Assembly: GCA_026991575.1 (NCBI GenBank)
Contig: JALXBF010000069.1
Coordinates: 1-64,000, forward strand
Reading direction: 5' to 3'
Origin: Planctomycetota bacterium
GTDB lineage: Bacteria > Planctomycetota > Planctomycetia > JALXBF01
Length of the DNA: 64,000 nucleotides
Within the stretch, counting starts at the first letter, position 1. Every line of letters begins with the position of its first letter. Under the pieces are notes generated by a model that saw only the letters and a list, made by a program, of their open reading frames with translations, was not told the origin of the DNA and made no database searches. Positions 1 through 64,000 of the stretch are shown here, piece after piece. Both the position numbers and the translations under genes were made by a program.

Positions 1-246
1 GGCGTGTCCGCGGGGAGGCGCAGCTTTCACTGCGCGTGGTCTGGGACTGAGTCCGTAGGCAGCGCCCGCGGGCCCGCAGGCACCGGCCATTCCTGTCGTG
101 GACGTGGCCAGGGAGCGGTGCAGAGAGCAGCCCTAGGTAAGCCGAGAAATTTGTGGGGCAGACGGAGCCTTGCGCAGGCATCCGCAAGTGGTCCCGGGAC
201 CAATCGGTGAGCGCCGCGAGCGCAAACCAAGTGATGGCGAGCTAGC

Positions 247-1422
247 ATGGACTTAGGGCGAACGATAGCAGCGGTAGTATTCTTCCTTAGTTTCGTAACA
301 CTGGGCTACTCGTTCCTAGGATACCCGTTGCTGATGGCACTATTGGCATGGCTGAGGCCTCGGCCATGGGCGAGGGACGAGTCGATCGAGCCCAGGGTTT
401 CTGTGTTGGTATGTGCCCACAACGAGGAGGGGACAATCGGAGCGCGTATCGAGAACCTCTTATCCCAGGACTACCCACTCGAAAAGCTCCAGATCTTGGT
501 TGGATCCGACGGGTCAACTGATAGCACTGAATCGATCATCCGATCGTACGTGGGGCCCAACGTGACGGCTATCTGCAGGGCGCGCCAACGCGGCAAGTCC
601 CTTCTCCTGAACGAGCTTGCCGCGGTTGCGAGCGGTGAAATCCTGGTGTTTACAGACGCTAATACGAGGTTCGATTCGCACGCGATACGTAGGCTGGTTC
701 GGCACTTCGCTGATCCTGCCATCGGGTACGTGTCTGGCTATCAGGGTTACAGCGATACAGGATCGAGTGTCGGCCGCGCAGAAAGTCTGTACACGCGCTA
801 CGAGAACAGGCTCGCGGCGTGGGAGAGTGTTGTGTCAAGCCGCGTAGGCGCCGACGGCGCAATATTCGCCCTCAGGAAGGAGTTGTTTTGCCAGTTAGCT
901 GCGGACGATATCAACGATCTCGTTCTGCCGCTCGCAGCGGTGTTGGAGGGCTACCGCGGCGTCCATGACACCGAGGCACGAGCGTGGGAGACCACGACGG
1001 GCGACTTCGGAGCGGAGTTCTGGCGGCGAGTGCGTATCGCGAACCGTGGCTGGCGTGCTGTGTGGCGGATGAGAGCAGCGCTAGACCCGAGGCGCACGGG
1101 CATGTTCGCCCTCCAGTTGGCGTCACACCGTTTGCTACGGTGGCTGGGGGCCTACTTTGCAGTGGTGATGTTCATCGCAAACACCGCCCTGCTCGCGGGG
1201 CCACCGGTGTGGTGGGTTCCGTGGGTCGGTCAAGGTGTCTTCTACCTGGCGGCAGGACTGGCAGCGGTGCTTCCCCCCCTGCGCAGGCTTGCGCCATTCC
1301 GGCTGCCATACTACGTTTGCCTGATGTATCTGGGAGCGGCGGTCGGGGTGGCAACAGCTATGTGCGGGGTGCGGGTTGCAACGTGGCGACCGGTCCGAAC
1401 CGGGCCGGTCCCGCACGGGTGA
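247..1422 (+). CDS. Family 2 glycosyltransferase with C-terminal membrane helices
   Basis: ORF 391 aa; VSVLVCAHNEEGTIGARIENLLSQDYP, GSDGSTDST, TDANT and GADGAIFALRKEL are GT2 (GT-A) motifs; hydrophobic C-terminus. Confidence 0.88.
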   Translation: MDLGRTIAAVVFFLSFVTLGYSFLGYPLLMALLAWLRPRPWARDESIEPRVSVLVCAHNEEGTIGARIENLLSQDYPLEKLQILVGSDGSTDSTESIIRSYVGPNVTAICRARQRGKSLLLNELAAVASGEILVFTDANTRFDSHAIRRLVRHFADPAIGYVSGYQGYSDTGSSVGRAESLYTRYENRLAAWESVVSSRVGADGAIFALRKELFCQLAADDINDLVLPLAAVLEGYRGVHDTEARAWETTTGDFGAEFWRRVRIANRGWRAVWRMRAALDPRRTGMFALQLASHRLLRWLGAYFAVVMFIANTALLAGPPVWWVPWVGQGVFYLAAGLAAVLPPLRRLAPFRLPYYVCLMYLGAAVGVATAMCGVRVATWRPVRTGPVPHG

Positions 1423-2104
1423 CGGACGTGGAACGGTCGCCGGGGCGAGGAACGAGCGCTTGCTCGAAGAGGCGCCGAAGCAGCCCGGCCGGACTGGACA
1501 CTTGTGCTGCCGCGATCCGACGACGATGTGGGACAGCTAGGTTGCCCCGGCGGTTGCTGGACTAACCGCGAAGGAACGCGAATCCCTTGCAGAAGTGCGC
1601 AAAGCTATCCGGTGTCGGACGGATCCGTGTGCTAGGGCTTTGAGAGGGTCTGGGAGAAGAATGAGCGCTCGGGACAATTGAGGTGCCAGGCGGCAGCGAC
1701 GAGCGCCTTCTTCCTAGTCCTGCCTCTGCCCTGGTGGCTCAGCCGGAGGGGAACGATCGCAGCTCGTCGGGCCGTCTCGGTAAGACCAGGTGGGCGGCAA
1801 GAGATTGGGAAAAGTGGGGCGAGTGGCCACCGGCGCGAAGGCAGGTGAGCGTATTCCTGGTCCCTTTCAGTTGCTCGATCCGGCCGTGGGTGGTGCCCTC
1901 GTGCTGTGTCCTTCCAATTGCTGTGACCGCCTTCGGTTATCAGCGATTCTGGTTTCACGCCACGTGATTCCATTGGCGCAGTCAATGCTTCCTGCACCAA
2001 CTGGATAGGTGTGACTGCCCGTCCAAGCATGGAGCGGGACCTAGTGCGGCCTGCAAAGCAGGTGCCGCGACGCGAGCCCGATGAGAACGTCTTCCAAATA
2101 CGGC

Positions 2105-3736
2105 ATGACCCGCGCAATGGCCTTTGCACTGCGACATCTTGGGCTAGCGCTTTGCCTCGCCGCAGCAGTTACCATCCGCTTGGCTCTGTTTTCTGGGTTT
2201 CAGGGACATGATGATCGGAACTATCTGTACTATGCGCTGATGTTCGCGCGCACGGGTGAACCAGACAGAGCATACCTAACCCCTTGGGCAGGTCGCATTG
2301 GAGCATGGCTGCCTCTCGCTGCTGCATTGACAGTTGGCGATGGCTTTACGCTCAGTTGGTATTCGCTGTGCTGCTCGGTCGTAAACGTCATCATTGCATA
2401 CGCGCTTGGTTGGCACCTCGCTCGCCGTCGCGCTGTAGCAGTCGCCGCAGCACTTCTTGTGGCCTGCTATCCGCTCGACGTAATATTTGGGACGGCTCCC
2501 TACGTGGATGTGCCCCATGGCCTGTGGTGTACTGCCTCCTTGTTGTTGCTATGGTTATCGTTCGCCAGGCGCAAAACCTGCCTGGCGGTAGGCGCGGGAC
2601 TAAGCGCTGGGATCGCATGGCTCCACAAGGAAACGGCAGTGTTGCTCATTCCAGCAGCCTTCGTGCTTTGGTGGAAAATGGGACGGCAGGTGCGGCTAGG
2701 CCTCGCCGCGTGCGCCGCGGGAATGGCGGTCGTCGCTGCTGAAGGTGCTTTTTGGGCAAGCTACGGGGAGAGCCCGCTACACCGTTTCGAGACGATCTTG
2801 ACAGAGAGCGTGGCTGACCGGGACCCCGGGGGGAAAGCCCCGGCCATCGTGCGGGCGTGGATCCTTGGCCGTGGCGTGCGCCCGGTACCTCGCATCGTTG
2901 AGCCGTTCGTCATGGTTGTGACGCACCATGAGTTTGCTGTGCACTTCCTGGTCGGACTGGTGGGCCTTGTCTGGGGGTGCCGGCACCAATGCGGGCTCAC
3001 ATCGTCGCTAGCCGTCAGTGCGCTTGCCCTGGTGCTGACCGTTGCGTACCTGCCGGTCTTCCCGCCGTGGCCTCTCCTTTGCATGCCCCGGTACTACACA
3101 GTTGTCACTCCGATAGCGTGTGCATTCGCGGCGGCGTGGATGTACCGGATGGGCGTGCGGTGGCGGTGGGCGCTTGTTGCTGGGTGTGTCGCTGTCGCTA
3201 TGCTGTGCCTTGGCGTCGACGGCAGCCGCTACAAGTTGGCGAGCGAGAAGGGACTTCTTCAGATGGTGCGGCGGTATCCGAGCGTGGCGTTTTATGCACA
3301 TCCGCAGACGGTCTGGCGGGTGGCGGTGATCAACGGACTTGCCCTTCCGCCTAACCTCGGGGTTCACTCGCTGACAAGTAGCCGGCACGCGAACTCGTAT
3401 GTCACGGCGACGAACGCGTGGCCAAGCCTACCAAAGCTCGACGACACAGACGACCAGGCGTTGGAGCATGCCGTCGTATGCGTAGCGGGCAAGCGCAAGT
3501 TGAGGCGGATACTGAAGAAAGATCCGACGCTTAGAGTAGTCGCTGACATAGACCGTCCACTCCCGTTGATCGGACGCGCATTGAGGGAGGGTTGGGTACA
3601 CCCGTGGCTGAGGGACGCAGTGATGGAGCGTCTACGTGCAAGCGCCGGCGGGTCCCTCTTTCTGCTCCGACGGACGCCGCAGGCAGAACCAGCTCACTCG
3701 CAGTCGGCTGCAGCAGGAGATCCGGCCGGTGGCTAG
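2105..3736 (+). CDS. Polytopic membrane protein, GT-C / ArnT-PMT-like glycosyltransferase
   Basis: ORF 2081-3736, likely start at Met 2105; many hydrophobic segments, GHDDRNYLYYALMF acidic loop near the N-terminus, HKETA motif typical of GT39-like proteins. Confidence 0.65.
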   Translation: MTRAMAFALRHLGLALCLAAAVTIRLALFSGFQGHDDRNYLYYALMFARTGEPDRAYLTPWAGRIGAWLPLAAALTVGDGFTLSWYSLCCSVVNVIIAYALGWHLARRRAVAVAAALLVACYPLDVIFGTAPYVDVPHGLWCTASLLLLWLSFARRKTCLAVGAGLSAGIAWLHKETAVLLIPAAFVLWWKMGRQVRLGLAACAAGMAVVAAEGAFWASYGESPLHRFETILTESVADRDPGGKAPAIVRAWILGRGVRPVPRIVEPFVMVVTHHEFAVHFLVGLVGLVWGCRHQCGLTSSLAVSALALVLTVAYLPVFPPWPLLCMPRYYTVVTPIACAFAAAWMYRMGVRWRWALVAGCVAVAMLCLGVDGSRYKLASEKGLLQMVRRYPSVAFYAHPQTVWRVAVINGLALPPNLGVHSLTSSRHANSYVTATNAWPSLPKLDDTDDQALEHAVVCVAGKRKLRRILKKDPTLRVVADIDRPLPLIGRALREGWVHPWLRDAVMERLRASAGGSLFLLRRTPQAEPAHSQSAAAGDPAGG

Positions 3737-4640
3737 AGAGGGGGGGCTGCACGAGCGGAAGCCTAGCTGGGGTGCGGCCGGCGGTATCCTGAAAGCGCGC
3801 GGGCGCGCGCATGCCGCGCGAAACAGGCCAGCGAAGTGCCCTCTGTGCACTGTCCGCCATGGTCAATACGGCTCTAGCGACCGGGGCCTGATGGATTCGG
3901 ACGGGATCCCTTGACACTGGGTGAGGTCTGGGCAGTGGGGGATGGGGTGTTGTCCTCCGCCGTCGCTACGGGACGCGCCTCACAGGGTTAAGGGGCGCCG
4001 TCGGCGATGCGCGAATGGAAGTTCATGCAACGACGCTGGTACTCGCTGTTGTGTGAGGTCGAGGGAGCGAGCGACGTTAGCAGCCTGCTGCAGCAGGCTT
4101 GGTTACGTCGGTGCTCAGGATCCCTGAGGTGGGACCTGGCGTGCGCGAACGCAGCGGCGGAGAGGCGCGGCGGTTACCCTGGAGCGAATCGCATCGTTAG
4201 GCTGGCGACGCAGGGTTCCAGCCAGAAGCATCCGGACGAACCGTGGGAGGGGCGCCGTTGTCGGATGGAGCCGAGGGCACTAGCCGCAAAGCTGGCCGCC
4301 CGGTGCGGCAGGCAGCGTTGCCGAGGCCGATGGCGATAGCCCAGGACTGAACTCCCTGGACGGGGAAACGCCTCGTTCGAGTCGTGCTGGATCGTTTGTG
4401 GCACGGCCGGCGATAGCAACGGTATCGCGGTACCTCCCCAACTGCGTATTCCTCCGGCATGCACGGAACGGGTGTGAGGTGAAGCCCGGGTCGAACGCCG
4501 GCGCCGTAGATCACGTCCGGCGCCTCGACGTAACCGTTCACGGGGCGCAGACGGGTGGCGCGGGGCCAGGAACGAGGTGAGGTTGAGCGGCGTGGGTAGT
4601 GCTTGATGGGTATTGGTAGATATAGAGGTAGTCAGTGGCG

Positions 4641-4910
4641 TCAGGTGGCAGGTTCGGGAAGAAGCCGGGGAGGCTGTCTTCCTTGGCGATAGGCAAGCAG
4701 TGCTTCCGTGAGGAAGGTTCGGATACAGCGGCCAATTTGTCGGCACGTCTCGGCGATGCTCAGCAGCCGTTCTGTGCAGCGAGCACCAGATTCGGTGTCG
4801 TTACCGAAGCTGATCTTCTGGTAGCTTGGCCAGCCCGGAACGGGGGAAGTGCGAATGTTGCGGATGAGAGCGAACTGTGCCCAGACGCGATAGTGGCTCG
4901 GTGGTCACGG
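4641..4910 (-). pseudogene. Decayed IS66-family transposase C-terminal fragment
   Basis: Minus-strand translation without a Met start: RVWAQFALIRNI...YQKISFGNDTESGARCTERLLSIAETCRQIGRCIRTFLTEALLAYRQGRQPPRLLPEPAT*, which resembles the IS66 transposase C-terminus (RKISFGxxSExGxRFxERxLTxxxTCRQQGR...LLP); upstream frame is broken. Confidence 0.6.
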
Positions 4911-5297
4911 TCGACGAGTCCGAAAGCTTGGCACCGACGAGCATGTGAGGCCTTCCCGTCCGGACATGCGAATCGGCAGTTCCTCAGGATGCAACGTCGC
5001 CGCAAAGTTGGGGAACTCTTGCCATTGCTCCAGGGGCAATTGGAGCACCGGCGTCGGAACAACCAGCGGATTCACTTCATGCTGAACAACGCCGCGTTCC
5101 ACGAGTCGCAGCCCTTGCACGAGTGCGTCCCGAAAAAGACTGACTGATTGATGCGTTGGTTCCTAGAGTTGTCCCGAGGTGACTCGAAGCGGTTGGAGGG
5201 GACCTAGCAGACCCCTTCCGTAGCAGCCATTGCCCCGCATAGTGTGCGGTTTCGCACTTTTGGATTCGATTGGTTACTGTAGCCGTGTGCCCTTCTG

Positions 5298-6677
5298 ATG
5301 ATGATTTCTGACTCGTTACCGATCACGGGTGCTGAGCGAGTGGTGCTGCACGGTCGAGCCCTGCTGGACGAGGGCGACGGGGAAGTCCAGTCAGCTAGTT
5401 CTCGCGGGGTTGGCTTGCGAGGAGAGAGTGTTTCCTTTCGCGTAGTCTCGATGAGCTGCTCGTTTCCAAGCAGGGTGACGCCAATCCCCGGGACGTTCGT
5501 GGCGGAGCGCATCAGTGCCGTCAACAGGTGGACTCGGGCGGCGTGCACAGTGATAGCGCCGACGCCGTATTTCCCACCCATTAACATCCACCGTAGATGG
5601 TATATACACGCCATCCAACCTGTGCGTGACTGCGTAAAGGGTGTATGTGTCATAAGGCCGCGGTTCTTGCACATTCCGCGAGTAGGCATCATCCACCAAG
5701 CACGCGCGATCGCTCAAGCCGCGGCTCCGCTGGTTGCTGGCCTCGCGCGGACGGGGCTGCCCTGTATCCTGGACGCACATTTCGTGTACCCAACGGGCGC
5801 GGCGGCAGCAAGGCTTGCCCGGCGCTATGGGCTGCCGCTGGTCATTACCGGACGAGGAGAAGACATAATCGAGATGGTAGAACATCCCCTGCTGCGACGG
5901 GAAATCACGACGGCACTTTGTACAGCGGACGCAGCTATAGCTGTAAGCCACGATATCGGCTACCGAATGCGCAGGTTGGTCGGGGAGCGTGTGCCGGTCT
6001 ACGTCATTCCTAATGGTGTCGATACAGCCCGGTTCGCCCCGCGCGATCCGAGGATGGCGCGGTGCCAGCTGGGCTTGCCTCAGGGTGGTCGGCTAGTTGT
6101 TACAGTTGGATATCGTATTGCTCTCAAGGGGCACGATATCGTGATCCGTGCACTGGCGCGGCTGGTGCGTGCGGGGCAAGACGTTGCTCTCTGTATCGTA
6201 GGCGGCCAGGCTAGCTGGGAGCCAGACACGCTGCCGTTGCTGGAGCGCGTTGCTCGGGAGGAGGGCGTGCGTGAACGTGTCATTTTCGCCGGGGCACAGC
6301 CTCCGGAGGCACTGCCTCTGTGGTACGGCGCGGGCGATGTGTTCTGCCTGGCAACTCGCCGCGAAGGCTGCCCTAACGTCGTGCTGGAAGCATTGGCGTG
6401 CGGCCGCCCTGTGGTTGCAACCGCGGTGGGCGAGATTCCGCGCCTGGTGCAAGATGGGGTAAACGGCTTCGTGGTGCCCGAACGATCGGTGGAAGCGTTC
6501 GCAGCCGCTCTCGAGAGGGCACTACAACAAAGGTGGTCCGCCCAGGAGGTGCGCAGTACGATCGTCGCACGCACGTGGCGGTCGGTCGCACTCGAGGTTG
6601 AGAGTGTTTTCCTCGACGTTCTGCGTCGGCGCGGCCGGCGGTTGAATGGGAAGCCTGCTGGCGCTACGGAGATATAA
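5298..6677 (+). CDS. Family 4 glycosyltransferase
   Basis: ORF 459 aa; true start probably ~5451 (MSCSFPSRVTPIPGTFVAERI); IPNGVDTARFAP, GRLVVTVGYRIALKGHDIVIRA and REGCPNVVLEALACGRPVVATAVGEIPRLV are GT4 motifs. Confidence 0.88.
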   Translation: MMISDSLPITGAERVVLHGRALLDEGDGEVQSASSRGVGLRGESVSFRVVSMSCSFPSRVTPIPGTFVAERISAVNRWTRAACTVIAPTPYFPPINIHRRWYIHAIQPVRDCVKGVCVIRPRFLHIPRVGIIHQARAIAQAAAPLVAGLARTGLPCILDAHFVYPTGAAAARLARRYGLPLVITGRGEDIIEMVEHPLLRREITTALCTADAAIAVSHDIGYRMRRLVGERVPVYVIPNGVDTARFAPRDPRMARCQLGLPQGGRLVVTVGYRIALKGHDIVIRALARLVRAGQDVALCIVGGQASWEPDTLPLLERVAREEGVRERVIFAGAQPPEALPLWYGAGDVFCLATRREGCPNVVLEALACGRPVVATAVGEIPRLVQDGVNGFVVPERSVEAFAAALERALQQRWSAQEVRSTIVARTWRSVALEVESVFLDVLRRRGRRLNGKPAGATEI

Positions 6678-6807
6678 CGCTCAAGAGGGAGTGGCTTCAC
6701 CTCGAGAAGACGGCACGCAGCAAAGTAGTGGCGCGAGCCAGGTAGCGGACTGTGACGTTTCACACCGTCGCATCCCGGGTTGGCAGGTAGCGGGACCGGA
6801 AAGGACA

Positions 6808-9015
6808 ATGGCCGAGCAGGTTTTTCTCCAAAAGAGGCTGTTGGGGGGCAGCACCGTCCGGGTTATTCGGGTGCCGCAGCCGAGTGTGGATGAGTGCGAT
6901 GTCCTAATCCGTGTGCGGTTTTCTCTGATTAGCACTGGAACAGAATTAGCCGCGGCACGAAGGGGAGCAGCAGAGGCCATTGCTGCACGCATTCGGGACC
7001 AGACCCAGCGAGCGGAGGCGCTGCGCTTGGTCCGGCGCATGGGAATCAGGGGTACACTGGGCGTTGTGCGCGAGAAACTGCTGGCTCGTGACCCGACAGG
7101 ATATTCTGGCTGCGGTACTGTTGTAGCGGTTGGCTCACGCGTGGACGGCGTAGCGGTAGGGGATCTGGTCGCGTACGCTGGAAGCCCCCATGCGAGCACG
7201 GTGCGTGCGGGCAAGAATCTCGTGGTGCGGGTTCCACCCGGAGTGCAGCCGGATGATGCCGCAGCAGTGGCGGTAGGCGCCATTGCATTGCACGCGGTAC
7301 GCCGTGCAGAGATCCAAGTGGGCGATGTGGTTGCTGTGTTCGGGCTGGGTCTGGTAGGGCAGTTGGTTGCTCAGATAGCGCGTGCGGCCGGTGCGTACGT
7401 GCTAGGCATCGACCCGCTGCCCGAGCGGCGGAGCCTCGCTCAGAAGCTCGGTGCTTCCGCCGTCAGCCCGCCCCATGCAGTGCACCCGTTACAGAGCACA
7501 AATCTACCGACCAAAGCCGTCGACAAGGCGATTGTATGCGCCGCAGGCGGGGGCAGCGACATCTATGCCAAAGCAGCTGCTATCCTCCGGGACCGTGGCA
7601 CCATCGTGGCTGTTGGTGCCGTTCCGCTGGAACTGCCTCGAGAGCTCTTCTACTACAAGGAGATAGACCTCCGCCTCTCTCGCTCCTACGGCCCGGGCCG
7701 GTACGACCCGTCCTATGAGCAGCACGGGATTTCCTACCCCCGAGGGTACATACGCTGGACCGAGCGCGAGAACATGGCCGAATTCCTTCGGCTTGTGGCT
7801 ACCGGAAAGGTCCAAGTTCGCCCGCTCGTTGCGCGAACCTTCAAAGTATCCGAGGCCGCAGCCGCATATGAGTTCCTGCAGCGGGCCACACCTAGACCGG
7901 TGGCCGTCCTGCTCGACTTTATGGACGCCGAAGCACATTCGCGGCACAGCTCTGGCCCGCGTCTGGACGGGTCGATCTCGCAGCGTGCGGAGACCGGACG
8001 TATATGCGTTGGTATCGTCGGGGCATCCCATATCGTACGACGTATCCACCTGCCGAATATGGCCCGGCACCCCCGTGTGACGGTACGCAAGCTCTTGTCC
8101 ACTACCCCCGAAGCCTATGCGCAGCTAATAGGGAGGCTTACGCAGGGCGTGGAATTGATATCAGACGCACGCGAGCTGCTCGAGGATCGAGACATTAACG
8201 TGATACTAGTAGCCAACCGAGATAAGCAACACGCTGGCTGGGTCCTGCGGGCTGTTGAACATGGCAAACACGTCTACTGTGAGAAGCCCATCGCGACCAG
8301 CTGCGAGGAGTGCTTGCGACTACTGAGCGCGCTCGAATCGAGCACCGTCAAATGCACGGTTGGGTTCAACCGACGATGTGCGCCGTTGGCCCAGGAAGCT
8401 GTGCGCCGGTTCCAAGAGGCGGCCGATCGACCACTGCTGGTCGAGTACGTGGTGTGCACAGGCGGGCTGGCGCGAGACCGTTGGATCTTTGACCCCCGGT
8501 GGGGAGCGGGACCGATCGTCGGAGAAGCGTGCCATTTCATCGATTTTGCGCGCTGGGTATTCGACGCTAATCCTGTGGTCGTGAGCGGGACGCGGCTAGG
8601 CGAGCCAGTACCCGACCACCTCGTGCAGGACCTTTTCGTACAGCTGCACTTTCCAGAGGGCCGGTCCGCCACCATCAGATATTGCAGCGAGAGCCCAGGC
8701 GATTTTGCGAAAGAGAGGGTCGTGTTGCGCGGGGAAAGGACCGTTGTGGAGATCCGCGACTTCGAGTCCCTCAGAGTGTTGGCTCCAGAGAGACTCGAGA
8801 AGACGCTGCGAGTCCAGGACAAGGGTCACGGAGCGTTCCTGGCTGCATTCGTCGACGCGGTGGCTGGGTCGGGTCCGTTAGTGTGCAACTGGGAGGACGG
8901 GCTTTGGGCAAGCGTGCTAGCGCTACTGGCATTGCGCTCCGCAAGACTCGGGTACCCGATCGGTGTTCCAGGAGACTTGCGCGGGGCGATCGAGCAGGTG
9001 CACCGGTTGTCGTAG
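6808..9015 (+). CDS. Bi-domain oxidoreductase: zinc-type alcohol dehydrogenase fused to Gfo/Idh/MocA
   Basis: ORF 6646-9015, likely start Met 6808 (MAEQVFLQKRLLGG); MDR domain with FSLISTGTELA and VFGLGLVGQLVAQIARAAGAYVLGID; then ICVGIVGASHIVRRIHLPNMARHP and KHVYCEKPIATSCEECLRLL typical of Gfo/Idh/MocA. Confidence 0.88.
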   Translation: MAEQVFLQKRLLGGSTVRVIRVPQPSVDECDVLIRVRFSLISTGTELAAARRGAAEAIAARIRDQTQRAEALRLVRRMGIRGTLGVVREKLLARDPTGYSGCGTVVAVGSRVDGVAVGDLVAYAGSPHASTVRAGKNLVVRVPPGVQPDDAAAVAVGAIALHAVRRAEIQVGDVVAVFGLGLVGQLVAQIARAAGAYVLGIDPLPERRSLAQKLGASAVSPPHAVHPLQSTNLPTKAVDKAIVCAAGGGSDIYAKAAAILRDRGTIVAVGAVPLELPRELFYYKEIDLRLSRSYGPGRYDPSYEQHGISYPRGYIRWTERENMAEFLRLVATGKVQVRPLVARTFKVSEAAAAYEFLQRATPRPVAVLLDFMDAEAHSRHSSGPRLDGSISQRAETGRICVGIVGASHIVRRIHLPNMARHPRVTVRKLLSTTPEAYAQLIGRLTQGVELISDARELLEDRDINVILVANRDKQHAGWVLRAVEHGKHVYCEKPIATSCEECLRLLSALESSTVKCTVGFNRRCAPLAQEAVRRFQEAADRPLLVEYVVCTGGLARDRWIFDPRWGAGPIVGEACHFIDFARWVFDANPVVVSGTRLGEPVPDHLVQDLFVQLHFPEGRSATIRYCSESPGDFAKERVVLRGERTVVEIRDFESLRVLAPERLEKTLRVQDKGHGAFLAAFVDAVAGSGPLVCNWEDGLWASVLALLALRSARLGYPIGVPGDLRGAIEQVHRLS

Positions 9016-9088
9016 TGTTGCAGGGACGCGCAAGAGGTCTGCCGGGAAAGGGGGATGTACGAGCCGGACATGGTAAAGAGGTGCAAGC

Positions 9089-9871
9089 ATGTCCTTAGCT
9101 AGGTACGCCGCCAAGTACAGAATTTATGGGCACCGATATGAACGCGACCGGTACGCCGCACCGCACATGCAGGCCTATCAAAAGACTCGGTCAGACACCA
9201 TTATCACATCCATCCAGCGGCTCGGTCATCAGAATGGAGCTCGGCGGATAGTGGAGGTCGGATGTGGAACAGGGATCGTGCTGCGCGATCTAGCGGCCGC
9301 CTTCCCGGATTGGGAGATCATCGGTATCGACGCCTCACGCACAATGCTGGATCAAGCGCGGCGGCGAACAGCAGCGCTGCCTAATGTGCGGCTCGTGGTC
9401 GGCTCTGCCGACGCCGTGCCTCTGCCGGACAGCTCGGTGGATGCGATTGTGGCTGTGCGATTCATGCATCTATTCCGGCCTTCAGGGCGGAAGCGGCTGG
9501 TGGGGGAATTCCGCCGTCTTCTGCGGGACGGGGGGATGCTACTGCTCGAGTTCTACAATCGGCCGGTTCACATGCTGAGGTATATTCTTCTAATGCTTTG
9601 CATGAGGAGGCCGCCTAGCACCTACCAGCACCATTATCCAACGCGACGGGAGATCGTGTCGTTGCTCGGGGGAGAAGTCCGGTTCGTACCGGTGAGGGCC
9701 GCGGGATCGCGTCTGTGGCACGCCCTGGGTGGCGATAAGGGCGTGCAGATGTGGCTCGAGACTTGTCGGACCGTGCCCGGTGGCTGGCTATTCGTAGACG
9801 AGTATATTGCTGTGTCCGGACAACATAATGGCTCGGGAGAGGCTGGCACAGCTCGGCCGACCGTTCGCTAA
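9089..9871 (+). CDS. Class I SAM-dependent methyltransferase
   Basis: ORF 260 aa; IVEVGCGTGIVLRDLAAAFPDWEIIGIDAS, LVVGSADAVPLPDSSVDAIVAVRFMHLF. Confidence 0.85.
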   Translation: MSLARYAAKYRIYGHRYERDRYAAPHMQAYQKTRSDTIITSIQRLGHQNGARRIVEVGCGTGIVLRDLAAAFPDWEIIGIDASRTMLDQARRRTAALPNVRLVVGSADAVPLPDSSVDAIVAVRFMHLFRPSGRKRLVGEFRRLLRDGGMLLLEFYNRPVHMLRYILLMLCMRRPPSTYQHHYPTRREIVSLLGGEVRFVPVRAAGSRLWHALGGDKGVQMWLETCRTVPGGWLFVDEYIAVSGQHNGSGEAGTARPTVR

Positions 9872-10814
9872 GCCGTGTTTGGAGCGGTGGCTTAAGTTTG
9901 CGGATGTGGCGCGGCGCCGGGATGTGCGCACAGCGCTGGAGGAGTTGCGGCGCGCCGAACGGGTACGGCTGGTCAGTTGCGACCGGAACGTGGTGGCGGC
10001 TACGAGATCGCGCGAAGAGCCGCGTCTGACGTACCTTAAGGTCCGGCTGAAAGACGGCACATTGCCTATAGAGCGAGAGTACGTGGCATGCTTGACACTG
10101 AAGCATGCCTTGTATCCGCTACGAGCCGTGGCAGAGCGGTGGGCGGTATCGGTGAATCCTCCACTCGTCGCGACCGAGCAAGCGGGGACGTCGAGCCTGA
10201 GCCGGCTCCTGTACGCGGCACTTTGTCTGAGATTCGAGAGCCGTGCGGTGCTCGTCTTCTCGAGGCTGGCGCAGGTTCTTGCGGCGATGCACCGTACGGG
10301 GCCTGGGACTGGACCAGAAGCCCATGTGCGCGTGGAAGGTATGCTATACCACCTCCCTCGGCGCTACCGGACCGCGGTGACCCATTCCCTTGGTGCGCTG
10401 TACGGTAACGGTGCACAGATGCGGGCGTACATCCATGGAAACCTCGGCTGGCGGAACATCCGGCTTTCCGGTGCTCGACCGGTCCTGATTGACTTTGAAA
10501 ATGCGGGCATCGGTCATCCGTACCACGACGTCGGCCAGATTCTAGGCCAGCTCGTGCTCGCTAGCTTCCACCCTATGGGCAGTCCCAAGATGGTGTACCG
10601 CTTGAGCGAAACCTTTGCGAATAGCTACCTCGCGGCTGGAGGCTACTCGAGGAATATCGACCAGTGGTGGGAACTACTCGGATGCGTCTGGGCATGTCTC
10701 CTTGTTGGCTCCCAACTCAGACGGTCGGAGCAGCTGACCATTGGGGGGGCACCCATCCACTGCCGCAGGGTTCTGAGCATCCTATACCAGCGTCTGTGCC
10801 GCTTGCTGTCCTGA
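9828..10814 (+). CDS. Aminoglycoside phosphotransferase/kinase-like protein
   Basis: ORF 9807-10814, likely start Met 9828; YIHGNLGWRNIRLSGARPVLIDFENAGIGHPYHDVGQIL matches APH-type catalytic HGDLxxxN / xIDFExA pattern; overlaps the preceding methyltransferase. Confidence 0.65.
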   Translation: MARERLAQLGRPFAKPCLERWLKFADVARRRDVRTALEELRRAERVRLVSCDRNVVAATRSREEPRLTYLKVRLKDGTLPIEREYVACLTLKHALYPLRAVAERWAVSVNPPLVATEQAGTSSLSRLLYAALCLRFESRAVLVFSRLAQVLAAMHRTGPGTGPEAHVRVEGMLYHLPRRYRTAVTHSLGALYGNGAQMRAYIHGNLGWRNIRLSGARPVLIDFENAGIGHPYHDVGQILGQLVLASFHPMGSPKMVYRLSETFANSYLAAGGYSRNIDQWWELLGCVWACLLVGSQLRRSEQLTIGGAPIHCRRVLSILYQRLCRLLS

Positions 10815-11026
10815 AAAGTCCCTTGCTGCGCGGAACCGTCGCGTATCCGCCTTTTCGGCTTGGCTGTGACGTTACCGCTGGCTGGCACGGACAACGAACG
10901 GTTTCGGTGGAAGATAGACAAGAGGCAATGGGCTGCTCCAACGGCTGAAACCCAGGCTGGCACCGTCTGGCGGACACCCCGTGGCACGTAGGACCTTGTC
11001 CCACACTCCTGACTGATACTGAAATA

Positions 11027-12550
11027 ATGGCCATTCGTGCTGTGGCCAGTTCCGATGATCTGTCGCCGGACACTCGTCCACCGCGACGGGCTGCCGTACG
11101 GGGACGAGCGAAGTCGGCGCTATATTGGAGCGTCGCCTCGCGCTACGCCACACGCTGTCTTCGGCTAGTGGCTACGGTTATCCTGGCGCGACTGCTGCTG
11201 CCAGAGGACTTCGGCGTGATGGCGATGGCCTGGGCGTTCCTGGCGTTCGTCGCAAACTTTGGAAAGTTGGGGCTCCCTGCGCACATTGTCCGGTTGCCCA
11301 CACTCGATCGAGCGACCCTGAGCACCATATTCTGGATCAATCTGCTCCTTGGTGCTGTCCTAGGAGTCGTGACGCTGCTCTCGGCACCCTTCGCCGTGCT
11401 GTTCTACAGGGATCCGGAGGTCGGCTACGTAGTGGCTACGCTGTCTATTATCGCGTTCAGCATCGGCGTTACGCCGGTGCCGGCGGGGCTGCTGCGACGC
11501 GACATGAGATTTGGGCAGCTGGCCATAGTGGAGGTAGGGCAGGCTCTTGCCGAGGTCGCGTTTTCCATTACGCTGGCTCTGCTGCATTTCGGTGTCTGGG
11601 CGCTCGTTTTCGGGTCGATCGCAGGTCGAGCCGCTAGGGTGATCCTGTTGTACGCGTGCGCCCCTTTTCGGCCAGGGTTGACCTGGCGGTGGGAATGTGC
11701 CCGTGAGGCATTCCAGTTTGGCGGCGGGATGCTGGGAACGTCACTTGCCGCGGTACTCGCTAGAAATGCCGATAACGCCATCATCGGCGCAGCGCTTGGG
11801 TCCCACGGACTTGGCCTGTACTCTTTTTCAAATCGCGTAATGCGTCTGCCGGGCGAGGATCTTGTGGGCGCAGTGGTGCGCGTGTTGGTACCGCGTCTGG
11901 CAGCAGCTAAGACGGACGCCGAGATGGCGTCACTTGTGCGCCGTGCCGTGGGCGCATCCTTGGCAGTGGTGGGACCAGCCTTCATCGGGTTGGCAGTGAC
12001 CGCGCCTTGGTTGGTGCCGCTCGTGTTCGGGGAAAAGTGGAGCGACGCGGTCCTCGTACTTCAGCTTCTGGCGCCGGTAGCAATCCTGCAATCATCCCTC
12101 CGGATCCCTCTGCAGGTATACATAGTTAAGGGAAGGACCGGGTTGCTATTCGCGTGGACTGCGTTTTACACAGCGGTCTGCCTTGTAGTCGTAGCATGCG
12201 GTCTGCCGTTCGGCTTGCATGGGGTCGCGACGGGACTACTAGTGGCCCACGTGCTGTTGGTGTACCCTTGGGTTGGCCTGCCCAAGCGGGCGCTTCGCAC
12301 GCTACAGGTTGGCAAACTGCTCGCGGACATAGCCACTCACGGGGCGGTGGGGAGCGTTGCGTGGGTCGTTGGCATGGCTGTTGTTGCTGTTCTGCACAGC
12401 TGCACTGCGCCTGGGGTCGCACACGTCGCAGGGGGCATGTCGGTGCTTGTCACGTTTGCCGCTCTGTACAGCCTTCTGAGGCCAATAGGAGTGACAGAGA
12501 TCCTAGCGTTGCTGGGAGCAGGCACAGGTGCGAGCCGGCGGAGGGAATAA
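11027..12550 (+). CDS. Oligosaccharide flippase (MOP/MATE superfamily polysaccharide transporter)
   Basis: ORF 507 aa; ARLLLPEDFGVMAMAWAFLAFVANFGKLGLPAHIVR, repeated hydrophobic segments, SFSNRVMRLPGEDLVGAVVRVLVPRLA typical of Wzx/polysaccharide biosynthesis proteins. Confidence 0.85.
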   Translation: MAIRAVASSDDLSPDTRPPRRAAVRGRAKSALYWSVASRYATRCLRLVATVILARLLLPEDFGVMAMAWAFLAFVANFGKLGLPAHIVRLPTLDRATLSTIFWINLLLGAVLGVVTLLSAPFAVLFYRDPEVGYVVATLSIIAFSIGVTPVPAGLLRRDMRFGQLAIVEVGQALAEVAFSITLALLHFGVWALVFGSIAGRAARVILLYACAPFRPGLTWRWECAREAFQFGGGMLGTSLAAVLARNADNAIIGAALGSHGLGLYSFSNRVMRLPGEDLVGAVVRVLVPRLAAAKTDAEMASLVRRAVGASLAVVGPAFIGLAVTAPWLVPLVFGEKWSDAVLVLQLLAPVAILQSSLRIPLQVYIVKGRTGLLFAWTAFYTAVCLVVVACGLPFGLHGVATGLLVAHVLLVYPWVGLPKRALRTLQVGKLLADIATHGAVGSVAWVVGMAVVAVLHSCTAPGVAHVAGGMSVLVTFAALYSLLRPIGVTEILALLGAGTGASRRRE

Positions 12551-13342
12551 GATAATTCTCCTGTGGGCAGGGGCGTGGCCCCAATGGAAGCCAGTCCCAG
12601 CTATCGGGAGGGACAGGACGGGGCTTGGGCACGCTGCGTTCGCGGTGTCTGCCAGCTTTTTCGGCGATGCTGTCCGCTGCGGACTGTGCGGTTCAGCGCG
12701 GTGATGGCGGCGGAGAATAGCTGCGGACCCGACGCGGTGAGAGGGGGGAAGGGGATGCGCCAGGAGCGTTGTTGCGAGGAGGGCATGCGAGCAAGGGGGG
12801 AACGGGGCGGGGGCCGTCGTTGCCGAAAGCGTTGGCCGTTAGAGTCGCGGCAGGAGTTGCGGTACGAGTTCGGAAAGCTCCGTGGGTAACTTGGGATGTG
12901 CTACCACAAGGAGTGACTCTAGTTGCCAGGTCCGGGAGACGAACGCCGATGCCTTGCAGGGCGTGGGAACCTCCGCGGTGGGGTCCCACTGACTTGTGGG
13001 GCGCGTCCGAAGCGAGACGAGGCGTCGCGTTACACGGCAGCATCCTTGGTTGCTCGATGTTATCAGGTTCCTTCAGCATCGGGAGGTAGCCTGTGGGTCA
13101 CCCAGGCCGTGGCGGACACCTGAAGGCACGTACGGCGGGACGGGAGCTGGCGGGTGCTGGAAGCGGCCCTGGGGGTATGGCTACAGGGATGCTGCGGACG
13201 TGTAAAGCGGGAGGCCCGGTGAGTGAGCGGGATGCAGGTTACCCCTGAGCATTCGGGCGCGCGGGTGAGTAGGTGTTCCCTTGTTGGGGAGCCGGCTGTC
13301 TTGTCCACTACTTATTAGTAGAGAGGGAATAGCGGTCCCACG

Positions 13343-14380
13343 ATGAAGATCCTACTGACCACCGGACCCGGCCTGTGGCACGAACCACGCGGTTACATTG
13401 TGGTAGTCGACATGTCGTCGGGTCGGGTGCTCGATTGCTTAGAATGGTTTCACACCGTGCACGAGGTCTCCCACAAAGGCGTAGCAGGAGCGTGGCGTGA
13501 TCGCGGCTGCGTGTACGCGGTGACGGAGAGCGAGGTCCTGAAGGTTGATTTGGCCCCTTTGCGCGTGGCGGCATGTGCGACGTATCGGTGGGCGAATGAT
13601 CTGCACCACGTATGCCTCGCGCATGGCGCCCTGTGGGTGTGCAATTCCGGGCTGGAATGCGTCGATGAGCTGCATCCGGGCACGCTGCGCCCTAAGAGGA
13701 CATGGAACCTAATGGAGTCCCATGGGCGGTCGCTGAAGGCTTTTACCCGGGTAACACTGACTGCTATACGGCGGAGTTGGCGTCGTGCCACAGGAGAACG
13801 AAACTACTACCCCCATCTCAGGCCGTGCGGAAGGGTACCGTACTACAGAAAGATGTTGTATCCTCGCCGGTTCCTAAATTGCGCCCAGAAACAAGGTGAC
13901 TTCCGGCGGGCTGATTTACGACCACATGTGCTTCATCCTAACCACTGCTATCCATACAACGGCGATGTACTCGTTACGGTGTTCGGCACGGGCGAGGTCG
14001 TGGGCTTGCGGTCTGGAACGGTAGTTGCCCGATGTCTGGGCAGGCCGCACGACGGTGTCGTGGCGGAGGAATCGCTGTACGTGACAGACTGTAGTGCAAA
14101 TGTCATTCGGGCCGTGCCCTTACGTGGCCGGCGCACGAGCGGGCAACGCGTATGGCAGATAACCAGTCGAATGGCGGAGGGATTCCTGAGAGGGCTAATT
14201 GTGTCGGAGGACCACTTCTGGGTAGGACTGAGCGCGCGGAGGGGCGCACCTGACCATCTGCAGATGGCTAGAGTCATCCAGGTGGACCGGAGAACGGGGC
14301 GCTGGGTTCGCGAGTGGCGGCTCCCGCGTAAGTACGGGACAGCGGTATTCTCGCTGATAGACGTGTCCGACGTGTACTAA
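13343..14380 (+). CDS. Beta-propeller-like protein, possibly TIGR03032/DUF4915-like
   Basis: ORF 345 aa; repeated blade-like segments (YVVTES-like VYAVTESEVLKVDL, ANDLHHVCLAHGALWVCNSGLECVDEL, HPNHCYPYNGDVLVTVFGTGEVVGL, RGLIVSEDHFWVGLS). Confidence 0.5.
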   Translation: MKILLTTGPGLWHEPRGYIVVVDMSSGRVLDCLEWFHTVHEVSHKGVAGAWRDRGCVYAVTESEVLKVDLAPLRVAACATYRWANDLHHVCLAHGALWVCNSGLECVDELHPGTLRPKRTWNLMESHGRSLKAFTRVTLTAIRRSWRRATGERNYYPHLRPCGRVPYYRKMLYPRRFLNCAQKQGDFRRADLRPHVLHPNHCYPYNGDVLVTVFGTGEVVGLRSGTVVARCLGRPHDGVVAEESLYVTDCSANVIRAVPLRGRRTSGQRVWQITSRMAEGFLRGLIVSEDHFWVGLSARRGAPDHLQMARVIQVDRRTGRWVREWRLPRKYGTAVFSLIDVSDVY

Positions 14381-15647
14381 GTGACGGTGTTGGCTGGTGA
14401 GGCGTCCAGATGCGGGTCTGCCATAGAGAACGGGCTAGGAATGCGTTTCAGGGACCTTGAGGGCGTGCAAAGCTGTCTGCCGCCGAAGGGCAATGCGCGA
14501 ACGGACCTCGCAGGGCCGGTTTGGCATCGGTCCTTCCTAAGGGAGGTGTCGAGGGGCGGTTCCAACCGTCGGCAAACTGAGTACCCATTGGGTGGGCATC
14601 GGCCCCCAAGAGCGGGGCCGGCGCTGGGGGCGTGCGCTTGGCTGCTGGGGATCTGGACGGGCATCCGGCGTCGCATGCGCTGAGGGTAGTAGTGGCAGAC
14701 CCTGGCCGCCCGTTGATGAGGTAGCCAACAGGGACAGAACCCGAGAGTGATTGAGGCGGTGGGCTAAGGTTCCAGTGTTTGCGGCGTTGCGCATGTTGCT
14801 GCTGGCGTTGTACGCGGAGCGTAGTTGGGCGCGGCTGCGTCGACGTGGGATCGTCCGTAGCGTGTTGCCGGCGCGATTGGGATGCTTGGGCGGCGCGGCT
14901 AACCCGACGGACCGTGGGGAAGAGGGGACGAAGATGTCCGTGGCGGTGGACAGGTCAGGTTTGGTGTCGGGTCTGCGTCTAAGTAACGCAAGCATACCGG
15001 ACTCGAGGTTGTGATCCGATTCCACCTCATTGGGCGATGCGTTGCCGGAGTTAGCCGGCCCCTCGTTGAGGTGTCGGCCGGGCGCAGTAGCCGGCCTGGG
15101 CTGATCCCGAGAGAGCCGTACGGTTGGGACCGTGGACGTGTGGAAGAAACCGGATGGCGGTTCATGCCACACTTCGCTAGGCCGTCCGCGGCCGCCCTCT
15201 GCGTGCCAAGAGAGGTCGTCGGCTAGCACCCACTTCCGAACGGGTCGCGGCGGGGCCGAAGTCTTTCCTGCGACTGTGCGGGTGTTGGGCCGGTAATCGG
15301 CGCTGCAATCTAGCGCATGTTGCCCGTGGTACAGGCCGTATCTGCTACGCGACTTCCCAATAGGTCGCTCGGCACGGTCGCTCTCAGTCACGCTTGACAG
15401 GGGATGGCACGATGTGGCTGACTCGTCCGTTGATAGTGTCCTGATTGTGGCTAAAGTCAGGTGGCCCGGTATCCCAGATCCGTTCGGTGAGACTCAGTAG
15501 GCCATCCATGAACTCAACGCATCTGCTCGCACTGCTGGATGACCGGTATGTCTGATCGGAGATGGAAACGCCGAAAAGAGTCTACGGTACAGTGTCCGGC
15601 CCTTTCGTGGCGGCCGGGCGGAAGGGGGCTCGCACCGGGAAGGGTAG

Positions 15648-16586
15648 TTGCTACGCAGGCGTGAGGACGCTTCGCTGGGTGCGCGTTCACGGTGCGAACG
15701 CGGTGCCTCTGTGTGTTTGGCGATGCCGCGATCTTCTACCACGAGAGCTGGCGCGCGGGAGGCGGACTCGGTGGCTTGCGCTGCAGGTGATTGCCGAAGG
15801 CCTGATGGTCGAACCGGTGGCCAGGGTGGCGCCAGGCCGGGGCCGGGTCGAGGGCGCTGGAAGGCGCGGCGCTGGGTCCTGTGGTTACCGAGAAGCTGGG
15901 TTCAGTGGCTACGCAAGAGGTACTACGTGTGGCAGATCCATCGCGGTAAGTTCGACGCCGATGAGCCAGCGTATCACGTCCTCACCCACTTAATCGGGCC
16001 CGGCGATGTGGTTGTCGACGTCGGCGCAAACGTCGGCCGCTACACCATCCAGATGGCAAGGCTTGTTGGACCAAGTGGCCACGTCATCGCTATCGAGCCA
16101 GTACCAGAAACCGCCGAAGTGCTGCTGGCCAACGTCCGCAGCGCTGACCTTCATCAGGTTACCATCGTGCAGGCAGCAGTCTCCGACCGCATCGCTGTAG
16201 CGCAGCTTCGAATACCAATTCAGGATACCGGCTTTGCGGCACACTATTTCGCCCACCTCGTTGATGTCGAAGACCAGCCAAGCCACGAGGTGATCCCGGT
16301 GCTGTGCTGCACCGTCGACAGCCTCGTTGGGAAGCTTCCGGTGAAGCTGGTCAAGATTGACGTTGAAAAACACGAAGACCGGGCCTTGCATGGCATGAGC
16401 CGTACCCTCTCCGACACACGTCCATTTGTCGTGATCGAGCCAAGCGAGCGGAACACGTATGAGCTCTTCAAAGCGTTCGACTATGACGGCCGCTGCCTGG
16501 CCGGGTCCCAAGACTGGCTCTTCTGGCCGCGCGAACAGTCGTCGCTAGCCTCTGAGGCTTTGGCTCGCCTGGGTATCGGTTCGTAG
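15648..16586 (+). CDS. FkbM-family methyltransferase
   Basis: ORF 312 aa, N-terminal ~80 aa probably not coding (start uncertain, ~15840-15930); VVDVGANVGRYTIQMARLVGPSGHVIAIEPVPETAEVLLANV and LVKIDVEKHEDRALHGM. Confidence 0.8.
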   Translation: MLRRREDASLGARSRCERGASVCLAMPRSSTTRAGAREADSVACAAGDCRRPDGRTGGQGGARPGPGRGRWKARRWVLWLPRSWVQWLRKRYYVWQIHRGKFDADEPAYHVLTHLIGPGDVVVDVGANVGRYTIQMARLVGPSGHVIAIEPVPETAEVLLANVRSADLHQVTIVQAAVSDRIAVAQLRIPIQDTGFAAHYFAHLVDVEDQPSHEVIPVLCCTVDSLVGKLPVKLVKIDVEKHEDRALHGMSRTLSDTRPFVVIEPSERNTYELFKAFDYDGRCLAGSQDWLFWPREQSSLASEALARLGIGS

Positions 16587-16813
16587 CCGGCGCCACACGA
16601 CCGGTGCTTGCAGATGGCGCGCGGTGCTCCGGCACACACTGCCCCGCTGGCGCCGAGCGGCGCTCAGGGCAAGCGCATAGCGATAACACGGCTCCGCATG
16701 CCTGTGCCGTGTGCACGCGACAAGAGGGCGCGACCGGAACGCTGACACGTTTCATACTCTGGAGCGGGTTCCCATCTAAAAAAAGAAGACGCTGATCTGC
16801 GGGCCTTCCTGCG

Positions 16814-19800
16814 ATGACGCTCCGCTTTGCCGAATTGACGGGCGATCGTAGTCCATTGCACGTCGACCGCCAGTACGCGCAGCGCGCGGCGTACGGACGA
16901 CCGGTCGTCCACGGCATGCGCGTCGTCCACGAGATGCTCGCCGTACTTGCGGCACACGTGTGCTCACGTCACCACCAAACCGCTCAGCAAAGCCGCCACG
17001 ACCTGCTACAGCCGACGACACCGCCAGGTGCCCCGACGCCCGGGAACAGTTCAGAGGACGCCGGCAAACGACATGTGTCCGCGCCTGGGCGTCCAGTGAT
17101 GACGGCAACCGGGGCAATCACCGTCGAATTCCGCAACCCCGTGTTCCCCGGCGACCGGCTACGCATCAGCTGGTCCCGGACCGGTTCGGCCACCGCTGCT
17201 GGAGGACCGTCCGCGCCGGCTACCGGCGCTACGGCCACACCCAACGTACACACCCATGGCAGGGAAGCGGTCCAGAACATGGGGCAGGCATCAGGTGCGT
17301 CGGAACTTCTCGACCAAAGCGACAACAACAGCTTGGGGCAAGCCAGTAACCGCACATGCCCCATCCACGACGACTTGTCCGCGTATACCTTACGTGGTGT
17401 CGCTGAGACAGAACGAGGTATCGCGGCGGTTGTCGAACTAAGTGTTCCTTACGATACCGAACTGGCCCGGAGGGCAGCCTCGGCGAGAGAAGCTCTCCGC
17501 CCCGTCTACGTGACGCTGGCTGAGCCAGCGGCTGATCCCCAGGGAGCAGAGCAATCGGCCACGTTTAACGACGGTGCGCCAAGCGTCCATCCTCCCGAAG
17601 AGGTCAACCGCCTTGACATCGACGACATCCTACTCGATGAGCCAGTCAGGGGCACCTACACGTATCCGGGCACCTCGGCCGCTGACTTAAGACCCGAATT
17701 GCTAACACTCCTGCGGCTCCTTGGACTGTGTAGCTACCTGGTTGGCATGAAGCTGCCGGGCCAACAAGCGCTCTTCGTCAAGGCTCAACTTGAATGGCAC
17801 GCGCTGCAGCACAACCCGCTAGAGGTTCCACTCCACTACGAACTTACGCCAACGCACGTTGATCGAAAGCTTAGACTGGTCGATTGCGCGCTCCTGGTGC
17901 GCACTGCCGACGGTGAGCAGGTAGCCACAGGAAGGCTGCGCAGCTACGTGCGATTCACGCCGGCGGTCCCGAACGTGGCAGCCGTTGTGGGGTATGCGCG
18001 TGATCTGTCCAACGCGCTGAGCGGCAAAGTTGCGCTTGTCTGCGGCGCAAGTCGGGGGCTCGGGGCTGAGATTACCGCGACCCTCGCGCTGGCCGGCGCC
18101 ACGGTGTACGGCACCTATCGATCGAGCAGCGAAGATGCGAAGTCTCTGGCCTCGGCTATCACCCAGCGCGGCGGAAGAGTAGAGCTGCTACAGGGCGACG
18201 TCGGTGATTCGCGGTGGCTCAACGACGTTGTCGAAGGAATCGTCCACAAACACGGGCGTCTGGATCTGCTCGTCCTCAACGCCTGTGGTCAACCGAAGAT
18301 CGGCGCCACCGGCGATGCGTTCCACGACTACCTGACGCGGAACCTCCAGCTCGTCTCCGTGCCGTTGGAGACCGCTTTGCCGGCCTTGCGGCATAGCCGC
18401 GGTGCGGTTTGTCTGGTCTCGTCCAGCTTTGTTGCGCAAGCACCGCGCGGCCTGGAAGCGTATGTGGCTCTAAAGAAGACTGCCGAAGAGCTCATCCGAG
18501 CCCAGGCTTCGGCTGCGCCAGAGGTCTTCTTCCAGATCGCCCGTCCTCCGAAGCTTCAGACCCGCTGGAACGATTCCCCCGCTGGCGTCGTCGGCGCGAT
18601 TCCTTCCTGGTGTGCGGCCGTCGCCATAGTGCAGGGGCTCGCAGCGCAGGCTGACCACCGCGAAGCACCGCGCGACAACGTCCTTGTGCTCGAGCAGTTC
18701 CCGTTGCTCGAGCCGCGGGACGAAGCGGGCTCACGTAGGACAGTATCCCTGGCGATTGCGGCCACGTTCACTGCCGAACCGCTTGGCGAAGAGCTCAAAC
18801 GCTGGGCCCGCCGATTGGCTTGGCAGTTGGACGCGCGTTTCGCTGGTTACAACCAGGTGGTCCAGGAGTTGATCAGCCCGGTTGGTCTGTTCGCCGCCAA
18901 TCGCGACGGTTTGAACGTCGCTCTGGTACGCGTCCGGGATTGGCTGCGGGAACTGTCCGAAGAGGTAGGCAGTGACGCGCAACGATTGCAGGCTCACCTG
19001 GACGACGTAGGCAACCAGATCGTCCAGGCACTGGAGCAGTACGCGGCGGCGGGACGAGCCCCGCTACTGCTTATCGTTGCCCCGTCTGACCTTCCAAAGG
19101 CCACCCCGGCTGACGAACCGATAGCCCGATGGGAGCGAGAACTGATCGCGTGCGCGGAGAAGCTCCGCGCGGTGCACGTCCTTGACGCCAGGCAGTGGCA
19201 CAGCGTATACGGACTGGACACCGCGGATGCAGCTGCCTACTACGACCGCAATCGAGACCGAATTGGACACATCCCGTTCACGCCGTCGTACTACGCGTTC
19301 CTGGCGACGCTGATTGTCCGGCGTGCTTATCGGCTGCTAACGCCTCCGCGCAAGACGATCGTCGTCGATTGCGACAACACGCTCTGGGACGGGGTCGTCG
19401 GAGAAGTTGGCCCGCAGGGTGTGCGATTCGACGAGCACCATCTTGCTCTGCAGCGCAAGCTCGCGCGCCTGGCGGAGTCAGGCGTACTCGTGTGCCTGTG
19501 TAGCAAGAACCAAGAAGACGACGTCTGGGCCGTGTTCGCTCAGCGTGCGAACGAGATGCCGTTACGTCGCGAGCACATCGTCGCGGCTGCCATTAACTGG
19601 ATGCCCAAGTCGCAGAACATCACCGAGCTCGCGCGTAGCCTGAACCTCGGACGCGACAGCTTTGCGTTCCTCGACGACAACCCGGTCGAGTGCGCAGAGG
19701 TGCGCGCAAACTGTCCGGATGTGCTCACGGTCCAATGGCCGCGCGAGCCCGAGCAGGCCCTGAAGCTGCTCAACCACTTCTGGGAGCTCGACCCGCTGGC

Positions 19801-22800
19801 GGCCACAGCGGAGGACCGCAAGCGGACGGAGATGTACCGGCAGGAATTCCAGCGCCAGCAACTGAAGGCGCAAGCGAAAGATTTCGCCGATTTCCTCCGG
19901 TCTCTCGAACTCAAACTGGACTTCCGCCCGTTGAACCGCGAGGATTTGCCGCGCGCCTCGCAACTGACACTACGCACCAACCAGTTCAACTTCACCACAA
20001 TCCGCCGTAGCGAGGCTGAACTCTGGGAGCTCGTCGCCGAGCATGGGTACCGGTGCTGGACAGTACGCGTATCGGACCGGTTCGGGGACTATGGAATCGT
20101 CGGCCTTGTCGTTACCAAGCCGATCAGCGACGCGAGCGACCAACGTGTGCTTGAAGTAGACACGTTCCTGCTGAGCTGTCGCGTGCTCGGTCGTGGCGTC
20201 GAACATAAGATCGTAGCGTTCCTAGCGGAGCAGGCGCTGGCGCTCGGGGCTGAGTACCTAAGATTCCACATTCGCTACACGAAGAAGAACGTCCCGGCGA
20301 GACGGTTCCTGCAGTCGATCGTACCAGCGGAGTGCCTCGAGACCGGCGACGACCACATGTCTTGCATCCTGGAGGCTCGCCGCTACGTTGACCTCAGCTA
20401 CGATCCAGAGCGGCACGCGTGCGAGTCAGAAACGGCCGACGCTCGCTCTGGGACCGACAACCGCGGAAGCGGGGAAGATGGCGGTGCCGAAGACGTCGTG
20501 ACCTGGACGCGTGAGCGTGAACGGCAGATTCTTCGGACCGCTTTCGAGTGGGCTGATCTCGGGAGGGCGAACAGCTCCGGGCAAACCGCCGTCGCCCAGC
20601 AACAACACGAGCCGGCCCCCGCGGGCGCTGCCACGACCGGCGAGGTCCGCCACGTTGTCCTTGATGCGTTTGCCCGGCAACTGGGGATGCCGGCCGAGCA
20701 GGTCGCGCGCGTTGATCGATTGGACCAGCTGGGGTGTGACTCGTTCAAGATCGTCGAGATCACCGTTGCTTTGCTTGAGCGATACCCGCAGCTGCCTGCC
20801 ACGCTGCTGTTCGAGCATCAGACGGTATCGGAGATAGTCCGGGCAATTGAGTCGCACTCTGCCGGCAGTAGTAGCCGCCAGCCGTCTGCTCCTCTGGCTG
20901 CGGCGCGACCGAGGGCTCGTACCGTCAGCGACATTGCCGTGGTCGGTCTGGCATTGCGTTGCGCCGGGGCGAATAGCACTGAGGAGCTCTGGCAGCTGCT
21001 TCGCAGGAAGGGGAGCGCCGTGCGGGAGGTGCCTACCGACCGGCGCCATTTCCTCGGGGTGCTGAGGGATTCGCGGAAGCACTGGGCCGGCCTGCTCGAT
21101 GATCCGGACCGGTTCGATGCCACGTTCTTTGGTATCGCGCCACGCGAAGCCGTCATGCTCGATCCCCAGTTGCGTCTGCTGCTGGAAGTCTCATGGGAAG
21201 CGCTGGAGCAGGCAGGATGGACCGACGGCACAGAGATCGCCAACACTGGCGTGTTCGTGGGGGTCATGTACGGAGACTACGTCTTCGCAGCTAACCAGTG
21301 GGCCGAATCGCAGGCGTACCCGTACCGCTGCTGGGAAGGGTTCAGCATTGCCAACCGCCTGTCCCAGATTCTGGGATTCCACGGCCCCAGTGTCGCGGTC
21401 GACACGGCCTGCTCCTCTTCGGGAACGGCGCTTTACATGGCGTGCCGTGCGCTGCGAGCCGGGGACTGCAAAGCCGCCGTCGTCGGCGGTGTGAACCTGA
21501 TCCTTGATCCCAACCGTTTCAGCCAGCTGGGACGCCTCGGTATCTTGTCCCCCGATGGTCGCTGCCGGCCGTTTGGAGAAGAGGCGAACGGAACGGTACT
21601 GGGCGAAGGAGCCGTCGCGCTTGTACTGATGCCGGTTGATGAGGCTGTTAAGCAGGGTTGCACCATACTGGGTGTGATCAAGGGGGTGGGCATCAGCCAC
21701 GGCACCGGCACAGTCGGTTTCACGGCTCCTAACCCGACAGCGCAGGCGATTGCGATTCGCGAAGCGATTAGAGCGGCGGGAATCGATCCGAGAACCATTT
21801 CGTTTGTCGAAACGCACGGCACCGGAACAGCATTGGGTGACCCGATTGAGACACGAGGACTGCAGCTGGCGTACGAGGATCGCTCACTGTGGTGCGACGA
21901 GGAGCTGGCCGACGCCGCGCCCCTGCGGCTCGGTGCGATCAAGCCGAACGTCGGCCACCTGGAGGCCGGTGCCGCGTTAATCGGTGTAGCCAAGGTTCTC
22001 TTGCAGTTTCAACACCAAGAGCTCGCTCCCACGATCACCTCGGAGCGGCCAAATCCTCAGGTTCCCTGGGACCGTACCCGATTTGTTGTTCAACGTGACC
22101 GCGCCCCGTGGGAGCGGCCTCGCCTGCGGTGCAAGGATGGAACGGTGCGAGAGTTCCCACGCCGGGCCGGAGTCAGCTCGTTCGGCGTTGGCGGTGCGAA
22201 CGTGCACGTTGTGCTGGAGGAACCGCCGAGTGTGGCTCTCGAACAGCCGACGCACGACGAGCCGGACCGGACGTGGCACGTCCTGGCTCTTTCGGCACGT
22301 AGCCCCGAGGCCCTTCGTGCCTATGCCGGCAAGGTTGCTGAGTTCCTCCGCCGTACGACCGACGACCAGATGGCCAACGTTTGTTACTCGTTGGCCGTCG
22401 GTCGAAGAGCGTTCGAGTACCGGCTCGCGCTGCCCTGTCGTTCGGCTGACGACGCACGTCGAACTCTGGCTGCCTTTGCAGAAAGTGGTGAGCTCCGAGC
22501 AGGCCACACAGGACGCACCGCCGGACAACGCCCGCGGGTGGCGTTCCTGTTCACCGGGCAGGGAGCCCAGTACGTCTCGATGGGCAAGGGACTGTACCGA
22601 TCGAACCCAGTGTTTCGGCGCGCACTGGACCGATACTTCGCGCTGGTCAACGAACACCTTGATCGTCCGCTACAGGAGGTTGTGTTCGGCGAGGATGACG
22701 AGCTTCTCAAGCAGACGCGATACACCCAGCCGGCGCTCTTCTGCGTGCAGCTTGCCCTGGCCGATCTGTGGCGAGGCTGGGGGGTTGTGCCTGACATCGT

Positions 22801-25800
22801 GTGCGGGCATAGTGTCGGTGAGATTGCCGCGATGGTGGTCGCCGGTGGTTTGAGCCCCGCGGACGGTGCCCGACTGGCTGCAATTCGAGGCCGTCTGATG
22901 GGTGAGCTTCCGGCAGGGGGGACAATGGCCGTGGTGGCGGCACCCGAAGCGGTCGTCCGTGGAGTGCTCGCATCAGGAACATGCATCGCCGCGGTAAACG
23001 GTCCACGGCAGACGGTTATCGCCGGACCGGTAGAAGCTGTCGACCAAACCGTGCGCCAGCTGGAAGCCTCCGGCCACAAAGTGACCAGGCTCCCGGTGTC
23101 GCACGCGTTTCACTCGTCGCTGATGAAACCGATCTTGGGACCGTTCCGCGAGGCGATTCGGGATATCCGATTCCATGCTCCAAAGCTGACCTTCGTCAGC
23201 ACTGTGACTGGGGCTGTCGCCTCAGAGGAACTTACCGATGCCCAGTACTGGGTGGACCAGATCCGGCGGCCTGTACGCTATGCGGATGCCGCGCGCACGA
23301 TCCTTGAGATGGCCGACGTCTGTTTGGAGATCGGTCCACATCCGGTCCTGGTCGGACTCGCACAGACACTGCCGGAAGCGTCCGGCAAGACCTTTGCTTC
23401 TAGCTTGAGGCGTCAGCGCGACGACGAGGCGGTCGTGGCCGACGCGGTTGCCGCCCTGTTCGCGGCAGGCATGCCCATCGACTGGCGCGGCTGGGACGAG
23501 GGGCGAGCACGGCAACGCGTGCAAGTGCCGAGCTATCCGTTCCAGCGAAAGCGGTACTGGATCGGTGCGGTCCCCACGGTCTCGTGCTCCGCGGCTGAGG
23601 AGAGCACCGAACAAACCATAGAACTGGAGACGTACCGACTCGATTGGATCCAAAAGCAACTTGATCCCGGACAGAATCCAGCACAGGTCCTGGTTGTTGG
23701 GACCGGGCAGGAAGCCACGAAGGCTCTCGCCGCCTTCGATTCGGCCGGGATTCCGTGTGCGCACGCGTCCTCGCTACGTGAGGCCGATGGCTCCGAAGCT
23801 GAGCGCTGCCTTGTGCTTGATTTCCGGGCATTGGATAGTGACCTTTCGCCCCAGAGTTTCCCGCAGTTCCTGGCCCGTCTGGCCACAGAACTGTGTGACC
23901 TGCAGCGCCGTTGGAAGGGCCGCAACCACAGTTACTGGCTGCTGACCAAGAATGCAGTCTGCGTCGGGTCGGAGCGTCTGGATCCATGTCACAGTGCCTT
24001 GTGGGGCTTCATGCGTTCAGCAATGCTTGAGTTGCACGACGTGGCCCTCGGCGTGGCGGACGTCTGCGCCGACGGCTGGACCGAGGTGGCAACCGCTCTT
24101 GCCTCGGCCGGTGACGAAGACCAGCTGGCGTTCCGCAATGGCGACGTGTACGCTGTCCGTCTGAGACGCTTTGAGCTGCCGGACAATGCGCAGCAGCCCG
24201 ACGTCGATCCGAACGCCATTTACCTTATTACCGGTGGTACCGGATGGCTGGGTGGTGCGATCGCAATTGAGCTGGCCAGGCTTGGGGCGCGGAAGATATG
24301 GCTCGTCAGCCGCCGCGGATTGGTCTCCGAAGGCGTTCTCGAAGAGCTACGGCGGCTCGGGGTCGCCAGCGAAGATGTGCGTGTCGTACGAGCTGACGTA
24401 GCATGTCCCGACGCGGTGCGTCGACTAGCCGATGAGATCCGTTCCGCTGGGGCCCGGCTCGGCGGCATTGTTCATGCGGCCGGCGTTGATCGGCCCACGT
24501 CGCTCAGCAGGCTCCAGGCGGACGATGTGGCGGCCGTCTGGGCGGGCAAGGCAACTGGTGCATGGCAGATTGCTGAGCTTGCGCGCGAGTTCCGGCCAGA
24601 CTTCGTTTGTTTCTTCTCCTCGCTGGCGGCGGCCGTGGGGGCTGCCCGTCGCTCCCACTATGCGGCAGCCAACGCCTTCCTGGACGGTCTCGCCTGTCAG
24701 CTGCACAGCGAAGGCATTCGGGCCACGTCGCTGGCATGGGGGCCGTGGGTTGGTGGTGGCATGGCTGACGCTGGGACGCTGAAGGAGTTTGCACGCATAG
24801 GTAACCTGGCGATTGGCCGGGACGAGGGAACTGGGCTGTTTAGCAAAGTGATCGCGCAGACGACCGTGCCCGCTCACATCGTGGCCGCACGCATTGACTG
24901 GGCACGCTTCGCGCCGGCCTACGAGCTGGTCAGAACTCGTCCGATCATCGAGCTCCTGCGGCCGGGCCCGGTTGCTTCCGGTCAGCGGACCGCGTTTGAC
25001 CGCAGCGCCGTCGAGCGAATCGTGCGCGAGGAATTCGCCCGCGCCCTCGGCTACAACAACGCCGACGCGATCCGTCGAGACGCGGAACTGCTCGCGCTCG
25101 GACTCGATTCGCTCCTCGCCGTGGACATCCTCACGCGGCTTCGCAAGCGATTGCCTCTGCCAGCGGGATTGTCGCTGTTCGACTATCGGACGCTGCACGA
25201 CGTGGTTGACGCGATTGCCGCGTACGCAGTGTGTACGGAAGCGGCGCCTGCGGGTGCGCCGCCTCAGTCCAATGCCGAAGTGCTCGACATCCTTCGCCGT
25301 GCCGCGGCCGAGACCCTTGGACTCGATGTCGAGGCGGTCGCGACGGACCGGCCGCTCAGTGCCCTTGGCATGGACTCGCTGATGGTTGCGGACTTCCTGA
25401 CCCGCGTGCGCAAAGCCACAGGCCGGTCCCTGTCGTCGTTTGCTCTTGACCGGGACACACTGAGTGAACTGGCGGAACAACTGTCCGCGGATGGTGAGAA
25501 GAGCCGCTCGACCGGCCGACCCGCAACACCATCGGGACGAGCCGTCCGGTACCGGCCGGAACTGGAGCCGGCCATCTACTCGTTCTGCCGGGAAGCATGG
25601 CCCGATCGGGCTCCTGAGCTGATCCCCGCGCGCTGGCGTTGGATGTTCGTGCAGTCGGCGCAGCGCCTGGGTATCGATCCCGCGGTGTGGCTTTATGTTG
25701 AAGATGGCCGGGTGCTGGGCCACAACGGAGCCATCCCCGTGCGTCTCCAGGTCGGTGACCGCGAGGTCACCACAGCCTGGTTTGTCGACACGATGGTCCT

Positions 25801-26659
25801 GGAGGAGGCTCGGGACAGAGCCGTCGGTAGCGCGGTCATGCTGGCATCGGTCGCGGACTGGCCGTTTAGCCTTTCGCTGGGTCAGACGCCGTACATGCGT
25901 GAGATTCTTCGTCGGCTGGGCTGGAAAGACGTTTGTCCGCTGAACACGTATGTGTACGTGCTTCGTCCGATGGCGTTGGGCAGAGCGAAGGTGACCACAC
26001 CGATCGTCGGAACACTGGCCGGAGCAGCGCTGGCGTTGAAACAGTGGTGGCACGGGCACCCGGTAGCGAACGGACATTCGCGGGCTTTTCGCGTTGAAGA
26101 GGTGGCCTCCTACGGTCCGGAACAGGACGAGTTGTGGCAGCGCGTCCGGGCGCACTTCCCGGTTGCTGTCGTCCGTGACCGATCGTTTATGCAGTGGAAG
26201 TACGTGGAGCAGCCGGGCCAGGAGTTCATCCGCTTGCACCTGTGGGACGGGGCTCGTTTAGCTGGGACGGCGGTCCTGCTTGTGCGGAGACCGGACCGCG
26301 TCTACCGATATCGCCGAGCGTTCTTGGTTGACTTGCTTGTCGATCCGGATGATGAGGTGGCCGTCGGTGCGCTGCTATCCGCAGTCATTGCGCGGGCTCG
26401 CCAGACCGGCTCGGCGCTCCTGACGTGTTACCTCACCTGTCCGCGGCTGGAAACCTGCCTTGTGCGTGCGGGATTCTGGCGCCGTGAGCCCCAGCGATAC
26501 CTGCTTGTGCGTCCGGACCGGGCAGAGGTTGACGTCCGTCTGCTCCTTGACGGCAGGCAGTGGCTGCTGACCATGGGCGATTCGGATATCGATCGGCCGT
26601 CGTGGACAGATGAAGAGCTGGATCCCTCCACGGCCCGGTCCACAGCGGTCGGCCTGTAG
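16814..26659 (+). CDS. Type I polyketide synthase megaenzyme: MaoC/hotdog - SDR - FkbH-type HAD-IIIC - ACP - KS - AT - KR - ACP - ACP - GNAT
   Basis: Uninterrupted 3281-aa ORF. AELTGDRSPLHVD (MaoC); GASRGLG with YVALK (SDR, Tyr ~18461); DCDNTLWDGVVGE (HAD ~19367); LGCDSFK (ACP Ser 20741); DTACSSSG (KS Cys 21410), VETHGTGT, KPNVGHLEAG; GHSVGE (AT Ser 22811) and HAFH (~23102); TGGTGWLGG, FFSSLA and HYAAAN (KR); LGLDSLL (Ser 25109) and LGMDSLM (Ser 25376) ACPs; C-terminal GNAT-like region from ~25540. Confidence 0.93.
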   Translation: MTLRFAELTGDRSPLHVDRQYAQRAAYGRPVVHGMRVVHEMLAVLAAHVCSRHHQTAQQSRHDLLQPTTPPGAPTPGNSSEDAGKRHVSAPGRPVMTATGAITVEFRNPVFPGDRLRISWSRTGSATAAGGPSAPATGATATPNVHTHGREAVQNMGQASGASELLDQSDNNSLGQASNRTCPIHDDLSAYTLRGVAETERGIAAVVELSVPYDTELARRAASAREALRPVYVTLAEPAADPQGAEQSATFNDGAPSVHPPEEVNRLDIDDILLDEPVRGTYTYPGTSAADLRPELLTLLRLLGLCSYLVGMKLPGQQALFVKAQLEWHALQHNPLEVPLHYELTPTHVDRKLRLVDCALLVRTADGEQVATGRLRSYVRFTPAVPNVAAVVGYARDLSNALSGKVALVCGASRGLGAEITATLALAGATVYGTYRSSSEDAKSLASAITQRGGRVELLQGDVGDSRWLNDVVEGIVHKHGRLDLLVLNACGQPKIGATGDAFHDYLTRNLQLVSVPLETALPALRHSRGAVCLVSSSFVAQAPRGLEAYVALKKTAEELIRAQASAAPEVFFQIARPPKLQTRWNDSPAGVVGAIPSWCAAVAIVQGLAAQADHREAPRDNVLVLEQFPLLEPRDEAGSRRTVSLAIAATFTAEPLGEELKRWARRLAWQLDARFAGYNQVVQELISPVGLFAANRDGLNVALVRVRDWLRELSEEVGSDAQRLQAHLDDVGNQIVQALEQYAAAGRAPLLLIVAPSDLPKATPADEPIARWERELIACAEKLRAVHVLDARQWHSVYGLDTADAAAYYDRNRDRIGHIPFTPSYYAFLATLIVRRAYRLLTPPRKTIVVDCDNTLWDGVVGEVGPQGVRFDEHHLALQRKLARLAESGVLVCLCSKNQEDDVWAVFAQRANEMPLRREHIVAAAINWMPKSQNITELARSLNLGRDSFAFLDDNPVECAEVRANCPDVLTVQWPREPEQALKLLNHFWELDPLAATAEDRKRTEMYRQEFQRQQLKAQAKDFADFLRSLELKLDFRPLNREDLPRASQLTLRTNQFNFTTIRRSEAELWELVAEHGYRCWTVRVSDRFGDYGIVGLVVTKPISDASDQRVLEVDTFLLSCRVLGRGVEHKIVAFLAEQALALGAEYLRFHIRYTKKNVPARRFLQSIVPAECLETGDDHMSCILEARRYVDLSYDPERHACESETADARSGTDNRGSGEDGGAEDVVTWTRERERQILRTAFEWADLGRANSSGQTAVAQQQHEPAPAGAATTGEVRHVVLDAFARQLGMPAEQVARVDRLDQLGCDSFKIVEITVALLERYPQLPATLLFEHQTVSEIVRAIESHSAGSSSRQPSAPLAAARPRARTVSDIAVVGLALRCAGANSTEELWQLLRRKGSAVREVPTDRRHFLGVLRDSRKHWAGLLDDPDRFDATFFGIAPREAVMLDPQLRLLLEVSWEALEQAGWTDGTEIANTGVFVGVMYGDYVFAANQWAESQAYPYRCWEGFSIANRLSQILGFHGPSVAVDTACSSSGTALYMACRALRAGDCKAAVVGGVNLILDPNRFSQLGRLGILSPDGRCRPFGEEANGTVLGEGAVALVLMPVDEAVKQGCTILGVIKGVGISHGTGTVGFTAPNPTAQAIAIREAIRAAGIDPRTISFVETHGTGTALGDPIETRGLQLAYEDRSLWCDEELADAAPLRLGAIKPNVGHLEAGAALIGVAKVLLQFQHQELAPTITSERPNPQVPWDRTRFVVQRDRAPWERPRLRCKDGTVREFPRRAGVSSFGVGGANVHVVLEEPPSVALEQPTHDEPDRTWHVLALSARSPEALRAYAGKVAEFLRRTTDDQMANVCYSLAVGRRAFEYRLALPCRSADDARRTLAAFAESGELRAGHTGRTAGQRPRVAFLFTGQGAQYVSMGKGLYRSNPVFRRALDRYFALVNEHLDRPLQEVVFGEDDELLKQTRYTQPALFCVQLALADLWRGWGVVPDIVCGHSVGEIAAMVVAGGLSPADGARLAAIRGRLMGELPAGGTMAVVAAPEAVVRGVLASGTCIAAVNGPRQTVIAGPVEAVDQTVRQLEASGHKVTRLPVSHAFHSSLMKPILGPFREAIRDIRFHAPKLTFVSTVTGAVASEELTDAQYWVDQIRRPVRYADAARTILEMADVCLEIGPHPVLVGLAQTLPEASGKTFASSLRRQRDDEAVVADAVAALFAAGMPIDWRGWDEGRARQRVQVPSYPFQRKRYWIGAVPTVSCSAAEESTEQTIELETYRLDWIQKQLDPGQNPAQVLVVGTGQEATKALAAFDSAGIPCAHASSLREADGSEAERCLVLDFRALDSDLSPQSFPQFLARLATELCDLQRRWKGRNHSYWLLTKNAVCVGSERLDPCHSALWGFMRSAMLELHDVALGVADVCADGWTEVATALASAGDEDQLAFRNGDVYAVRLRRFELPDNAQQPDVDPNAIYLITGGTGWLGGAIAIELARLGARKIWLVSRRGLVSEGVLEELRRLGVASEDVRVVRADVACPDAVRRLADEIRSAGARLGGIVHAAGVDRPTSLSRLQADDVAAVWAGKATGAWQIAELAREFRPDFVCFFSSLAAAVGAARRSHYAAANAFLDGLACQLHSEGIRATSLAWGPWVGGGMADAGTLKEFARIGNLAIGRDEGTGLFSKVIAQTTVPAHIVAARIDWARFAPAYELVRTRPIIELLRPGPVASGQRTAFDRSAVERIVREEFARALGYNNADAIRRDAELLALGLDSLLAVDILTRLRKRLPLPAGLSLFDYRTLHDVVDAIAAYAVCTEAAPAGAPPQSNAEVLDILRRAAAETLGLDVEAVATDRPLSALGMDSLMVADFLTRVRKATGRSLSSFALDRDTLSELAEQLSADGEKSRSTGRPATPSGRAVRYRPELEPAIYSFCREAWPDRAPELIPARWRWMFVQSAQRLGIDPAVWLYVEDGRVLGHNGAIPVRLQVGDREVTTAWFVDTMVLEEARDRAVGSAVMLASVADWPFSLSLGQTPYMREILRRLGWKDVCPLNTYVYVLRPMALGRAKVTTPIVGTLAGAALALKQWWHGHPVANGHSRAFRVEEVASYGPEQDELWQRVRAHFPVAVVRDRSFMQWKYVEQPGQEFIRLHLWDGARLAGTAVLLVRRPDRVYRYRRAFLVDLLVDPDDEVAVGALLSAVIARARQTGSALLTCYLTCPRLETCLVRAGFWRREPQRYLLVRPDRAEVDVRLLLDGRQWLLTMGDSDIDRPSWTDEELDPSTARSTAVGL

Positions 26660-26696
26660 TACCTAGGTACGTAGAGGGACACCACACGTCACCACG

Positions 26697-28532
26697 ATGT
26701 GCGGGATTGCGGGGCAAGTTGGGGTTGGCGTTGAGAAGGCCGCGGTAGAGCGGATGCTGACTTGCATCGTGCACCGCGGGCCGGACGACCAGGGGGTGTT
26801 CGCCGATGAAGGGATTGCCTTCGGCATCCGGCGGCTGAGCATCATCGACATTGAGGGCGGTAAACAGCCCGTTTCCAACGAGGACGGATCCATTCACGTG
26901 GTCCTCAACGGAGAAATCTACAACTACGTCGAACTCCGTCAGGAACTGCTCCGCCGTGGTCACCAATTCCGCTCCCAGGGCGATACCGAGGTCATCGCTC
27001 ATCTGTACGAAGAATACGGTGACCGCTTCGTCGATCACCTCAACGGCATGTTCGCCATTGCCCTGTGGGATAGCCGCAACCGCCGGTTGCTGCTTGTTCG
27101 TGACCGGCTAGGCAAGAAACCCGTGTACTGGTGCTACCAGGATGGCAGGTTGTGGTTCGGATCCGAGCTCAAGTGCCTGCGGGCCGTCGATGCCCCGGTG
27201 GGACAGACGGATCTCACGTCAGTGTACCACTACCTGGTCCTGGGGTACATGCCGCACCCGCACACGGTGTACACAAACGTCCGCCAACTGCCTCCAGGGG
27301 GGATGCTGGAGTACCGCGACGGGCATGTGCGGGTGGATCGGTACTGGGAGTTCCGAGCCAGCGTCCGTCAGTGGGACGAACGGGAGGCGGCGGAGCACTT
27401 GCGTGACCTGTTAACGGATGCGGTCCGCATACGGTTGCGCAGCGACGTTCCGTTGGGGGCCTTCCTGAGCGGTGGTCTGGACTCCAGCATCGTCGTTGCG
27501 CTCATGGCACAACTCAGTCCAGCGCCGGTGAAGACGTTCCACATCCGGTTCAGCGACGATCCGGCCCCGGAGCACGAGTATGCGCAGGCGGTGGCCGACC
27601 AATATGGGACTGAGCACCACGTACTGACGGTCACGCCGGAAAAGATGGACGTGCTGGACCGTATCCTGGACATGTACGACGAACCGTTCGGTGACTCGTC
27701 CGCCGTCCCTACTTGGTACGTGTCCGGGCTGACGAAGCAGTACGTCACGGTAGCACTTGCCGGTGACGGGGGCGACGAAAGCTTCGCCGGGTACAACCGC
27801 TACCGCGTTGCACTGCAGCGCCGCCGCCTTCGGCGGTGGATTGGGCCGGCGTGCCGGTTGCTTGGACCAGCTGTCTGGCATCTCACCCCGCACAGCTTCC
27901 CCGGCCGACGGATGATCCGTGCCCTCGGGATGGATGGATATCGCGAATTTGCTTCGGGTATGCCGGAACTTGAGACGCGTTGGCTATTGGGCCCGGCGCT
28001 TCGACCGGCTGTGAACGGCACGACGACATGGGAGGTGGTCCGGCGCGATATCGAAGCGGGGGATCCTACAGACCCACTGTCGCCCTTTACTGCGTTCGAC
28101 ACCAGGCGCTATCTGCCAGACGACATCCTGGTGAAGGTCGATCGCGCCAGCATGTCGCATGCCCTGGAGGTGCGTGCGCCGCTGCTGGACTACCGCGTGG
28201 TGGAATTTGCGGCGACATTGCCCGCAGAGCTGAAGCTCGACAATCGAGGGGGCAAGCGGCTCCTGAAGATTGCTTTCGGTGACATGTTGCCGGAAAAGGT
28301 GCTGGAGCCCCGGAAGCGCGGCTTTTCCGCGCCGCTGCGGGAATGGCTTGCGGGCGAGCTGGCGCCGATGATCGAATCGGATGTGCTCAACGGCATTCTG
28401 GTACGGGAGCGGCTCATCGATCGCGATGCTGTGCAAGTCCTCGTCGACGAGCACCGCCGTGGCCGCCGCGACCATCGGAGGATGCTGTGGCGCTTGCTGG
28501 TCCTTGCGCGCTGGCTGCGGAGGTTCGGGTGA
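26697..28532 (+). CDS. asnB: Glutamine-hydrolysing asparagine synthase family amidotransferase (exosortase-A-associated-like)
   Basis: ORF 611 aa; N-terminal MCGIAG nucleophile Cys, HRGPDDQG, NGEIYNY, and FLSGGLDSSIVVALMA PP-loop. Confidence 0.93.
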   Translation: MCGIAGQVGVGVEKAAVERMLTCIVHRGPDDQGVFADEGIAFGIRRLSIIDIEGGKQPVSNEDGSIHVVLNGEIYNYVELRQELLRRGHQFRSQGDTEVIAHLYEEYGDRFVDHLNGMFAIALWDSRNRRLLLVRDRLGKKPVYWCYQDGRLWFGSELKCLRAVDAPVGQTDLTSVYHYLVLGYMPHPHTVYTNVRQLPPGGMLEYRDGHVRVDRYWEFRASVRQWDEREAAEHLRDLLTDAVRIRLRSDVPLGAFLSGGLDSSIVVALMAQLSPAPVKTFHIRFSDDPAPEHEYAQAVADQYGTEHHVLTVTPEKMDVLDRILDMYDEPFGDSSAVPTWYVSGLTKQYVTVALAGDGGDESFAGYNRYRVALQRRRLRRWIGPACRLLGPAVWHLTPHSFPGRRMIRALGMDGYREFASGMPELETRWLLGPALRPAVNGTTTWEVVRRDIEAGDPTDPLSPFTAFDTRRYLPDDILVKVDRASMSHALEVRAPLLDYRVVEFAATLPAELKLDNRGGKRLLKIAFGDMLPEKVLEPRKRGFSAPLREWLAGELAPMIESDVLNGILVRERLIDRDAVQVLVDEHRRGRRDHRRMLWRLLVLARWLRRFG

Positions 28533-28641
28533 GCAGAGCGGCGATCCGCTGTCCCAGCACGAATCCGTGGCCTGCGGTACCTCTATCCGTCACGTCTGAC
28601 CGGCAGGATTAGATAATCCGCCTGCGTCCATGTAGAAAGAA

Positions 28642-29982
28642 ATGCGAATCCTGTTCATCTCCAAGTGGCATGTCCTCCCGGCGGATACCGGGGGGAAGAT
28701 TCGGACATGTCAGGTGCTGAAGGGGCTGGCACGGCGGCACGAAGTGCATCTGGTGTATAACACGGTCGGCAGACCGAATGCCAGAGGTCGCTGGGAAGGT
28801 AGGGCTCTCAGCGGCCATGGGTGCTCCTTCGGGCGCGACGCAGGCGGGCCTGGTGATGTACCCTCCGATAGTGGGTTCCTGGATGGCGTGCGCTGTCATG
28901 CGGTGCCGACCACGACGCCCGCGCAGCGTGACTGGCGGTACTGGCTAGCCCTGGGACGTAACTTCGTTCACCCGGCTCCTTTTAACGCCCACAAGGATCG
29001 CGATCCGGCCCTGATACGAGCGGTCAGCGAACTGTGCCACCGCCTGCAGCCGGACGTCGTCATCTGCGACTTCGTCCAAACGGCACTCAACTGCAACGGG
29101 ATCCACCACTGGCCCAGCGTGCTGTTCCAACACAACGTCGAGGCGGAAGTCTTCTGGCGACAGGCGCGGCGCGCCCCGAAAGGAACGTGGCGTGCACTGT
29201 TTGCCCTGCAGGCGCAGAAGATGCTCCGCTTCGAACGCGACATGGTCCGGCGGTTTGACGTGGTGGTGGCGATCTCCGAGCGAGACAAGGTTCTTTTCGA
29301 ACAGCTCTACGGCTGCCGGAATGTGTTCGTCATCGATACGGCCGTCGATGTCGAACGATACGCTGACGTTCGGCCGGATCGACGTTCAAGACGCGTGCTC
29401 TTCATCGGCGGGCTTGACTGGATCCCGAACCCTCATGGCGTTACTCACTTCTGCCGGCGCATCTGGCCTTTGATTCGCGCCGAAGTCCCGGACGCGACGT
29501 TCGAAATCGTCGGTCGCAATCCCGGACCGGACCTTGCCGAGGTCGTCTCCGGCATACCGGGTGTCACTTTGGTGGGCACGGTACCCGATACCCGGCCATA
29601 CCTGGCGCGGGCCGCCGTTTGCGTCGTGCCGCTGTACATGGGTGGGGGTACGCGGATGAAGATCTACGAGTATATGGCCCCCGGGCTTCCCGTTGTATCG
29701 ACTTCGCTGGGCTGCGAGGGGCTGCCGGTGCGCCATGGCGAGCACCTGCTGGTAGCCGATTCGGACGAGGCGTTTGCCCGCGCTGTCGTTCGGCTGCTGA
29801 GCGATCCGGAGTACGCACAGCGGATCGGGCAGCAGGCCGCCAGCTTCGTCCGACAGAATTTCGCAGCCGACGTCGCGGCCGTCCAGTTCGAAGGCCACCT
29901 ACGCCAGGCGATCCGGTTGTTCCGCGCAAGACGAACCGCGGAGAATAACCGTTCTGTGAAGGGGGCCAGCGCGAGGGCATAG
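28642..29982 (+). CDS. Family 4 glycosyltransferase (TIGR03087/XrtA-associated-like)
   Basis: ORF 446 aa; MRILFISKWHVLPADTGGKIRTCQVLKGLARRHEVHLVYN, NVEAEVFWRQARRA, YMGGGTRMKIYEYMAPGLPVVSTSLGCEGL. Confidence 0.85.
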   Translation: MRILFISKWHVLPADTGGKIRTCQVLKGLARRHEVHLVYNTVGRPNARGRWEGRALSGHGCSFGRDAGGPGDVPSDSGFLDGVRCHAVPTTTPAQRDWRYWLALGRNFVHPAPFNAHKDRDPALIRAVSELCHRLQPDVVICDFVQTALNCNGIHHWPSVLFQHNVEAEVFWRQARRAPKGTWRALFALQAQKMLRFERDMVRRFDVVVAISERDKVLFEQLYGCRNVFVIDTAVDVERYADVRPDRRSRRVLFIGGLDWIPNPHGVTHFCRRIWPLIRAEVPDATFEIVGRNPGPDLAEVVSGIPGVTLVGTVPDTRPYLARAAVCVVPLYMGGGTRMKIYEYMAPGLPVVSTSLGCEGLPVRHGEHLLVADSDEAFARAVVRLLSDPEYAQRIGQQAASFVRQNFAADVAAVQFEGHLRQAIRLFRARRTAENNRSVKGASARA

Positions 29983-30209
29983 GGCTACGTAGATATTGCC
30001 AGGCGACCAAACTCAGCGATCGCATCCGGTGTGCTGCACCAGCGAGCCACCTGGTCTAGACCAACTTGAGCAGGACCATCTCGTCCGTTGTAGGGTCGGC
30101 GAGAAGACTGATCTGGACGGTCGGCCGGACAAGATTGCAGCCGATTGAGACGATCGGACGCGCTGATCCACGGGCACGCTGCGTTCGGTTCTTCGCGACG
30201 ATCGGGTTC

Positions 30210-31298
30210 GTGGACACGAATAAATCACCTGCTGTGAGCGAGCGCGGCCAAGTCGTCTATCTGATCGTTACGGTCGACACTGAAGAAGAAGGGCTTTGGG
30301 GGGGAAGCTACCCGGTCGACGGCGGCACCGTGCGCAACGTCCTCGAAGGAGTTCCACGGTTTCAGGAGCTGTGCGATCGGTACGGAATCCGGCCCGTGTA
30401 CCTGATCGACACTCCGGTGGCGACGGATCGTGAAGCGGCCAGTCTGTTGCGATCACTCCAGGACGAAGGGCGATGTGAAGTCGGCGCGCACCTGCATCCG
30501 TGGTGTACGGAACCTCACATCGACTACAGGTTCCCTCGCGATTCGTACATGATGAACCTACCAGTCGAGGTGCAGCGGGCGAAGCTTCGGACACTGACGC
30601 AGCAGATCGAAGAGTCCGTCGGCCACCGTCCCGTTTCGTTCCGCGCCGGCCGCTACGGGCTGGACCGGCACGGAGCCGCGATTCTGCATGAACTGGGCTA
30701 TGCGATTGATTCGAGCGTCGTTCCGTACACGCGTCACACGGCTGAGGGCGGACCGGATTTTAGTTCTGCTCCACTCGCGCCCTTTCACGTCGATACCGAC
30801 TCGGCGGATCCGACAGGTGCTCTCGTCCCGACCGACGGCGATGACGGACTGCTGGAAGTGCCCGTGGCCGCGGGCTACACGAGAACTCCCTTTGAGTGGC
30901 GGCACAGGCTGCGCGACAGGCTGGAACGCTCATTCCTGCGGAAGCTCAAGGCTGTCGGCGTTATCGATCGGCTCGGCATCGCGCGCCGGGTCAAATTCTC
31001 CCCGGAGCAGGCTAGCTGTTCGGACATGCGAGCGCTGGTGGACTGCTACCTCAAGTTGGGCTTGCCTTGCATGGTGATGATGATGCACTCCAGCTCGCTT
31101 GCCGCAGGCTACTCACCGTATGCCTCTGATCGAGCTGCTCTGGAGCGGTTTTACGCGCGACTAGAAGATGCGTTTGCCTACGCCCTGGAACGTGGCTTGC
31201 AGCCGGTGACTTTCCGCGAGTTCCACGCCGCCTTCGTAAGCCAGGGGACCGTTCCTAAGGAGCAAGCTGGCGCCGGTAGCCTGCCCAGCGCTCGGTGA
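30210..31298 (+). CDS. Polysaccharide deacetylase-like protein (WalW-like)
   Basis: ORF 30066-31298, probable GTG start 30210 or 30234; VYLIVTVDTEEEGLWGG, CEVGAHLHPWCTEPH, RAGRYGLD resemble NodB-fold motifs. Confidence 0.75.
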   Translation: MDTNKSPAVSERGQVVYLIVTVDTEEEGLWGGSYPVDGGTVRNVLEGVPRFQELCDRYGIRPVYLIDTPVATDREAASLLRSLQDEGRCEVGAHLHPWCTEPHIDYRFPRDSYMMNLPVEVQRAKLRTLTQQIEESVGHRPVSFRAGRYGLDRHGAAILHELGYAIDSSVVPYTRHTAEGGPDFSSAPLAPFHVDTDSADPTGALVPTDGDDGLLEVPVAAGYTRTPFEWRHRLRDRLERSFLRKLKAVGVIDRLGIARRVKFSPEQASCSDMRALVDCYLKLGLPCMVMMMHSSSLAAGYSPYASDRAALERFYARLEDAFAYALERGLQPVTFREFHAAFVSQGTVPKEQAGAGSLPSAR

Positions 31299-31574
31299 CG
31301 CATCGGCCTGGGCCCGATGCCGCGGTCGTACGTTAGTCGTTGTCGCTCGCGACAACTGGCGCAAGGACCTGGCCGTGGGAGCACGGTGGGAACGTGCCTC
31401 AGGAATTCCCGAGCTGTTATCCCGGGGCCCGATCTTCAGCGTGGCTTGGGCTGCGAGGACCAAGGTTGACCCGTTCCCACGTTAAGGAACGAGGTCGAAT
31501 CTGAACTGACAATCGTCGCCCAGTGATGTTCTGCAGCACCTAACCCGACCGAGCTTGCGCCCGAACATGGGGTC

Positions 31575-33071
31575 ATGAGTGTAACTATCTGCGACCTGTT
31601 CCGCTGGTCGGCCCGGTCTCATCCCGGGGATCCGTGCATCTGGTACAAAGGGCGTACGTACACATATGCCCAGCTGTGGAACCAGAGTGTGGCGATCGCT
31701 GGCTGGCTACGTCAACAGGGTCTCCGGGCCGGAGACCGGGTCCTGATCTACGGTAAGAATTCGCCGGAGTACGCAGCGGCATATTTCGGTACATTATTAG
31801 CGGGCGGGATCGCTGTCCTCTGCGGACCGGCCTTTTGCCAGCGTGATCTACGCGAGATCGTTCGCGATAGCCACCCCCGCGCTGGCATTGGCTGCGGTTC
31901 ATTTTTTCAAACGCTCCAGCGCTGCGGCGCGCTTCCGGCAGGTATCCCAACACTGTCGTTCTGCGAGCCAGACGGCGACGGGACCGTGTCATCGCTGCAT
32001 GCGCAGGCGCGCGGGCTAGGAGATAACTGCCCTGAACCAGAGCCGTCGGATTTCGCCCATATCATCTACGGCACTGACAGCGCTGGAAGGTGGCGCGGCG
32101 CAACCTTTCGCCACTGCCATGTCACCCACGCCGTCCGTACGCTGCTGACCACGATCGAATTGGACGACGCAGTGCGGGCCGCCGTGACTCTGCCGTTCCA
32201 CGAGTCGCCGGGGTTGCTCGGGCTGGTGCTGTTGACCGCAGTCGGAGCAGAAATCGTCCTTGCCAACTCAACCCCATTGCCAACCCACGACGATGTGGAC
32301 ATGCTGTGGTTGCGTTCGGCTGCTGTGCCCGAGGTCATCGATAACGCCGGATCAGACCTGCCCGAGCAGTTGATCTGTTGGGGGCCCAGCGACACCGACG
32401 TGCACGGTCCCCTGCGGGAACTGGGGGTGCAAACCGCCGCCTTCCACTGGCACCACACGGTGGCTGGCCCGATCCTGAGGATCCTGTCGTTTGACGGGGA
32501 TGCTGTGGGCAAACCAGTCGATGGCATCCACGCACAGGTGCAGAGCAAATGTTCCTGCGGTCATGGTGACTGTCCTGGTGAGCTCGTTGTCTCGGGCGAT
32601 TCCGTGATGGCAGGGTACTGGGACCGCATTCAGGCAGCAGCTGTGGACGGTGAGCAGGAACCTGTCGGCACCGGCGACCTGGCCATCAGGGAATCTGAAG
32701 ACCGAATTCGCCTCCTGGGCAGAGCCGACCGATCGTTCTACGTGGAGGGCCGACGCGTCCACCCTGCGGAGATCGAAAGAGTGCTGGTGCAGCTCACAGG
32801 AGTGCGCCATGCTGTGGTTGTGCCACTAACGTCGAGCAGCGGCGCTAACACCGCTGGAGCGGTTGTGGTGCTAGCCTCCGCTGCCGCTACAAGCAAGCAG
32901 GAGATCCTGGAGTACTGTGCTCAGCAGCTCCCGGAACACAAGCGACCGGTTCGGTTGGTTGTAGCCGATCGTATACCGACCAACGGTGACGGCTCGCCTG
33001 ACACACGAGCCATACGAGCGCTACTTCTGAATGAGGCCGCATCCGGTAGGTCTTCCGTGAGTCAGGCTTGA
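31575..33071 (+). CDS. AMP-dependent ligase (ANL) family protein with degenerate catalytic motifs
   Basis: ORF 498 aa; N-terminal GRTYTYAQLWNQSVAIAGWLRQQGLRAGDRVLIYGKNSPEYAAAYFGTLLAGG and C-terminal GDLAIRE..DRIRLLGRADRSFYVEGRRVHPAEIERVL are clear ANL; P-loop and A10 lysine not conserved. Confidence 0.8.
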   Translation: MSVTICDLFRWSARSHPGDPCIWYKGRTYTYAQLWNQSVAIAGWLRQQGLRAGDRVLIYGKNSPEYAAAYFGTLLAGGIAVLCGPAFCQRDLREIVRDSHPRAGIGCGSFFQTLQRCGALPAGIPTLSFCEPDGDGTVSSLHAQARGLGDNCPEPEPSDFAHIIYGTDSAGRWRGATFRHCHVTHAVRTLLTTIELDDAVRAAVTLPFHESPGLLGLVLLTAVGAEIVLANSTPLPTHDDVDMLWLRSAAVPEVIDNAGSDLPEQLICWGPSDTDVHGPLRELGVQTAAFHWHHTVAGPILRILSFDGDAVGKPVDGIHAQVQSKCSCGHGDCPGELVVSGDSVMAGYWDRIQAAAVDGEQEPVGTGDLAIRESEDRIRLLGRADRSFYVEGRRVHPAEIERVLVQLTGVRHAVVVPLTSSSGANTAGAVVVLASAAATSKQEILEYCAQQLPEHKRPVRLVVADRIPTNGDGSPDTRAIRALLLNEAASGRSSVSQA

Positions 33072-33263
33072 CCAGGGGCTGAGGCGTGTCGATCAAACGC
33101 TGGTTGAGACGCTGTGCGGTTCGGACTGTGCATCGCAGATGCGCGGATGCGGCGAAGCCTGCGGTCGGCTTCCAGACCGGGTTCCGCGCCGCGAATGGAA
33201 TGGCTAGTTTAGACCGTCGGCCACATGGAAGTGGGGGCAATCGATAACCATCGGCCGTAGTCA

Positions 33264-34349
33264 ATGCCCCGATCCGATCCGATGCTGCAGACGTCGGTAT
33301 CGACAGAAATTGTCCGTTCGGTAGATGTCATTCGGACTGCGCTGCCCAAGAACGGGGCGGGCACTGAGTCGCGCCGAGCAGTGCCAACGTCATGGCGTCC
33401 GGAATGGCTAACGGTGCTCGCAGACGGCCTTGGCCATGAACCGTATGCTGTGCGAGCTGTCGTCCCCTCTGGTACCGCCGTGGGCTGGCTCCTATTGGCA
33501 AGGGTGCGCCATCCACTGTTTGGTCACGCCCTAGTTTCGCTGCCGTATGTCAGCAGCGCGGGGCCGCAGGCGGAGGATGCTGTGGTTCAGGGGCAATTGC
33601 TCGACGAGGCCGTTCGGCTCGCGGAGGAGCTGGACGTTGACCACGTCCAGATTCGCATGGAGTCGCCGCTGGAGCACGAAGCGTTCACGGCGGTCCGGCG
33701 TGACAAGGTGATGATGCGCAGGGCACTACCGCCTTCAGTCGAGGAGCTGTGGAAGGAACTGAAGCCCAAAGTCCGCAACCAGGTCCGGAAAGGCGAACGG
33801 TCACAGCTAACAGTGCACTGGGGCCGGGACGAACTGCTCGCAGACTTCTACCGCGTCTTTGCTCGCAATATGCGCGACCTCGGCACGCCCGTGTACCCGA
33901 GGCGGCTCTTCGCCGCGATGCTAAGACACTTCGGCGATCGGTGCGAGATCTGCGTGGTCCGCGGCCCAGAAGGGACTCCGTACGCCGCAGCCATCCTGGT
34001 CCACGGTGACGGGTCCACTGAGGTGCCCAGCGCCAGTTCGCTGCGCGAGTACAACTCCACCTGCGCGAACATGCTGATGTACTGGCACCTGCTCAAACGC
34101 ACCATCGAACGCGGACAACGACAATTCGAGTTCGGACGCTCCACCGTTGACAGCGGCCCGTACCGGTTCAAGAAGCAGTGGGGGGCACAGCCGACGCAGC
34201 TTTACTGGTACTACCACGTCCGCCGCGGTGATCCGACGGCTGTCCGACCGGACAGCGAACACTATGCGTGGAAGGTGCGGATGTGGCAGAAGCTGCCGCT
34301 GTGGCTGGCGAATACGCTCGGCCCTTGGCTCGCCCGCGGCATTCCGTAA
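33264..34349 (+). CDS. FemAB-like peptidoglycan-bridge/GNAT family protein (XrtA/PEP-CTERM-associated-like)
   Basis: ORF 361 aa; LWKELKPKVRNQVRKGERSQL, SSLREYNSTCANMLMYWHLLKRTIERGQRQFEFGRSTVDSGPYRFKKQWGAQPTQLYWYY, characteristic FemAB/BioF2-like motif. Confidence 0.85.
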   Translation: MPRSDPMLQTSVSTEIVRSVDVIRTALPKNGAGTESRRAVPTSWRPEWLTVLADGLGHEPYAVRAVVPSGTAVGWLLLARVRHPLFGHALVSLPYVSSAGPQAEDAVVQGQLLDEAVRLAEELDVDHVQIRMESPLEHEAFTAVRRDKVMMRRALPPSVEELWKELKPKVRNQVRKGERSQLTVHWGRDELLADFYRVFARNMRDLGTPVYPRRLFAAMLRHFGDRCEICVVRGPEGTPYAAAILVHGDGSTEVPSASSLREYNSTCANMLMYWHLLKRTIERGQRQFEFGRSTVDSGPYRFKKQWGAQPTQLYWYYHVRRGDPTAVRPDSEHYAWKVRMWQKLPLWLANTLGPWLARGIP

Positions 34350-34372
34350 GCTCAGAACCCTGACCGAGACCC

Positions 34373-35587
34373 GTGACGACGTTTCTCACAGCGCTGTTCT
34401 GGACCAGCGTCGCGTTGGTCGCGTACCACCTGGTTGGCTACGTAGCGGTGCTGCGCCTGGTCAGCGCCTTGCGCGGTCGCCGTGACCTGAGGCGCCCGCA
34501 GAACACCGCCGACTGGCCCACTGTCTCGCTGATCATCCCGGCACACAACGAAGCAGGGGTAATCGCCGACACGCTGCGCTCGGTTGCCGGGCTTGACTAT
34601 CCGCCCGACCGCCTCGAGGTCATCGTGGTCGATGACGGTAGCACGGACGGCACCGCTGAGCGGGCGCGGCAGGCGTGTGACGGAAAGCGGCTGCGCGTGC
34701 TGGAGGTCCGCCCGAGGCAGGGAAAGCCGAACGCTCTTGCCGAAGGTAGCCGGGTTGCCCGCGGCGACGTGCTCTGCTTCATGGATGCGAACGTCACGCC
34801 GAAGGCGGACTCGCTGCGTGCCCTTGTAGCTGCCCTGTCGAGCGATCGCATCGGTGCCGCCTCAGCGTTTGTGCACTTGAGAAATGAAGGAACTGACCTG
34901 CACATCGGGGAGAGCATCTACTACGGGGTGGAACACAGGCTGCATGGCCTGGAAACTCGTACAGGCAGTGCGCTGAGCGTAGACGGCAGCATGTACGTCG
35001 TCCGCCGCAGCCTGTACCAGCCATTGCCAAAGGACACGATCCTGGACGATTTCGTCACCAGCATGAATGTGGTCCGTCAGGGAAAGGACGTCGTTTTTGT
35101 ACCGGGAGCGACGGCAAGCGAGGCAGGCACGGAGAGCCTTGCGGATGAGTGGAAGCGGAAGAAACGGCTCGCGGCTGGATCGTTCCAGAGCCTGTGGCGC
35201 AGGGCGTTCCCCCCGCTGTCTCGGCCGGTGTTGCTCTGGCAGTTTGTGTCTCATAAGCTGCTGCGCTGGTTGCTCCCGTGGCTGCTCGTGGTGATCGTGG
35301 TGACGGGCTTTGCCCTGCGCGATAGGTCGCCCGTCTACTGGTTGGCGAGCCTGCTGATCGTGGCAGCGGCGGCTCTGGGGCTGGCTGGCGTACTGATCCG
35401 GCCCTTGCGACGTGTGCCCCCGTTCGGCCTGTTGGCTTATGCATTGGTCAGCCTGACCGCGTTCGCACTCGGACCGCTGCTGGCGTTCCGGCAGGGGGTG
35501 CTGTGGGAGAAAGCATCGCGAGCAGGCGTTGACGAGAAACGCTCGGCCGCAACGCTAACACCGGAAGCACATGTCTCCGTGGAGTAG
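34373..35587 (+). CDS. Family 2 glycosyltransferase with C-terminal membrane helices
   Basis: ORF 404 aa; VSLIIPAHNEAGVIADTLRSV, VVDDGSTDGTAE, FMDANVTPKADSL, SVDGSMYVVRRSLY; hydrophobic C-terminus. Confidence 0.9.
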   Translation: MTTFLTALFWTSVALVAYHLVGYVAVLRLVSALRGRRDLRRPQNTADWPTVSLIIPAHNEAGVIADTLRSVAGLDYPPDRLEVIVVDDGSTDGTAERARQACDGKRLRVLEVRPRQGKPNALAEGSRVARGDVLCFMDANVTPKADSLRALVAALSSDRIGAASAFVHLRNEGTDLHIGESIYYGVEHRLHGLETRTGSALSVDGSMYVVRRSLYQPLPKDTILDDFVTSMNVVRQGKDVVFVPGATASEAGTESLADEWKRKKRLAAGSFQSLWRRAFPPLSRPVLLWQFVSHKLLRWLLPWLLVVIVVTGFALRDRSPVYWLASLLIVAAAALGLAGVLIRPLRRVPPFGLLAYALVSLTAFALGPLLAFRQGVLWEKASRAGVDEKRSAATLTPEAHVSVE

Positions 35588-36025
35588 CCGATCACGGGTC
35601 CAATCGCTGGTCGGATCGATCAGGCCAGCACCGCGCTAGTGCCCACAACCACAGGTCGTTTCTTCGGACGGCGCGGCAAACATCGAGCAGGATGTGATCC
35701 CGCTTCCCGCCGAATCGGGCGTGCGTATCTAGACCGTCGGATAGTCTCGATAAGCCGTAATCCTGTCCGGTGCAGCATCCCGATGGGCCGTTCGACCGGC
35801 CGCATGACCCGGCTCGGAAACGCTGCGGGCCCACAATTGTCTGGAAGGGTGGGATGCTGGAGCTGAGCTGAACTCGCCTCGGACGGGCCAGAGCGAACAG
35901 CCTGCGACGGCGACAGGGGGCCGGAGGGACGGGGCCGGCGAACGTCCGTCGAAGCAACCAATCCGGTCGGCGTGGAGGATGTCCCTCGCGGCGCCGGATT
36001 GGTAACGACATCTACGCTGCGTTGG

Positions 36026-36056
36026 CCCGCTGGTCGCGCCACCAGCGGGTTTTTTT
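36026..36056 (+). terminator. Intrinsic (rho-independent) terminator
   Basis: Perfect 9-bp stem CCCGCTGGT / ACCAGCGGG with 6-nt loop CGCGCC followed immediately by seven T. Confidence 0.8.
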
Positions 36057-36189
36057 GTGCGCGCCCGCGCCACCGACGGATTAGCTTTCTGCGCTCCGCG
36101 CCCCCCCGCGAGCGGCGGTGGGGCACCGCTGCGGGGTGGCGAAGAAATCTTTTTTGGTTGAGGGTGCCGCGGCGCTATCCATCAACCTT

Positions 36190-36220
36190 GCGGGAGGGGG
36201 GCATAAAGCCCCCCTCCCGC
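36190..36220. repeat. Perfect 13-bp inverted repeat hairpin
   Basis: GCGGGAGGGGGGC - ATAAA - GCCCCCCTCCCGC, flanked by CCTT...AAGG that could extend the stem around a bulge; no T tract. Confidence 0.85.
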
Positions 36221-36995
36221 GGATCAAGGCAGGCTGACCGTTTCCTTCGGCAATTCCGGCGGCAGCGCCGGCGCTACTTGTGGTCGCCTGCTATCGTGGC
36301 GTGGAGTTCTGAACCACCGCCCATCGGAACACCTGGGCGCCGGTTGGTTCCGCCCCCCGTCGGAGAGCCGTTCAGCACGCCAGCACCTGTGAACTCACAC
36401 CTGGGGCCTTTATGCCGCCCTGGCGCCAGTTGGTTGAGTACCGCCGCGGTGCCGCGTGGCGCTTTCTTTCTCCGTCGCACTCCAAACACCCCGACGCTGC
36501 GGAACCTGGCCGCGACGTCCGCGGGGTGGGCTCCCGCACTCTCGGCCACGAACCCGACCACGGCCCTAGCATGGCCCGTGGATTGTCTTAGAACATCCCC
36601 TGGACAATGCGTGCGTTCGGTAGGTCAAGGACGTGCACCTCCCGTCGGTTTGGAAGGATCCGCTCTACACCGAGACGCGATGCGGCTACATCCAGTGCTT
36701 CGACAGGCCCAAGTGCCGTGCCAGGATCGTAGGTGAGGGGCCTCTGCCGTATCCGACGCGCATCCTTGATCCCCTTCTTGCAGGGGGCGACCGGGGTCCA
36801 TGACGCGCGGGGCGCAATGGCTGTAGTTCTGCGGGTCTCTGGTTACTGGTTCTGGCGTTGTCCCTTCGGAGGCCGGTAGCGGGGACCATGTTGTGTCACG
36901 GGTTGGCATGGGCGAGCAACGTTCCGTAGTGCGGGCGTCGCTTCGCCGCGGTTGCGCGCTGCCGCATCGACGGACAGGGCTTGGGAGGTTAGCCG

Positions 36996-39900
36996 ATGCT
37001 GACTGGAACGCTCGCGACCGCACTTGCGGCCTTCTGCATCGGTCAGACGCCTCTACCGGTGGGCACGCCTGCGTACGCCGTCCCGGTGGACAGCGGTCAC
37101 GTCGACGTGGCGCTTGCTGAAACAGGCCTGTTGAGGTTCGCGAGTTCGCACAGCATCAGGCCGAACGCATTCTTTCCCACTGGTGGTGTGATTGTCGCTC
37201 ACGCGCCTTGGGATGACCGCGTCGTGCTGCTGGACGACGACGTGGGCGTGATGGTCGCTGACGAACGGGGGGTCCGAGGGCCAGTCATACCGGTCTACGG
37301 GGGGCGCGGCTTGTCGGCCACGCGCGACCCTGACGAGTTCCTCGTGGTGTGCGAAAAGTCGGTAATCCGTGTCCGACTGCGGCCGGAGCGCAGCGATGTG
37401 GTCTACACGCTTCCGGTGGCCTCCGCGGGCATCGAGGCGCCGCTGGTCGGGGCCGCGGACGGAGCGCACGGAGTTGTAGTGGCCAGTGCCGAGGGCCAAC
37501 TGGCGTGCGTGTCAGTCCGGGTGGACAAGCACCGGCTGCAGGCGAAAGTGTTGAGCCGCACCAACGTTGGCGCTGCGATCCGGGCTCTGGCGCCGCTGTC
37601 GGCCACGACCGGAGTGCTGGCAACGGACAAAGGGCTGCTTGGATATCGTGTCGAATCGAGCGGCCAGCAACTCGCTACCGTACGGTTGACCAATGCCCCA
37701 GCCAGACGCTTGCAGCACTCCTCACACGCACTGTTCTGGGCCACGGACGGCGGCTGGTTTGTGGCCGATCGGGAGCGCGTTACCCAGGCGATCCGCAGCG
37801 GGGTAGCCCTCAGCAACGTGCAGCCCCTGGCCGATGTAGCGGCGTCCGACAGCCTGGTGCTGCACGGTCGTTTGGCTGCGACTTGGAACGACAGCGGCCA
37901 GGTGCATCTGTGGAACGCGACGGCATTGGGGTTGGAACCTACGGGGCGACTTACGCTCATATCTCATCCTTCCCACGTTGTCTTCGTTCCAGCCGGCATC
38001 GTTTGCGCCGCGGGTCGGGAGGTCTGGTTCACTAGCCGCAGCAGTATCCGGCGTCATCAGTGCGAGGGACAGGTAATCGCGCTGTTGTCGGATGGGACAT
38101 CGGTCTGGGTCGTTCACAAGGGCGGCATCGAGCGCTGGAGCGCGATGGACGGGGAGACTGCGGTCAAACGTTCCTGGCAGGGGTCCCGTCCGACGGCGGC
38201 CGTGCTGGCAGGCCGCCACGTGCTTGTGGCGGTCGACGGGAAGCTGAAGTGGCTAGATGGCGCCTCGCTTCAGTCTGTCCACGAAGCAACACCCCCGGGA
38301 AGGTTGCTCGGTCTAGTCCCCGCCAAAGAGTTCGCCGGAGCGCTACTGGATGGAGCCAACAGTGGTCAGGCCGGCTGGCGCCTGGCCGTGTACACGGGCG
38401 ACGGGCCCGACGTCCAGACCATTCTGGACTTGTCGGAACTAAAGCTCCATACCTTGAACGCCGGTTTGCCTAGACGTCTTGGCTTGTGGGCTGGCAGATG
38501 GTGGCTTCTGGACGGGGCCGGGACGCTTTGGCTTCGTGACGGTGGCGGCCGTTGGGAGCGCGTCGATGGCGGAGTGCGCGATGCTGCGCCGTTCAGCGAC
38601 GGGGAATTGCTACTGGCGAAGGCCCGCTATGGGGTGCGCGCGCTCAGGCTAAGGAACGACGTACCGGCGTTGGCGGCTGGCTGGAGCCAAATGTGGCTGG
38701 GGCCGGTCCAGTTGAGCTGCGACGGCAACACCATTTGGGCCTACCAGCCGGGCTACGTCTGGAGGGTCGTGTTGCACCGCGGTAAACCGAAGACTGTTTT
38801 CGAAGTACCCGAACTTGCAAAAATCCGAGGCCCGATCCGCGTCCTAGACGGCGATGTGGACGTGACTTCTGTCCGCTACGCGGTCGACCGGGGCTATGCC
38901 GAACCGCTGCGGCTGATCGAGGGAGATGCCGAAAGGACGGAACACGTTGCGCCCGGTACCGTGCTCGTCGATCGGAAGCGCGGTGTGGTGCGGTTCTCCG
39001 ATGGTATCAGCGGTTCGGTGCAGGAGGTAGGCTTTTGCTACCTGCCTCATCCGGGAAATTGCTTTGCTATCTACCGTGATCGATACCTAGTGGTCGGCGG
39101 TGGTGAAGGACGCAATCTGGAATGTTGGGACATCAGCCAGCCCAAGCGACCCAAACACTTGTGGCGAATCCAGCCGGCAGTTGGCCCGCCGGTTGCGCTC
39201 GCAACCGAGGGCGATAGGCTGTTCGTCGCAGCGAACATCTGGGGCACGGGGCTCTATGTGTATGACCTTTCGGATCTCACAACCCCCTGTCGGCTCGGCC
39301 AGTGTACCGAACTTGGCGAGCGGATTTCATCGATGGTCCTCCGCGGCAAGCATGCTTTTGTCCTCTCGTACCGGCCCGACCCAGCAGTGATCGCTGTGGA
39401 TGTCTCGGACCCGAAATCGCTACGCGTTATCCGGCGGCTGCGTATTGGGGGGGCCAGCATAATGGCCGGGTCGGAATCTTTCCTGTGTGTCGTCGCAGGC
39501 AAAGGTGCCACTAGCCGACTGGTGCTGGTCGACGCCCGGCAACCACGTGCCATGTCAATATCGGACGAAGAGCCGCTAGGATTTGACCCCCATTGGGTCG
39601 CCGCGGAGGGCGAACTGATCGCCGTATCCGGAAGCGAACGTGTGGACAACAAACGGTTCGGCGTTGTGGCCGTGTTTCGCCGCGAGGGTGGGATGCTGCG
39701 CCCGCTGTATCGGTGGCGTGAGAACCCGCCCGGGTGGCTTGTGCGCACGGTCGTCGCGCTCGCAGAAGACGCCCTCTACGTCGGCTATATGAGCCCGTCG
39801 CTAACAGTGTTGCGCACCTATCGTGTGTCGAGCGCGAAGCCGACCGCGGTCTCGGAATACACCGTGGGACCAGGGCTAGACGGCGCGTGCGAAGTAGGCC

Positions 39901-41058
39901 ACATGCTACCACATCGCGATCGGCTCTTCGTTGCGGTGCCCCAAACTGCCGTGCGAGTCTTCGATATTACGGATCGGCTGCGTCCTCGGCTAGCTTTCCG
40001 CGTGCCAGCAGCCGAAGGCTGGGGCGGTCACGTGGAAGTCGCTAATGGTGGTGGCGTATCTCGACGACGAGGGAGGACCACATTTTGCTATCACGGCGAT
40101 CGATGTGTCCAGGCCACAGCGACCGTGGCTCGTGGCGCGCACCATTCCAAACGGCACCCTCAGACCTTGCCATCCACTGGTATTGGGGAACAAGCTGTTG
40201 GTGCTGAGCAACGGTGGGCCGCTGGCCGTACTGAGGCTGCAGGATCCGTTTCGGCCCAAACTGGCCGGCCGGCTCAGCCTCGGGGGATCGGGGCCCGCCG
40301 GCGCTCGTGGCATCGTGCCGTATGACCAAGACCGTGTGCTGGTCGCTCCACTGTACTGGAACGGCCAATGGGCTCTGGTAGACGTTTCCAACGCGGCACA
40401 GCCGAAGGTCATAGCCCGCGTGAGCGGGCGCCGGGGAGGAGGACATGGCACGGTGGGCGTGGCTTCCTGGCAGCGGTACGTCTTCTGGTTCGGTATGCCC
40501 GAGATGGCCAAGGATGCGGAGCGGGCCAATGGCTTCCGAGCGTATGATCTCAGCAATCCCTCCGCACCGAAGGAGCTCGGCCACTGGTTCCTGTACAACG
40601 TGGCCAGCAACGGCGAGGTTGCCCAGCGCGACGGATACCTCTTCCTCTGGATAGATCGGATCGGCGTCTGGGGATCGCCCGGCTGGTGGGCCGGCCGCAA
40701 GTCGAACGGCAGGTTGCTGGTCTTCGATGTGCGCGATCCGACATCGCCGAAGCTGGTGGCCGACTACCCGGCACCGGCGATGACCGGCGTACTGGCAGAC
40801 ATGTGCATTCAGGGCAGCTATCTGTACCTGCTTTCCTACATGGAATGGCGGCTGATGATCCTGGACATTTCGCGACCCGAGTCACCGGTTGAGGTCGCCA
40901 ACTGGCAACGACCGAACGACGAGTTCTGGTATCCAGGTGGCATCGATCTGGCTGGGCCATACGCCTACGTGACTGGAGCAGACACGCTAAGCGTACTCAG
41001 CGTGCCCCAGCCACCGCAGGCGCCTCACCGCCGCATCCGCGTAGAACCGGCTCACTGA
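36996..41058 (+). pseudogene. Large secreted beta-propeller (LVIVD-repeat-like) protein split by an apparent frameshift
   Basis: ORFs 36996-40325 (1109 aa) and 40045-41058 (337 aa) are two frames of what reads as one repeat protein; propeller segments (YDLSDLTTPCRLGQC, VDVSDPKSLRVIRRL, IDVSRPQRPWLVART, YDLSNPSAPKELGHW, FDVRDPTSPKLVADY) run across the break, while the first ORF becomes low-complexity Arg-rich after ~40040; N-terminal signal-like region. Confidence 0.7.
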
Positions 41059-41668
41059 AGAGCTATCCCCAGAATGGTTTGTCCTGGATGCCCTTGCCAA
41101 GAGAAGCTGCGGCGAGCCTCGCGAGAATGCCGATTGATGAGAATTGCCTGCGTCGGGCAGGGGGCTGTTAAGCGAGCATCCTTCCGACGCAGGGAGGAGG
41201 CGCATCGCCACATCCCATCGCTGTTCGGAATCAGTTGTCGCGTCGATCACCGCGACCATGCAGTCGCTCAGCGATGAGCCGCGGTGCGCTCCGGGTCGGC
41301 CAGCTCGGCCAGCCACATCGCTGAAGTGGAGCTTTAACTCGAGGTCGTAGCAGGATGCGTACGCGATGCAACAGGAGTGCGATTCCGGCGACCGATGAGC
41401 TTGCCAACAGGAGCAGGCCACATGAGTGGTTGAAGCGCTCGGCGGTGGCAGCGTCACGGGTGTTTTTCCCGTGCCTTGAGCTGCTGCTGGTGGCCTTCTA
41501 AAGCGAGGGAGCGATGGCGCATGGCGGGCTGGATGGCCAGGGCGCGCCGCAATGGCTGAGCAGGGGCGTCGAGGACCGCCTGCCCGTAGGCGCCTCCTGA
41601 CGAAACGGCAGACACGCCCGGCGGCCAACAGAACACCGGCCAAGACCACAGTCCCGGCCGGTGTCCGA

Positions 41669-41766
41669 TATCGCACGATGTGGGGTGGAACACCAGGTTG
41701 CCAGCCGCCATCCCACAATGTGTATCCCACGATGTGGGGTACAACGCCAGGTCGTCAGCCGCCGTC
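41669..41766. repeat. Imperfect direct repeat of ~44 bp, 54-bp period
   Basis: tatcgcacgatgtggggtggaacaccaggttgccagccgccatc (41669-41712) versus tatcccacgatgtggggtacaacgccaggtcgtcagccgccgtc (41723-41766); overlaps the 3' end of the minus-strand DUF11-like gene. Confidence 0.8.
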
Positions 41767-44478
41767 ATAGACGCGCGTGCTCTCTTCCTCCAGCACAGAC
41801 ACTCCGAACGGCCCTGACTCAACGCGCACACGCAGCCGCTTGTCGCCGGGTGTTACTCCGCGCATCCGGATGTAAAAGGCCGCGTTGGCCTTAGGAGCAA
41901 TAGCAGGCAGGGAGTCGAATATAATCTGCCCTTCGTCAATTCGGAACCCCGCCGGTGCCTCGGCGGCGACGAACTCCATTCCTTCAGGTACTTCAATCAC
42001 AAGCCTTACGCCTGCGATCGGTTTGGTTCCCTGATTCACTAGCCGCACCTCATAGGTGGTTTCCGCGCCGACCTCGACCGGGTCGTCCGTGTCGACCACC
42101 TCCAGCAACAGGGCCGGCACGGCGACGATCGTGACGCAGTGCTCGGCGGCGGCGTTCAGCCCCCCTGCGGCTGTAACCACGGCTCGATTGCAATGCTCCC
42201 CGGGCCGGACGGCGAGGCACGCGACGGTGACGGTACGGGCACCACCCGGTTCGATGACGCCGAGTTGCCAGGTCAGCGTGCGGGTGCTTGCATCCCAGCG
42301 CACCGTTTCTGGCGTTGCGGCCAAGCGAAGCCCTTCAGGCAGCGTGTCCCGCAGAACAACATTCCGCGCGGGTGCTGTGCCGGTGTTGCGGACGGTGATC
42401 CGGAACGCAACGCTGCTACCCAGGTACCGGCGATCCGGGCCGGTCTTCGTGATCGCAAGCGACGCTTGCGTGACCAGCACGGTTGCCTCGGCGCTTGCTT
42501 TCAGACCGCCGTCGGCGTGCGCGGTGACGCGATTCGTGAAGCGGCCCGCTCGTGTGGCAACGGCCTCCAGGGGGATGTCGCGTGTTTCGCCCGGTCCAAG
42601 ATCACCCACGTCATACTCAAGATCCGTTCCAGCCGGATGCTGTAGCGCTTCGGGCATGACGTCGCGAATGACAACGTTTCGCGCCGTCCCTGTGCCCGGA
42701 TTGGACACCGTGATCAAGAACCGGATCGTCTCGCCCACTTCCACCTGCTTCGGTGCGACCTTGACGATGGCAAGTTTCGGCTGAGTGACTCGCGTACGGC
42801 GGGCGACCTGGGCTGCGACCACGACGCGAGCCGCCACGCCGACGTCGCCTTCCTCAGCGGGCACAAACGTCACCTCCACCCGCCGGCTGGCGCCAGCCTC
42901 CAGCGTACCCACGTCCCAGACGAGTAGCTTGCCCTGCTGCCGTGCCTGAGGAGTTGCTTCGATTTGCCGGGCGTTTCCAAAGACGCGGGCAATGAGTTGG
43001 ATCCCCGACACGGTCGCGTCGCTCTGGTTTGTGACCGTCAGTGTGTACTTACATGGTTGGCCCAGGTAGAGCTCCTCGGGCCCGGCAATGTCGACGGTGA
43101 CAGCCGAGTCGATCCGCTGCGGCGCCTGACGAAGCACATCCGGTGCCAGGTCCGGCTCGGACCGATCCGGCAACGCGCCCCCGCCCGGCCGATCGGCACC
43201 GGTAGGCGGGCTGGCGTTCTGCGCGGTAATGCCTGCGGCAGCGGTGCCGCCCGTGGAAGGCTCTGCCCTGTGACCGATCTCTTGCGACCCAGGCTGAGGC
43301 GGCGTCTGTCCAGAACCAGCAGGCAGAGTGTCGGGACCTTCTGAAGCCGATGCCGCGGGTTCCGCATCATCTCTGTTGACGACGGATGGCAGCGCCTCCT
43401 CCGTGGGGGGCTGCGAAGGAGGACCTGGTGCCTGTTCCGGGGCCGGTGAGCCGGTCATATCTGGGGGCGACGGTTCACCGGGAGTGACCGGTCCAAATGG
43501 GTCAGTGCGGTCCAGTTCGGTTGGTGCTTCTGCCCCCGCAGGAACCACGCCACTGGCCGATTCGGAAGGCAGTCCGCTTTGTTGATCCTCACTTGGCGAC
43601 GCAACGGGGGCCTGGGGGGCAGGCACGTCGTCGGACGGGGGGAGCTCCTGTTGTGGTGCGGGCTGAGGCATAGCTGTGGACGGCTCTCCGCCAGGAAATC
43701 CGCCTTCCGGTTGTGGTTCGCCAGGTTCTGTCTCGAGCGGCATTTGCACGCCGTCGGACGGTTCACGGAGCGGCAGCTCCTGGTCCGCGGGGGCAGCGGA
43801 CGGTTCGACCATCGAACCAGGGGGGGCTTGCTGGAACGCTGCTCCAGCGGGCAGTTCTGGTGCTGGGTCTGCAGGTTCAGCGGCCGGGGTTGCCTGAGTG
43901 AACTCGGCCGGCTGCGCCGTGCCCGCAGGAAGCTCGGGCAACTGCGGCACCTGAGTTGAGCCGTTCGTGTCGGCCGGTTCCTGAGCAACCGGCGGAGTAG
44001 CGCTCGGATCGCTCGGCTCGAAGACGAACTGCTGGCCGGGTGGGGCCGTCGGCGTAGAGTCCGACTGCGGGGGTTCCACCGGAGCAGGCGACACGGACGG
44101 TGTCACAGCCTGGCCGGCCGGTTGCCCTGCCTGCGGAAGGTCGACGGGAGGTGCCTGCGGATCGGGCACCGTTGCGTTTTCCTGGGCAAATTCAACCGGT
44201 TGCTCTGGCTCTTGGGGGCTGACTGCCGGAGAGGAAGGCTCTGGTGCCTCTTCGACCACGGTTGGCGGCGCGACCTCGGCAAGTTCGGAGCTGATGGTAT
44301 CGTTGCGAAAAGCTAATGATAAGCCGATGCCGAGGCCGATACAGGCAAGCGAGGCTACGAGCGCAGCGCCGAGCCAGAAGCGGGGTCGCGTCCGGAAGGT
44401 CTCAGCCAGAGTCGTGAGCTTCGTGGTCAGCGGGTGCTCGCGAACGCTCGTGATCCACGACATCGGGTTCCATCCCAT
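41755..44478 (-). CDS. Membrane-anchored DUF11-repeat protein with long Pro/Glu/Gln/Ala-rich region
   Basis: ORF 907 aa; one TM near the N-terminus (FWLGAALVASLACIGLGIGLSLAF), ~350-aa low-complexity stretch, then repeated DUF11-type modules (TVTNQSDATVSGIQLIARV, ITVSNPGTGTARNVVIRDVMPEAL, ITVRNTGTAPARNVVLRDTLPEGL, VRLVNQGTKPIAGVRLVIEVPEGM). Confidence 0.88.
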   Translation of the reverse strand: MGWNPMSWITSVREHPLTTKLTTLAETFRTRPRFWLGAALVASLACIGLGIGLSLAFRNDTISSELAEVAPPTVVEEAPEPSSPAVSPQEPEQPVEFAQENATVPDPQAPPVDLPQAGQPAGQAVTPSVSPAPVEPPQSDSTPTAPPGQQFVFEPSDPSATPPVAQEPADTNGSTQVPQLPELPAGTAQPAEFTQATPAAEPADPAPELPAGAAFQQAPPGSMVEPSAAPADQELPLREPSDGVQMPLETEPGEPQPEGGFPGGEPSTAMPQPAPQQELPPSDDVPAPQAPVASPSEDQQSGLPSESASGVVPAGAEAPTELDRTDPFGPVTPGEPSPPDMTGSPAPEQAPGPPSQPPTEEALPSVVNRDDAEPAASASEGPDTLPAGSGQTPPQPGSQEIGHRAEPSTGGTAAAGITAQNASPPTGADRPGGGALPDRSEPDLAPDVLRQAPQRIDSAVTVDIAGPEELYLGQPCKYTLTVTNQSDATVSGIQLIARVFGNARQIEATPQARQQGKLLVWDVGTLEAGASRRVEVTFVPAEEGDVGVAARVVVAAQVARRTRVTQPKLAIVKVAPKQVEVGETIRFLITVSNPGTGTARNVVIRDVMPEALQHPAGTDLEYDVGDLGPGETRDIPLEAVATRAGRFTNRVTAHADGGLKASAEATVLVTQASLAITKTGPDRRYLGSSVAFRITVRNTGTAPARNVVLRDTLPEGLRLAATPETVRWDASTRTLTWQLGVIEPGGARTVTVACLAVRPGEHCNRAVVTAAGGLNAAAEHCVTIVAVPALLLEVVDTDDPVEVGAETTYEVRLVNQGTKPIAGVRLVIEVPEGMEFVAAEAPAGFRIDEGQIIFDSLPAIAPKANAAFYIRMRGVTPGDKRLRVRVESGPFGVSVLEEESTRVYDGG

Positions 44479-44627
44479 GGGCTGGTCTCCATCACGCGCA
44501 CGTCAACCCCTCCGCGTATGCTCTAGCAAAAGGCGGCCCGTACGAAAAGGGCAATTCCACCGTCTGGTCCGCCAAGCCCACGAACCGCCACTGTTCGCGG
44601 CGCCAGTCCCAGCCACCGGGCTGCGTG

Positions 44628-47135
44628 CTAGTGCTCGGGCCGGCGCCCTCCGTGCTTCCACGTCTCGACCTGGAGAGGCTGCCCCGGGATGATGCGCACG
44701 GTAACCGCGCCGTGCATGCCGGTGACATAGTGCCATGGCCCGAACCGACGGCGATCGATTGACCGCCCCAGCCCCCGGACTTCCCTGCTGACAATGACGA
44801 CTGCCGGATCGAGCTTCTCGAAGAGCTCGGGCGGGTTCGCGCGGCGACTGCCATGGTGTGGGCTGAGCAGTAGATCGACCCGTCCGACGTTGCGGGCGAG
44901 CAGGTCCGCCAGGCCCCACCTTTCGATATCGCCTGTCAGCAGCAGCCTGCGGCCCGCGTAGCCCACCTCTAGCACAAGGCTACTTTCGTTGTCGGTTGCA
45001 TAGTGCACCCCCCGGGGAGGGTGTAGCACGCGGAGCTGGACGCCGTCCACCCAGTGATACCGGTCGCCGGCCCCAACGGGGCGCAGCCGAGCCCCGGAAC
45101 GCTTCGCTGCCTGCAGGACTGCCGTGGCGACAGGCTGCGAGGATTCGGCGAATGCGGCTGTATGCCACAGCTCGGCGACCGGGACCGATTCGAGCAAGTC
45201 GGGAATGCCGTTCATGTGGTCGACATCTGCGTGGCTGACCACCAACAGGTCCAGCTGCTCGATCCCTTCCACCTGCAGCGCACGCCGCACGATCCAGGCG
45301 ACGCGTTCTCCGCCGTCCAGTGAGCCCGCGTCATACAGGAACGCCCGCCGGCCGTACCGCACCAGGACGGCCAGGCCATGGCGCACGTTGAGCACCGTCA
45401 CACGCAGCTCGCCCGCATCCAGCCGCCACGGACGAGCCAACCAGAGGGCGGCGACGACGAATCCCAGCAAGGCTGCCAGCATTGCGGCAACCGTGGCACG
45501 GATTGCAGCGCTCGTACATGGCAACGACCGCTCGGACGTGCTTTCCACGGCCCAGGCAGCCGCCGCGATCGCGGCCGTGATTGCCCAGGCTGTGATCGAG
45601 GCAAGCAGGGTTGGTGGCCGGGCGGGCAACACCGCGTCACAACGTTCCACGGCATCCAGGATGAGCGTTGCCAGGAGGTGCACAAAAGGCTCCAGGCAGG
45701 GCAGGGCAGCGACGGGCGCGACCGCATGGAGCAGTCCGGTTACGATCAACGCTGCGGCCGCCGGCAACAGCAAAGGCGTTAGCAAGATGCCAGCTACCGG
45801 TAGCGGATAGCCCCGCGCAGCAAGCACCGGCAGCGTAATGATGCCCACGGCGGCGGAGACAATCCAGCCACGGACCAGGCTGCGTACCAGCCCGCGCGCC
45901 GCGAGGAACAGCTGTGAACGGCCGAGTTCGGAGAGGGGGTTGTCGCTATGCCAAAGCGGGGCGGTCACGCGCAGCAGAGGCGGTGCCAGCCAGATAAGCG
46001 TCGCAACGGACGCGAAAGAAAGCACGAATCCCAGTGACCCGAGGTCGTCCGGGTAGACCAACAGTACCCCCAGTGCTGCCAGAGCGAGGGTGTTCAACCG
46101 ATCGGGTGGTCGCTGAGCCCAGAAACTGCCCAGATAGACAGCCAGCATAATCAGCGCGCGGACCGTGGCCGGTCGCGCTCCGGCCTGTAGCGTGAACAGC
46201 GCCGCCGCAACCAGAACCAGCAGCGATCCGGTCCGCGGCCCGATCCCTAGCAGCCTCAGCGGGAACCACGCAGCCGCAGCGACGATGCCCAGGTGCAAGC
46301 CGGAGACCGCCAGCAGATGGACGACGCCCGCTTCACGGAACGCACGCTGGGCTTCGGCCGGCAACTGAGCGGTTTCTCCTGTCACGAGCGCAGCGACCAG
46401 CGCAGCCGTACGCGGCGGCAGCCGGCGACGAAACCGCTCGGTGGCCCGAGCGGCGAACCGAGCGGGCAGGTACCACCACCATCGGCTGCTGCGACCGACC
46501 TTCCGGATGAGTTCCACGCTGGGGCACCAGACCGTGCCGATGGTACCACGCCGCAGTGCACGACATGCGGTGCAGGGTAGCCCTGGATTCCCCGCGTGGA
46601 CCGGCGCGGAGAGGCTCCCCTTCAAGTGCACGCGATCACCGGGAAGGATTGGCAAGCGGCCTGCTGGAACGTACAGCGTTACCGACCCGTCCAGCGACGC
46701 TTTGCCAACGTCAGACAGCAGCATCAGCTCCGTCAACGTCACCTGAGCCAGTTGGTCGGGGCCAGGGACAGTATGCCCATGCACGCGTCGCGGCCGGTAG
46801 ACCGGCCCGCGCGCGACGGTGGCGACCATTTCGACGAGAAGTTCTCCTGAGGGGGGATAAACCGGTGCAGTCTGGACCGTTGCCTCCACCGCACTCCGCC
46901 GGCAGATGCCGACGATCGCCCACGCTACGATGACGGCGACGGTTGACAGCCCGCGAGTGTAAGGCAGGGTGCAGGCGATGACCAGGCAGAGGCCAAGCGT
47001 TGACCAGGGGCGTAGCACACCGGCTGTTTCCGGCGGCAAATGATAGCCGACCACGTAGCCGATGACAGCCACCAGCCACGGCCAACGGCAATGGAGCCCG
47101 ACCGAATTGGTGCCGCTCCGGAGATGACCGTTCAC
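44628..47135 (-). CDS. comEC: ComEC/Rec2-family DNA internalisation protein
   Basis: ORF 835 aa; polytopic competence domain (GVVHLLAVSGLHLGIVAAAAWFPLRLLGIGP), ARPATVRALIML, C-terminal MBL domain LLVVSHADVDHMNGIPDLL and LLTGDIERWGLADLL. Confidence 0.92.
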   Translation of the reverse strand: MNGHLRSGTNSVGLHCRWPWLVAVIGYVVGYHLPPETAGVLRPWSTLGLCLVIACTLPYTRGLSTVAVIVAWAIVGICRRSAVEATVQTAPVYPPSGELLVEMVATVARGPVYRPRRVHGHTVPGPDQLAQVTLTELMLLSDVGKASLDGSVTLYVPAGRLPILPGDRVHLKGSLSAPVHAGNPGLPCTACRALRRGTIGTVWCPSVELIRKVGRSSRWWWYLPARFAARATERFRRRLPPRTAALVAALVTGETAQLPAEAQRAFREAGVVHLLAVSGLHLGIVAAAAWFPLRLLGIGPRTGSLLVLVAAALFTLQAGARPATVRALIMLAVYLGSFWAQRPPDRLNTLALAALGVLLVYPDDLGSLGFVLSFASVATLIWLAPPLLRVTAPLWHSDNPLSELGRSQLFLAARGLVRSLVRGWIVSAAVGIITLPVLAARGYPLPVAGILLTPLLLPAAAALIVTGLLHAVAPVAALPCLEPFVHLLATLILDAVERCDAVLPARPPTLLASITAWAITAAIAAAAWAVESTSERSLPCTSAAIRATVAAMLAALLGFVVAALWLARPWRLDAGELRVTVLNVRHGLAVLVRYGRRAFLYDAGSLDGGERVAWIVRRALQVEGIEQLDLLVVSHADVDHMNGIPDLLESVPVAELWHTAAFAESSQPVATAVLQAAKRSGARLRPVGAGDRYHWVDGVQLRVLHPPRGVHYATDNESSLVLEVGYAGRRLLLTGDIERWGLADLLARNVGRVDLLLSPHHGSRRANPPELFEKLDPAVVIVSREVRGLGRSIDRRRFGPWHYVTGMHGAVTVRIIPGQPLQVETWKHGGRRPEH

Positions 47136-47590
47136 TGTTCCCGCCCAACTTTTCGCTTACGCCATTGGCATGCTAGCGCCCGCCGGCTCGGTCGGCAAGC
47201 GCCTGGCTTGCGGCACCAGCACCGCAGCTCCGCGCCGGCACTGCTTGAGCACCGCCGGCCACCGTTTCGCAGAAACCCGCTGTACAGGCCCATCTGCGGC
47301 GGCGGGGGGGAATCGCTTTGCTTGCAGGTGTAGCTCCATTGCCCGGGCCACGCATCCGGAGCGTCGCTAACCGGGCGCCAGCGAGCCCGCCAGACGAGCC
47401 TGATCGGAGGGGGTGGCGGTGGGTGGATCGTCTTCGGCGTGCGGTGACCTGTGTCCGGACGTGCCCGACCTGGGCGGCACGCGGGTTAGCGGACGGGCGG
47501 GGCAAGTGGGGTAGGTGGGGAGCGGCAGGACCTGGGCTCTAAGATTAACCGGCTCTGGTCGGTCGTGACCGTAGCAGCGAAGGCAGGGCG

Positions 47591-48619
47591 ATGACGGTTC
47601 AACCAGGCAAAGTACGCGTTGGCATACTGGGCGGTTCCGGCTACACGGGCCGGGAATTGTTGCGCTTGCTGGCGCGCCACCCACATGCAACGATCACCGT
47701 GGTCACGTCGCGGCAATACGTCGGCAAAGCGATCGCAGAGCTACATCCGTCGCTGAGGGGGCTGTACGACTTGTCCTTCCAGGCCAATGACGTCGCTGCG
47801 GTGGTGGACGGATGCGATCTGGTCTTCTCCGCACTTCCGCACTCGCAGAGCATGACCGTGGTGGGCAAGCTGCTGGACGCGGGCCTGCGGGTCATCGACC
47901 TGAGTGCGGACTACCGGTTGAAGGACCCGAATCTGTACGCGGAGTGGTACGCGCTGAGTCACCAGGATACCGGCCACCTGGAGGAGGCCGTCTACGGGTT
48001 GCCGGAGTTGTTTTCCGACGCGATATCGCGTGCCCGCCTGGTGGCTAATCCCGGCTGTTACGCCACGGCCGCCATCCTGGGCCTTGCTCCGCTGGTCTCG
48101 GGAAGGCTTATTGAACTGGATGACGTGGTCATCGATGCCAAGAGCGGCGTCAGTGGGGCCGGCCGTTCCCCCCGCCCTGCCTTCCACTTTCCCGACTGCG
48201 TCGAGAACATGTGGGCGTACCATCCCGGGACCCACCGGCACACGCCCGAGATCCAGGAGGTGCTTAGCTATGTTGCCGGTGAGCCGGTGCGGGTTTTCTT
48301 CACGCCCCACGTGGTTGCCATCGAACGGGGCATCCATGCGACGATCTACGCGCGGCTGCGGACCCACGAGTCGACCGACGATCTCTACGAGCTCTTCGCT
48401 ACCTTCTACGCTCAGGCGCCGTTCGTGCGGCTGACACGCGACCTGCCCCAGGTGAAGAGCACCACGGGCACGAACTTCTGTGACATCGGTATCCGCCGCG
48501 TGGGCGATCGCGTCGTGGTCTGCAGCGTGCTGGATAATCTATTGAAAGGAGCTTCCGGGACGGCCGTCCAGAACTTTAACCTCATGTTGGGTATCGATCA
48601 GACAACGGCCCTTTGGTAG
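47591..48619 (+). CDS. argC: N-acetyl-gamma-glutamyl-phosphate reductase
   Basis: ORF 342 aa; VGILGGSGYTGRELLRLLARHP, VANPGCYATAAILGLAPL, KSGVSGAGRSP, FTPHVVAIERGIHATIYARL. Confidence 0.95.
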   Translation: MTVQPGKVRVGILGGSGYTGRELLRLLARHPHATITVVTSRQYVGKAIAELHPSLRGLYDLSFQANDVAAVVDGCDLVFSALPHSQSMTVVGKLLDAGLRVIDLSADYRLKDPNLYAEWYALSHQDTGHLEEAVYGLPELFSDAISRARLVANPGCYATAAILGLAPLVSGRLIELDDVVIDAKSGVSGAGRSPRPAFHFPDCVENMWAYHPGTHRHTPEIQEVLSYVAGEPVRVFFTPHVVAIERGIHATIYARLRTHESTDDLYELFATFYAQAPFVRLTRDLPQVKSTTGTNFCDIGIRRVGDRVVVCSVLDNLLKGASGTAVQNFNLMLGIDQTTALW

Positions 48620-48664
48620 CGGTCACCGCGCCTGCCCGGCGCGCCAAGCCGAGGCACGTTCTCC

Positions 48665-49555
48665 ATGAGAGGAAGCCTGCGCATCCTGGCACTGATTGCG
48701 ATCGGTGTGCTCCTGGTGACCGGTGTTCTCCTGATCGGCTACCTCGCGTGGCGTGCCCGCCACGAAGTGCCGATGCCACCGCCGGTCGCGGCCTTGGAGG
48801 GGCAGGAGCAACCGGACCCGTTCCCTGAGCTCCGCAACTGGCCACTCGAGCGGCTGAAGCCGATCCCCACCGAGATGGTGCTCGTGCCGGCCGGCCAGTT
48901 CCTGTTCGGGCCGAACAACGAACCGCGCACCCTGCCTGCGTTCTACATCGACAAGTACGAGCTAACCCAGTGGCAGTACGCCGTCTTCCTGGAGTACATC
49001 CGGCGCACGAACGACCACAGCAAGTGCCATCCAGACGAGCCCCCGGACAAGGACCACACCCCGCTCGGCTGGGGCCAGCCGTCGATCACCGACAAGCGGT
49101 TCCCGGTTGTCGGTCTCGATTACTGGGATGTGTACGCGTATGCGTCCTGGGCTGGCCGGAGGTTGCCCACCGAAGAGGAATGGGAAAAGGCCGCGCGTGG
49201 CACAGACGGCCGGCTCTACCCGTGGGGCAACGAATGGGACCCTTCACGGTGCAACTGGGGGCCAGGCCCCGGACTACCACGCACGCTCGTCCCGGTGGAT
49301 TCGATGCCTGAGGGGCAGAGTCCCTACGGCTGTTTCCACATGCTGGGCAACGCGGCGGAATGGACCGATACGGTTGCCGATCCGGTACGCGGCATCCGGG
49401 TAGGCAAAGGATACTGTTGGATGCTAGGCCACCTGAAGCCGTACGTGACCACCTACCGGATGCTCGGGGCTACCGAATTGCGTGACCTTGGCAGCGGCTT
49501 GCGCTGCGCGATGGACGCGACCGATGCTGAATCAGCCCGCGCGCCGAAGCGCTAA
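48665..49555 (+). CDS. Formylglycine-generating-enzyme/SUMF1-family protein, membrane-anchored
   Basis: ORF 296 aa; N-terminal TM; EMVLVPAGQFLFG, FYIDKYELTQWQYAVFL, ASWAGRRLPTEEEWEKAARGTDGRLYPWGNEWD, GNAAEWTD. Confidence 0.9.
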   Translation: MRGSLRILALIAIGVLLVTGVLLIGYLAWRARHEVPMPPPVAALEGQEQPDPFPELRNWPLERLKPIPTEMVLVPAGQFLFGPNNEPRTLPAFYIDKYELTQWQYAVFLEYIRRTNDHSKCHPDEPPDKDHTPLGWGQPSITDKRFPVVGLDYWDVYAYASWAGRRLPTEEEWEKAARGTDGRLYPWGNEWDPSRCNWGPGPGLPRTLVPVDSMPEGQSPYGCFHMLGNAAEWTDTVADPVRGIRVGKGYCWMLGHLKPYVTTYRMLGATELRDLGSGLRCAMDATDAESARAPKR

Positions 49556-50799
49556 CGGATCGGCTCCCCCTGCAGCGTGTTACCCATCTGCACCGCTTCC
49601 TGCGGCCATTGCGGACTGACCATCGGCGCCGTCGGCCGGCTTGGCGGCCGCGTGAACCGCCCCAGCGACGCCTTCACGCCTTGCTTGATTCGCTGCCACA
49701 GCGACGGCCGGCGACCGCCGAGAGGAACGATCCGTGGGGTGGGGCGATGCACGTGACCGGGCGCGACCTGCGGCACACTGTAAGGACTCATCGGAACCGC
49801 GCCTGGCGCGGTCGGGGCAGCAGGCAGCGGCTGCACATGGCCGTGCTGATGCGAGTGGCGATGCGTCGTTGGCCCGGGAACGGGAGGCGGCGGCGGGGTA
49901 GCCAGTGACGGATACGGCTGTCGCTTGCGGCAAGTTTCACATTGGGCTTGTGGGTACTGCGGCAGGCCGCGTGGCCGCGGCTGCGGCTGGACGACACGTG
50001 GAGGCCAGGGCCTGGCAGCCGGCGGCTGTGGCCGGAACTGGTGGAAAAAGTGCTTGAAGCGGTGCCATAGGCTGACGCGGGGCCGCGGTGCCGGATACGC
50101 AGCCGACCACGAGCCGTTGTGCTGATGCGTATGCGGCACAACAGCGTTCGGCGCCGCAGGCGCCGGTACCGCCGCCGTCGTGTCCGTGACGACGGGCGCT
50201 TGAGACGGCTGCGGCCAAACCGTCCCGGGTACCGGCTGGTGCTGATGCCGGCGGCGGGGGCGCCCCAGGAACCTGTCGAACAGACCTACAGGCTGCACTG
50301 CCTGGACGGTGTGGTCGGACCTGCCTTCTGAGGCGGTTCTTGCTGCACCCGGCTCAGACGCTGCCGGCAGGCCGTTCCGAAAAGCAGCGTAGGCGGCGTC
50401 AAGCTCTTCGCGGATTGCCAGCGCCTGCTCATGCTGATTTGCCGCGATCGCATCCTGCAAGGCAACCGAGAGAGTACGAAGTGCGTGGTCGGAGAAGCCC
50501 AGCTCGATGAACGCTCGGGCCACCTCGCGGTGCAGCAGGAGTTGCTCCGGGGTCAGAGCGGGCGTTGCGTCGTCCAGCAGCTGATGCAGGGGCTTCAGCG
50601 CAGCCTCCCCCTGTCCCAACGCTAGCCCCTGACGCACCTGTTCCATGGCGCGCACGACGGCAGCCGAATAGGGCAGGGTGCGGAGCGTTTCCGGAACGCG
50701 GCTCTGTTGCGCGGGCGTGGCGACAGGCAGAGCGGACACGGCCCAACCGAAGGCCGTGCCGGTGGCGATGAGCTTCAGCATCCAACGGCGGTTCGTCAT
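49552..50799 (-). CDS. Exported protein with helical/TPR-like N-terminal part and Pro/His-rich C-terminal part
   Basis: ORF 415 aa; signal-like MTNRRWMLKLIATGTAFGWAVSALPVATPAQQ; PHTHQHNGSW, THRHSHQHGHVQPLP, PGHVHRPTPR. Confidence 0.6.
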   Translation of the reverse strand: MTNRRWMLKLIATGTAFGWAVSALPVATPAQQSRVPETLRTLPYSAAVVRAMEQVRQGLALGQGEAALKPLHQLLDDATPALTPEQLLLHREVARAFIELGFSDHALRTLSVALQDAIAANQHEQALAIREELDAAYAAFRNGLPAASEPGAARTASEGRSDHTVQAVQPVGLFDRFLGRPRRRHQHQPVPGTVWPQPSQAPVVTDTTAAVPAPAAPNAVVPHTHQHNGSWSAAYPAPRPRVSLWHRFKHFFHQFRPQPPAARPWPPRVVQPQPRPRGLPQYPQAQCETCRKRQPYPSLATPPPPPVPGPTTHRHSHQHGHVQPLPAAPTAPGAVPMSPYSVPQVAPGHVHRPTPRIVPLGGRRPSLWQRIKQGVKASLGRFTRPPSRPTAPMVSPQWPQEAVQMGNTLQGEPIR

Positions 50800-51124
50800 G
50801 GAAGGAGAACTCCTGGCCTCAGTCCGGCAGCGCAGGGCGGTCGCGTCCTGCCGTTGTTATCGACCTGGCGGCCAGAAAAACTTCAGCCCGCCGATCTGCG
50901 GCCACAGGGCTCAGCGACATGACCGCGCAGCATTCCCTCTGCGGCCAGCACCTGGTTAGCAGAAAGGACGCTTGACGTCCAGGGCAGATGCTACTAAGCT
51001 ATTAGTCGGGAGGGGCGAGTGCAGGCACAAGGGGTGGCGCGCGGTCCAGCGCCGGCCGCGGCCGGTGGCAACACTGGCCGCGGCTTGTTTTCTGCGCACG
51101 ATTGCCCCAGCCTTCCGCGTGCTC

Positions 51125-52582
51125 TCAACTGAGGATCTCGTGTAGGACGTGCCCGTGAACGTCGGTCAGCCGACGGTCCAGTCCGTTGTGGTAGTAGGTC
51201 AGACGGCGGTGATCCAGTCCGAGCAGGTGCAGCACCGTGGCGTAGAGGTCCCAGACCGTTGTGACCTTCTCCACGGCCCTACGACCAAACTCGTCCGTGG
51301 CGCCGTAACTAACACCCCCCTTGATGCCCGCGCCCATGAGCCAGATCGTAAAGCCGTCAGGGTTATGGTCGCGCCCCTTGGTCCCCTGTTGGTGCGTGGG
51401 CATGCGGCCGAACTCCGTGGTCCACAGCACGACGGTCTCGTCCAGCAGTCCGCGGAGCTTTAGGTCGGTGAGCAGGGCAGCAGTTGGCTGGTCAAGGATT
51501 GGGCAGTGACGCTCGTAATCGGATTTCAACGTCTTGTGTGCGTCCCAGTTCAGCAAGCCGTCGACGCCCGAAGCCCGCGATGCGCAGTAGAGCGTCACGT
51601 AGCGGACGCCGCGCTCCAGCAGGCGCCGCGCCAGCAGGCAATTCCGCGCATAGGCCGCCTTCAGGCGGTTCGGGTCCTCGGTGCCGTACATGCGATGGAC
51701 CCACTCAGGCTCGGCGGACAGATCGGTCACTTCCGGTGCGGACAGCTGCATGCGCGCGGCCAGTTCGTACGCGGCGATCCGTGCGGCGAGCGCTTCGTCC
51801 GCTGGCCGCCGCTGCTGGTACCGGTCGTTCAGCAAGCTGAGCAATTGCCGGGTTGCCCGCTCCTCGTCCGGCCCGATGCCGGGGGGGCGGGTCAAGTTGC
51901 GGATGGGCCGATGCGCGGCCAGCACGATCCCTTGATGCCGTGCCGGCAGGAAGCCTGCGGACCAGTTGGCCTTGCCGTTAGGCGGCTCGCCACGGATGTC
52001 GGGGATGGCCACGTAGGTGGGTAGATTCTTGTTCTCACTGCCCAGTGCGTAACTGACCCACGCCCCGGCGCTGGGGAATCCCTCAGCCGTCTGTCCGGTG
52101 TTCATGAACACGCACGCCGGACCGTGTGTGTTGCTGCGGCTCGTCATCGAATGGATGAACGCTATCTCGTCGACATGCTGACTGAGGTGCGGTAGCATCG
52201 AGCTGATCCACTTGCCCGACTCGCCCACCTGCTTGAACGGCCAGGGCGGAGCCATAAGGTTCCCATTCTTGCCCTGAAAGGAGACAAACTGTCCCGCTCC
52301 GGGCAACGGCTCGCCAGCGCGGCGAAACAGCTCCGGTTTGTAGTCCCAAAGGTCGACGTGCGAAACGCCGCCGGGGCAGAAGATCTGTAGCACTCTTTTT
52401 GCCTTCGGCGCAAAGTGCGGTACGTCGCGTCGCCGGGACCGAGTTGCTGCGTCGGTGTCACGGCCGAGGAGATCGATCAGGCTGATGCCAATCAACCCAT
52501 GGAGCATACTATCGAGGAAGCCGCGCCGGGTGAGAAGCCCGGCCAGGGATGTTGCCGAGGGCGAGGTTGCGGCGTGCGTCAT
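51125..52582 (-). CDS. DUF1501 domain-containing protein
   Basis: ORF 51125-52726; likely start Met at 52582, just after the stop of the upstream gene; TRRGFLDSMLHG, PKAKRVLQIFCPGGVSHVDLWDYKPEL, FIHSMTSRSNTHGPACVFMNTG, TTEFGRMP, HNPDGFTIWLMGAGIKGG. Confidence 0.93.
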   Translation of the reverse strand: MTHAATSPSATSLAGLLTRRGFLDSMLHGLIGISLIDLLGRDTDAATRSRRRDVPHFAPKAKRVLQIFCPGGVSHVDLWDYKPELFRRAGEPLPGAGQFVSFQGKNGNLMAPPWPFKQVGESGKWISSMLPHLSQHVDEIAFIHSMTSRSNTHGPACVFMNTGQTAEGFPSAGAWVSYALGSENKNLPTYVAIPDIRGEPPNGKANWSAGFLPARHQGIVLAAHRPIRNLTRPPGIGPDEERATRQLLSLLNDRYQQRRPADEALAARIAAYELAARMQLSAPEVTDLSAEPEWVHRMYGTEDPNRLKAAYARNCLLARRLLERGVRYVTLYCASRASGVDGLLNWDAHKTLKSDYERHCPILDQPTAALLTDLKLRGLLDETVVLWTTEFGRMPTHQQGTKGRDHNPDGFTIWLMGAGIKGGVSYGATDEFGRRAVEKVTTVWDLYATVLHLLGLDHRRLTYYHNGLDRRLTDVHGHVLHEILS

Positions 52583-52589
52583 CGCCTGG

Positions 52590-55436
52590 CTACTCCAGAT
52601 ACAGGAACTCGTTGCTGTTAAACAGGGCACGGCACACGGCGCGCAGCCCAAACCGACGGGCAACCGCCAGCGCCGCCCGACGTTCCCGATCGTCCGGGGG
52701 CCGCTGGTACAGCAGCACGAACGCACGCTCCACCTGAGCGGTCAGGTCCGTACCTACCTCACGCTCAATCCGCCGCGTCATGAGCTCGGCCATGTCCAGC
52801 ACGAACGAGTGATTCAGCAGCGTCAGCGCCTGCAGCGGACTGGTCGTCTCGGGCCGCCGTGGCGCGGCGAAAGCCGGATCGGGACAATCGAAGTCGCTGA
52901 GCAGGTCCACCCAGGCAGCCCGAGCATTCTGGTGGTACACGGCCCGTCGGTACGTCTCCGGGCCGACCCGATCTAACGGTTCGTACGTCGCCACGTTATC
53001 CTCCAGATACCGGTACAGCCGAAAACCCGGCCCGCCCATGCGACGGTCCAGTACCCCGGCAGCATCAAGCATCGAGTCGCGAATCTCTTCGCCGGTCAAC
53101 CGCCGCGGGGGGTAGCGCCACAGCAGACGCGTGCCGGCATCGATCCGTAGCGCGTCCGGCCGAGCGACCGACTGCTGGCGATACGTGGCCGAAAGGACGA
53201 TCATCCGATGCAGCGGCTTCAGCCGCCACCGGTAACGCAGCAGCTCGGTGGCCAGATAATCGAGCAGCTCGGGGTGAGACGGTAAGCTGCCCATCTGGCC
53301 GAAATCGCTCGGCGTCGCGACGATTCCCTGGCCAAAGTGGTAATGCCAGATACGGTTGGCCAGCACGCGAAGCGTGAGGGAGTTGGAGTCGGAAGCAATC
53401 CACTGCGCTAGCGCCAGTCGCCGCGTGGCTTCCGGGGCATCCGCCGGCAGCTCGTACCGCCCGACCGTCCTTTCCAGCACGCGGATACTCCGCGGCACCA
53501 CGACCTTGCCTCTGCGCTGCGGGTCCCCCCCGAGGAAAACGTGGAACGGTCCGGGCGCAGCCGTCATGCGACCGACCCAGTAGACGGGCAACGGAGGCAC
53601 GGTTCGGATCTTCGCTTCAATGGCTGCTAGTTCGGCTGCGAGCTCACTTAGCCGCTCCCGTTCTTCGTCAGTCAGCCCGGCCTGCAGCAGGCGATGACGA
53701 CGGTGAGCGGCGGTGACCGGCTTGCGATCGTAGCTGTCAGCCACCGTCTGCCAGCGGCGTCCGTCCATGGAGACTTCGATGCGGTACTCGCAGATGAACC
53801 GAGTATAACCGTGTGTCGGCGGTAGCTCCCTGGGCCGATCGCTGGAGAAGACGACGCGGCCGATGACCGCCGGACGAGCAAGCGTGATCGTCAGCGTGGG
53901 ACCGGCAGCAATCCAGCGGGTTCCGAAGTCGCCGTCGATGGCCCGTTCGGCCGAGTAGGCGTCGGCAAAGTCACGTGCGATCCGGCTTGCTCCGTCAGCA
54001 CGTGCTCCCTTGCTCAGAAGTGCCACGTTCTCCGGCTTCGGCCTTACCGTCCAAACCTCAAACTCGTCGATCCGGAAGTCGGTGCGGCTTTCCGGTGCGT
54101 CGTCCCGACCGAACACGACCAGGCGCACGTAGCGCGCCGCCACGGGCTGGAACGACTCCTCCGTCCGGTAGCGGCTGACCGGGGGCCGTTGCCAGCGTTC
54201 TTCCAGACGGTGACGCTGCGCCTCGGCCCGGCGAATCGCACGCTGCCGAATCTCGTCCCGCTCCCGCAGCAGTGCCGCTCGACGGGCCTGCAGCGGTGCC
54301 AGCAGCTGCTGCCGCCGGGCACGCTGCGCCGCAGTGGCTAGCTCCCGGTCTCCATGCCGAACGCCGGCAAACGTAGCGTACCACGAGTAGTAATCCTCCT
54401 GGGTGATCGGATCAAACTTGTGATCGTGGCAGCGAGCACAGCCCATGGTGATGCCCAGGAACGCCTCGGCCGTTGCCCGGATGATCTCGTCCAGCGTGTT
54501 CGCTCGGATGATCGCCGCTTGCACCGGATCCTGGTTGCCCACGTTGTCGTACGGACCACACACGAGAAAAGCGGTGCCAACGGCAACGTCCGGGTTATCA
54601 CTGTCAAGCACATCACCTGCCAGCTGCTCGATGATGAACCGGTTGAACGGCTTGTCTCGATTGAACGAGCGGATGACGTAGTCGCGATAGGGCCAGAGAT
54701 TGTTGATGAGTACGTTGCGTTCAAAACCGTTGCTTTCACCGAAACGGGCCACATCAAGCCAGTGCCTGCCCCACTGCTCGCCATAAGCGGGCGAAGCCAG
54801 CAACCGGTCGACGACGCGTTCGTAGGCTGCCGGGTGGTCGTCGTTCAGGAAGGTGAGAAGCAGTTCCTCGTGTGGCGGAAGCCCGGTCAGGTCGTAGCAG
54901 ACGCGACGCAGCCAGGTGCGGCGATCCGTCGGCGGGCTGGGAGTCAGACCGGCCTGCTGCAGCCGCACGTACACAAAACGGTCGATCGGGTTGTGCTGCC
55001 AGTGTTCGGGAGCACCGGGCGTGTCCGGAGGGGAAACCCGTCGTAACGGACGGTATGCCCACCAGTCAGAACCAGCACCTTTGGGACGTAGCACAACGTC
55101 CTCGGGCCAGTGTGCACCGGCGGCGATCCAGCGGCGCAGCGTCTCGATCTGCTCGGGGGTCAGCGGAGGCCCGGCCTTTGGCATCTCCACCCGACCGTCC
55201 GGCCCTGGGGCCACCAGCCGCAGCAGCTTGCTAGCCTCTGGGGCTCCGGGGCGGACCAGCCCGCGGGCTCTGAGGTCTGCTGCCGTGTTAAGCGATAGCC
55301 CGCCTTTGCGCTGCTTGGCATTGTGACAGATCAAACAGCGGCCTTCAAAAATCGGGGCCACATCGCGCCGAAACTCGACCGAGGGCCCGGCAAGCAAGAA
55401 GGCAGTCAGGATGATCGAGCACAGTTCCGCGGTCAC
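52590..55436 (-). CDS. PSD1 / planctomycete cytochrome C (DUF1549-DUF1553) protein
   Basis: ORF 948 aa; N-terminal FEGRCLICHNAKQRKGGLSLNTAADLRARG (CxxCH), PIDRFVYVRLQQAGLTPSPPTDRRTWLRRVCYDLTGLPP, C-terminal NRIWHYHFGQGIVATPSDFG and LTLLNHSFVLDMAELM. Confidence 0.95.
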   Translation of the reverse strand: MTAELCSIILTAFLLAGPSVEFRRDVAPIFEGRCLICHNAKQRKGGLSLNTAADLRARGLVRPGAPEASKLLRLVAPGPDGRVEMPKAGPPLTPEQIETLRRWIAAGAHWPEDVVLRPKGAGSDWWAYRPLRRVSPPDTPGAPEHWQHNPIDRFVYVRLQQAGLTPSPPTDRRTWLRRVCYDLTGLPPHEELLLTFLNDDHPAAYERVVDRLLASPAYGEQWGRHWLDVARFGESNGFERNVLINNLWPYRDYVIRSFNRDKPFNRFIIEQLAGDVLDSDNPDVAVGTAFLVCGPYDNVGNQDPVQAAIIRANTLDEIIRATAEAFLGITMGCARCHDHKFDPITQEDYYSWYATFAGVRHGDRELATAAQRARRQQLLAPLQARRAALLRERDEIRQRAIRRAEAQRHRLEERWQRPPVSRYRTEESFQPVAARYVRLVVFGRDDAPESRTDFRIDEFEVWTVRPKPENVALLSKGARADGASRIARDFADAYSAERAIDGDFGTRWIAAGPTLTITLARPAVIGRVVFSSDRPRELPPTHGYTRFICEYRIEVSMDGRRWQTVADSYDRKPVTAAHRRHRLLQAGLTDEERERLSELAAELAAIEAKIRTVPPLPVYWVGRMTAAPGPFHVFLGGDPQRRGKVVVPRSIRVLERTVGRYELPADAPEATRRLALAQWIASDSNSLTLRVLANRIWHYHFGQGIVATPSDFGQMGSLPSHPELLDYLATELLRYRWRLKPLHRMIVLSATYRQQSVARPDALRIDAGTRLLWRYPPRRLTGEEIRDSMLDAAGVLDRRMGGPGFRLYRYLEDNVATYEPLDRVGPETYRRAVYHQNARAAWVDLLSDFDCPDPAFAAPRRPETTSPLQALTLLNHSFVLDMAELMTRRIEREVGTDLTAQVERAFVLLYQRPPDDRERRAALAVARRFGLRAVCRALFNSNEFLYLE

Positions 55437-55917
55437 GACCAGGCCTCACCACTGGCTGCCATCACAGATCAACAAGATCAACATATGCGGATCCTGCAAG
55501 TAGGCTACCACCGCGGTCGGCGAAAGAAAAGACGTGCGCGTCAGCTCGAATCCAAGACATGCCCCGACTCGTTCTTCCGATTCGGTCGTTCACCCCACTG
55601 TGGAAGGGTCGACACAACCGACAGAGCCGTACGCCCGATCATCACGGCCGGCCGAGGAGCGGTTTCGCGCGATCGAGACGGCCACGGGTCGCGGGGCTGC
55701 CGTGAAGGGCGACGATCGCAGATGGTGGATGCGCATCTGTAGTCGGTCGGCCGTGCCCGCCATCGGGGGGGGCGAGCCGCGACAGCCGGAACCCGCGAAG
55801 CGGGCCGCTTCGGGCTTTCGGCCGTAGCCACGTAGAATCGAGTGAGCTTCGGATGCGGCAGCACGAGCGGCCGCACGCACGCACCGGCCGGCTCGCCGAC
55901 GGCCGCTTCGTGGTTGC

Positions 55918-58900
55918 GTGTCTATGGCAACGCCCGCGATGAGACTCACCGCCGCAGCTATCACGTGCTTCCTCGCCTGTTGCCCGCCGCTCCGGGCACA
56001 AGTTACGCTCGATCCGGATACGGTCCCGGTGCCCCAGCAGACGGCGCGCATGATGCACGTCCCGCCGGGCTGGCGTGTGGAAGTGTTTGCTGCCGAGCCG
56101 ACGGTTGTGAACCCGCTGGCGATCGATTTCGACCAGGAAGGTCGAGCATACGTGCTGGAAGCACGTCAGTACCCACAGAAGGCCCCCGAGAACAAGGCCG
56201 GTGCGGACCGCATCCTCGTGCTCGAGGACACGGACGGTGATCATCGAGCAGACCGCGTCCGCGTCTTCGCCGACGGCCTGAATCTGGCCTCTGGGCTGGC
56301 GGTCGGTTACGGGGGCGTCTTCGTGGGCCAGGCGCCGGAGCTGCTGTTCCTGGCCGATAGCGACGGAGACCTCCGTGCCGATCGCCGTCAGGTGCTTCTA
56401 ACCGGCTGGGCCTACGAGGATACGCACGAGACGCTAAACAGTCTGACATGGGGCCCGGACGGTTGGCTGTACGGCACGCACGGTATCATGCACCATTCGG
56501 AAGTGGCCGGCTACCGGTTCAACGCAGCCGTCTGGCGATATCACCCACGAACGAAGCGGTTTGAACTGGTTGCCGAAGGCACGAACAACCCCTGGGGCCT
56601 GGACTACCTGCCCAACGGTGACTGGGTCATCAGCACCTCCGTGATCCCGCACCTGTACGCCATCGTGCCCGGTGGCTTCCACCGCCACGGTCTGGTTCGC
56701 TGGTGGTCGAACCCATACGCTTACGGAGAGGTCCCCCCCATCGTTGATCATCGCCATTTCCCGCCCAACATGGCTGGCTGGGACCTGGTGCTGAAAACCG
56801 ACAGCGCGACAGTGCCCGAGCCGGTTTCCGACGAGCGTGATCCGGTGCGCGCCTACGGAGGTGGCCACGCACACAGTGGTCTGGCGCTGAGCCACGGCAC
56901 GCCCGTGCCTGCCGCTTACCGGAACGCTGCCCTTATCGGCAACCTGCATGGCAATCGCATCAACGCCGACGTCATCCGGCCTTACCGCTCGCTGTACGTG
57001 GCCAGCCATCGCAAGGACTTCCTCACGTGCGACGACCCGTACTTCCGCCCAGTCCACCTGCGCTGGGGGCCCGACGGCTCCCTCTACGTGCTCGACTGGT
57101 ACGATCGCCAGATCTGCCACAACACGGACGAGGCGGTGTGGGACAAGCGGCTCGGTCGCATCTACAAGGTCATCCCCCCTGAACGCCCGGCCACGGAACG
57201 TGACGCTTCCATCGAACAGCTGCTGGTGAGCGAGTATGTCTGGCACTGGCGGCTGGCCCTGAGGTTGATTGCAGAGCGGCGGGCGTCGGTGCCACGAAGC
57301 ACACTCGTGCGCATGCTCGATACCGCTGCGGAGCCGATGGCGTTGCGAGCATTGTGGGCGCTACATCTGTCCGGTGGACTAACCGAAGCGGATCTGCGAC
57401 GGCTGCTGGCGGATCCGCGCAGTGAGCTCCGCCGATGGGCGGTTCGACTGCTCAGCGAGCCACAGTATCGGGGCCGCGTGGATGAGTTTGCCGACGAGCT
57501 ACTGCGACTGGCCGCCCGGGAGCCGTCGCCGCGGGTTCGCCTGGAGCTTGCCTCAGCCGCCACGCGGTGGGCTGCGTGGGGGGGACGCGAAGCTCTGCTA
57601 CACGAGTTGATGCTCCACGATGAGGATGCCGATGACCCGGCCATCCCCGCTCTAATCTGGACGGCATACGAATCCGATCTTGAACACCACGCGGCCCGCC
57701 GGGCCGGGTGGTTGGCCAAGCACAGTGATCGGGCTGTCATCCAGCGCCACGTGCTGCCTTGGTTCCTGCGCCGGCTGGCAGAGGACGGAACCGACTCGGC
57801 ATTGAGGCTGGCTCTGGACACGTTGGCGCAAGTGCGCTCGGCGGACGCGGCACGGTACACGCTGCGTGAGTTCGCACGCGGGCTGAGCAGGCCGTCAGAG
57901 AAGCTGGCGACCGAGTGGGCACGTGTCCGTTCTGCGCTGGAACCGTTGCTTGCGCGACCGGCGGACCGGCTTCTGCTGGCGCGGGTAGGTGCGCTCTTCG
58001 CGGACCCCTGTGCGGTCAGCATGCTCATCGCGGCGATGCACGAGGCCAATCGCCCGCCAGCGGAACGGTTGGCTGCCGTTGAGGTGCTGGGACGAACGCC
58101 GGTGGAGCAGGCGCGCGAAGCGCTGGTGTCTGCAGTCCTGGACAGCAAGCTCCTACTAAGCGTGCGCAGGGCGGCCGTACAGGCGATGAAGCGGGGCATG
58201 ACCCGGGCCCAGGCAGCTGAGCTCGTGCGGCACTGGCATCGTGTTCCCCCCGAACTCCAGCATGAGGTGTTGCTGCTTTTGGCCACGTCGCGGCTCGGGG
58301 CAGAGCAGCTGATTGCGGGCATGGAACGCGGATGGGTGCCGCGGGACGACGTGCCCGAGGGGGCTGTGCGGCGGATCCTGATGGTTGCTGACAGAGCGCT
58401 GGTCGAGCGGTTGCGCACGGTCTGGGGCAACCTTCAGGCGATGACCGTGCCGGAGGCCCGGCGGGAGATCGCTCGCCTGGGCCCTGCGCTGGCGACGCTA
58501 CCCGGGAACCGCCACCGAGGCAAGCGGCTGTTCAGCACGCACTGTGCCGGCTGCCACCGGTTCCGCGGAGAAGGCCATGCCGTCGGCCCGGACCTGGAGG
58601 GCGCCCAGCTGAACGACCCATTCTACCTTTTGTATAACATCGCCGATCCAAACCGCGTCGTCGGCGCCGCTTACTACACCGTGCGGGTCATGGACCGGCA
58701 GGGACGAGTGCACCAGGGACTGCTGGTCCGCCGCGACGGCAGCGGGCTGGAACTGAAGGCCGAACAGGGTCAGACGCTGCGGTTCAGCCGGGACGAAGTG
58801 GAAGAGGTGCGCGTCTTACAAGAATCGCTGATGCCAGCAGACATCGCGAGCCGGTTCACGGCCCAGCAGTTCGCCGACCTGGTCGCCTACCTGATGGGCG

Positions 58901-59406
58901 ACCTTCGCTTGACGGCAGGTTACCGCTACGGGCCACTCGTTGCTGACCGGCCGCTTGAGAGCACATTGCCGGTGGACGGTAGGTTGAACCCGCTAAGCTA
59001 TGACCCGGAGGGATGGCAGCCGTTTCGGATCGGCCCGGCAGGGAAGGTCATCTTCTCCATGGTGGGGCTGGATCGGAACCGGCGACCACCTGAGGCTGCA
59101 TACTACGTGTACGTACGGGTGTACAGTCCGACGGCACGGGACGTGACCATGTGGCTGGACGCCCGTAAGGCGGCGCGGGTGTGGGTCAACGGCAACGAAG
59201 TGTTCACGGGACGGAAGCTGACGGTACCCGTGCGGTTTTCGATCACGCTGCGGCGGGGCGAGAATGAACTGCTCATCAAGCTGGCCAACATCGTGCGCGA
59301 TCCGAACGCCCCGGCGGCAGCGGGTGAGTGTTCGTTTGCGGCCTGGTTGGTCGACCCAGAGCATGAGCTGGCGCTGATCAGCCCGGACGGCGACCGCATC
59401 CAGTGA
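55918..59406 (+). CDS. PVC-type heme-binding CxxCH protein (membrane-bound dehydrogenase domain, HEAT-like middle)
   Basis: ORF 1162 aa; signal peptide; PPGWRVEVFAAEPTVVNPLAIDFDQEGRAYVLE, FADGLNLASGLAVGYGGVFVGQAPEL, FSTHCAGCHRFRGEGHAVGPDLEG. Confidence 0.95.
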   Translation: MSMATPAMRLTAAAITCFLACCPPLRAQVTLDPDTVPVPQQTARMMHVPPGWRVEVFAAEPTVVNPLAIDFDQEGRAYVLEARQYPQKAPENKAGADRILVLEDTDGDHRADRVRVFADGLNLASGLAVGYGGVFVGQAPELLFLADSDGDLRADRRQVLLTGWAYEDTHETLNSLTWGPDGWLYGTHGIMHHSEVAGYRFNAAVWRYHPRTKRFELVAEGTNNPWGLDYLPNGDWVISTSVIPHLYAIVPGGFHRHGLVRWWSNPYAYGEVPPIVDHRHFPPNMAGWDLVLKTDSATVPEPVSDERDPVRAYGGGHAHSGLALSHGTPVPAAYRNAALIGNLHGNRINADVIRPYRSLYVASHRKDFLTCDDPYFRPVHLRWGPDGSLYVLDWYDRQICHNTDEAVWDKRLGRIYKVIPPERPATERDASIEQLLVSEYVWHWRLALRLIAERRASVPRSTLVRMLDTAAEPMALRALWALHLSGGLTEADLRRLLADPRSELRRWAVRLLSEPQYRGRVDEFADELLRLAAREPSPRVRLELASAATRWAAWGGREALLHELMLHDEDADDPAIPALIWTAYESDLEHHAARRAGWLAKHSDRAVIQRHVLPWFLRRLAEDGTDSALRLALDTLAQVRSADAARYTLREFARGLSRPSEKLATEWARVRSALEPLLARPADRLLLARVGALFADPCAVSMLIAAMHEANRPPAERLAAVEVLGRTPVEQAREALVSAVLDSKLLLSVRRAAVQAMKRGMTRAQAAELVRHWHRVPPELQHEVLLLLATSRLGAEQLIAGMERGWVPRDDVPEGAVRRILMVADRALVERLRTVWGNLQAMTVPEARREIARLGPALATLPGNRHRGKRLFSTHCAGCHRFRGEGHAVGPDLEGAQLNDPFYLLYNIADPNRVVGAAYYTVRVMDRQGRVHQGLLVRRDGSGLELKAEQGQTLRFSRDEVEEVRVLQESLMPADIASRFTAQQFADLVAYLMGDLRLTAGYRYGPLVADRPLESTLPVDGRLNPLSYDPEGWQPFRIGPAGKVIFSMVGLDRNRRPPEAAYYVYVRVYSPTARDVTMWLDARKAARVWVNGNEVFTGRKLTVPVRFSITLRRGENELLIKLANIVRDPNAPAAAGECSFAAWLVDPEHELALISPDGDRIQ

Positions 59407-59445
59407 CCTCTGATCGCATCCGGCGCCGCTTGACGGGCGTGCCCC

Positions 59446-60297
59446 TCAGACAAACTCGACCTGGATTCGTTCCGGTATGATCTCCGCAGCGGCAGCTTCG
59501 TCCAACAACCGCTGTACCGCTTCGCGCCCGCGCGGTCCATAGTCGACCGTCCATTCGTTGACGTATCGGCTCACAAAGTCCTCAGCACGGGCCCGGTCCA
59601 GGTCACGGGCATACTGAAGCGCGTACTCTAGAGCTTCATCCTTGTGCTCAAGTGCGTACAGGATACTGCGGCGCACGTCATCCGTGATTGCTTTCATGAG
59701 TTCCGGCCCAAGATCGCGGCGAACGACATTGCCGCCCAACGGCAACGGGAGGCCGGTCGTCTCGTACCACCACTGACCCAGGTCCACCACCGGGTGCAGG
59801 CCTAAGTCCCCGTAGGTCAGCTGACCCTCGTGAATGATCAGCCCAGCATCGACCTTACCGGCAGCAACGATGGGCAGAATCTGGTCGAACGGATAGACCT
59901 CGTAGGCGAACGACGCTCTTAGCATCAGCTTTAGCGTCAGAAACGCGGTGGTCATCGTGCCGGGCACGGCAATCGTTTTCTCATGCAGATCGGCCGGTCG
60001 CAGCGGTTGGCGGGCAACAACCAGCGGCCCATAACGATCGCCCATGCTGCAGCCGCAGGACATCAGGGCATACTTGTCTGCCACGTAGGCGAACGCATGG
60101 ATGCTGATGGCCGAGACTTCCAGCTCACCGCGTTCTGCGCGGCGGTTCAGCGACTCAATGTCCTCCAGGATGTGGCGGTAGCGTCGATTGCCCGTGTCGA
60201 TGCGTTCGTGCGTCAGCGCGTAGAACATGAACGCATCGTCCGAATCGGGGCTGTGACCGACACGTAGCAGGATCGTAGTGTCGTTGTTGGCTGCCAT
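59446..60297 (-). CDS. mqnD: 1,4-dihydroxy-6-naphthoate synthase (futalosine menaquinone pathway)
   Basis: ORF 283 aa; VGHSPDSDDAFMFYALTHERIDT, ILEDIESLNRRAERGELEVSAISIHAFAYV, MSCGCSMGDRYGPLVVA. Confidence 0.88.
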   Translation of the reverse strand: MAANNDTTILLRVGHSPDSDDAFMFYALTHERIDTGNRRYRHILEDIESLNRRAERGELEVSAISIHAFAYVADKYALMSCGCSMGDRYGPLVVARQPLRPADLHEKTIAVPGTMTTAFLTLKLMLRASFAYEVYPFDQILPIVAAGKVDAGLIIHEGQLTYGDLGLHPVVDLGQWWYETTGLPLPLGGNVVRRDLGPELMKAITDDVRRSILYALEHKDEALEYALQYARDLDRARAEDFVSRYVNEWTVDYGPRGREAVQRLLDEAAAAEIIPERIQVEFV

Positions 60298-60310
60298 GGT
60301 GAGGCAATTC

Positions 60311-61114
60311 CTAGCGACTTGGTGGCGGGCGCCGCGGCCGGCGTGGCGGACGGGCCGGTCGGCTGGCCGGCCGGCGAGTACTGGCCGGCTTCTGCTGCGC
60401 GGTCTTGCTCTTGCCGCCGCTGCCGATCACATACACCTTCTGCTGCTGACCGGCGGGCACGAACGGTTCGATTGGCTCCTCTTCAACCGGCTTGCCCAGG
60501 ATGACGGCAACGACCAGCGTCAGCAGCGTGACGGTCAGCGCGATGGTAAGCGGCAGTTGGAGCTCGCGTACGGTGTCGGCTGCCGCAAACCAGCTCAACG
60601 CGCCGCCGAGCAGGCTGGCAGCAAGTCCCGGCAGGAGGTAGAAACGCCGATCCTTGTCAAGCACGGAGTCCACGACGATACACAGGCCGGCGAAAGCGAT
60701 CACCGCCGCTAGCGCCGCAAGATAACGACGCCACGTCCCGCCAGGCCGCGCCAGACCGAGAAATTCCTCTCGTGTGATGATTCCGTCCCCGTCCAGGTCC
60801 ATGCTCCGCAGCCAGTCGCCGAATTGCTCGAGCCGGGGGTCGTCCGACGTGAAGTCCTCGTCCAGCTCGATCTTGCCGTTCTGATTGGTGTCGAGCAGTC
60901 GGAAGTTGGTGTCATTGCGTTCCAGCTCAACAGCGGGCGCCGCTGCGGTGCCGCCTGGGCTGCTTGACGCCGTCGAAGCGGGCGCCTGCGCAGGCGACGC
61001 CTGCTGAGCCTCACCGGCCAGCGGCAGGCAGCAGACTAGCATCAAGGCCACCAGCGCGGTGCCCGGTCTCCGGTCAAATGCCATCATCTGCTCCGTTGAC
61101 AGGGCCTGCAGCAA
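60311..61114 (-). CDS. EF-hand membrane protein
   Basis: ORF 267 aa; signal-like N-terminus, two canonical EF loops DTNQNGKIELDE and DLDGDGIITREE, followed by hydrophobic helices and a basic Pro/Arg-rich tail. Confidence 0.82.
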   Translation of the reverse strand: MLQALSTEQMMAFDRRPGTALVALMLVCCLPLAGEAQQASPAQAPASTASSSPGGTAAAPAVELERNDTNFRLLDTNQNGKIELDEDFTSDDPRLEQFGDWLRSMDLDGDGIITREEFLGLARPGGTWRRYLAALAAVIAFAGLCIVVDSVLDKDRRFYLLPGLAASLLGGALSWFAAADTVRELQLPLTIALTVTLLTLVVAVILGKPVEEEPIEPFVPAGQQQKVYVIGSGGKSKTAQQKPASTRRPASRPARPPRRPRRPPPSR

Positions 61115-61138
61115 CGAACTCGTCTTGATTCTACCGGC

Positions 61139-61954
61139 TCAGCCAGAATGCCTCAGGATCTTCCGGGCAATCGCAACCATCTGGTCGTGAATCAGCCCGT
61201 TGGTTGCCAGCAGATCCGGTTCGTAGAGGTCGAACACGGTGCCGTCCAGCTTTGTCACACGACCACCGGCTTCCTGCACGAGCAGCACGCCGGCAGCACA
61301 ATCCCACGCGTGCAAGTGAGTCGCATAGAAGCCGTCAAAACGACCGGCCGCCACATAAGCCAGATCCAGAGCAGCCGATCCCAGACGCCGCACCGCGTGA
61401 CTTGCCTCACAGAAGGCGGCGAAAAGCTCCAACAGTTCGGGGCGCCGTCGCGGCCGGGGCGGGAACCCTGTCACCAGCAGCGCCGCAGACAGCTCATGGA
61501 CCGCGCTGACGTGGATCTGCTCACCGTTCAGCCACGCGCCTTGCTCGCGGGCAGCATAGTACAACTCGTCGGTTGCCGGCGCGTAGATGACACCGACTTC
61601 GACATCCGTGCCGACCGTTGCCGCGATGGAGACGGCAAAGAGATCGAGGCCGTGCAAGTAGTTGGCTGTGCCGTCCAGGGGGTCGACCACCCAGCGCACC
61701 GTTGCCGGGCCCGTTGCCCCTGCCTCAGCATCGCCGGCCGCGGCGCCTTCCTCACCAAGGAACGCATGCTCGGGGAACTGCTCAAGGAGAAAGCGGCGGA
61801 TGGCCTCTTCCGCTTCGACGTCCGCCTTGGTGACCACGTCGCCTGGAGCCTTCTGCCGAGCCTTCACTCGGCCGCGGTAGCGCAGCAGGACGTCGCCGCC
61901 GACCCGTGCGGCATCCAGCGCAGCCTGAAGCAACTTGGACCGTTCAATCGTCAC
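61139..61954 (-). CDS. suhB: Inositol monophosphatase family protein
   Basis: ORF 271 aa; GDVVTKADVEAEEAIRRFLLEQFPEHAFLGEEG, WVVDPLDGTANYLHGLDLFAVSIA, HAWDCAAGVLLVQEAGGRVT. Confidence 0.92.
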   Translation of the reverse strand: MTIERSKLLQAALDAARVGGDVLLRYRGRVKARQKAPGDVVTKADVEAEEAIRRFLLEQFPEHAFLGEEGAAAGDAEAGATGPATVRWVVDPLDGTANYLHGLDLFAVSIAATVGTDVEVGVIYAPATDELYYAAREQGAWLNGEQIHVSAVHELSAALLVTGFPPRPRRRPELLELFAAFCEASHAVRRLGSAALDLAYVAAGRFDGFYATHLHAWDCAAGVLLVQEAGGRVTKLDGTVFDLYEPDLLATNGLIHDQMVAIARKILRHSG

Positions 61955-62283
61955 AGATGCCTTTCCCGTTGGGTTGTGCCGGTGCTGCCACTCTCGCGAC
62001 AGGTTGCGCTACGCCGGGCCACGGCCGCAAACAGGGCACCCGCTCTGGTCGCGATCCGGACGAGAGAGTCAGTGGGACCAAGCGGGGCGCGACGGTTCAT
62101 TCTCAGAGGATGTCGACGAGCTGTCCAGTCATGCTGCCGCCGGGTCGTTTGCCGGCGGTGAATTCCATGCGCGATCTCCTCAATTACCCTCGGCAGATCG
62201 TGTCACAAACAGGCCATCGGCCGAGCGTGCGGACTCTGGCAAAGGATCGGGGGATGACAGCTGCTTGGTCGTCGCCGGGGTGC

Positions 62284-63528
62284 TTAGCCCCCCAGGACCT
62301 CTCGTCCCTTGCCCTGTTGGATCAGCGGAACGTAGGTTTCCAATTCTTCCAGCGTGCCCTCGTCGGTCAGGTCCACCACACGGCCCGTCTCCGCCGACAT
62401 GTATGCGGCCATGGTCAGACGCACGATCTCGAGCCCGTAGTGCCAGTCCAGCATCGGCCTGCCGCCGGTGACGAACGCTCGATAGGCGTCCTCATTCTCA
62501 TCGGTGTACCCGTACAGGTCTGCTTCGTTGGGTTGAACTGCCAGGAGCCCTCGGGATGCTGTGGACTTCTCCAGCGCAGCTTCCGCGTCGGCAACGGCAT
62601 CGGCGGCTGCATCGCCGATGAAGACCTCCAGCGGCGACTTCAACGTGTTCATCTCAAACGCGTATCCTGGCCCAATGCCCTCCAGGCCGAGCTTCAGTCC
62701 CTGCTTCTCGTACATCCAGCTGTTCATGAACTGGCCCTTGACAAGCTGCCCCGTCTCCGGATTCTGAAATGTGACGACCCCAGTCGCGTAGTCCTCGGCC
62801 GGGGTCTTGGAGTAGTCCACGCCGAAGCGGTCCAGCAGCTCCTGGCGCCAGCGGGGCTGTCCCCATTTCAGCAGCGCGACGTCGGCCGAGACGCGAACCG
62901 GCCGCAGGAAGTCGACCGGTTTGCCGACGGGCGTCAGGGCGTACCAGGCGACCGCAAGGCAGTGGCAACCCATGTCGCTCAGCACGCCGCCGCCCTGCAG
63001 CGTCGGATCCCAGAACCAGCCGTTGTGCGGTCCAGCGTGCTCTTCGCTGGAGCGGGCTAGCACGGGCGGGCCCATCTGCTCCATGACCTTGCGCAACTGG
63101 AACCGCGTGGCCTTGATGGTCTTCATGTGCAGTTGGTTCTCGAAGTAGGCATGCGGGATCCCGGTCGATTCGATCAGATCGACCAGCCGGCGGGCTTCGC
63201 GCAGGTTCCGGGCCAGTGGCTTCTCACAGATGACCCCCTTCAGCGTGGCTCCTTGTTTGACGGCTTCCACAATCTGCTCAACGGTCTCGACACGCACGAA
63301 ATTGGGTGAGAAGATGCAGACGACATCAACGTTCTTGACCAGTTCGATGACCGAGTCGTAGATGACCGGATCGCCAAGCCGGTGCTCGCGAGCGAATTGA
63401 GCGGCTTTTTCCGGCCGGCTGCGCGACACGAGGCCCGCGATCTCGATGCCACGCACCTGAGTCAACGCGCGCATGTGAAAGAGCGTGACGAAGCCGCCGC
63501 CGATGATGCCGTAGCGCAGTGTGCTCAT
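62284..63528 (-). CDS. Gfo/Idh/MocA-family oxidoreductase
   Basis: ORF 414 aa; YGIIGGGFVTLFHMRALTQVRGIEIAGLVSRS, GVICEKPLARNLREARRLVDLI. Confidence 0.92.
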   Translation of the reverse strand: MSTLRYGIIGGGFVTLFHMRALTQVRGIEIAGLVSRSRPEKAAQFAREHRLGDPVIYDSVIELVKNVDVVCIFSPNFVRVETVEQIVEAVKQGATLKGVICEKPLARNLREARRLVDLIESTGIPHAYFENQLHMKTIKATRFQLRKVMEQMGPPVLARSSEEHAGPHNGWFWDPTLQGGGVLSDMGCHCLAVAWYALTPVGKPVDFLRPVRVSADVALLKWGQPRWRQELLDRFGVDYSKTPAEDYATGVVTFQNPETGQLVKGQFMNSWMYEKQGLKLGLEGIGPGYAFEMNTLKSPLEVFIGDAAADAVADAEAALEKSTASRGLLAVQPNEADLYGYTDENEDAYRAFVTGGRPMLDWHYGLEIVRLTMAAYMSAETGRVVDLTDEGTLEELETYVPLIQQGKGREVLGG

Positions 63529-64000
63529 GATTCACTCCGGTAGTGCTCGATCACCGTGCTCACGGATCGCTTCCACCGCTGCACCAGTGCCGCAATCCGT
63601 TCCCGCTCACCGGACGGTCGGAACGTGCGGGCAACTCGGGACCAGCCCCGCACCGCTTCCGGATCGGTAAACACCCCGGCGCCCAGACCGGCCAGCATGG
63701 CGGCCCCCAGCGCGGTGCACTCGGTGTACTGGCTACGTTCCACAGGCAACTCAAGCAGGTCGGCTTGCAGTTGCAGCAGCAGGTCGCTGCGGGCTGCGCC
63801 TCCGTCGGCACGGAGCGACTTCAGCGGCTCGCCCGTATCATGAGCGATCGCTTCGGCCAGATCGTACACCTGAAGCGCAATCGATTCGATCGCCGCGCGG
63901 GCCAGCTCGGCAGCACCGGTTGCCCGCGTCAGGCCAAAGATCGTGCCCTGAGCTTCCGGAGCCCAGTACGGCGCACCGAGCCCGACCAGAGCAGGCACAA
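63525..64000 (-). CDS. glpK: Glycerol kinase / FGGY carbohydrate kinase, C-terminal part (runs off window edge)
   Basis: ORF open at the window end; GLGAPYWAPEAQGTIFGLTRATGAAELARAAIESIALQVYDL, LRADGGAARSDLLLQLQADLL, ERSQYTECTALGAAMLAGLGAGVF; overlaps the next gene by 4 nt. Confidence 0.88.
   Translation of the reverse strand, partial: VPALVGLGAPYWAPEAQGTIFGLTRATGAAELARAAIESIALQVYDLAEAIAHDTGEPLKSLRADGGAARSDLLLQLQADLLELPVERSQYTECTALGAAMLAGLGAGVFTDPEAVRGWSRVARTFRPSGERERIAALVQRWKRSVSTVIEHYRSES

Follow-up and report, generated by a model that had tools for sequence, protein, structure and literature searches.

Polyketide synthases (PKSs) are usually regarded as makers of antibiotics and lipids. 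Several described systems come close to the one reported here. In the lankacidin pathway, lactoyl-ACP derived from 1,3-bisphosphoglycerate (1,3-BPG) has been proposed as the starter (PMC6162330), and, according to PMC4765723, lactyl-ACP arises from glyceryl-ACP through the dehydratase-ketoreductase (DH-KR) proteins of this pathway and of that of FR901464. GNAT domains also occur within PKSs of the CurA type, where they decarboxylate malonyl-CoA and load acetyl (PMC7901079). On the glycan side, bacterial amino sugars can carry N-linked 3-hydroxybutanoyl, 3,5-dihydroxyhexanoyl, and glyceroyl groups (PMC10609480), and a dedicated gene set N-acylates perosamine with tetronate in the V. cholerae O1 antigen (PMC3441752).

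The locus described here lies in a 64,000-nucleotide stretch of Planctomycetota DNA (the window) and differs from each of these systems. The lankacidin-type cluster encodes DH-KR, ACP, and FkbH as separate genes that supply a large antibiotic assembly line, whereas the window PKS has all of them joined to a single extension module and a GNAT. The CurA GNAT starts chains; that of the window PKS follows the last ACP, and the starter would come through FkbH. The V. cholerae O1 antigen resembles our proposal in carrying a short hydroxyacyl group on an amino sugar, but no PKS is involved there.

Domain order and recurrence of the PKS

The PKS frame is open for 3281 codons from its ATG and for 3287 codons from stop to stop, which leaves just 6 codons upstream of the ATG. 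The chance probability of an open frame this long is ~5e-40 at the ORF's own base composition, so that the single uninterrupted 3281-aa ORF claimed in an earlier, sequence-only reading is borne out. A Pfam/NCBIfam parse also returned the domain order of that reading, i.e., MaoC, SDR, FkbH, ACP, KS, AT, KR, ACP, ACP, and a weak C-terminal GNAT. The features of the PKS are as follows.

16814..26659, + strand: single-module type I PKS, 3281 aa, with a DH-KR-FkbH-ACP loading cassette and a C-terminal tandem GNAT; same order in five complete homologues
16814..17989, + strand: MaoC-type double-hotdog dehydratase (DH); Pfam MaoC, D11/H16 in GDRSPLH, aligned to the lankacidin-cluster DH-KR and two large PKSs
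18005..18733, + strand: SDR/KR partnering the DH, predicted to reduce an alpha-ketoacyl group; Pfam adh_short, S-Y-K present, motif SSSFVAQAPRGLEAYVALK
18791..20353, + strand: FkbH domain, VDCDNTLW motif at 851; TIGR01686, 318 bits (cutoff, 147)
20606..20848, + strand: ACP1 (LGCDSF); Pfam and motif
20930..22039, + strand: ketosynthase (KS), DTACSSS / ETHGTGT / KPNVGH; Pfam and motifs
22544..23425, + strand: acyltransferase (AT), GHSVGE and HAFH (malonyl type); Pfam and motifs
24215..24748, + strand: ketoreductase (KR) without the LDD motif (not B-type); Pfam and motifs
24971..25213, + strand: ACP2; Pfam and motif
25289..25480, + strand: ACP3; Pfam and motif; missing from one complete member (L042), kept in the others
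25541..26599, + strand: tandem GNAT-like acyltransferase ending GDSDIDRP; Pfam Acetyltransf_9 on the isolated domain, alignments, low-confidence model

Profile matches span residues 4-48 (MaoC), 405-566 (SDR), 846-1169 (FkbH), 1373-1742 (KS), 1911-2204 (AT), and 2468-2645 (KR), and three PP-binding stretches carry the ACP serines in LGCDSF (1306), LGLDSL (2762), and LGMDSL (2851). To this order we add a second, noncatalytic hotdog half at ~280-392, detectable by homology only, a low-complexity insertion within the hotdog region, and the resemblance of the C-terminal ~2910-3262 to two tandem GNAT folds, for which model confidence is low. A Pfam scan of the whole protein found no thioesterase domain. 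All residues checked in FkbH, KS, and AT are present, and the KS C-H-H, AT GHSxGE, KR Tyr, and ACP Ser of a type I cis-AT PKS module were all found, in agreement with the one KS-AT-KR module plus ACPs read earlier.

A scan of species genomes recovered the complete architecture in a Vicinamibacteraceae metagenome-assembled genome (MAG) of the Acidobacteriota (L042) and in a Planctomycetota MAG (L043) that appears, from several hits with matching contig numbers and coordinates among the relatives of both, to share its class with the window genome. Searching the class of L043 added three complete members (G935, G1002, and G1133, with frames of 3244-3312 codons) and a contig-edge fragment (G965). 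Best-match lists from 98 relatives and from 393 genomes of the phylum gave no second copy outside the PKS's own genome; further members surfaced only from a different sample of the class. Besides the window PKS, the family comprises five complete members and one fragment from Planctomycetota and Acidobacteriota, with overall identities to the window PKS of 38-43% for complete members and 38-45% across all seven sequences. The MaoC D/H, FkbH DCDNTLW, KS Cys, AT Ser and HAFH, KR Tyr, SDR Y-K, and ACP Ser are kept in all six complete members, the window PKS included, which upholds the malonyl-type motif read earlier in the AT. LDD marks B-type KRs and a tryptophan marks the A type; the LDD motif is missing in all complete members, and the A-type tryptophan occurs in L043 and G1133. 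L042 has one downstream ACP versus two in the other complete members. The loading cassettes of the window PKS, L042, and L043 group together (support, 95/96).

The sequence-only reading did not place the full domain order among described PKS types. This agrees with a limited literature search of open-license papers, which found no PKS of this domain order and no PKS in an exopolysaccharide (EPS) locus of such kind; the novelty is narrowed by a loading half of known type and by the recurrence of the whole order in other genomes. The family is apparently undescribed, and its members come from two or more bacterial phyla. The predicted loading and extension chemistries are of known kinds, and what is undescribed in the searchable literature is the C-terminal tandem GNAT fusion, the EPS setting, and the two-phylum recurrence.

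The loading cassette and its predicted starter

The FkbH domain, the only copy in the genome, had been read as a loader using 1,3-BPG, an assignment supported by its family membership. A Pfam Acetyltransf_1 match at 1065-1166 in the whole-protein search falls within FkbH and is distinct from the C-terminal GNAT. Relatives of the loading half were found by tblastn of residues 1-679 against plasmids, and four were informative. Two uncharacterized large PKS genes, from Streptomyces anulatus (L038) and Ensifer canadensis (L039), open with the same MaoC-SDR-FkbH-ACP-KS series; residues 302-1341 of the window PKS are collinear with the former (36% identity, 1066 aa) and residues 270-1345 with the latter (35%, 1111 aa). 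Unlike the window PKS, both have a first module without AT, further modules, and no C-terminal GNAT. S. griseofuscus (L041) and another Streptomyces (L040) have MaoC and SDR together in a stand-alone protein of ~500 aa, with ACP and FkbH genes close by, and the adjoining genes are consistent with the LkcA, the discrete DH LkcB, and the LkcC described in PMC6162330. In this lankacidin-type comparison, made with the homologous pSGRIFU1 region in place of the lankacidin plasmid NC_004808, the window DH-KR part is 32% identical to the DH-KR beside the lankacidin genes and its FkbH 38% identical to that of the cluster; the same chemistry from 1,3-BPG to lactyl-ACP is predicted for both.

The window PKS thus combines an FkbH carrying DCDNTLW with a homologous DH-KR keeping D/H and S-Y-K, and by this homology it should prime with lactyl rather than glyceryl. 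The earlier proposal of a glyceryl starter extended to a 3,4,5-trihydroxypentanoyl chain is probably wrong, because the MaoC-SDR pair ahead of FkbH is homologous to the lankacidin-side DH-KR. The starter is probably lactyl and the likely product 3,4-dihydroxypentanoyl-ACP instead of a trihydroxy acyl group. An FK520-type methoxymalonyl unit was rejected; neither acyl-CoA dehydrogenases nor hydroxyacyl-CoA dehydrogenases are represented among the scanned neighbors.

Relative to the lankacidin-cluster DH-KR, the window PKS starts ~8 residues late, inside the first helix of the hotdog. This late start, together with the long low-complexity insertion, means that the window DH could be impaired. 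In the stretch around the PKS start (16740-16830), a short poly-A run lies upstream, and after it a different frame reads DADLRAF, similar to the missing hotdog helix; a truncated PKS start or an indel is possible.

The C-terminal GNAT and the polysaccharide neighborhood

The sequence-only reading had the domain order right but gave no role to the C-terminal GNAT or to the surrounding polysaccharide cluster. The GNAT is weak in the whole-protein search and passes the cutoff once the domain is searched alone, and DSDIDRP is found near the C terminus in all complete members. Its structure model (pLDDT, 55) matches tandem GNATs such as MAB_4324 and Eis with global TM-scores of just 0.2-0.3, counted here as weak support, and no sequence relative of the region was found in the PDB. 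A CurA-type loading role was discarded, since this GNAT is C-terminal and not N-terminal ahead of the loading ACP. The genes around the PKS include the following.

5298..6677, + strand: GT4 glycosyltransferase; profile match
11027..12550, + strand: Wzx/MOP-type polysaccharide flippase; profile match
15648..16586, + strand: FkbM-type methyltransferase, immediately upstream of the PKS; profile match
26697..28532, + strand: AsnB-type amidotransferase, XrtA/PEP-CTERM-like; TIGR03108, 610 bits, below the cutoff of 817; Asn_synthase
28642..29982, + strand: GT4 glycosyltransferase; nearest TIGR03087, below cutoff
30066..31298, + strand: polysaccharide deacetylase-like protein, assigned by homology; homologues directly upstream of the PKS in L043, G1133, and G965
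31575..33071, + strand: AMP-forming acyl ligase; profile match
33264..34349, + strand: FemAB, XrtA/PEP-CTERM-associated; TIGR03019, 327 bits (cutoff, 260)
34373..35587, + strand: GT2 glycosyltransferase; profile match

By its gene content, this cluster resembles an XrtA/PEP-CTERM exopolysaccharide locus: TIGR03019 scores above cutoff, TIGR03108, TIGR03087, and TIGR03098 below, and the exosortase of the genome is located on another contig. To our knowledge, a PKS is not part of any described XrtA/PEP-CTERM exopolysaccharide locus. The cluster also contains one ORF (6646-9015) in which a zinc-type alcohol dehydrogenase is joined to a Gfo/Idh/MocA oxidoreductase, and downstream of it lies a 1109-aa ORF (36996-40325) with no Pfam match at E 0.01.

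The deacetylase-like protein has a weak Pfam PF01522 score of its own (E = 0.05). Its assignment comes from homology, with 37% identity over 334 aa to the L174 protein at 7432-8397, which itself passes PF01522, and 51-53% identity to proteins of L181 and L183; a structure model with a pLDDT of 39 was discarded. The gene lies 3.4 kb downstream of the window PKS, and its homologues in L043, G1133, and G965 are immediately upstream of theirs. The G965 locus has several glycosyltransferases and a UDP-sugar dehydrogenase, and GT2 genes follow the PKS in G1133. No deacetylase was found near the PKS in G935 and G1002, no polysaccharide genes were seen on the contig of G1002, and no glycosyltransferase on that of L042, where a PrsT-like TPR gene is present; these observations weigh against a role of the PKS in polysaccharide decoration.

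Stand-alone homologues of the tandem GNAT occur in related clusters. One adjoins a deacetylase and a GT4 gene in L174. In L181 (7356-17742), the order is deacetylase, Fe-ADH, AMP-ligase, LuxE, LuxC, SDR, GNAT, an unknown gene, and FemAB, and L183 (2689-12832) carries deacetylase, AMP-ligase, LuxE, LuxC, GNAT, and FemAB in corresponding order. These clusters possibly encode a separate pathway that supplies hydroxyacyl groups for acylating sugars. The pattern suggests that, in related EPS loci, homologous GNATs are fed either by such a discrete set or by a PKS, although the lack of a deacetylase near the PKS in G935 and G1002 speaks against this. The Fe-ADH/ligase/LuxE/LuxC set of L181 recalls the V. 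cholerae O1 tetronate gene set, a possible lead. Deacetylases and GNATs of such types are frequent in EPS loci, and their pairing may therefore reflect general cluster content.

Predicted product and acceptor

From the domain content, the conserved residues and architecture, the cassette homology, and the neighborhood, we infer the following chemistry, number of extensions, and acceptor. FkbH would load glyceryl from 1,3-BPG onto ACP1, where the MaoC-type DH and its neighboring SDR would turn it into pyruvyl- and then lactyl-ACP. KS and AT would add one malonyl unit, and KR would reduce the beta-ketone to give 3,4-dihydroxypentanoyl on the downstream ACPs, a single round of extension being the simplest reading. 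The tandem GNAT would then move the acyl group from ACP to an amine, most likely that of an amino sugar freed by the neighboring deacetylase-like enzyme. Release onto an amine would require no thioesterase, which would explain its absence. We put at about 0.5 the probability that this one-module PKS supplies a surface polysaccharide with a short hydroxyacyl group by N-acylation of an amino sugar. The fuller proposal, held more tentatively and at somewhat less than even odds, is that of a self-contained PKS that builds a C5 dihydroxyacyl group out of 1,3-BPG and malonyl-CoA and N-acylates an exopolysaccharide amino sugar in cis, with a dedicated deacetylase, replacing the discrete acyl-supply set of related clusters across Planctomycetota and Acidobacteriota, i.e., a new class of glycan-tailoring enzyme. 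In the literature searched, 3,4-dihydroxypentanoyl was not found as an N-acyl group.

The nature of the acceptor leaves room for an unlikely alternative, in which the acyl group goes to a nonsugar amine (an amino acid, a lipid, or a small-molecule amine) to yield a secreted metabolite with no decoration of a polysaccharide. GNATs accept many amines, and the PKS genes of G1002 and G935 have no deacetylase next to them; this reading is countered by the deacetylase-GNAT pairing and by the glycosyltransferase-rich loci of the window, which also has the flippase and FemAB genes, and of G965, along with the GT2 genes of G1133. Iterative use of the module, with the two downstream ACPs raising flux toward a longer polyol chain, is less probable. 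Most members do combine a single module with two downstream ACPs, and no hand-over partner is in sight, since no KS in the genome other than that of the window PKS is of type I PKS size (other KS matches sit in 414-479-codon frames), but L042 manages with a single downstream ACP, and a GNAT within the same polypeptide suits release following a single round.

The remaining two readings concern the MaoC domain. Direct extension of glyceryl-ACP1 to 3,4,5-trihydroxypentanoyl, with MaoC and SDR idle or active elsewhere, would accord with known pathways where FkbH alone yields glyceryl-ACP and with the late start and interruption of the window MaoC. It sits poorly with the retention of the MaoC D/H and SDR Y-K in 7/7 sequences at such low overall identity and with the same MaoC-SDR-FkbH cassette in the DH-KR relatives, and we give it a marginally smaller chance than iteration. 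We consider it slightly less probable still that MaoC acts after condensation on the beta-hydroxyacyl chain to give an unsaturated 4-hydroxy- or 4,5-dihydroxypent-2-enoyl product; although MaoC hydratases normally use 3-hydroxyacyl thioesters and the window PKS has no other DH, placement beside SDR and FkbH matches the systems whose DH-KR has glyceryl-ACP as its substrate (PMC4765723).

If the proposal of surface-sugar N-acylation is true, a one-module PKS would act in the tailoring of surface sugars, with the tandem GNAT as its release step, and a hydroxyacyl amide is predicted in the exopolysaccharides of bacteria about whose surface glycans little is known. Since loading, one extension, and release would reside on one chain, starter identity, chain length, and acceptor are each testable with one protein.

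More MaoC-SDR plus FkbH sets, as separate genes or as Paenibacillus fusions, occur in Mangrovihabitans (L050), Nocardia brasiliensis (L058), and Paenibacillus, where they are fused inside large proteins in L048 and L049. DH-KR/FkbH starters may thus exceed the two published cases. Within the class of the window genome, FkbH proteins of ~1000-1100 aa in L009, L010, and L012 run, as read from their sequences, into an ACP-like and a thioesterase-like region and are apparently minimal FkbH-ACP-TE proteins.
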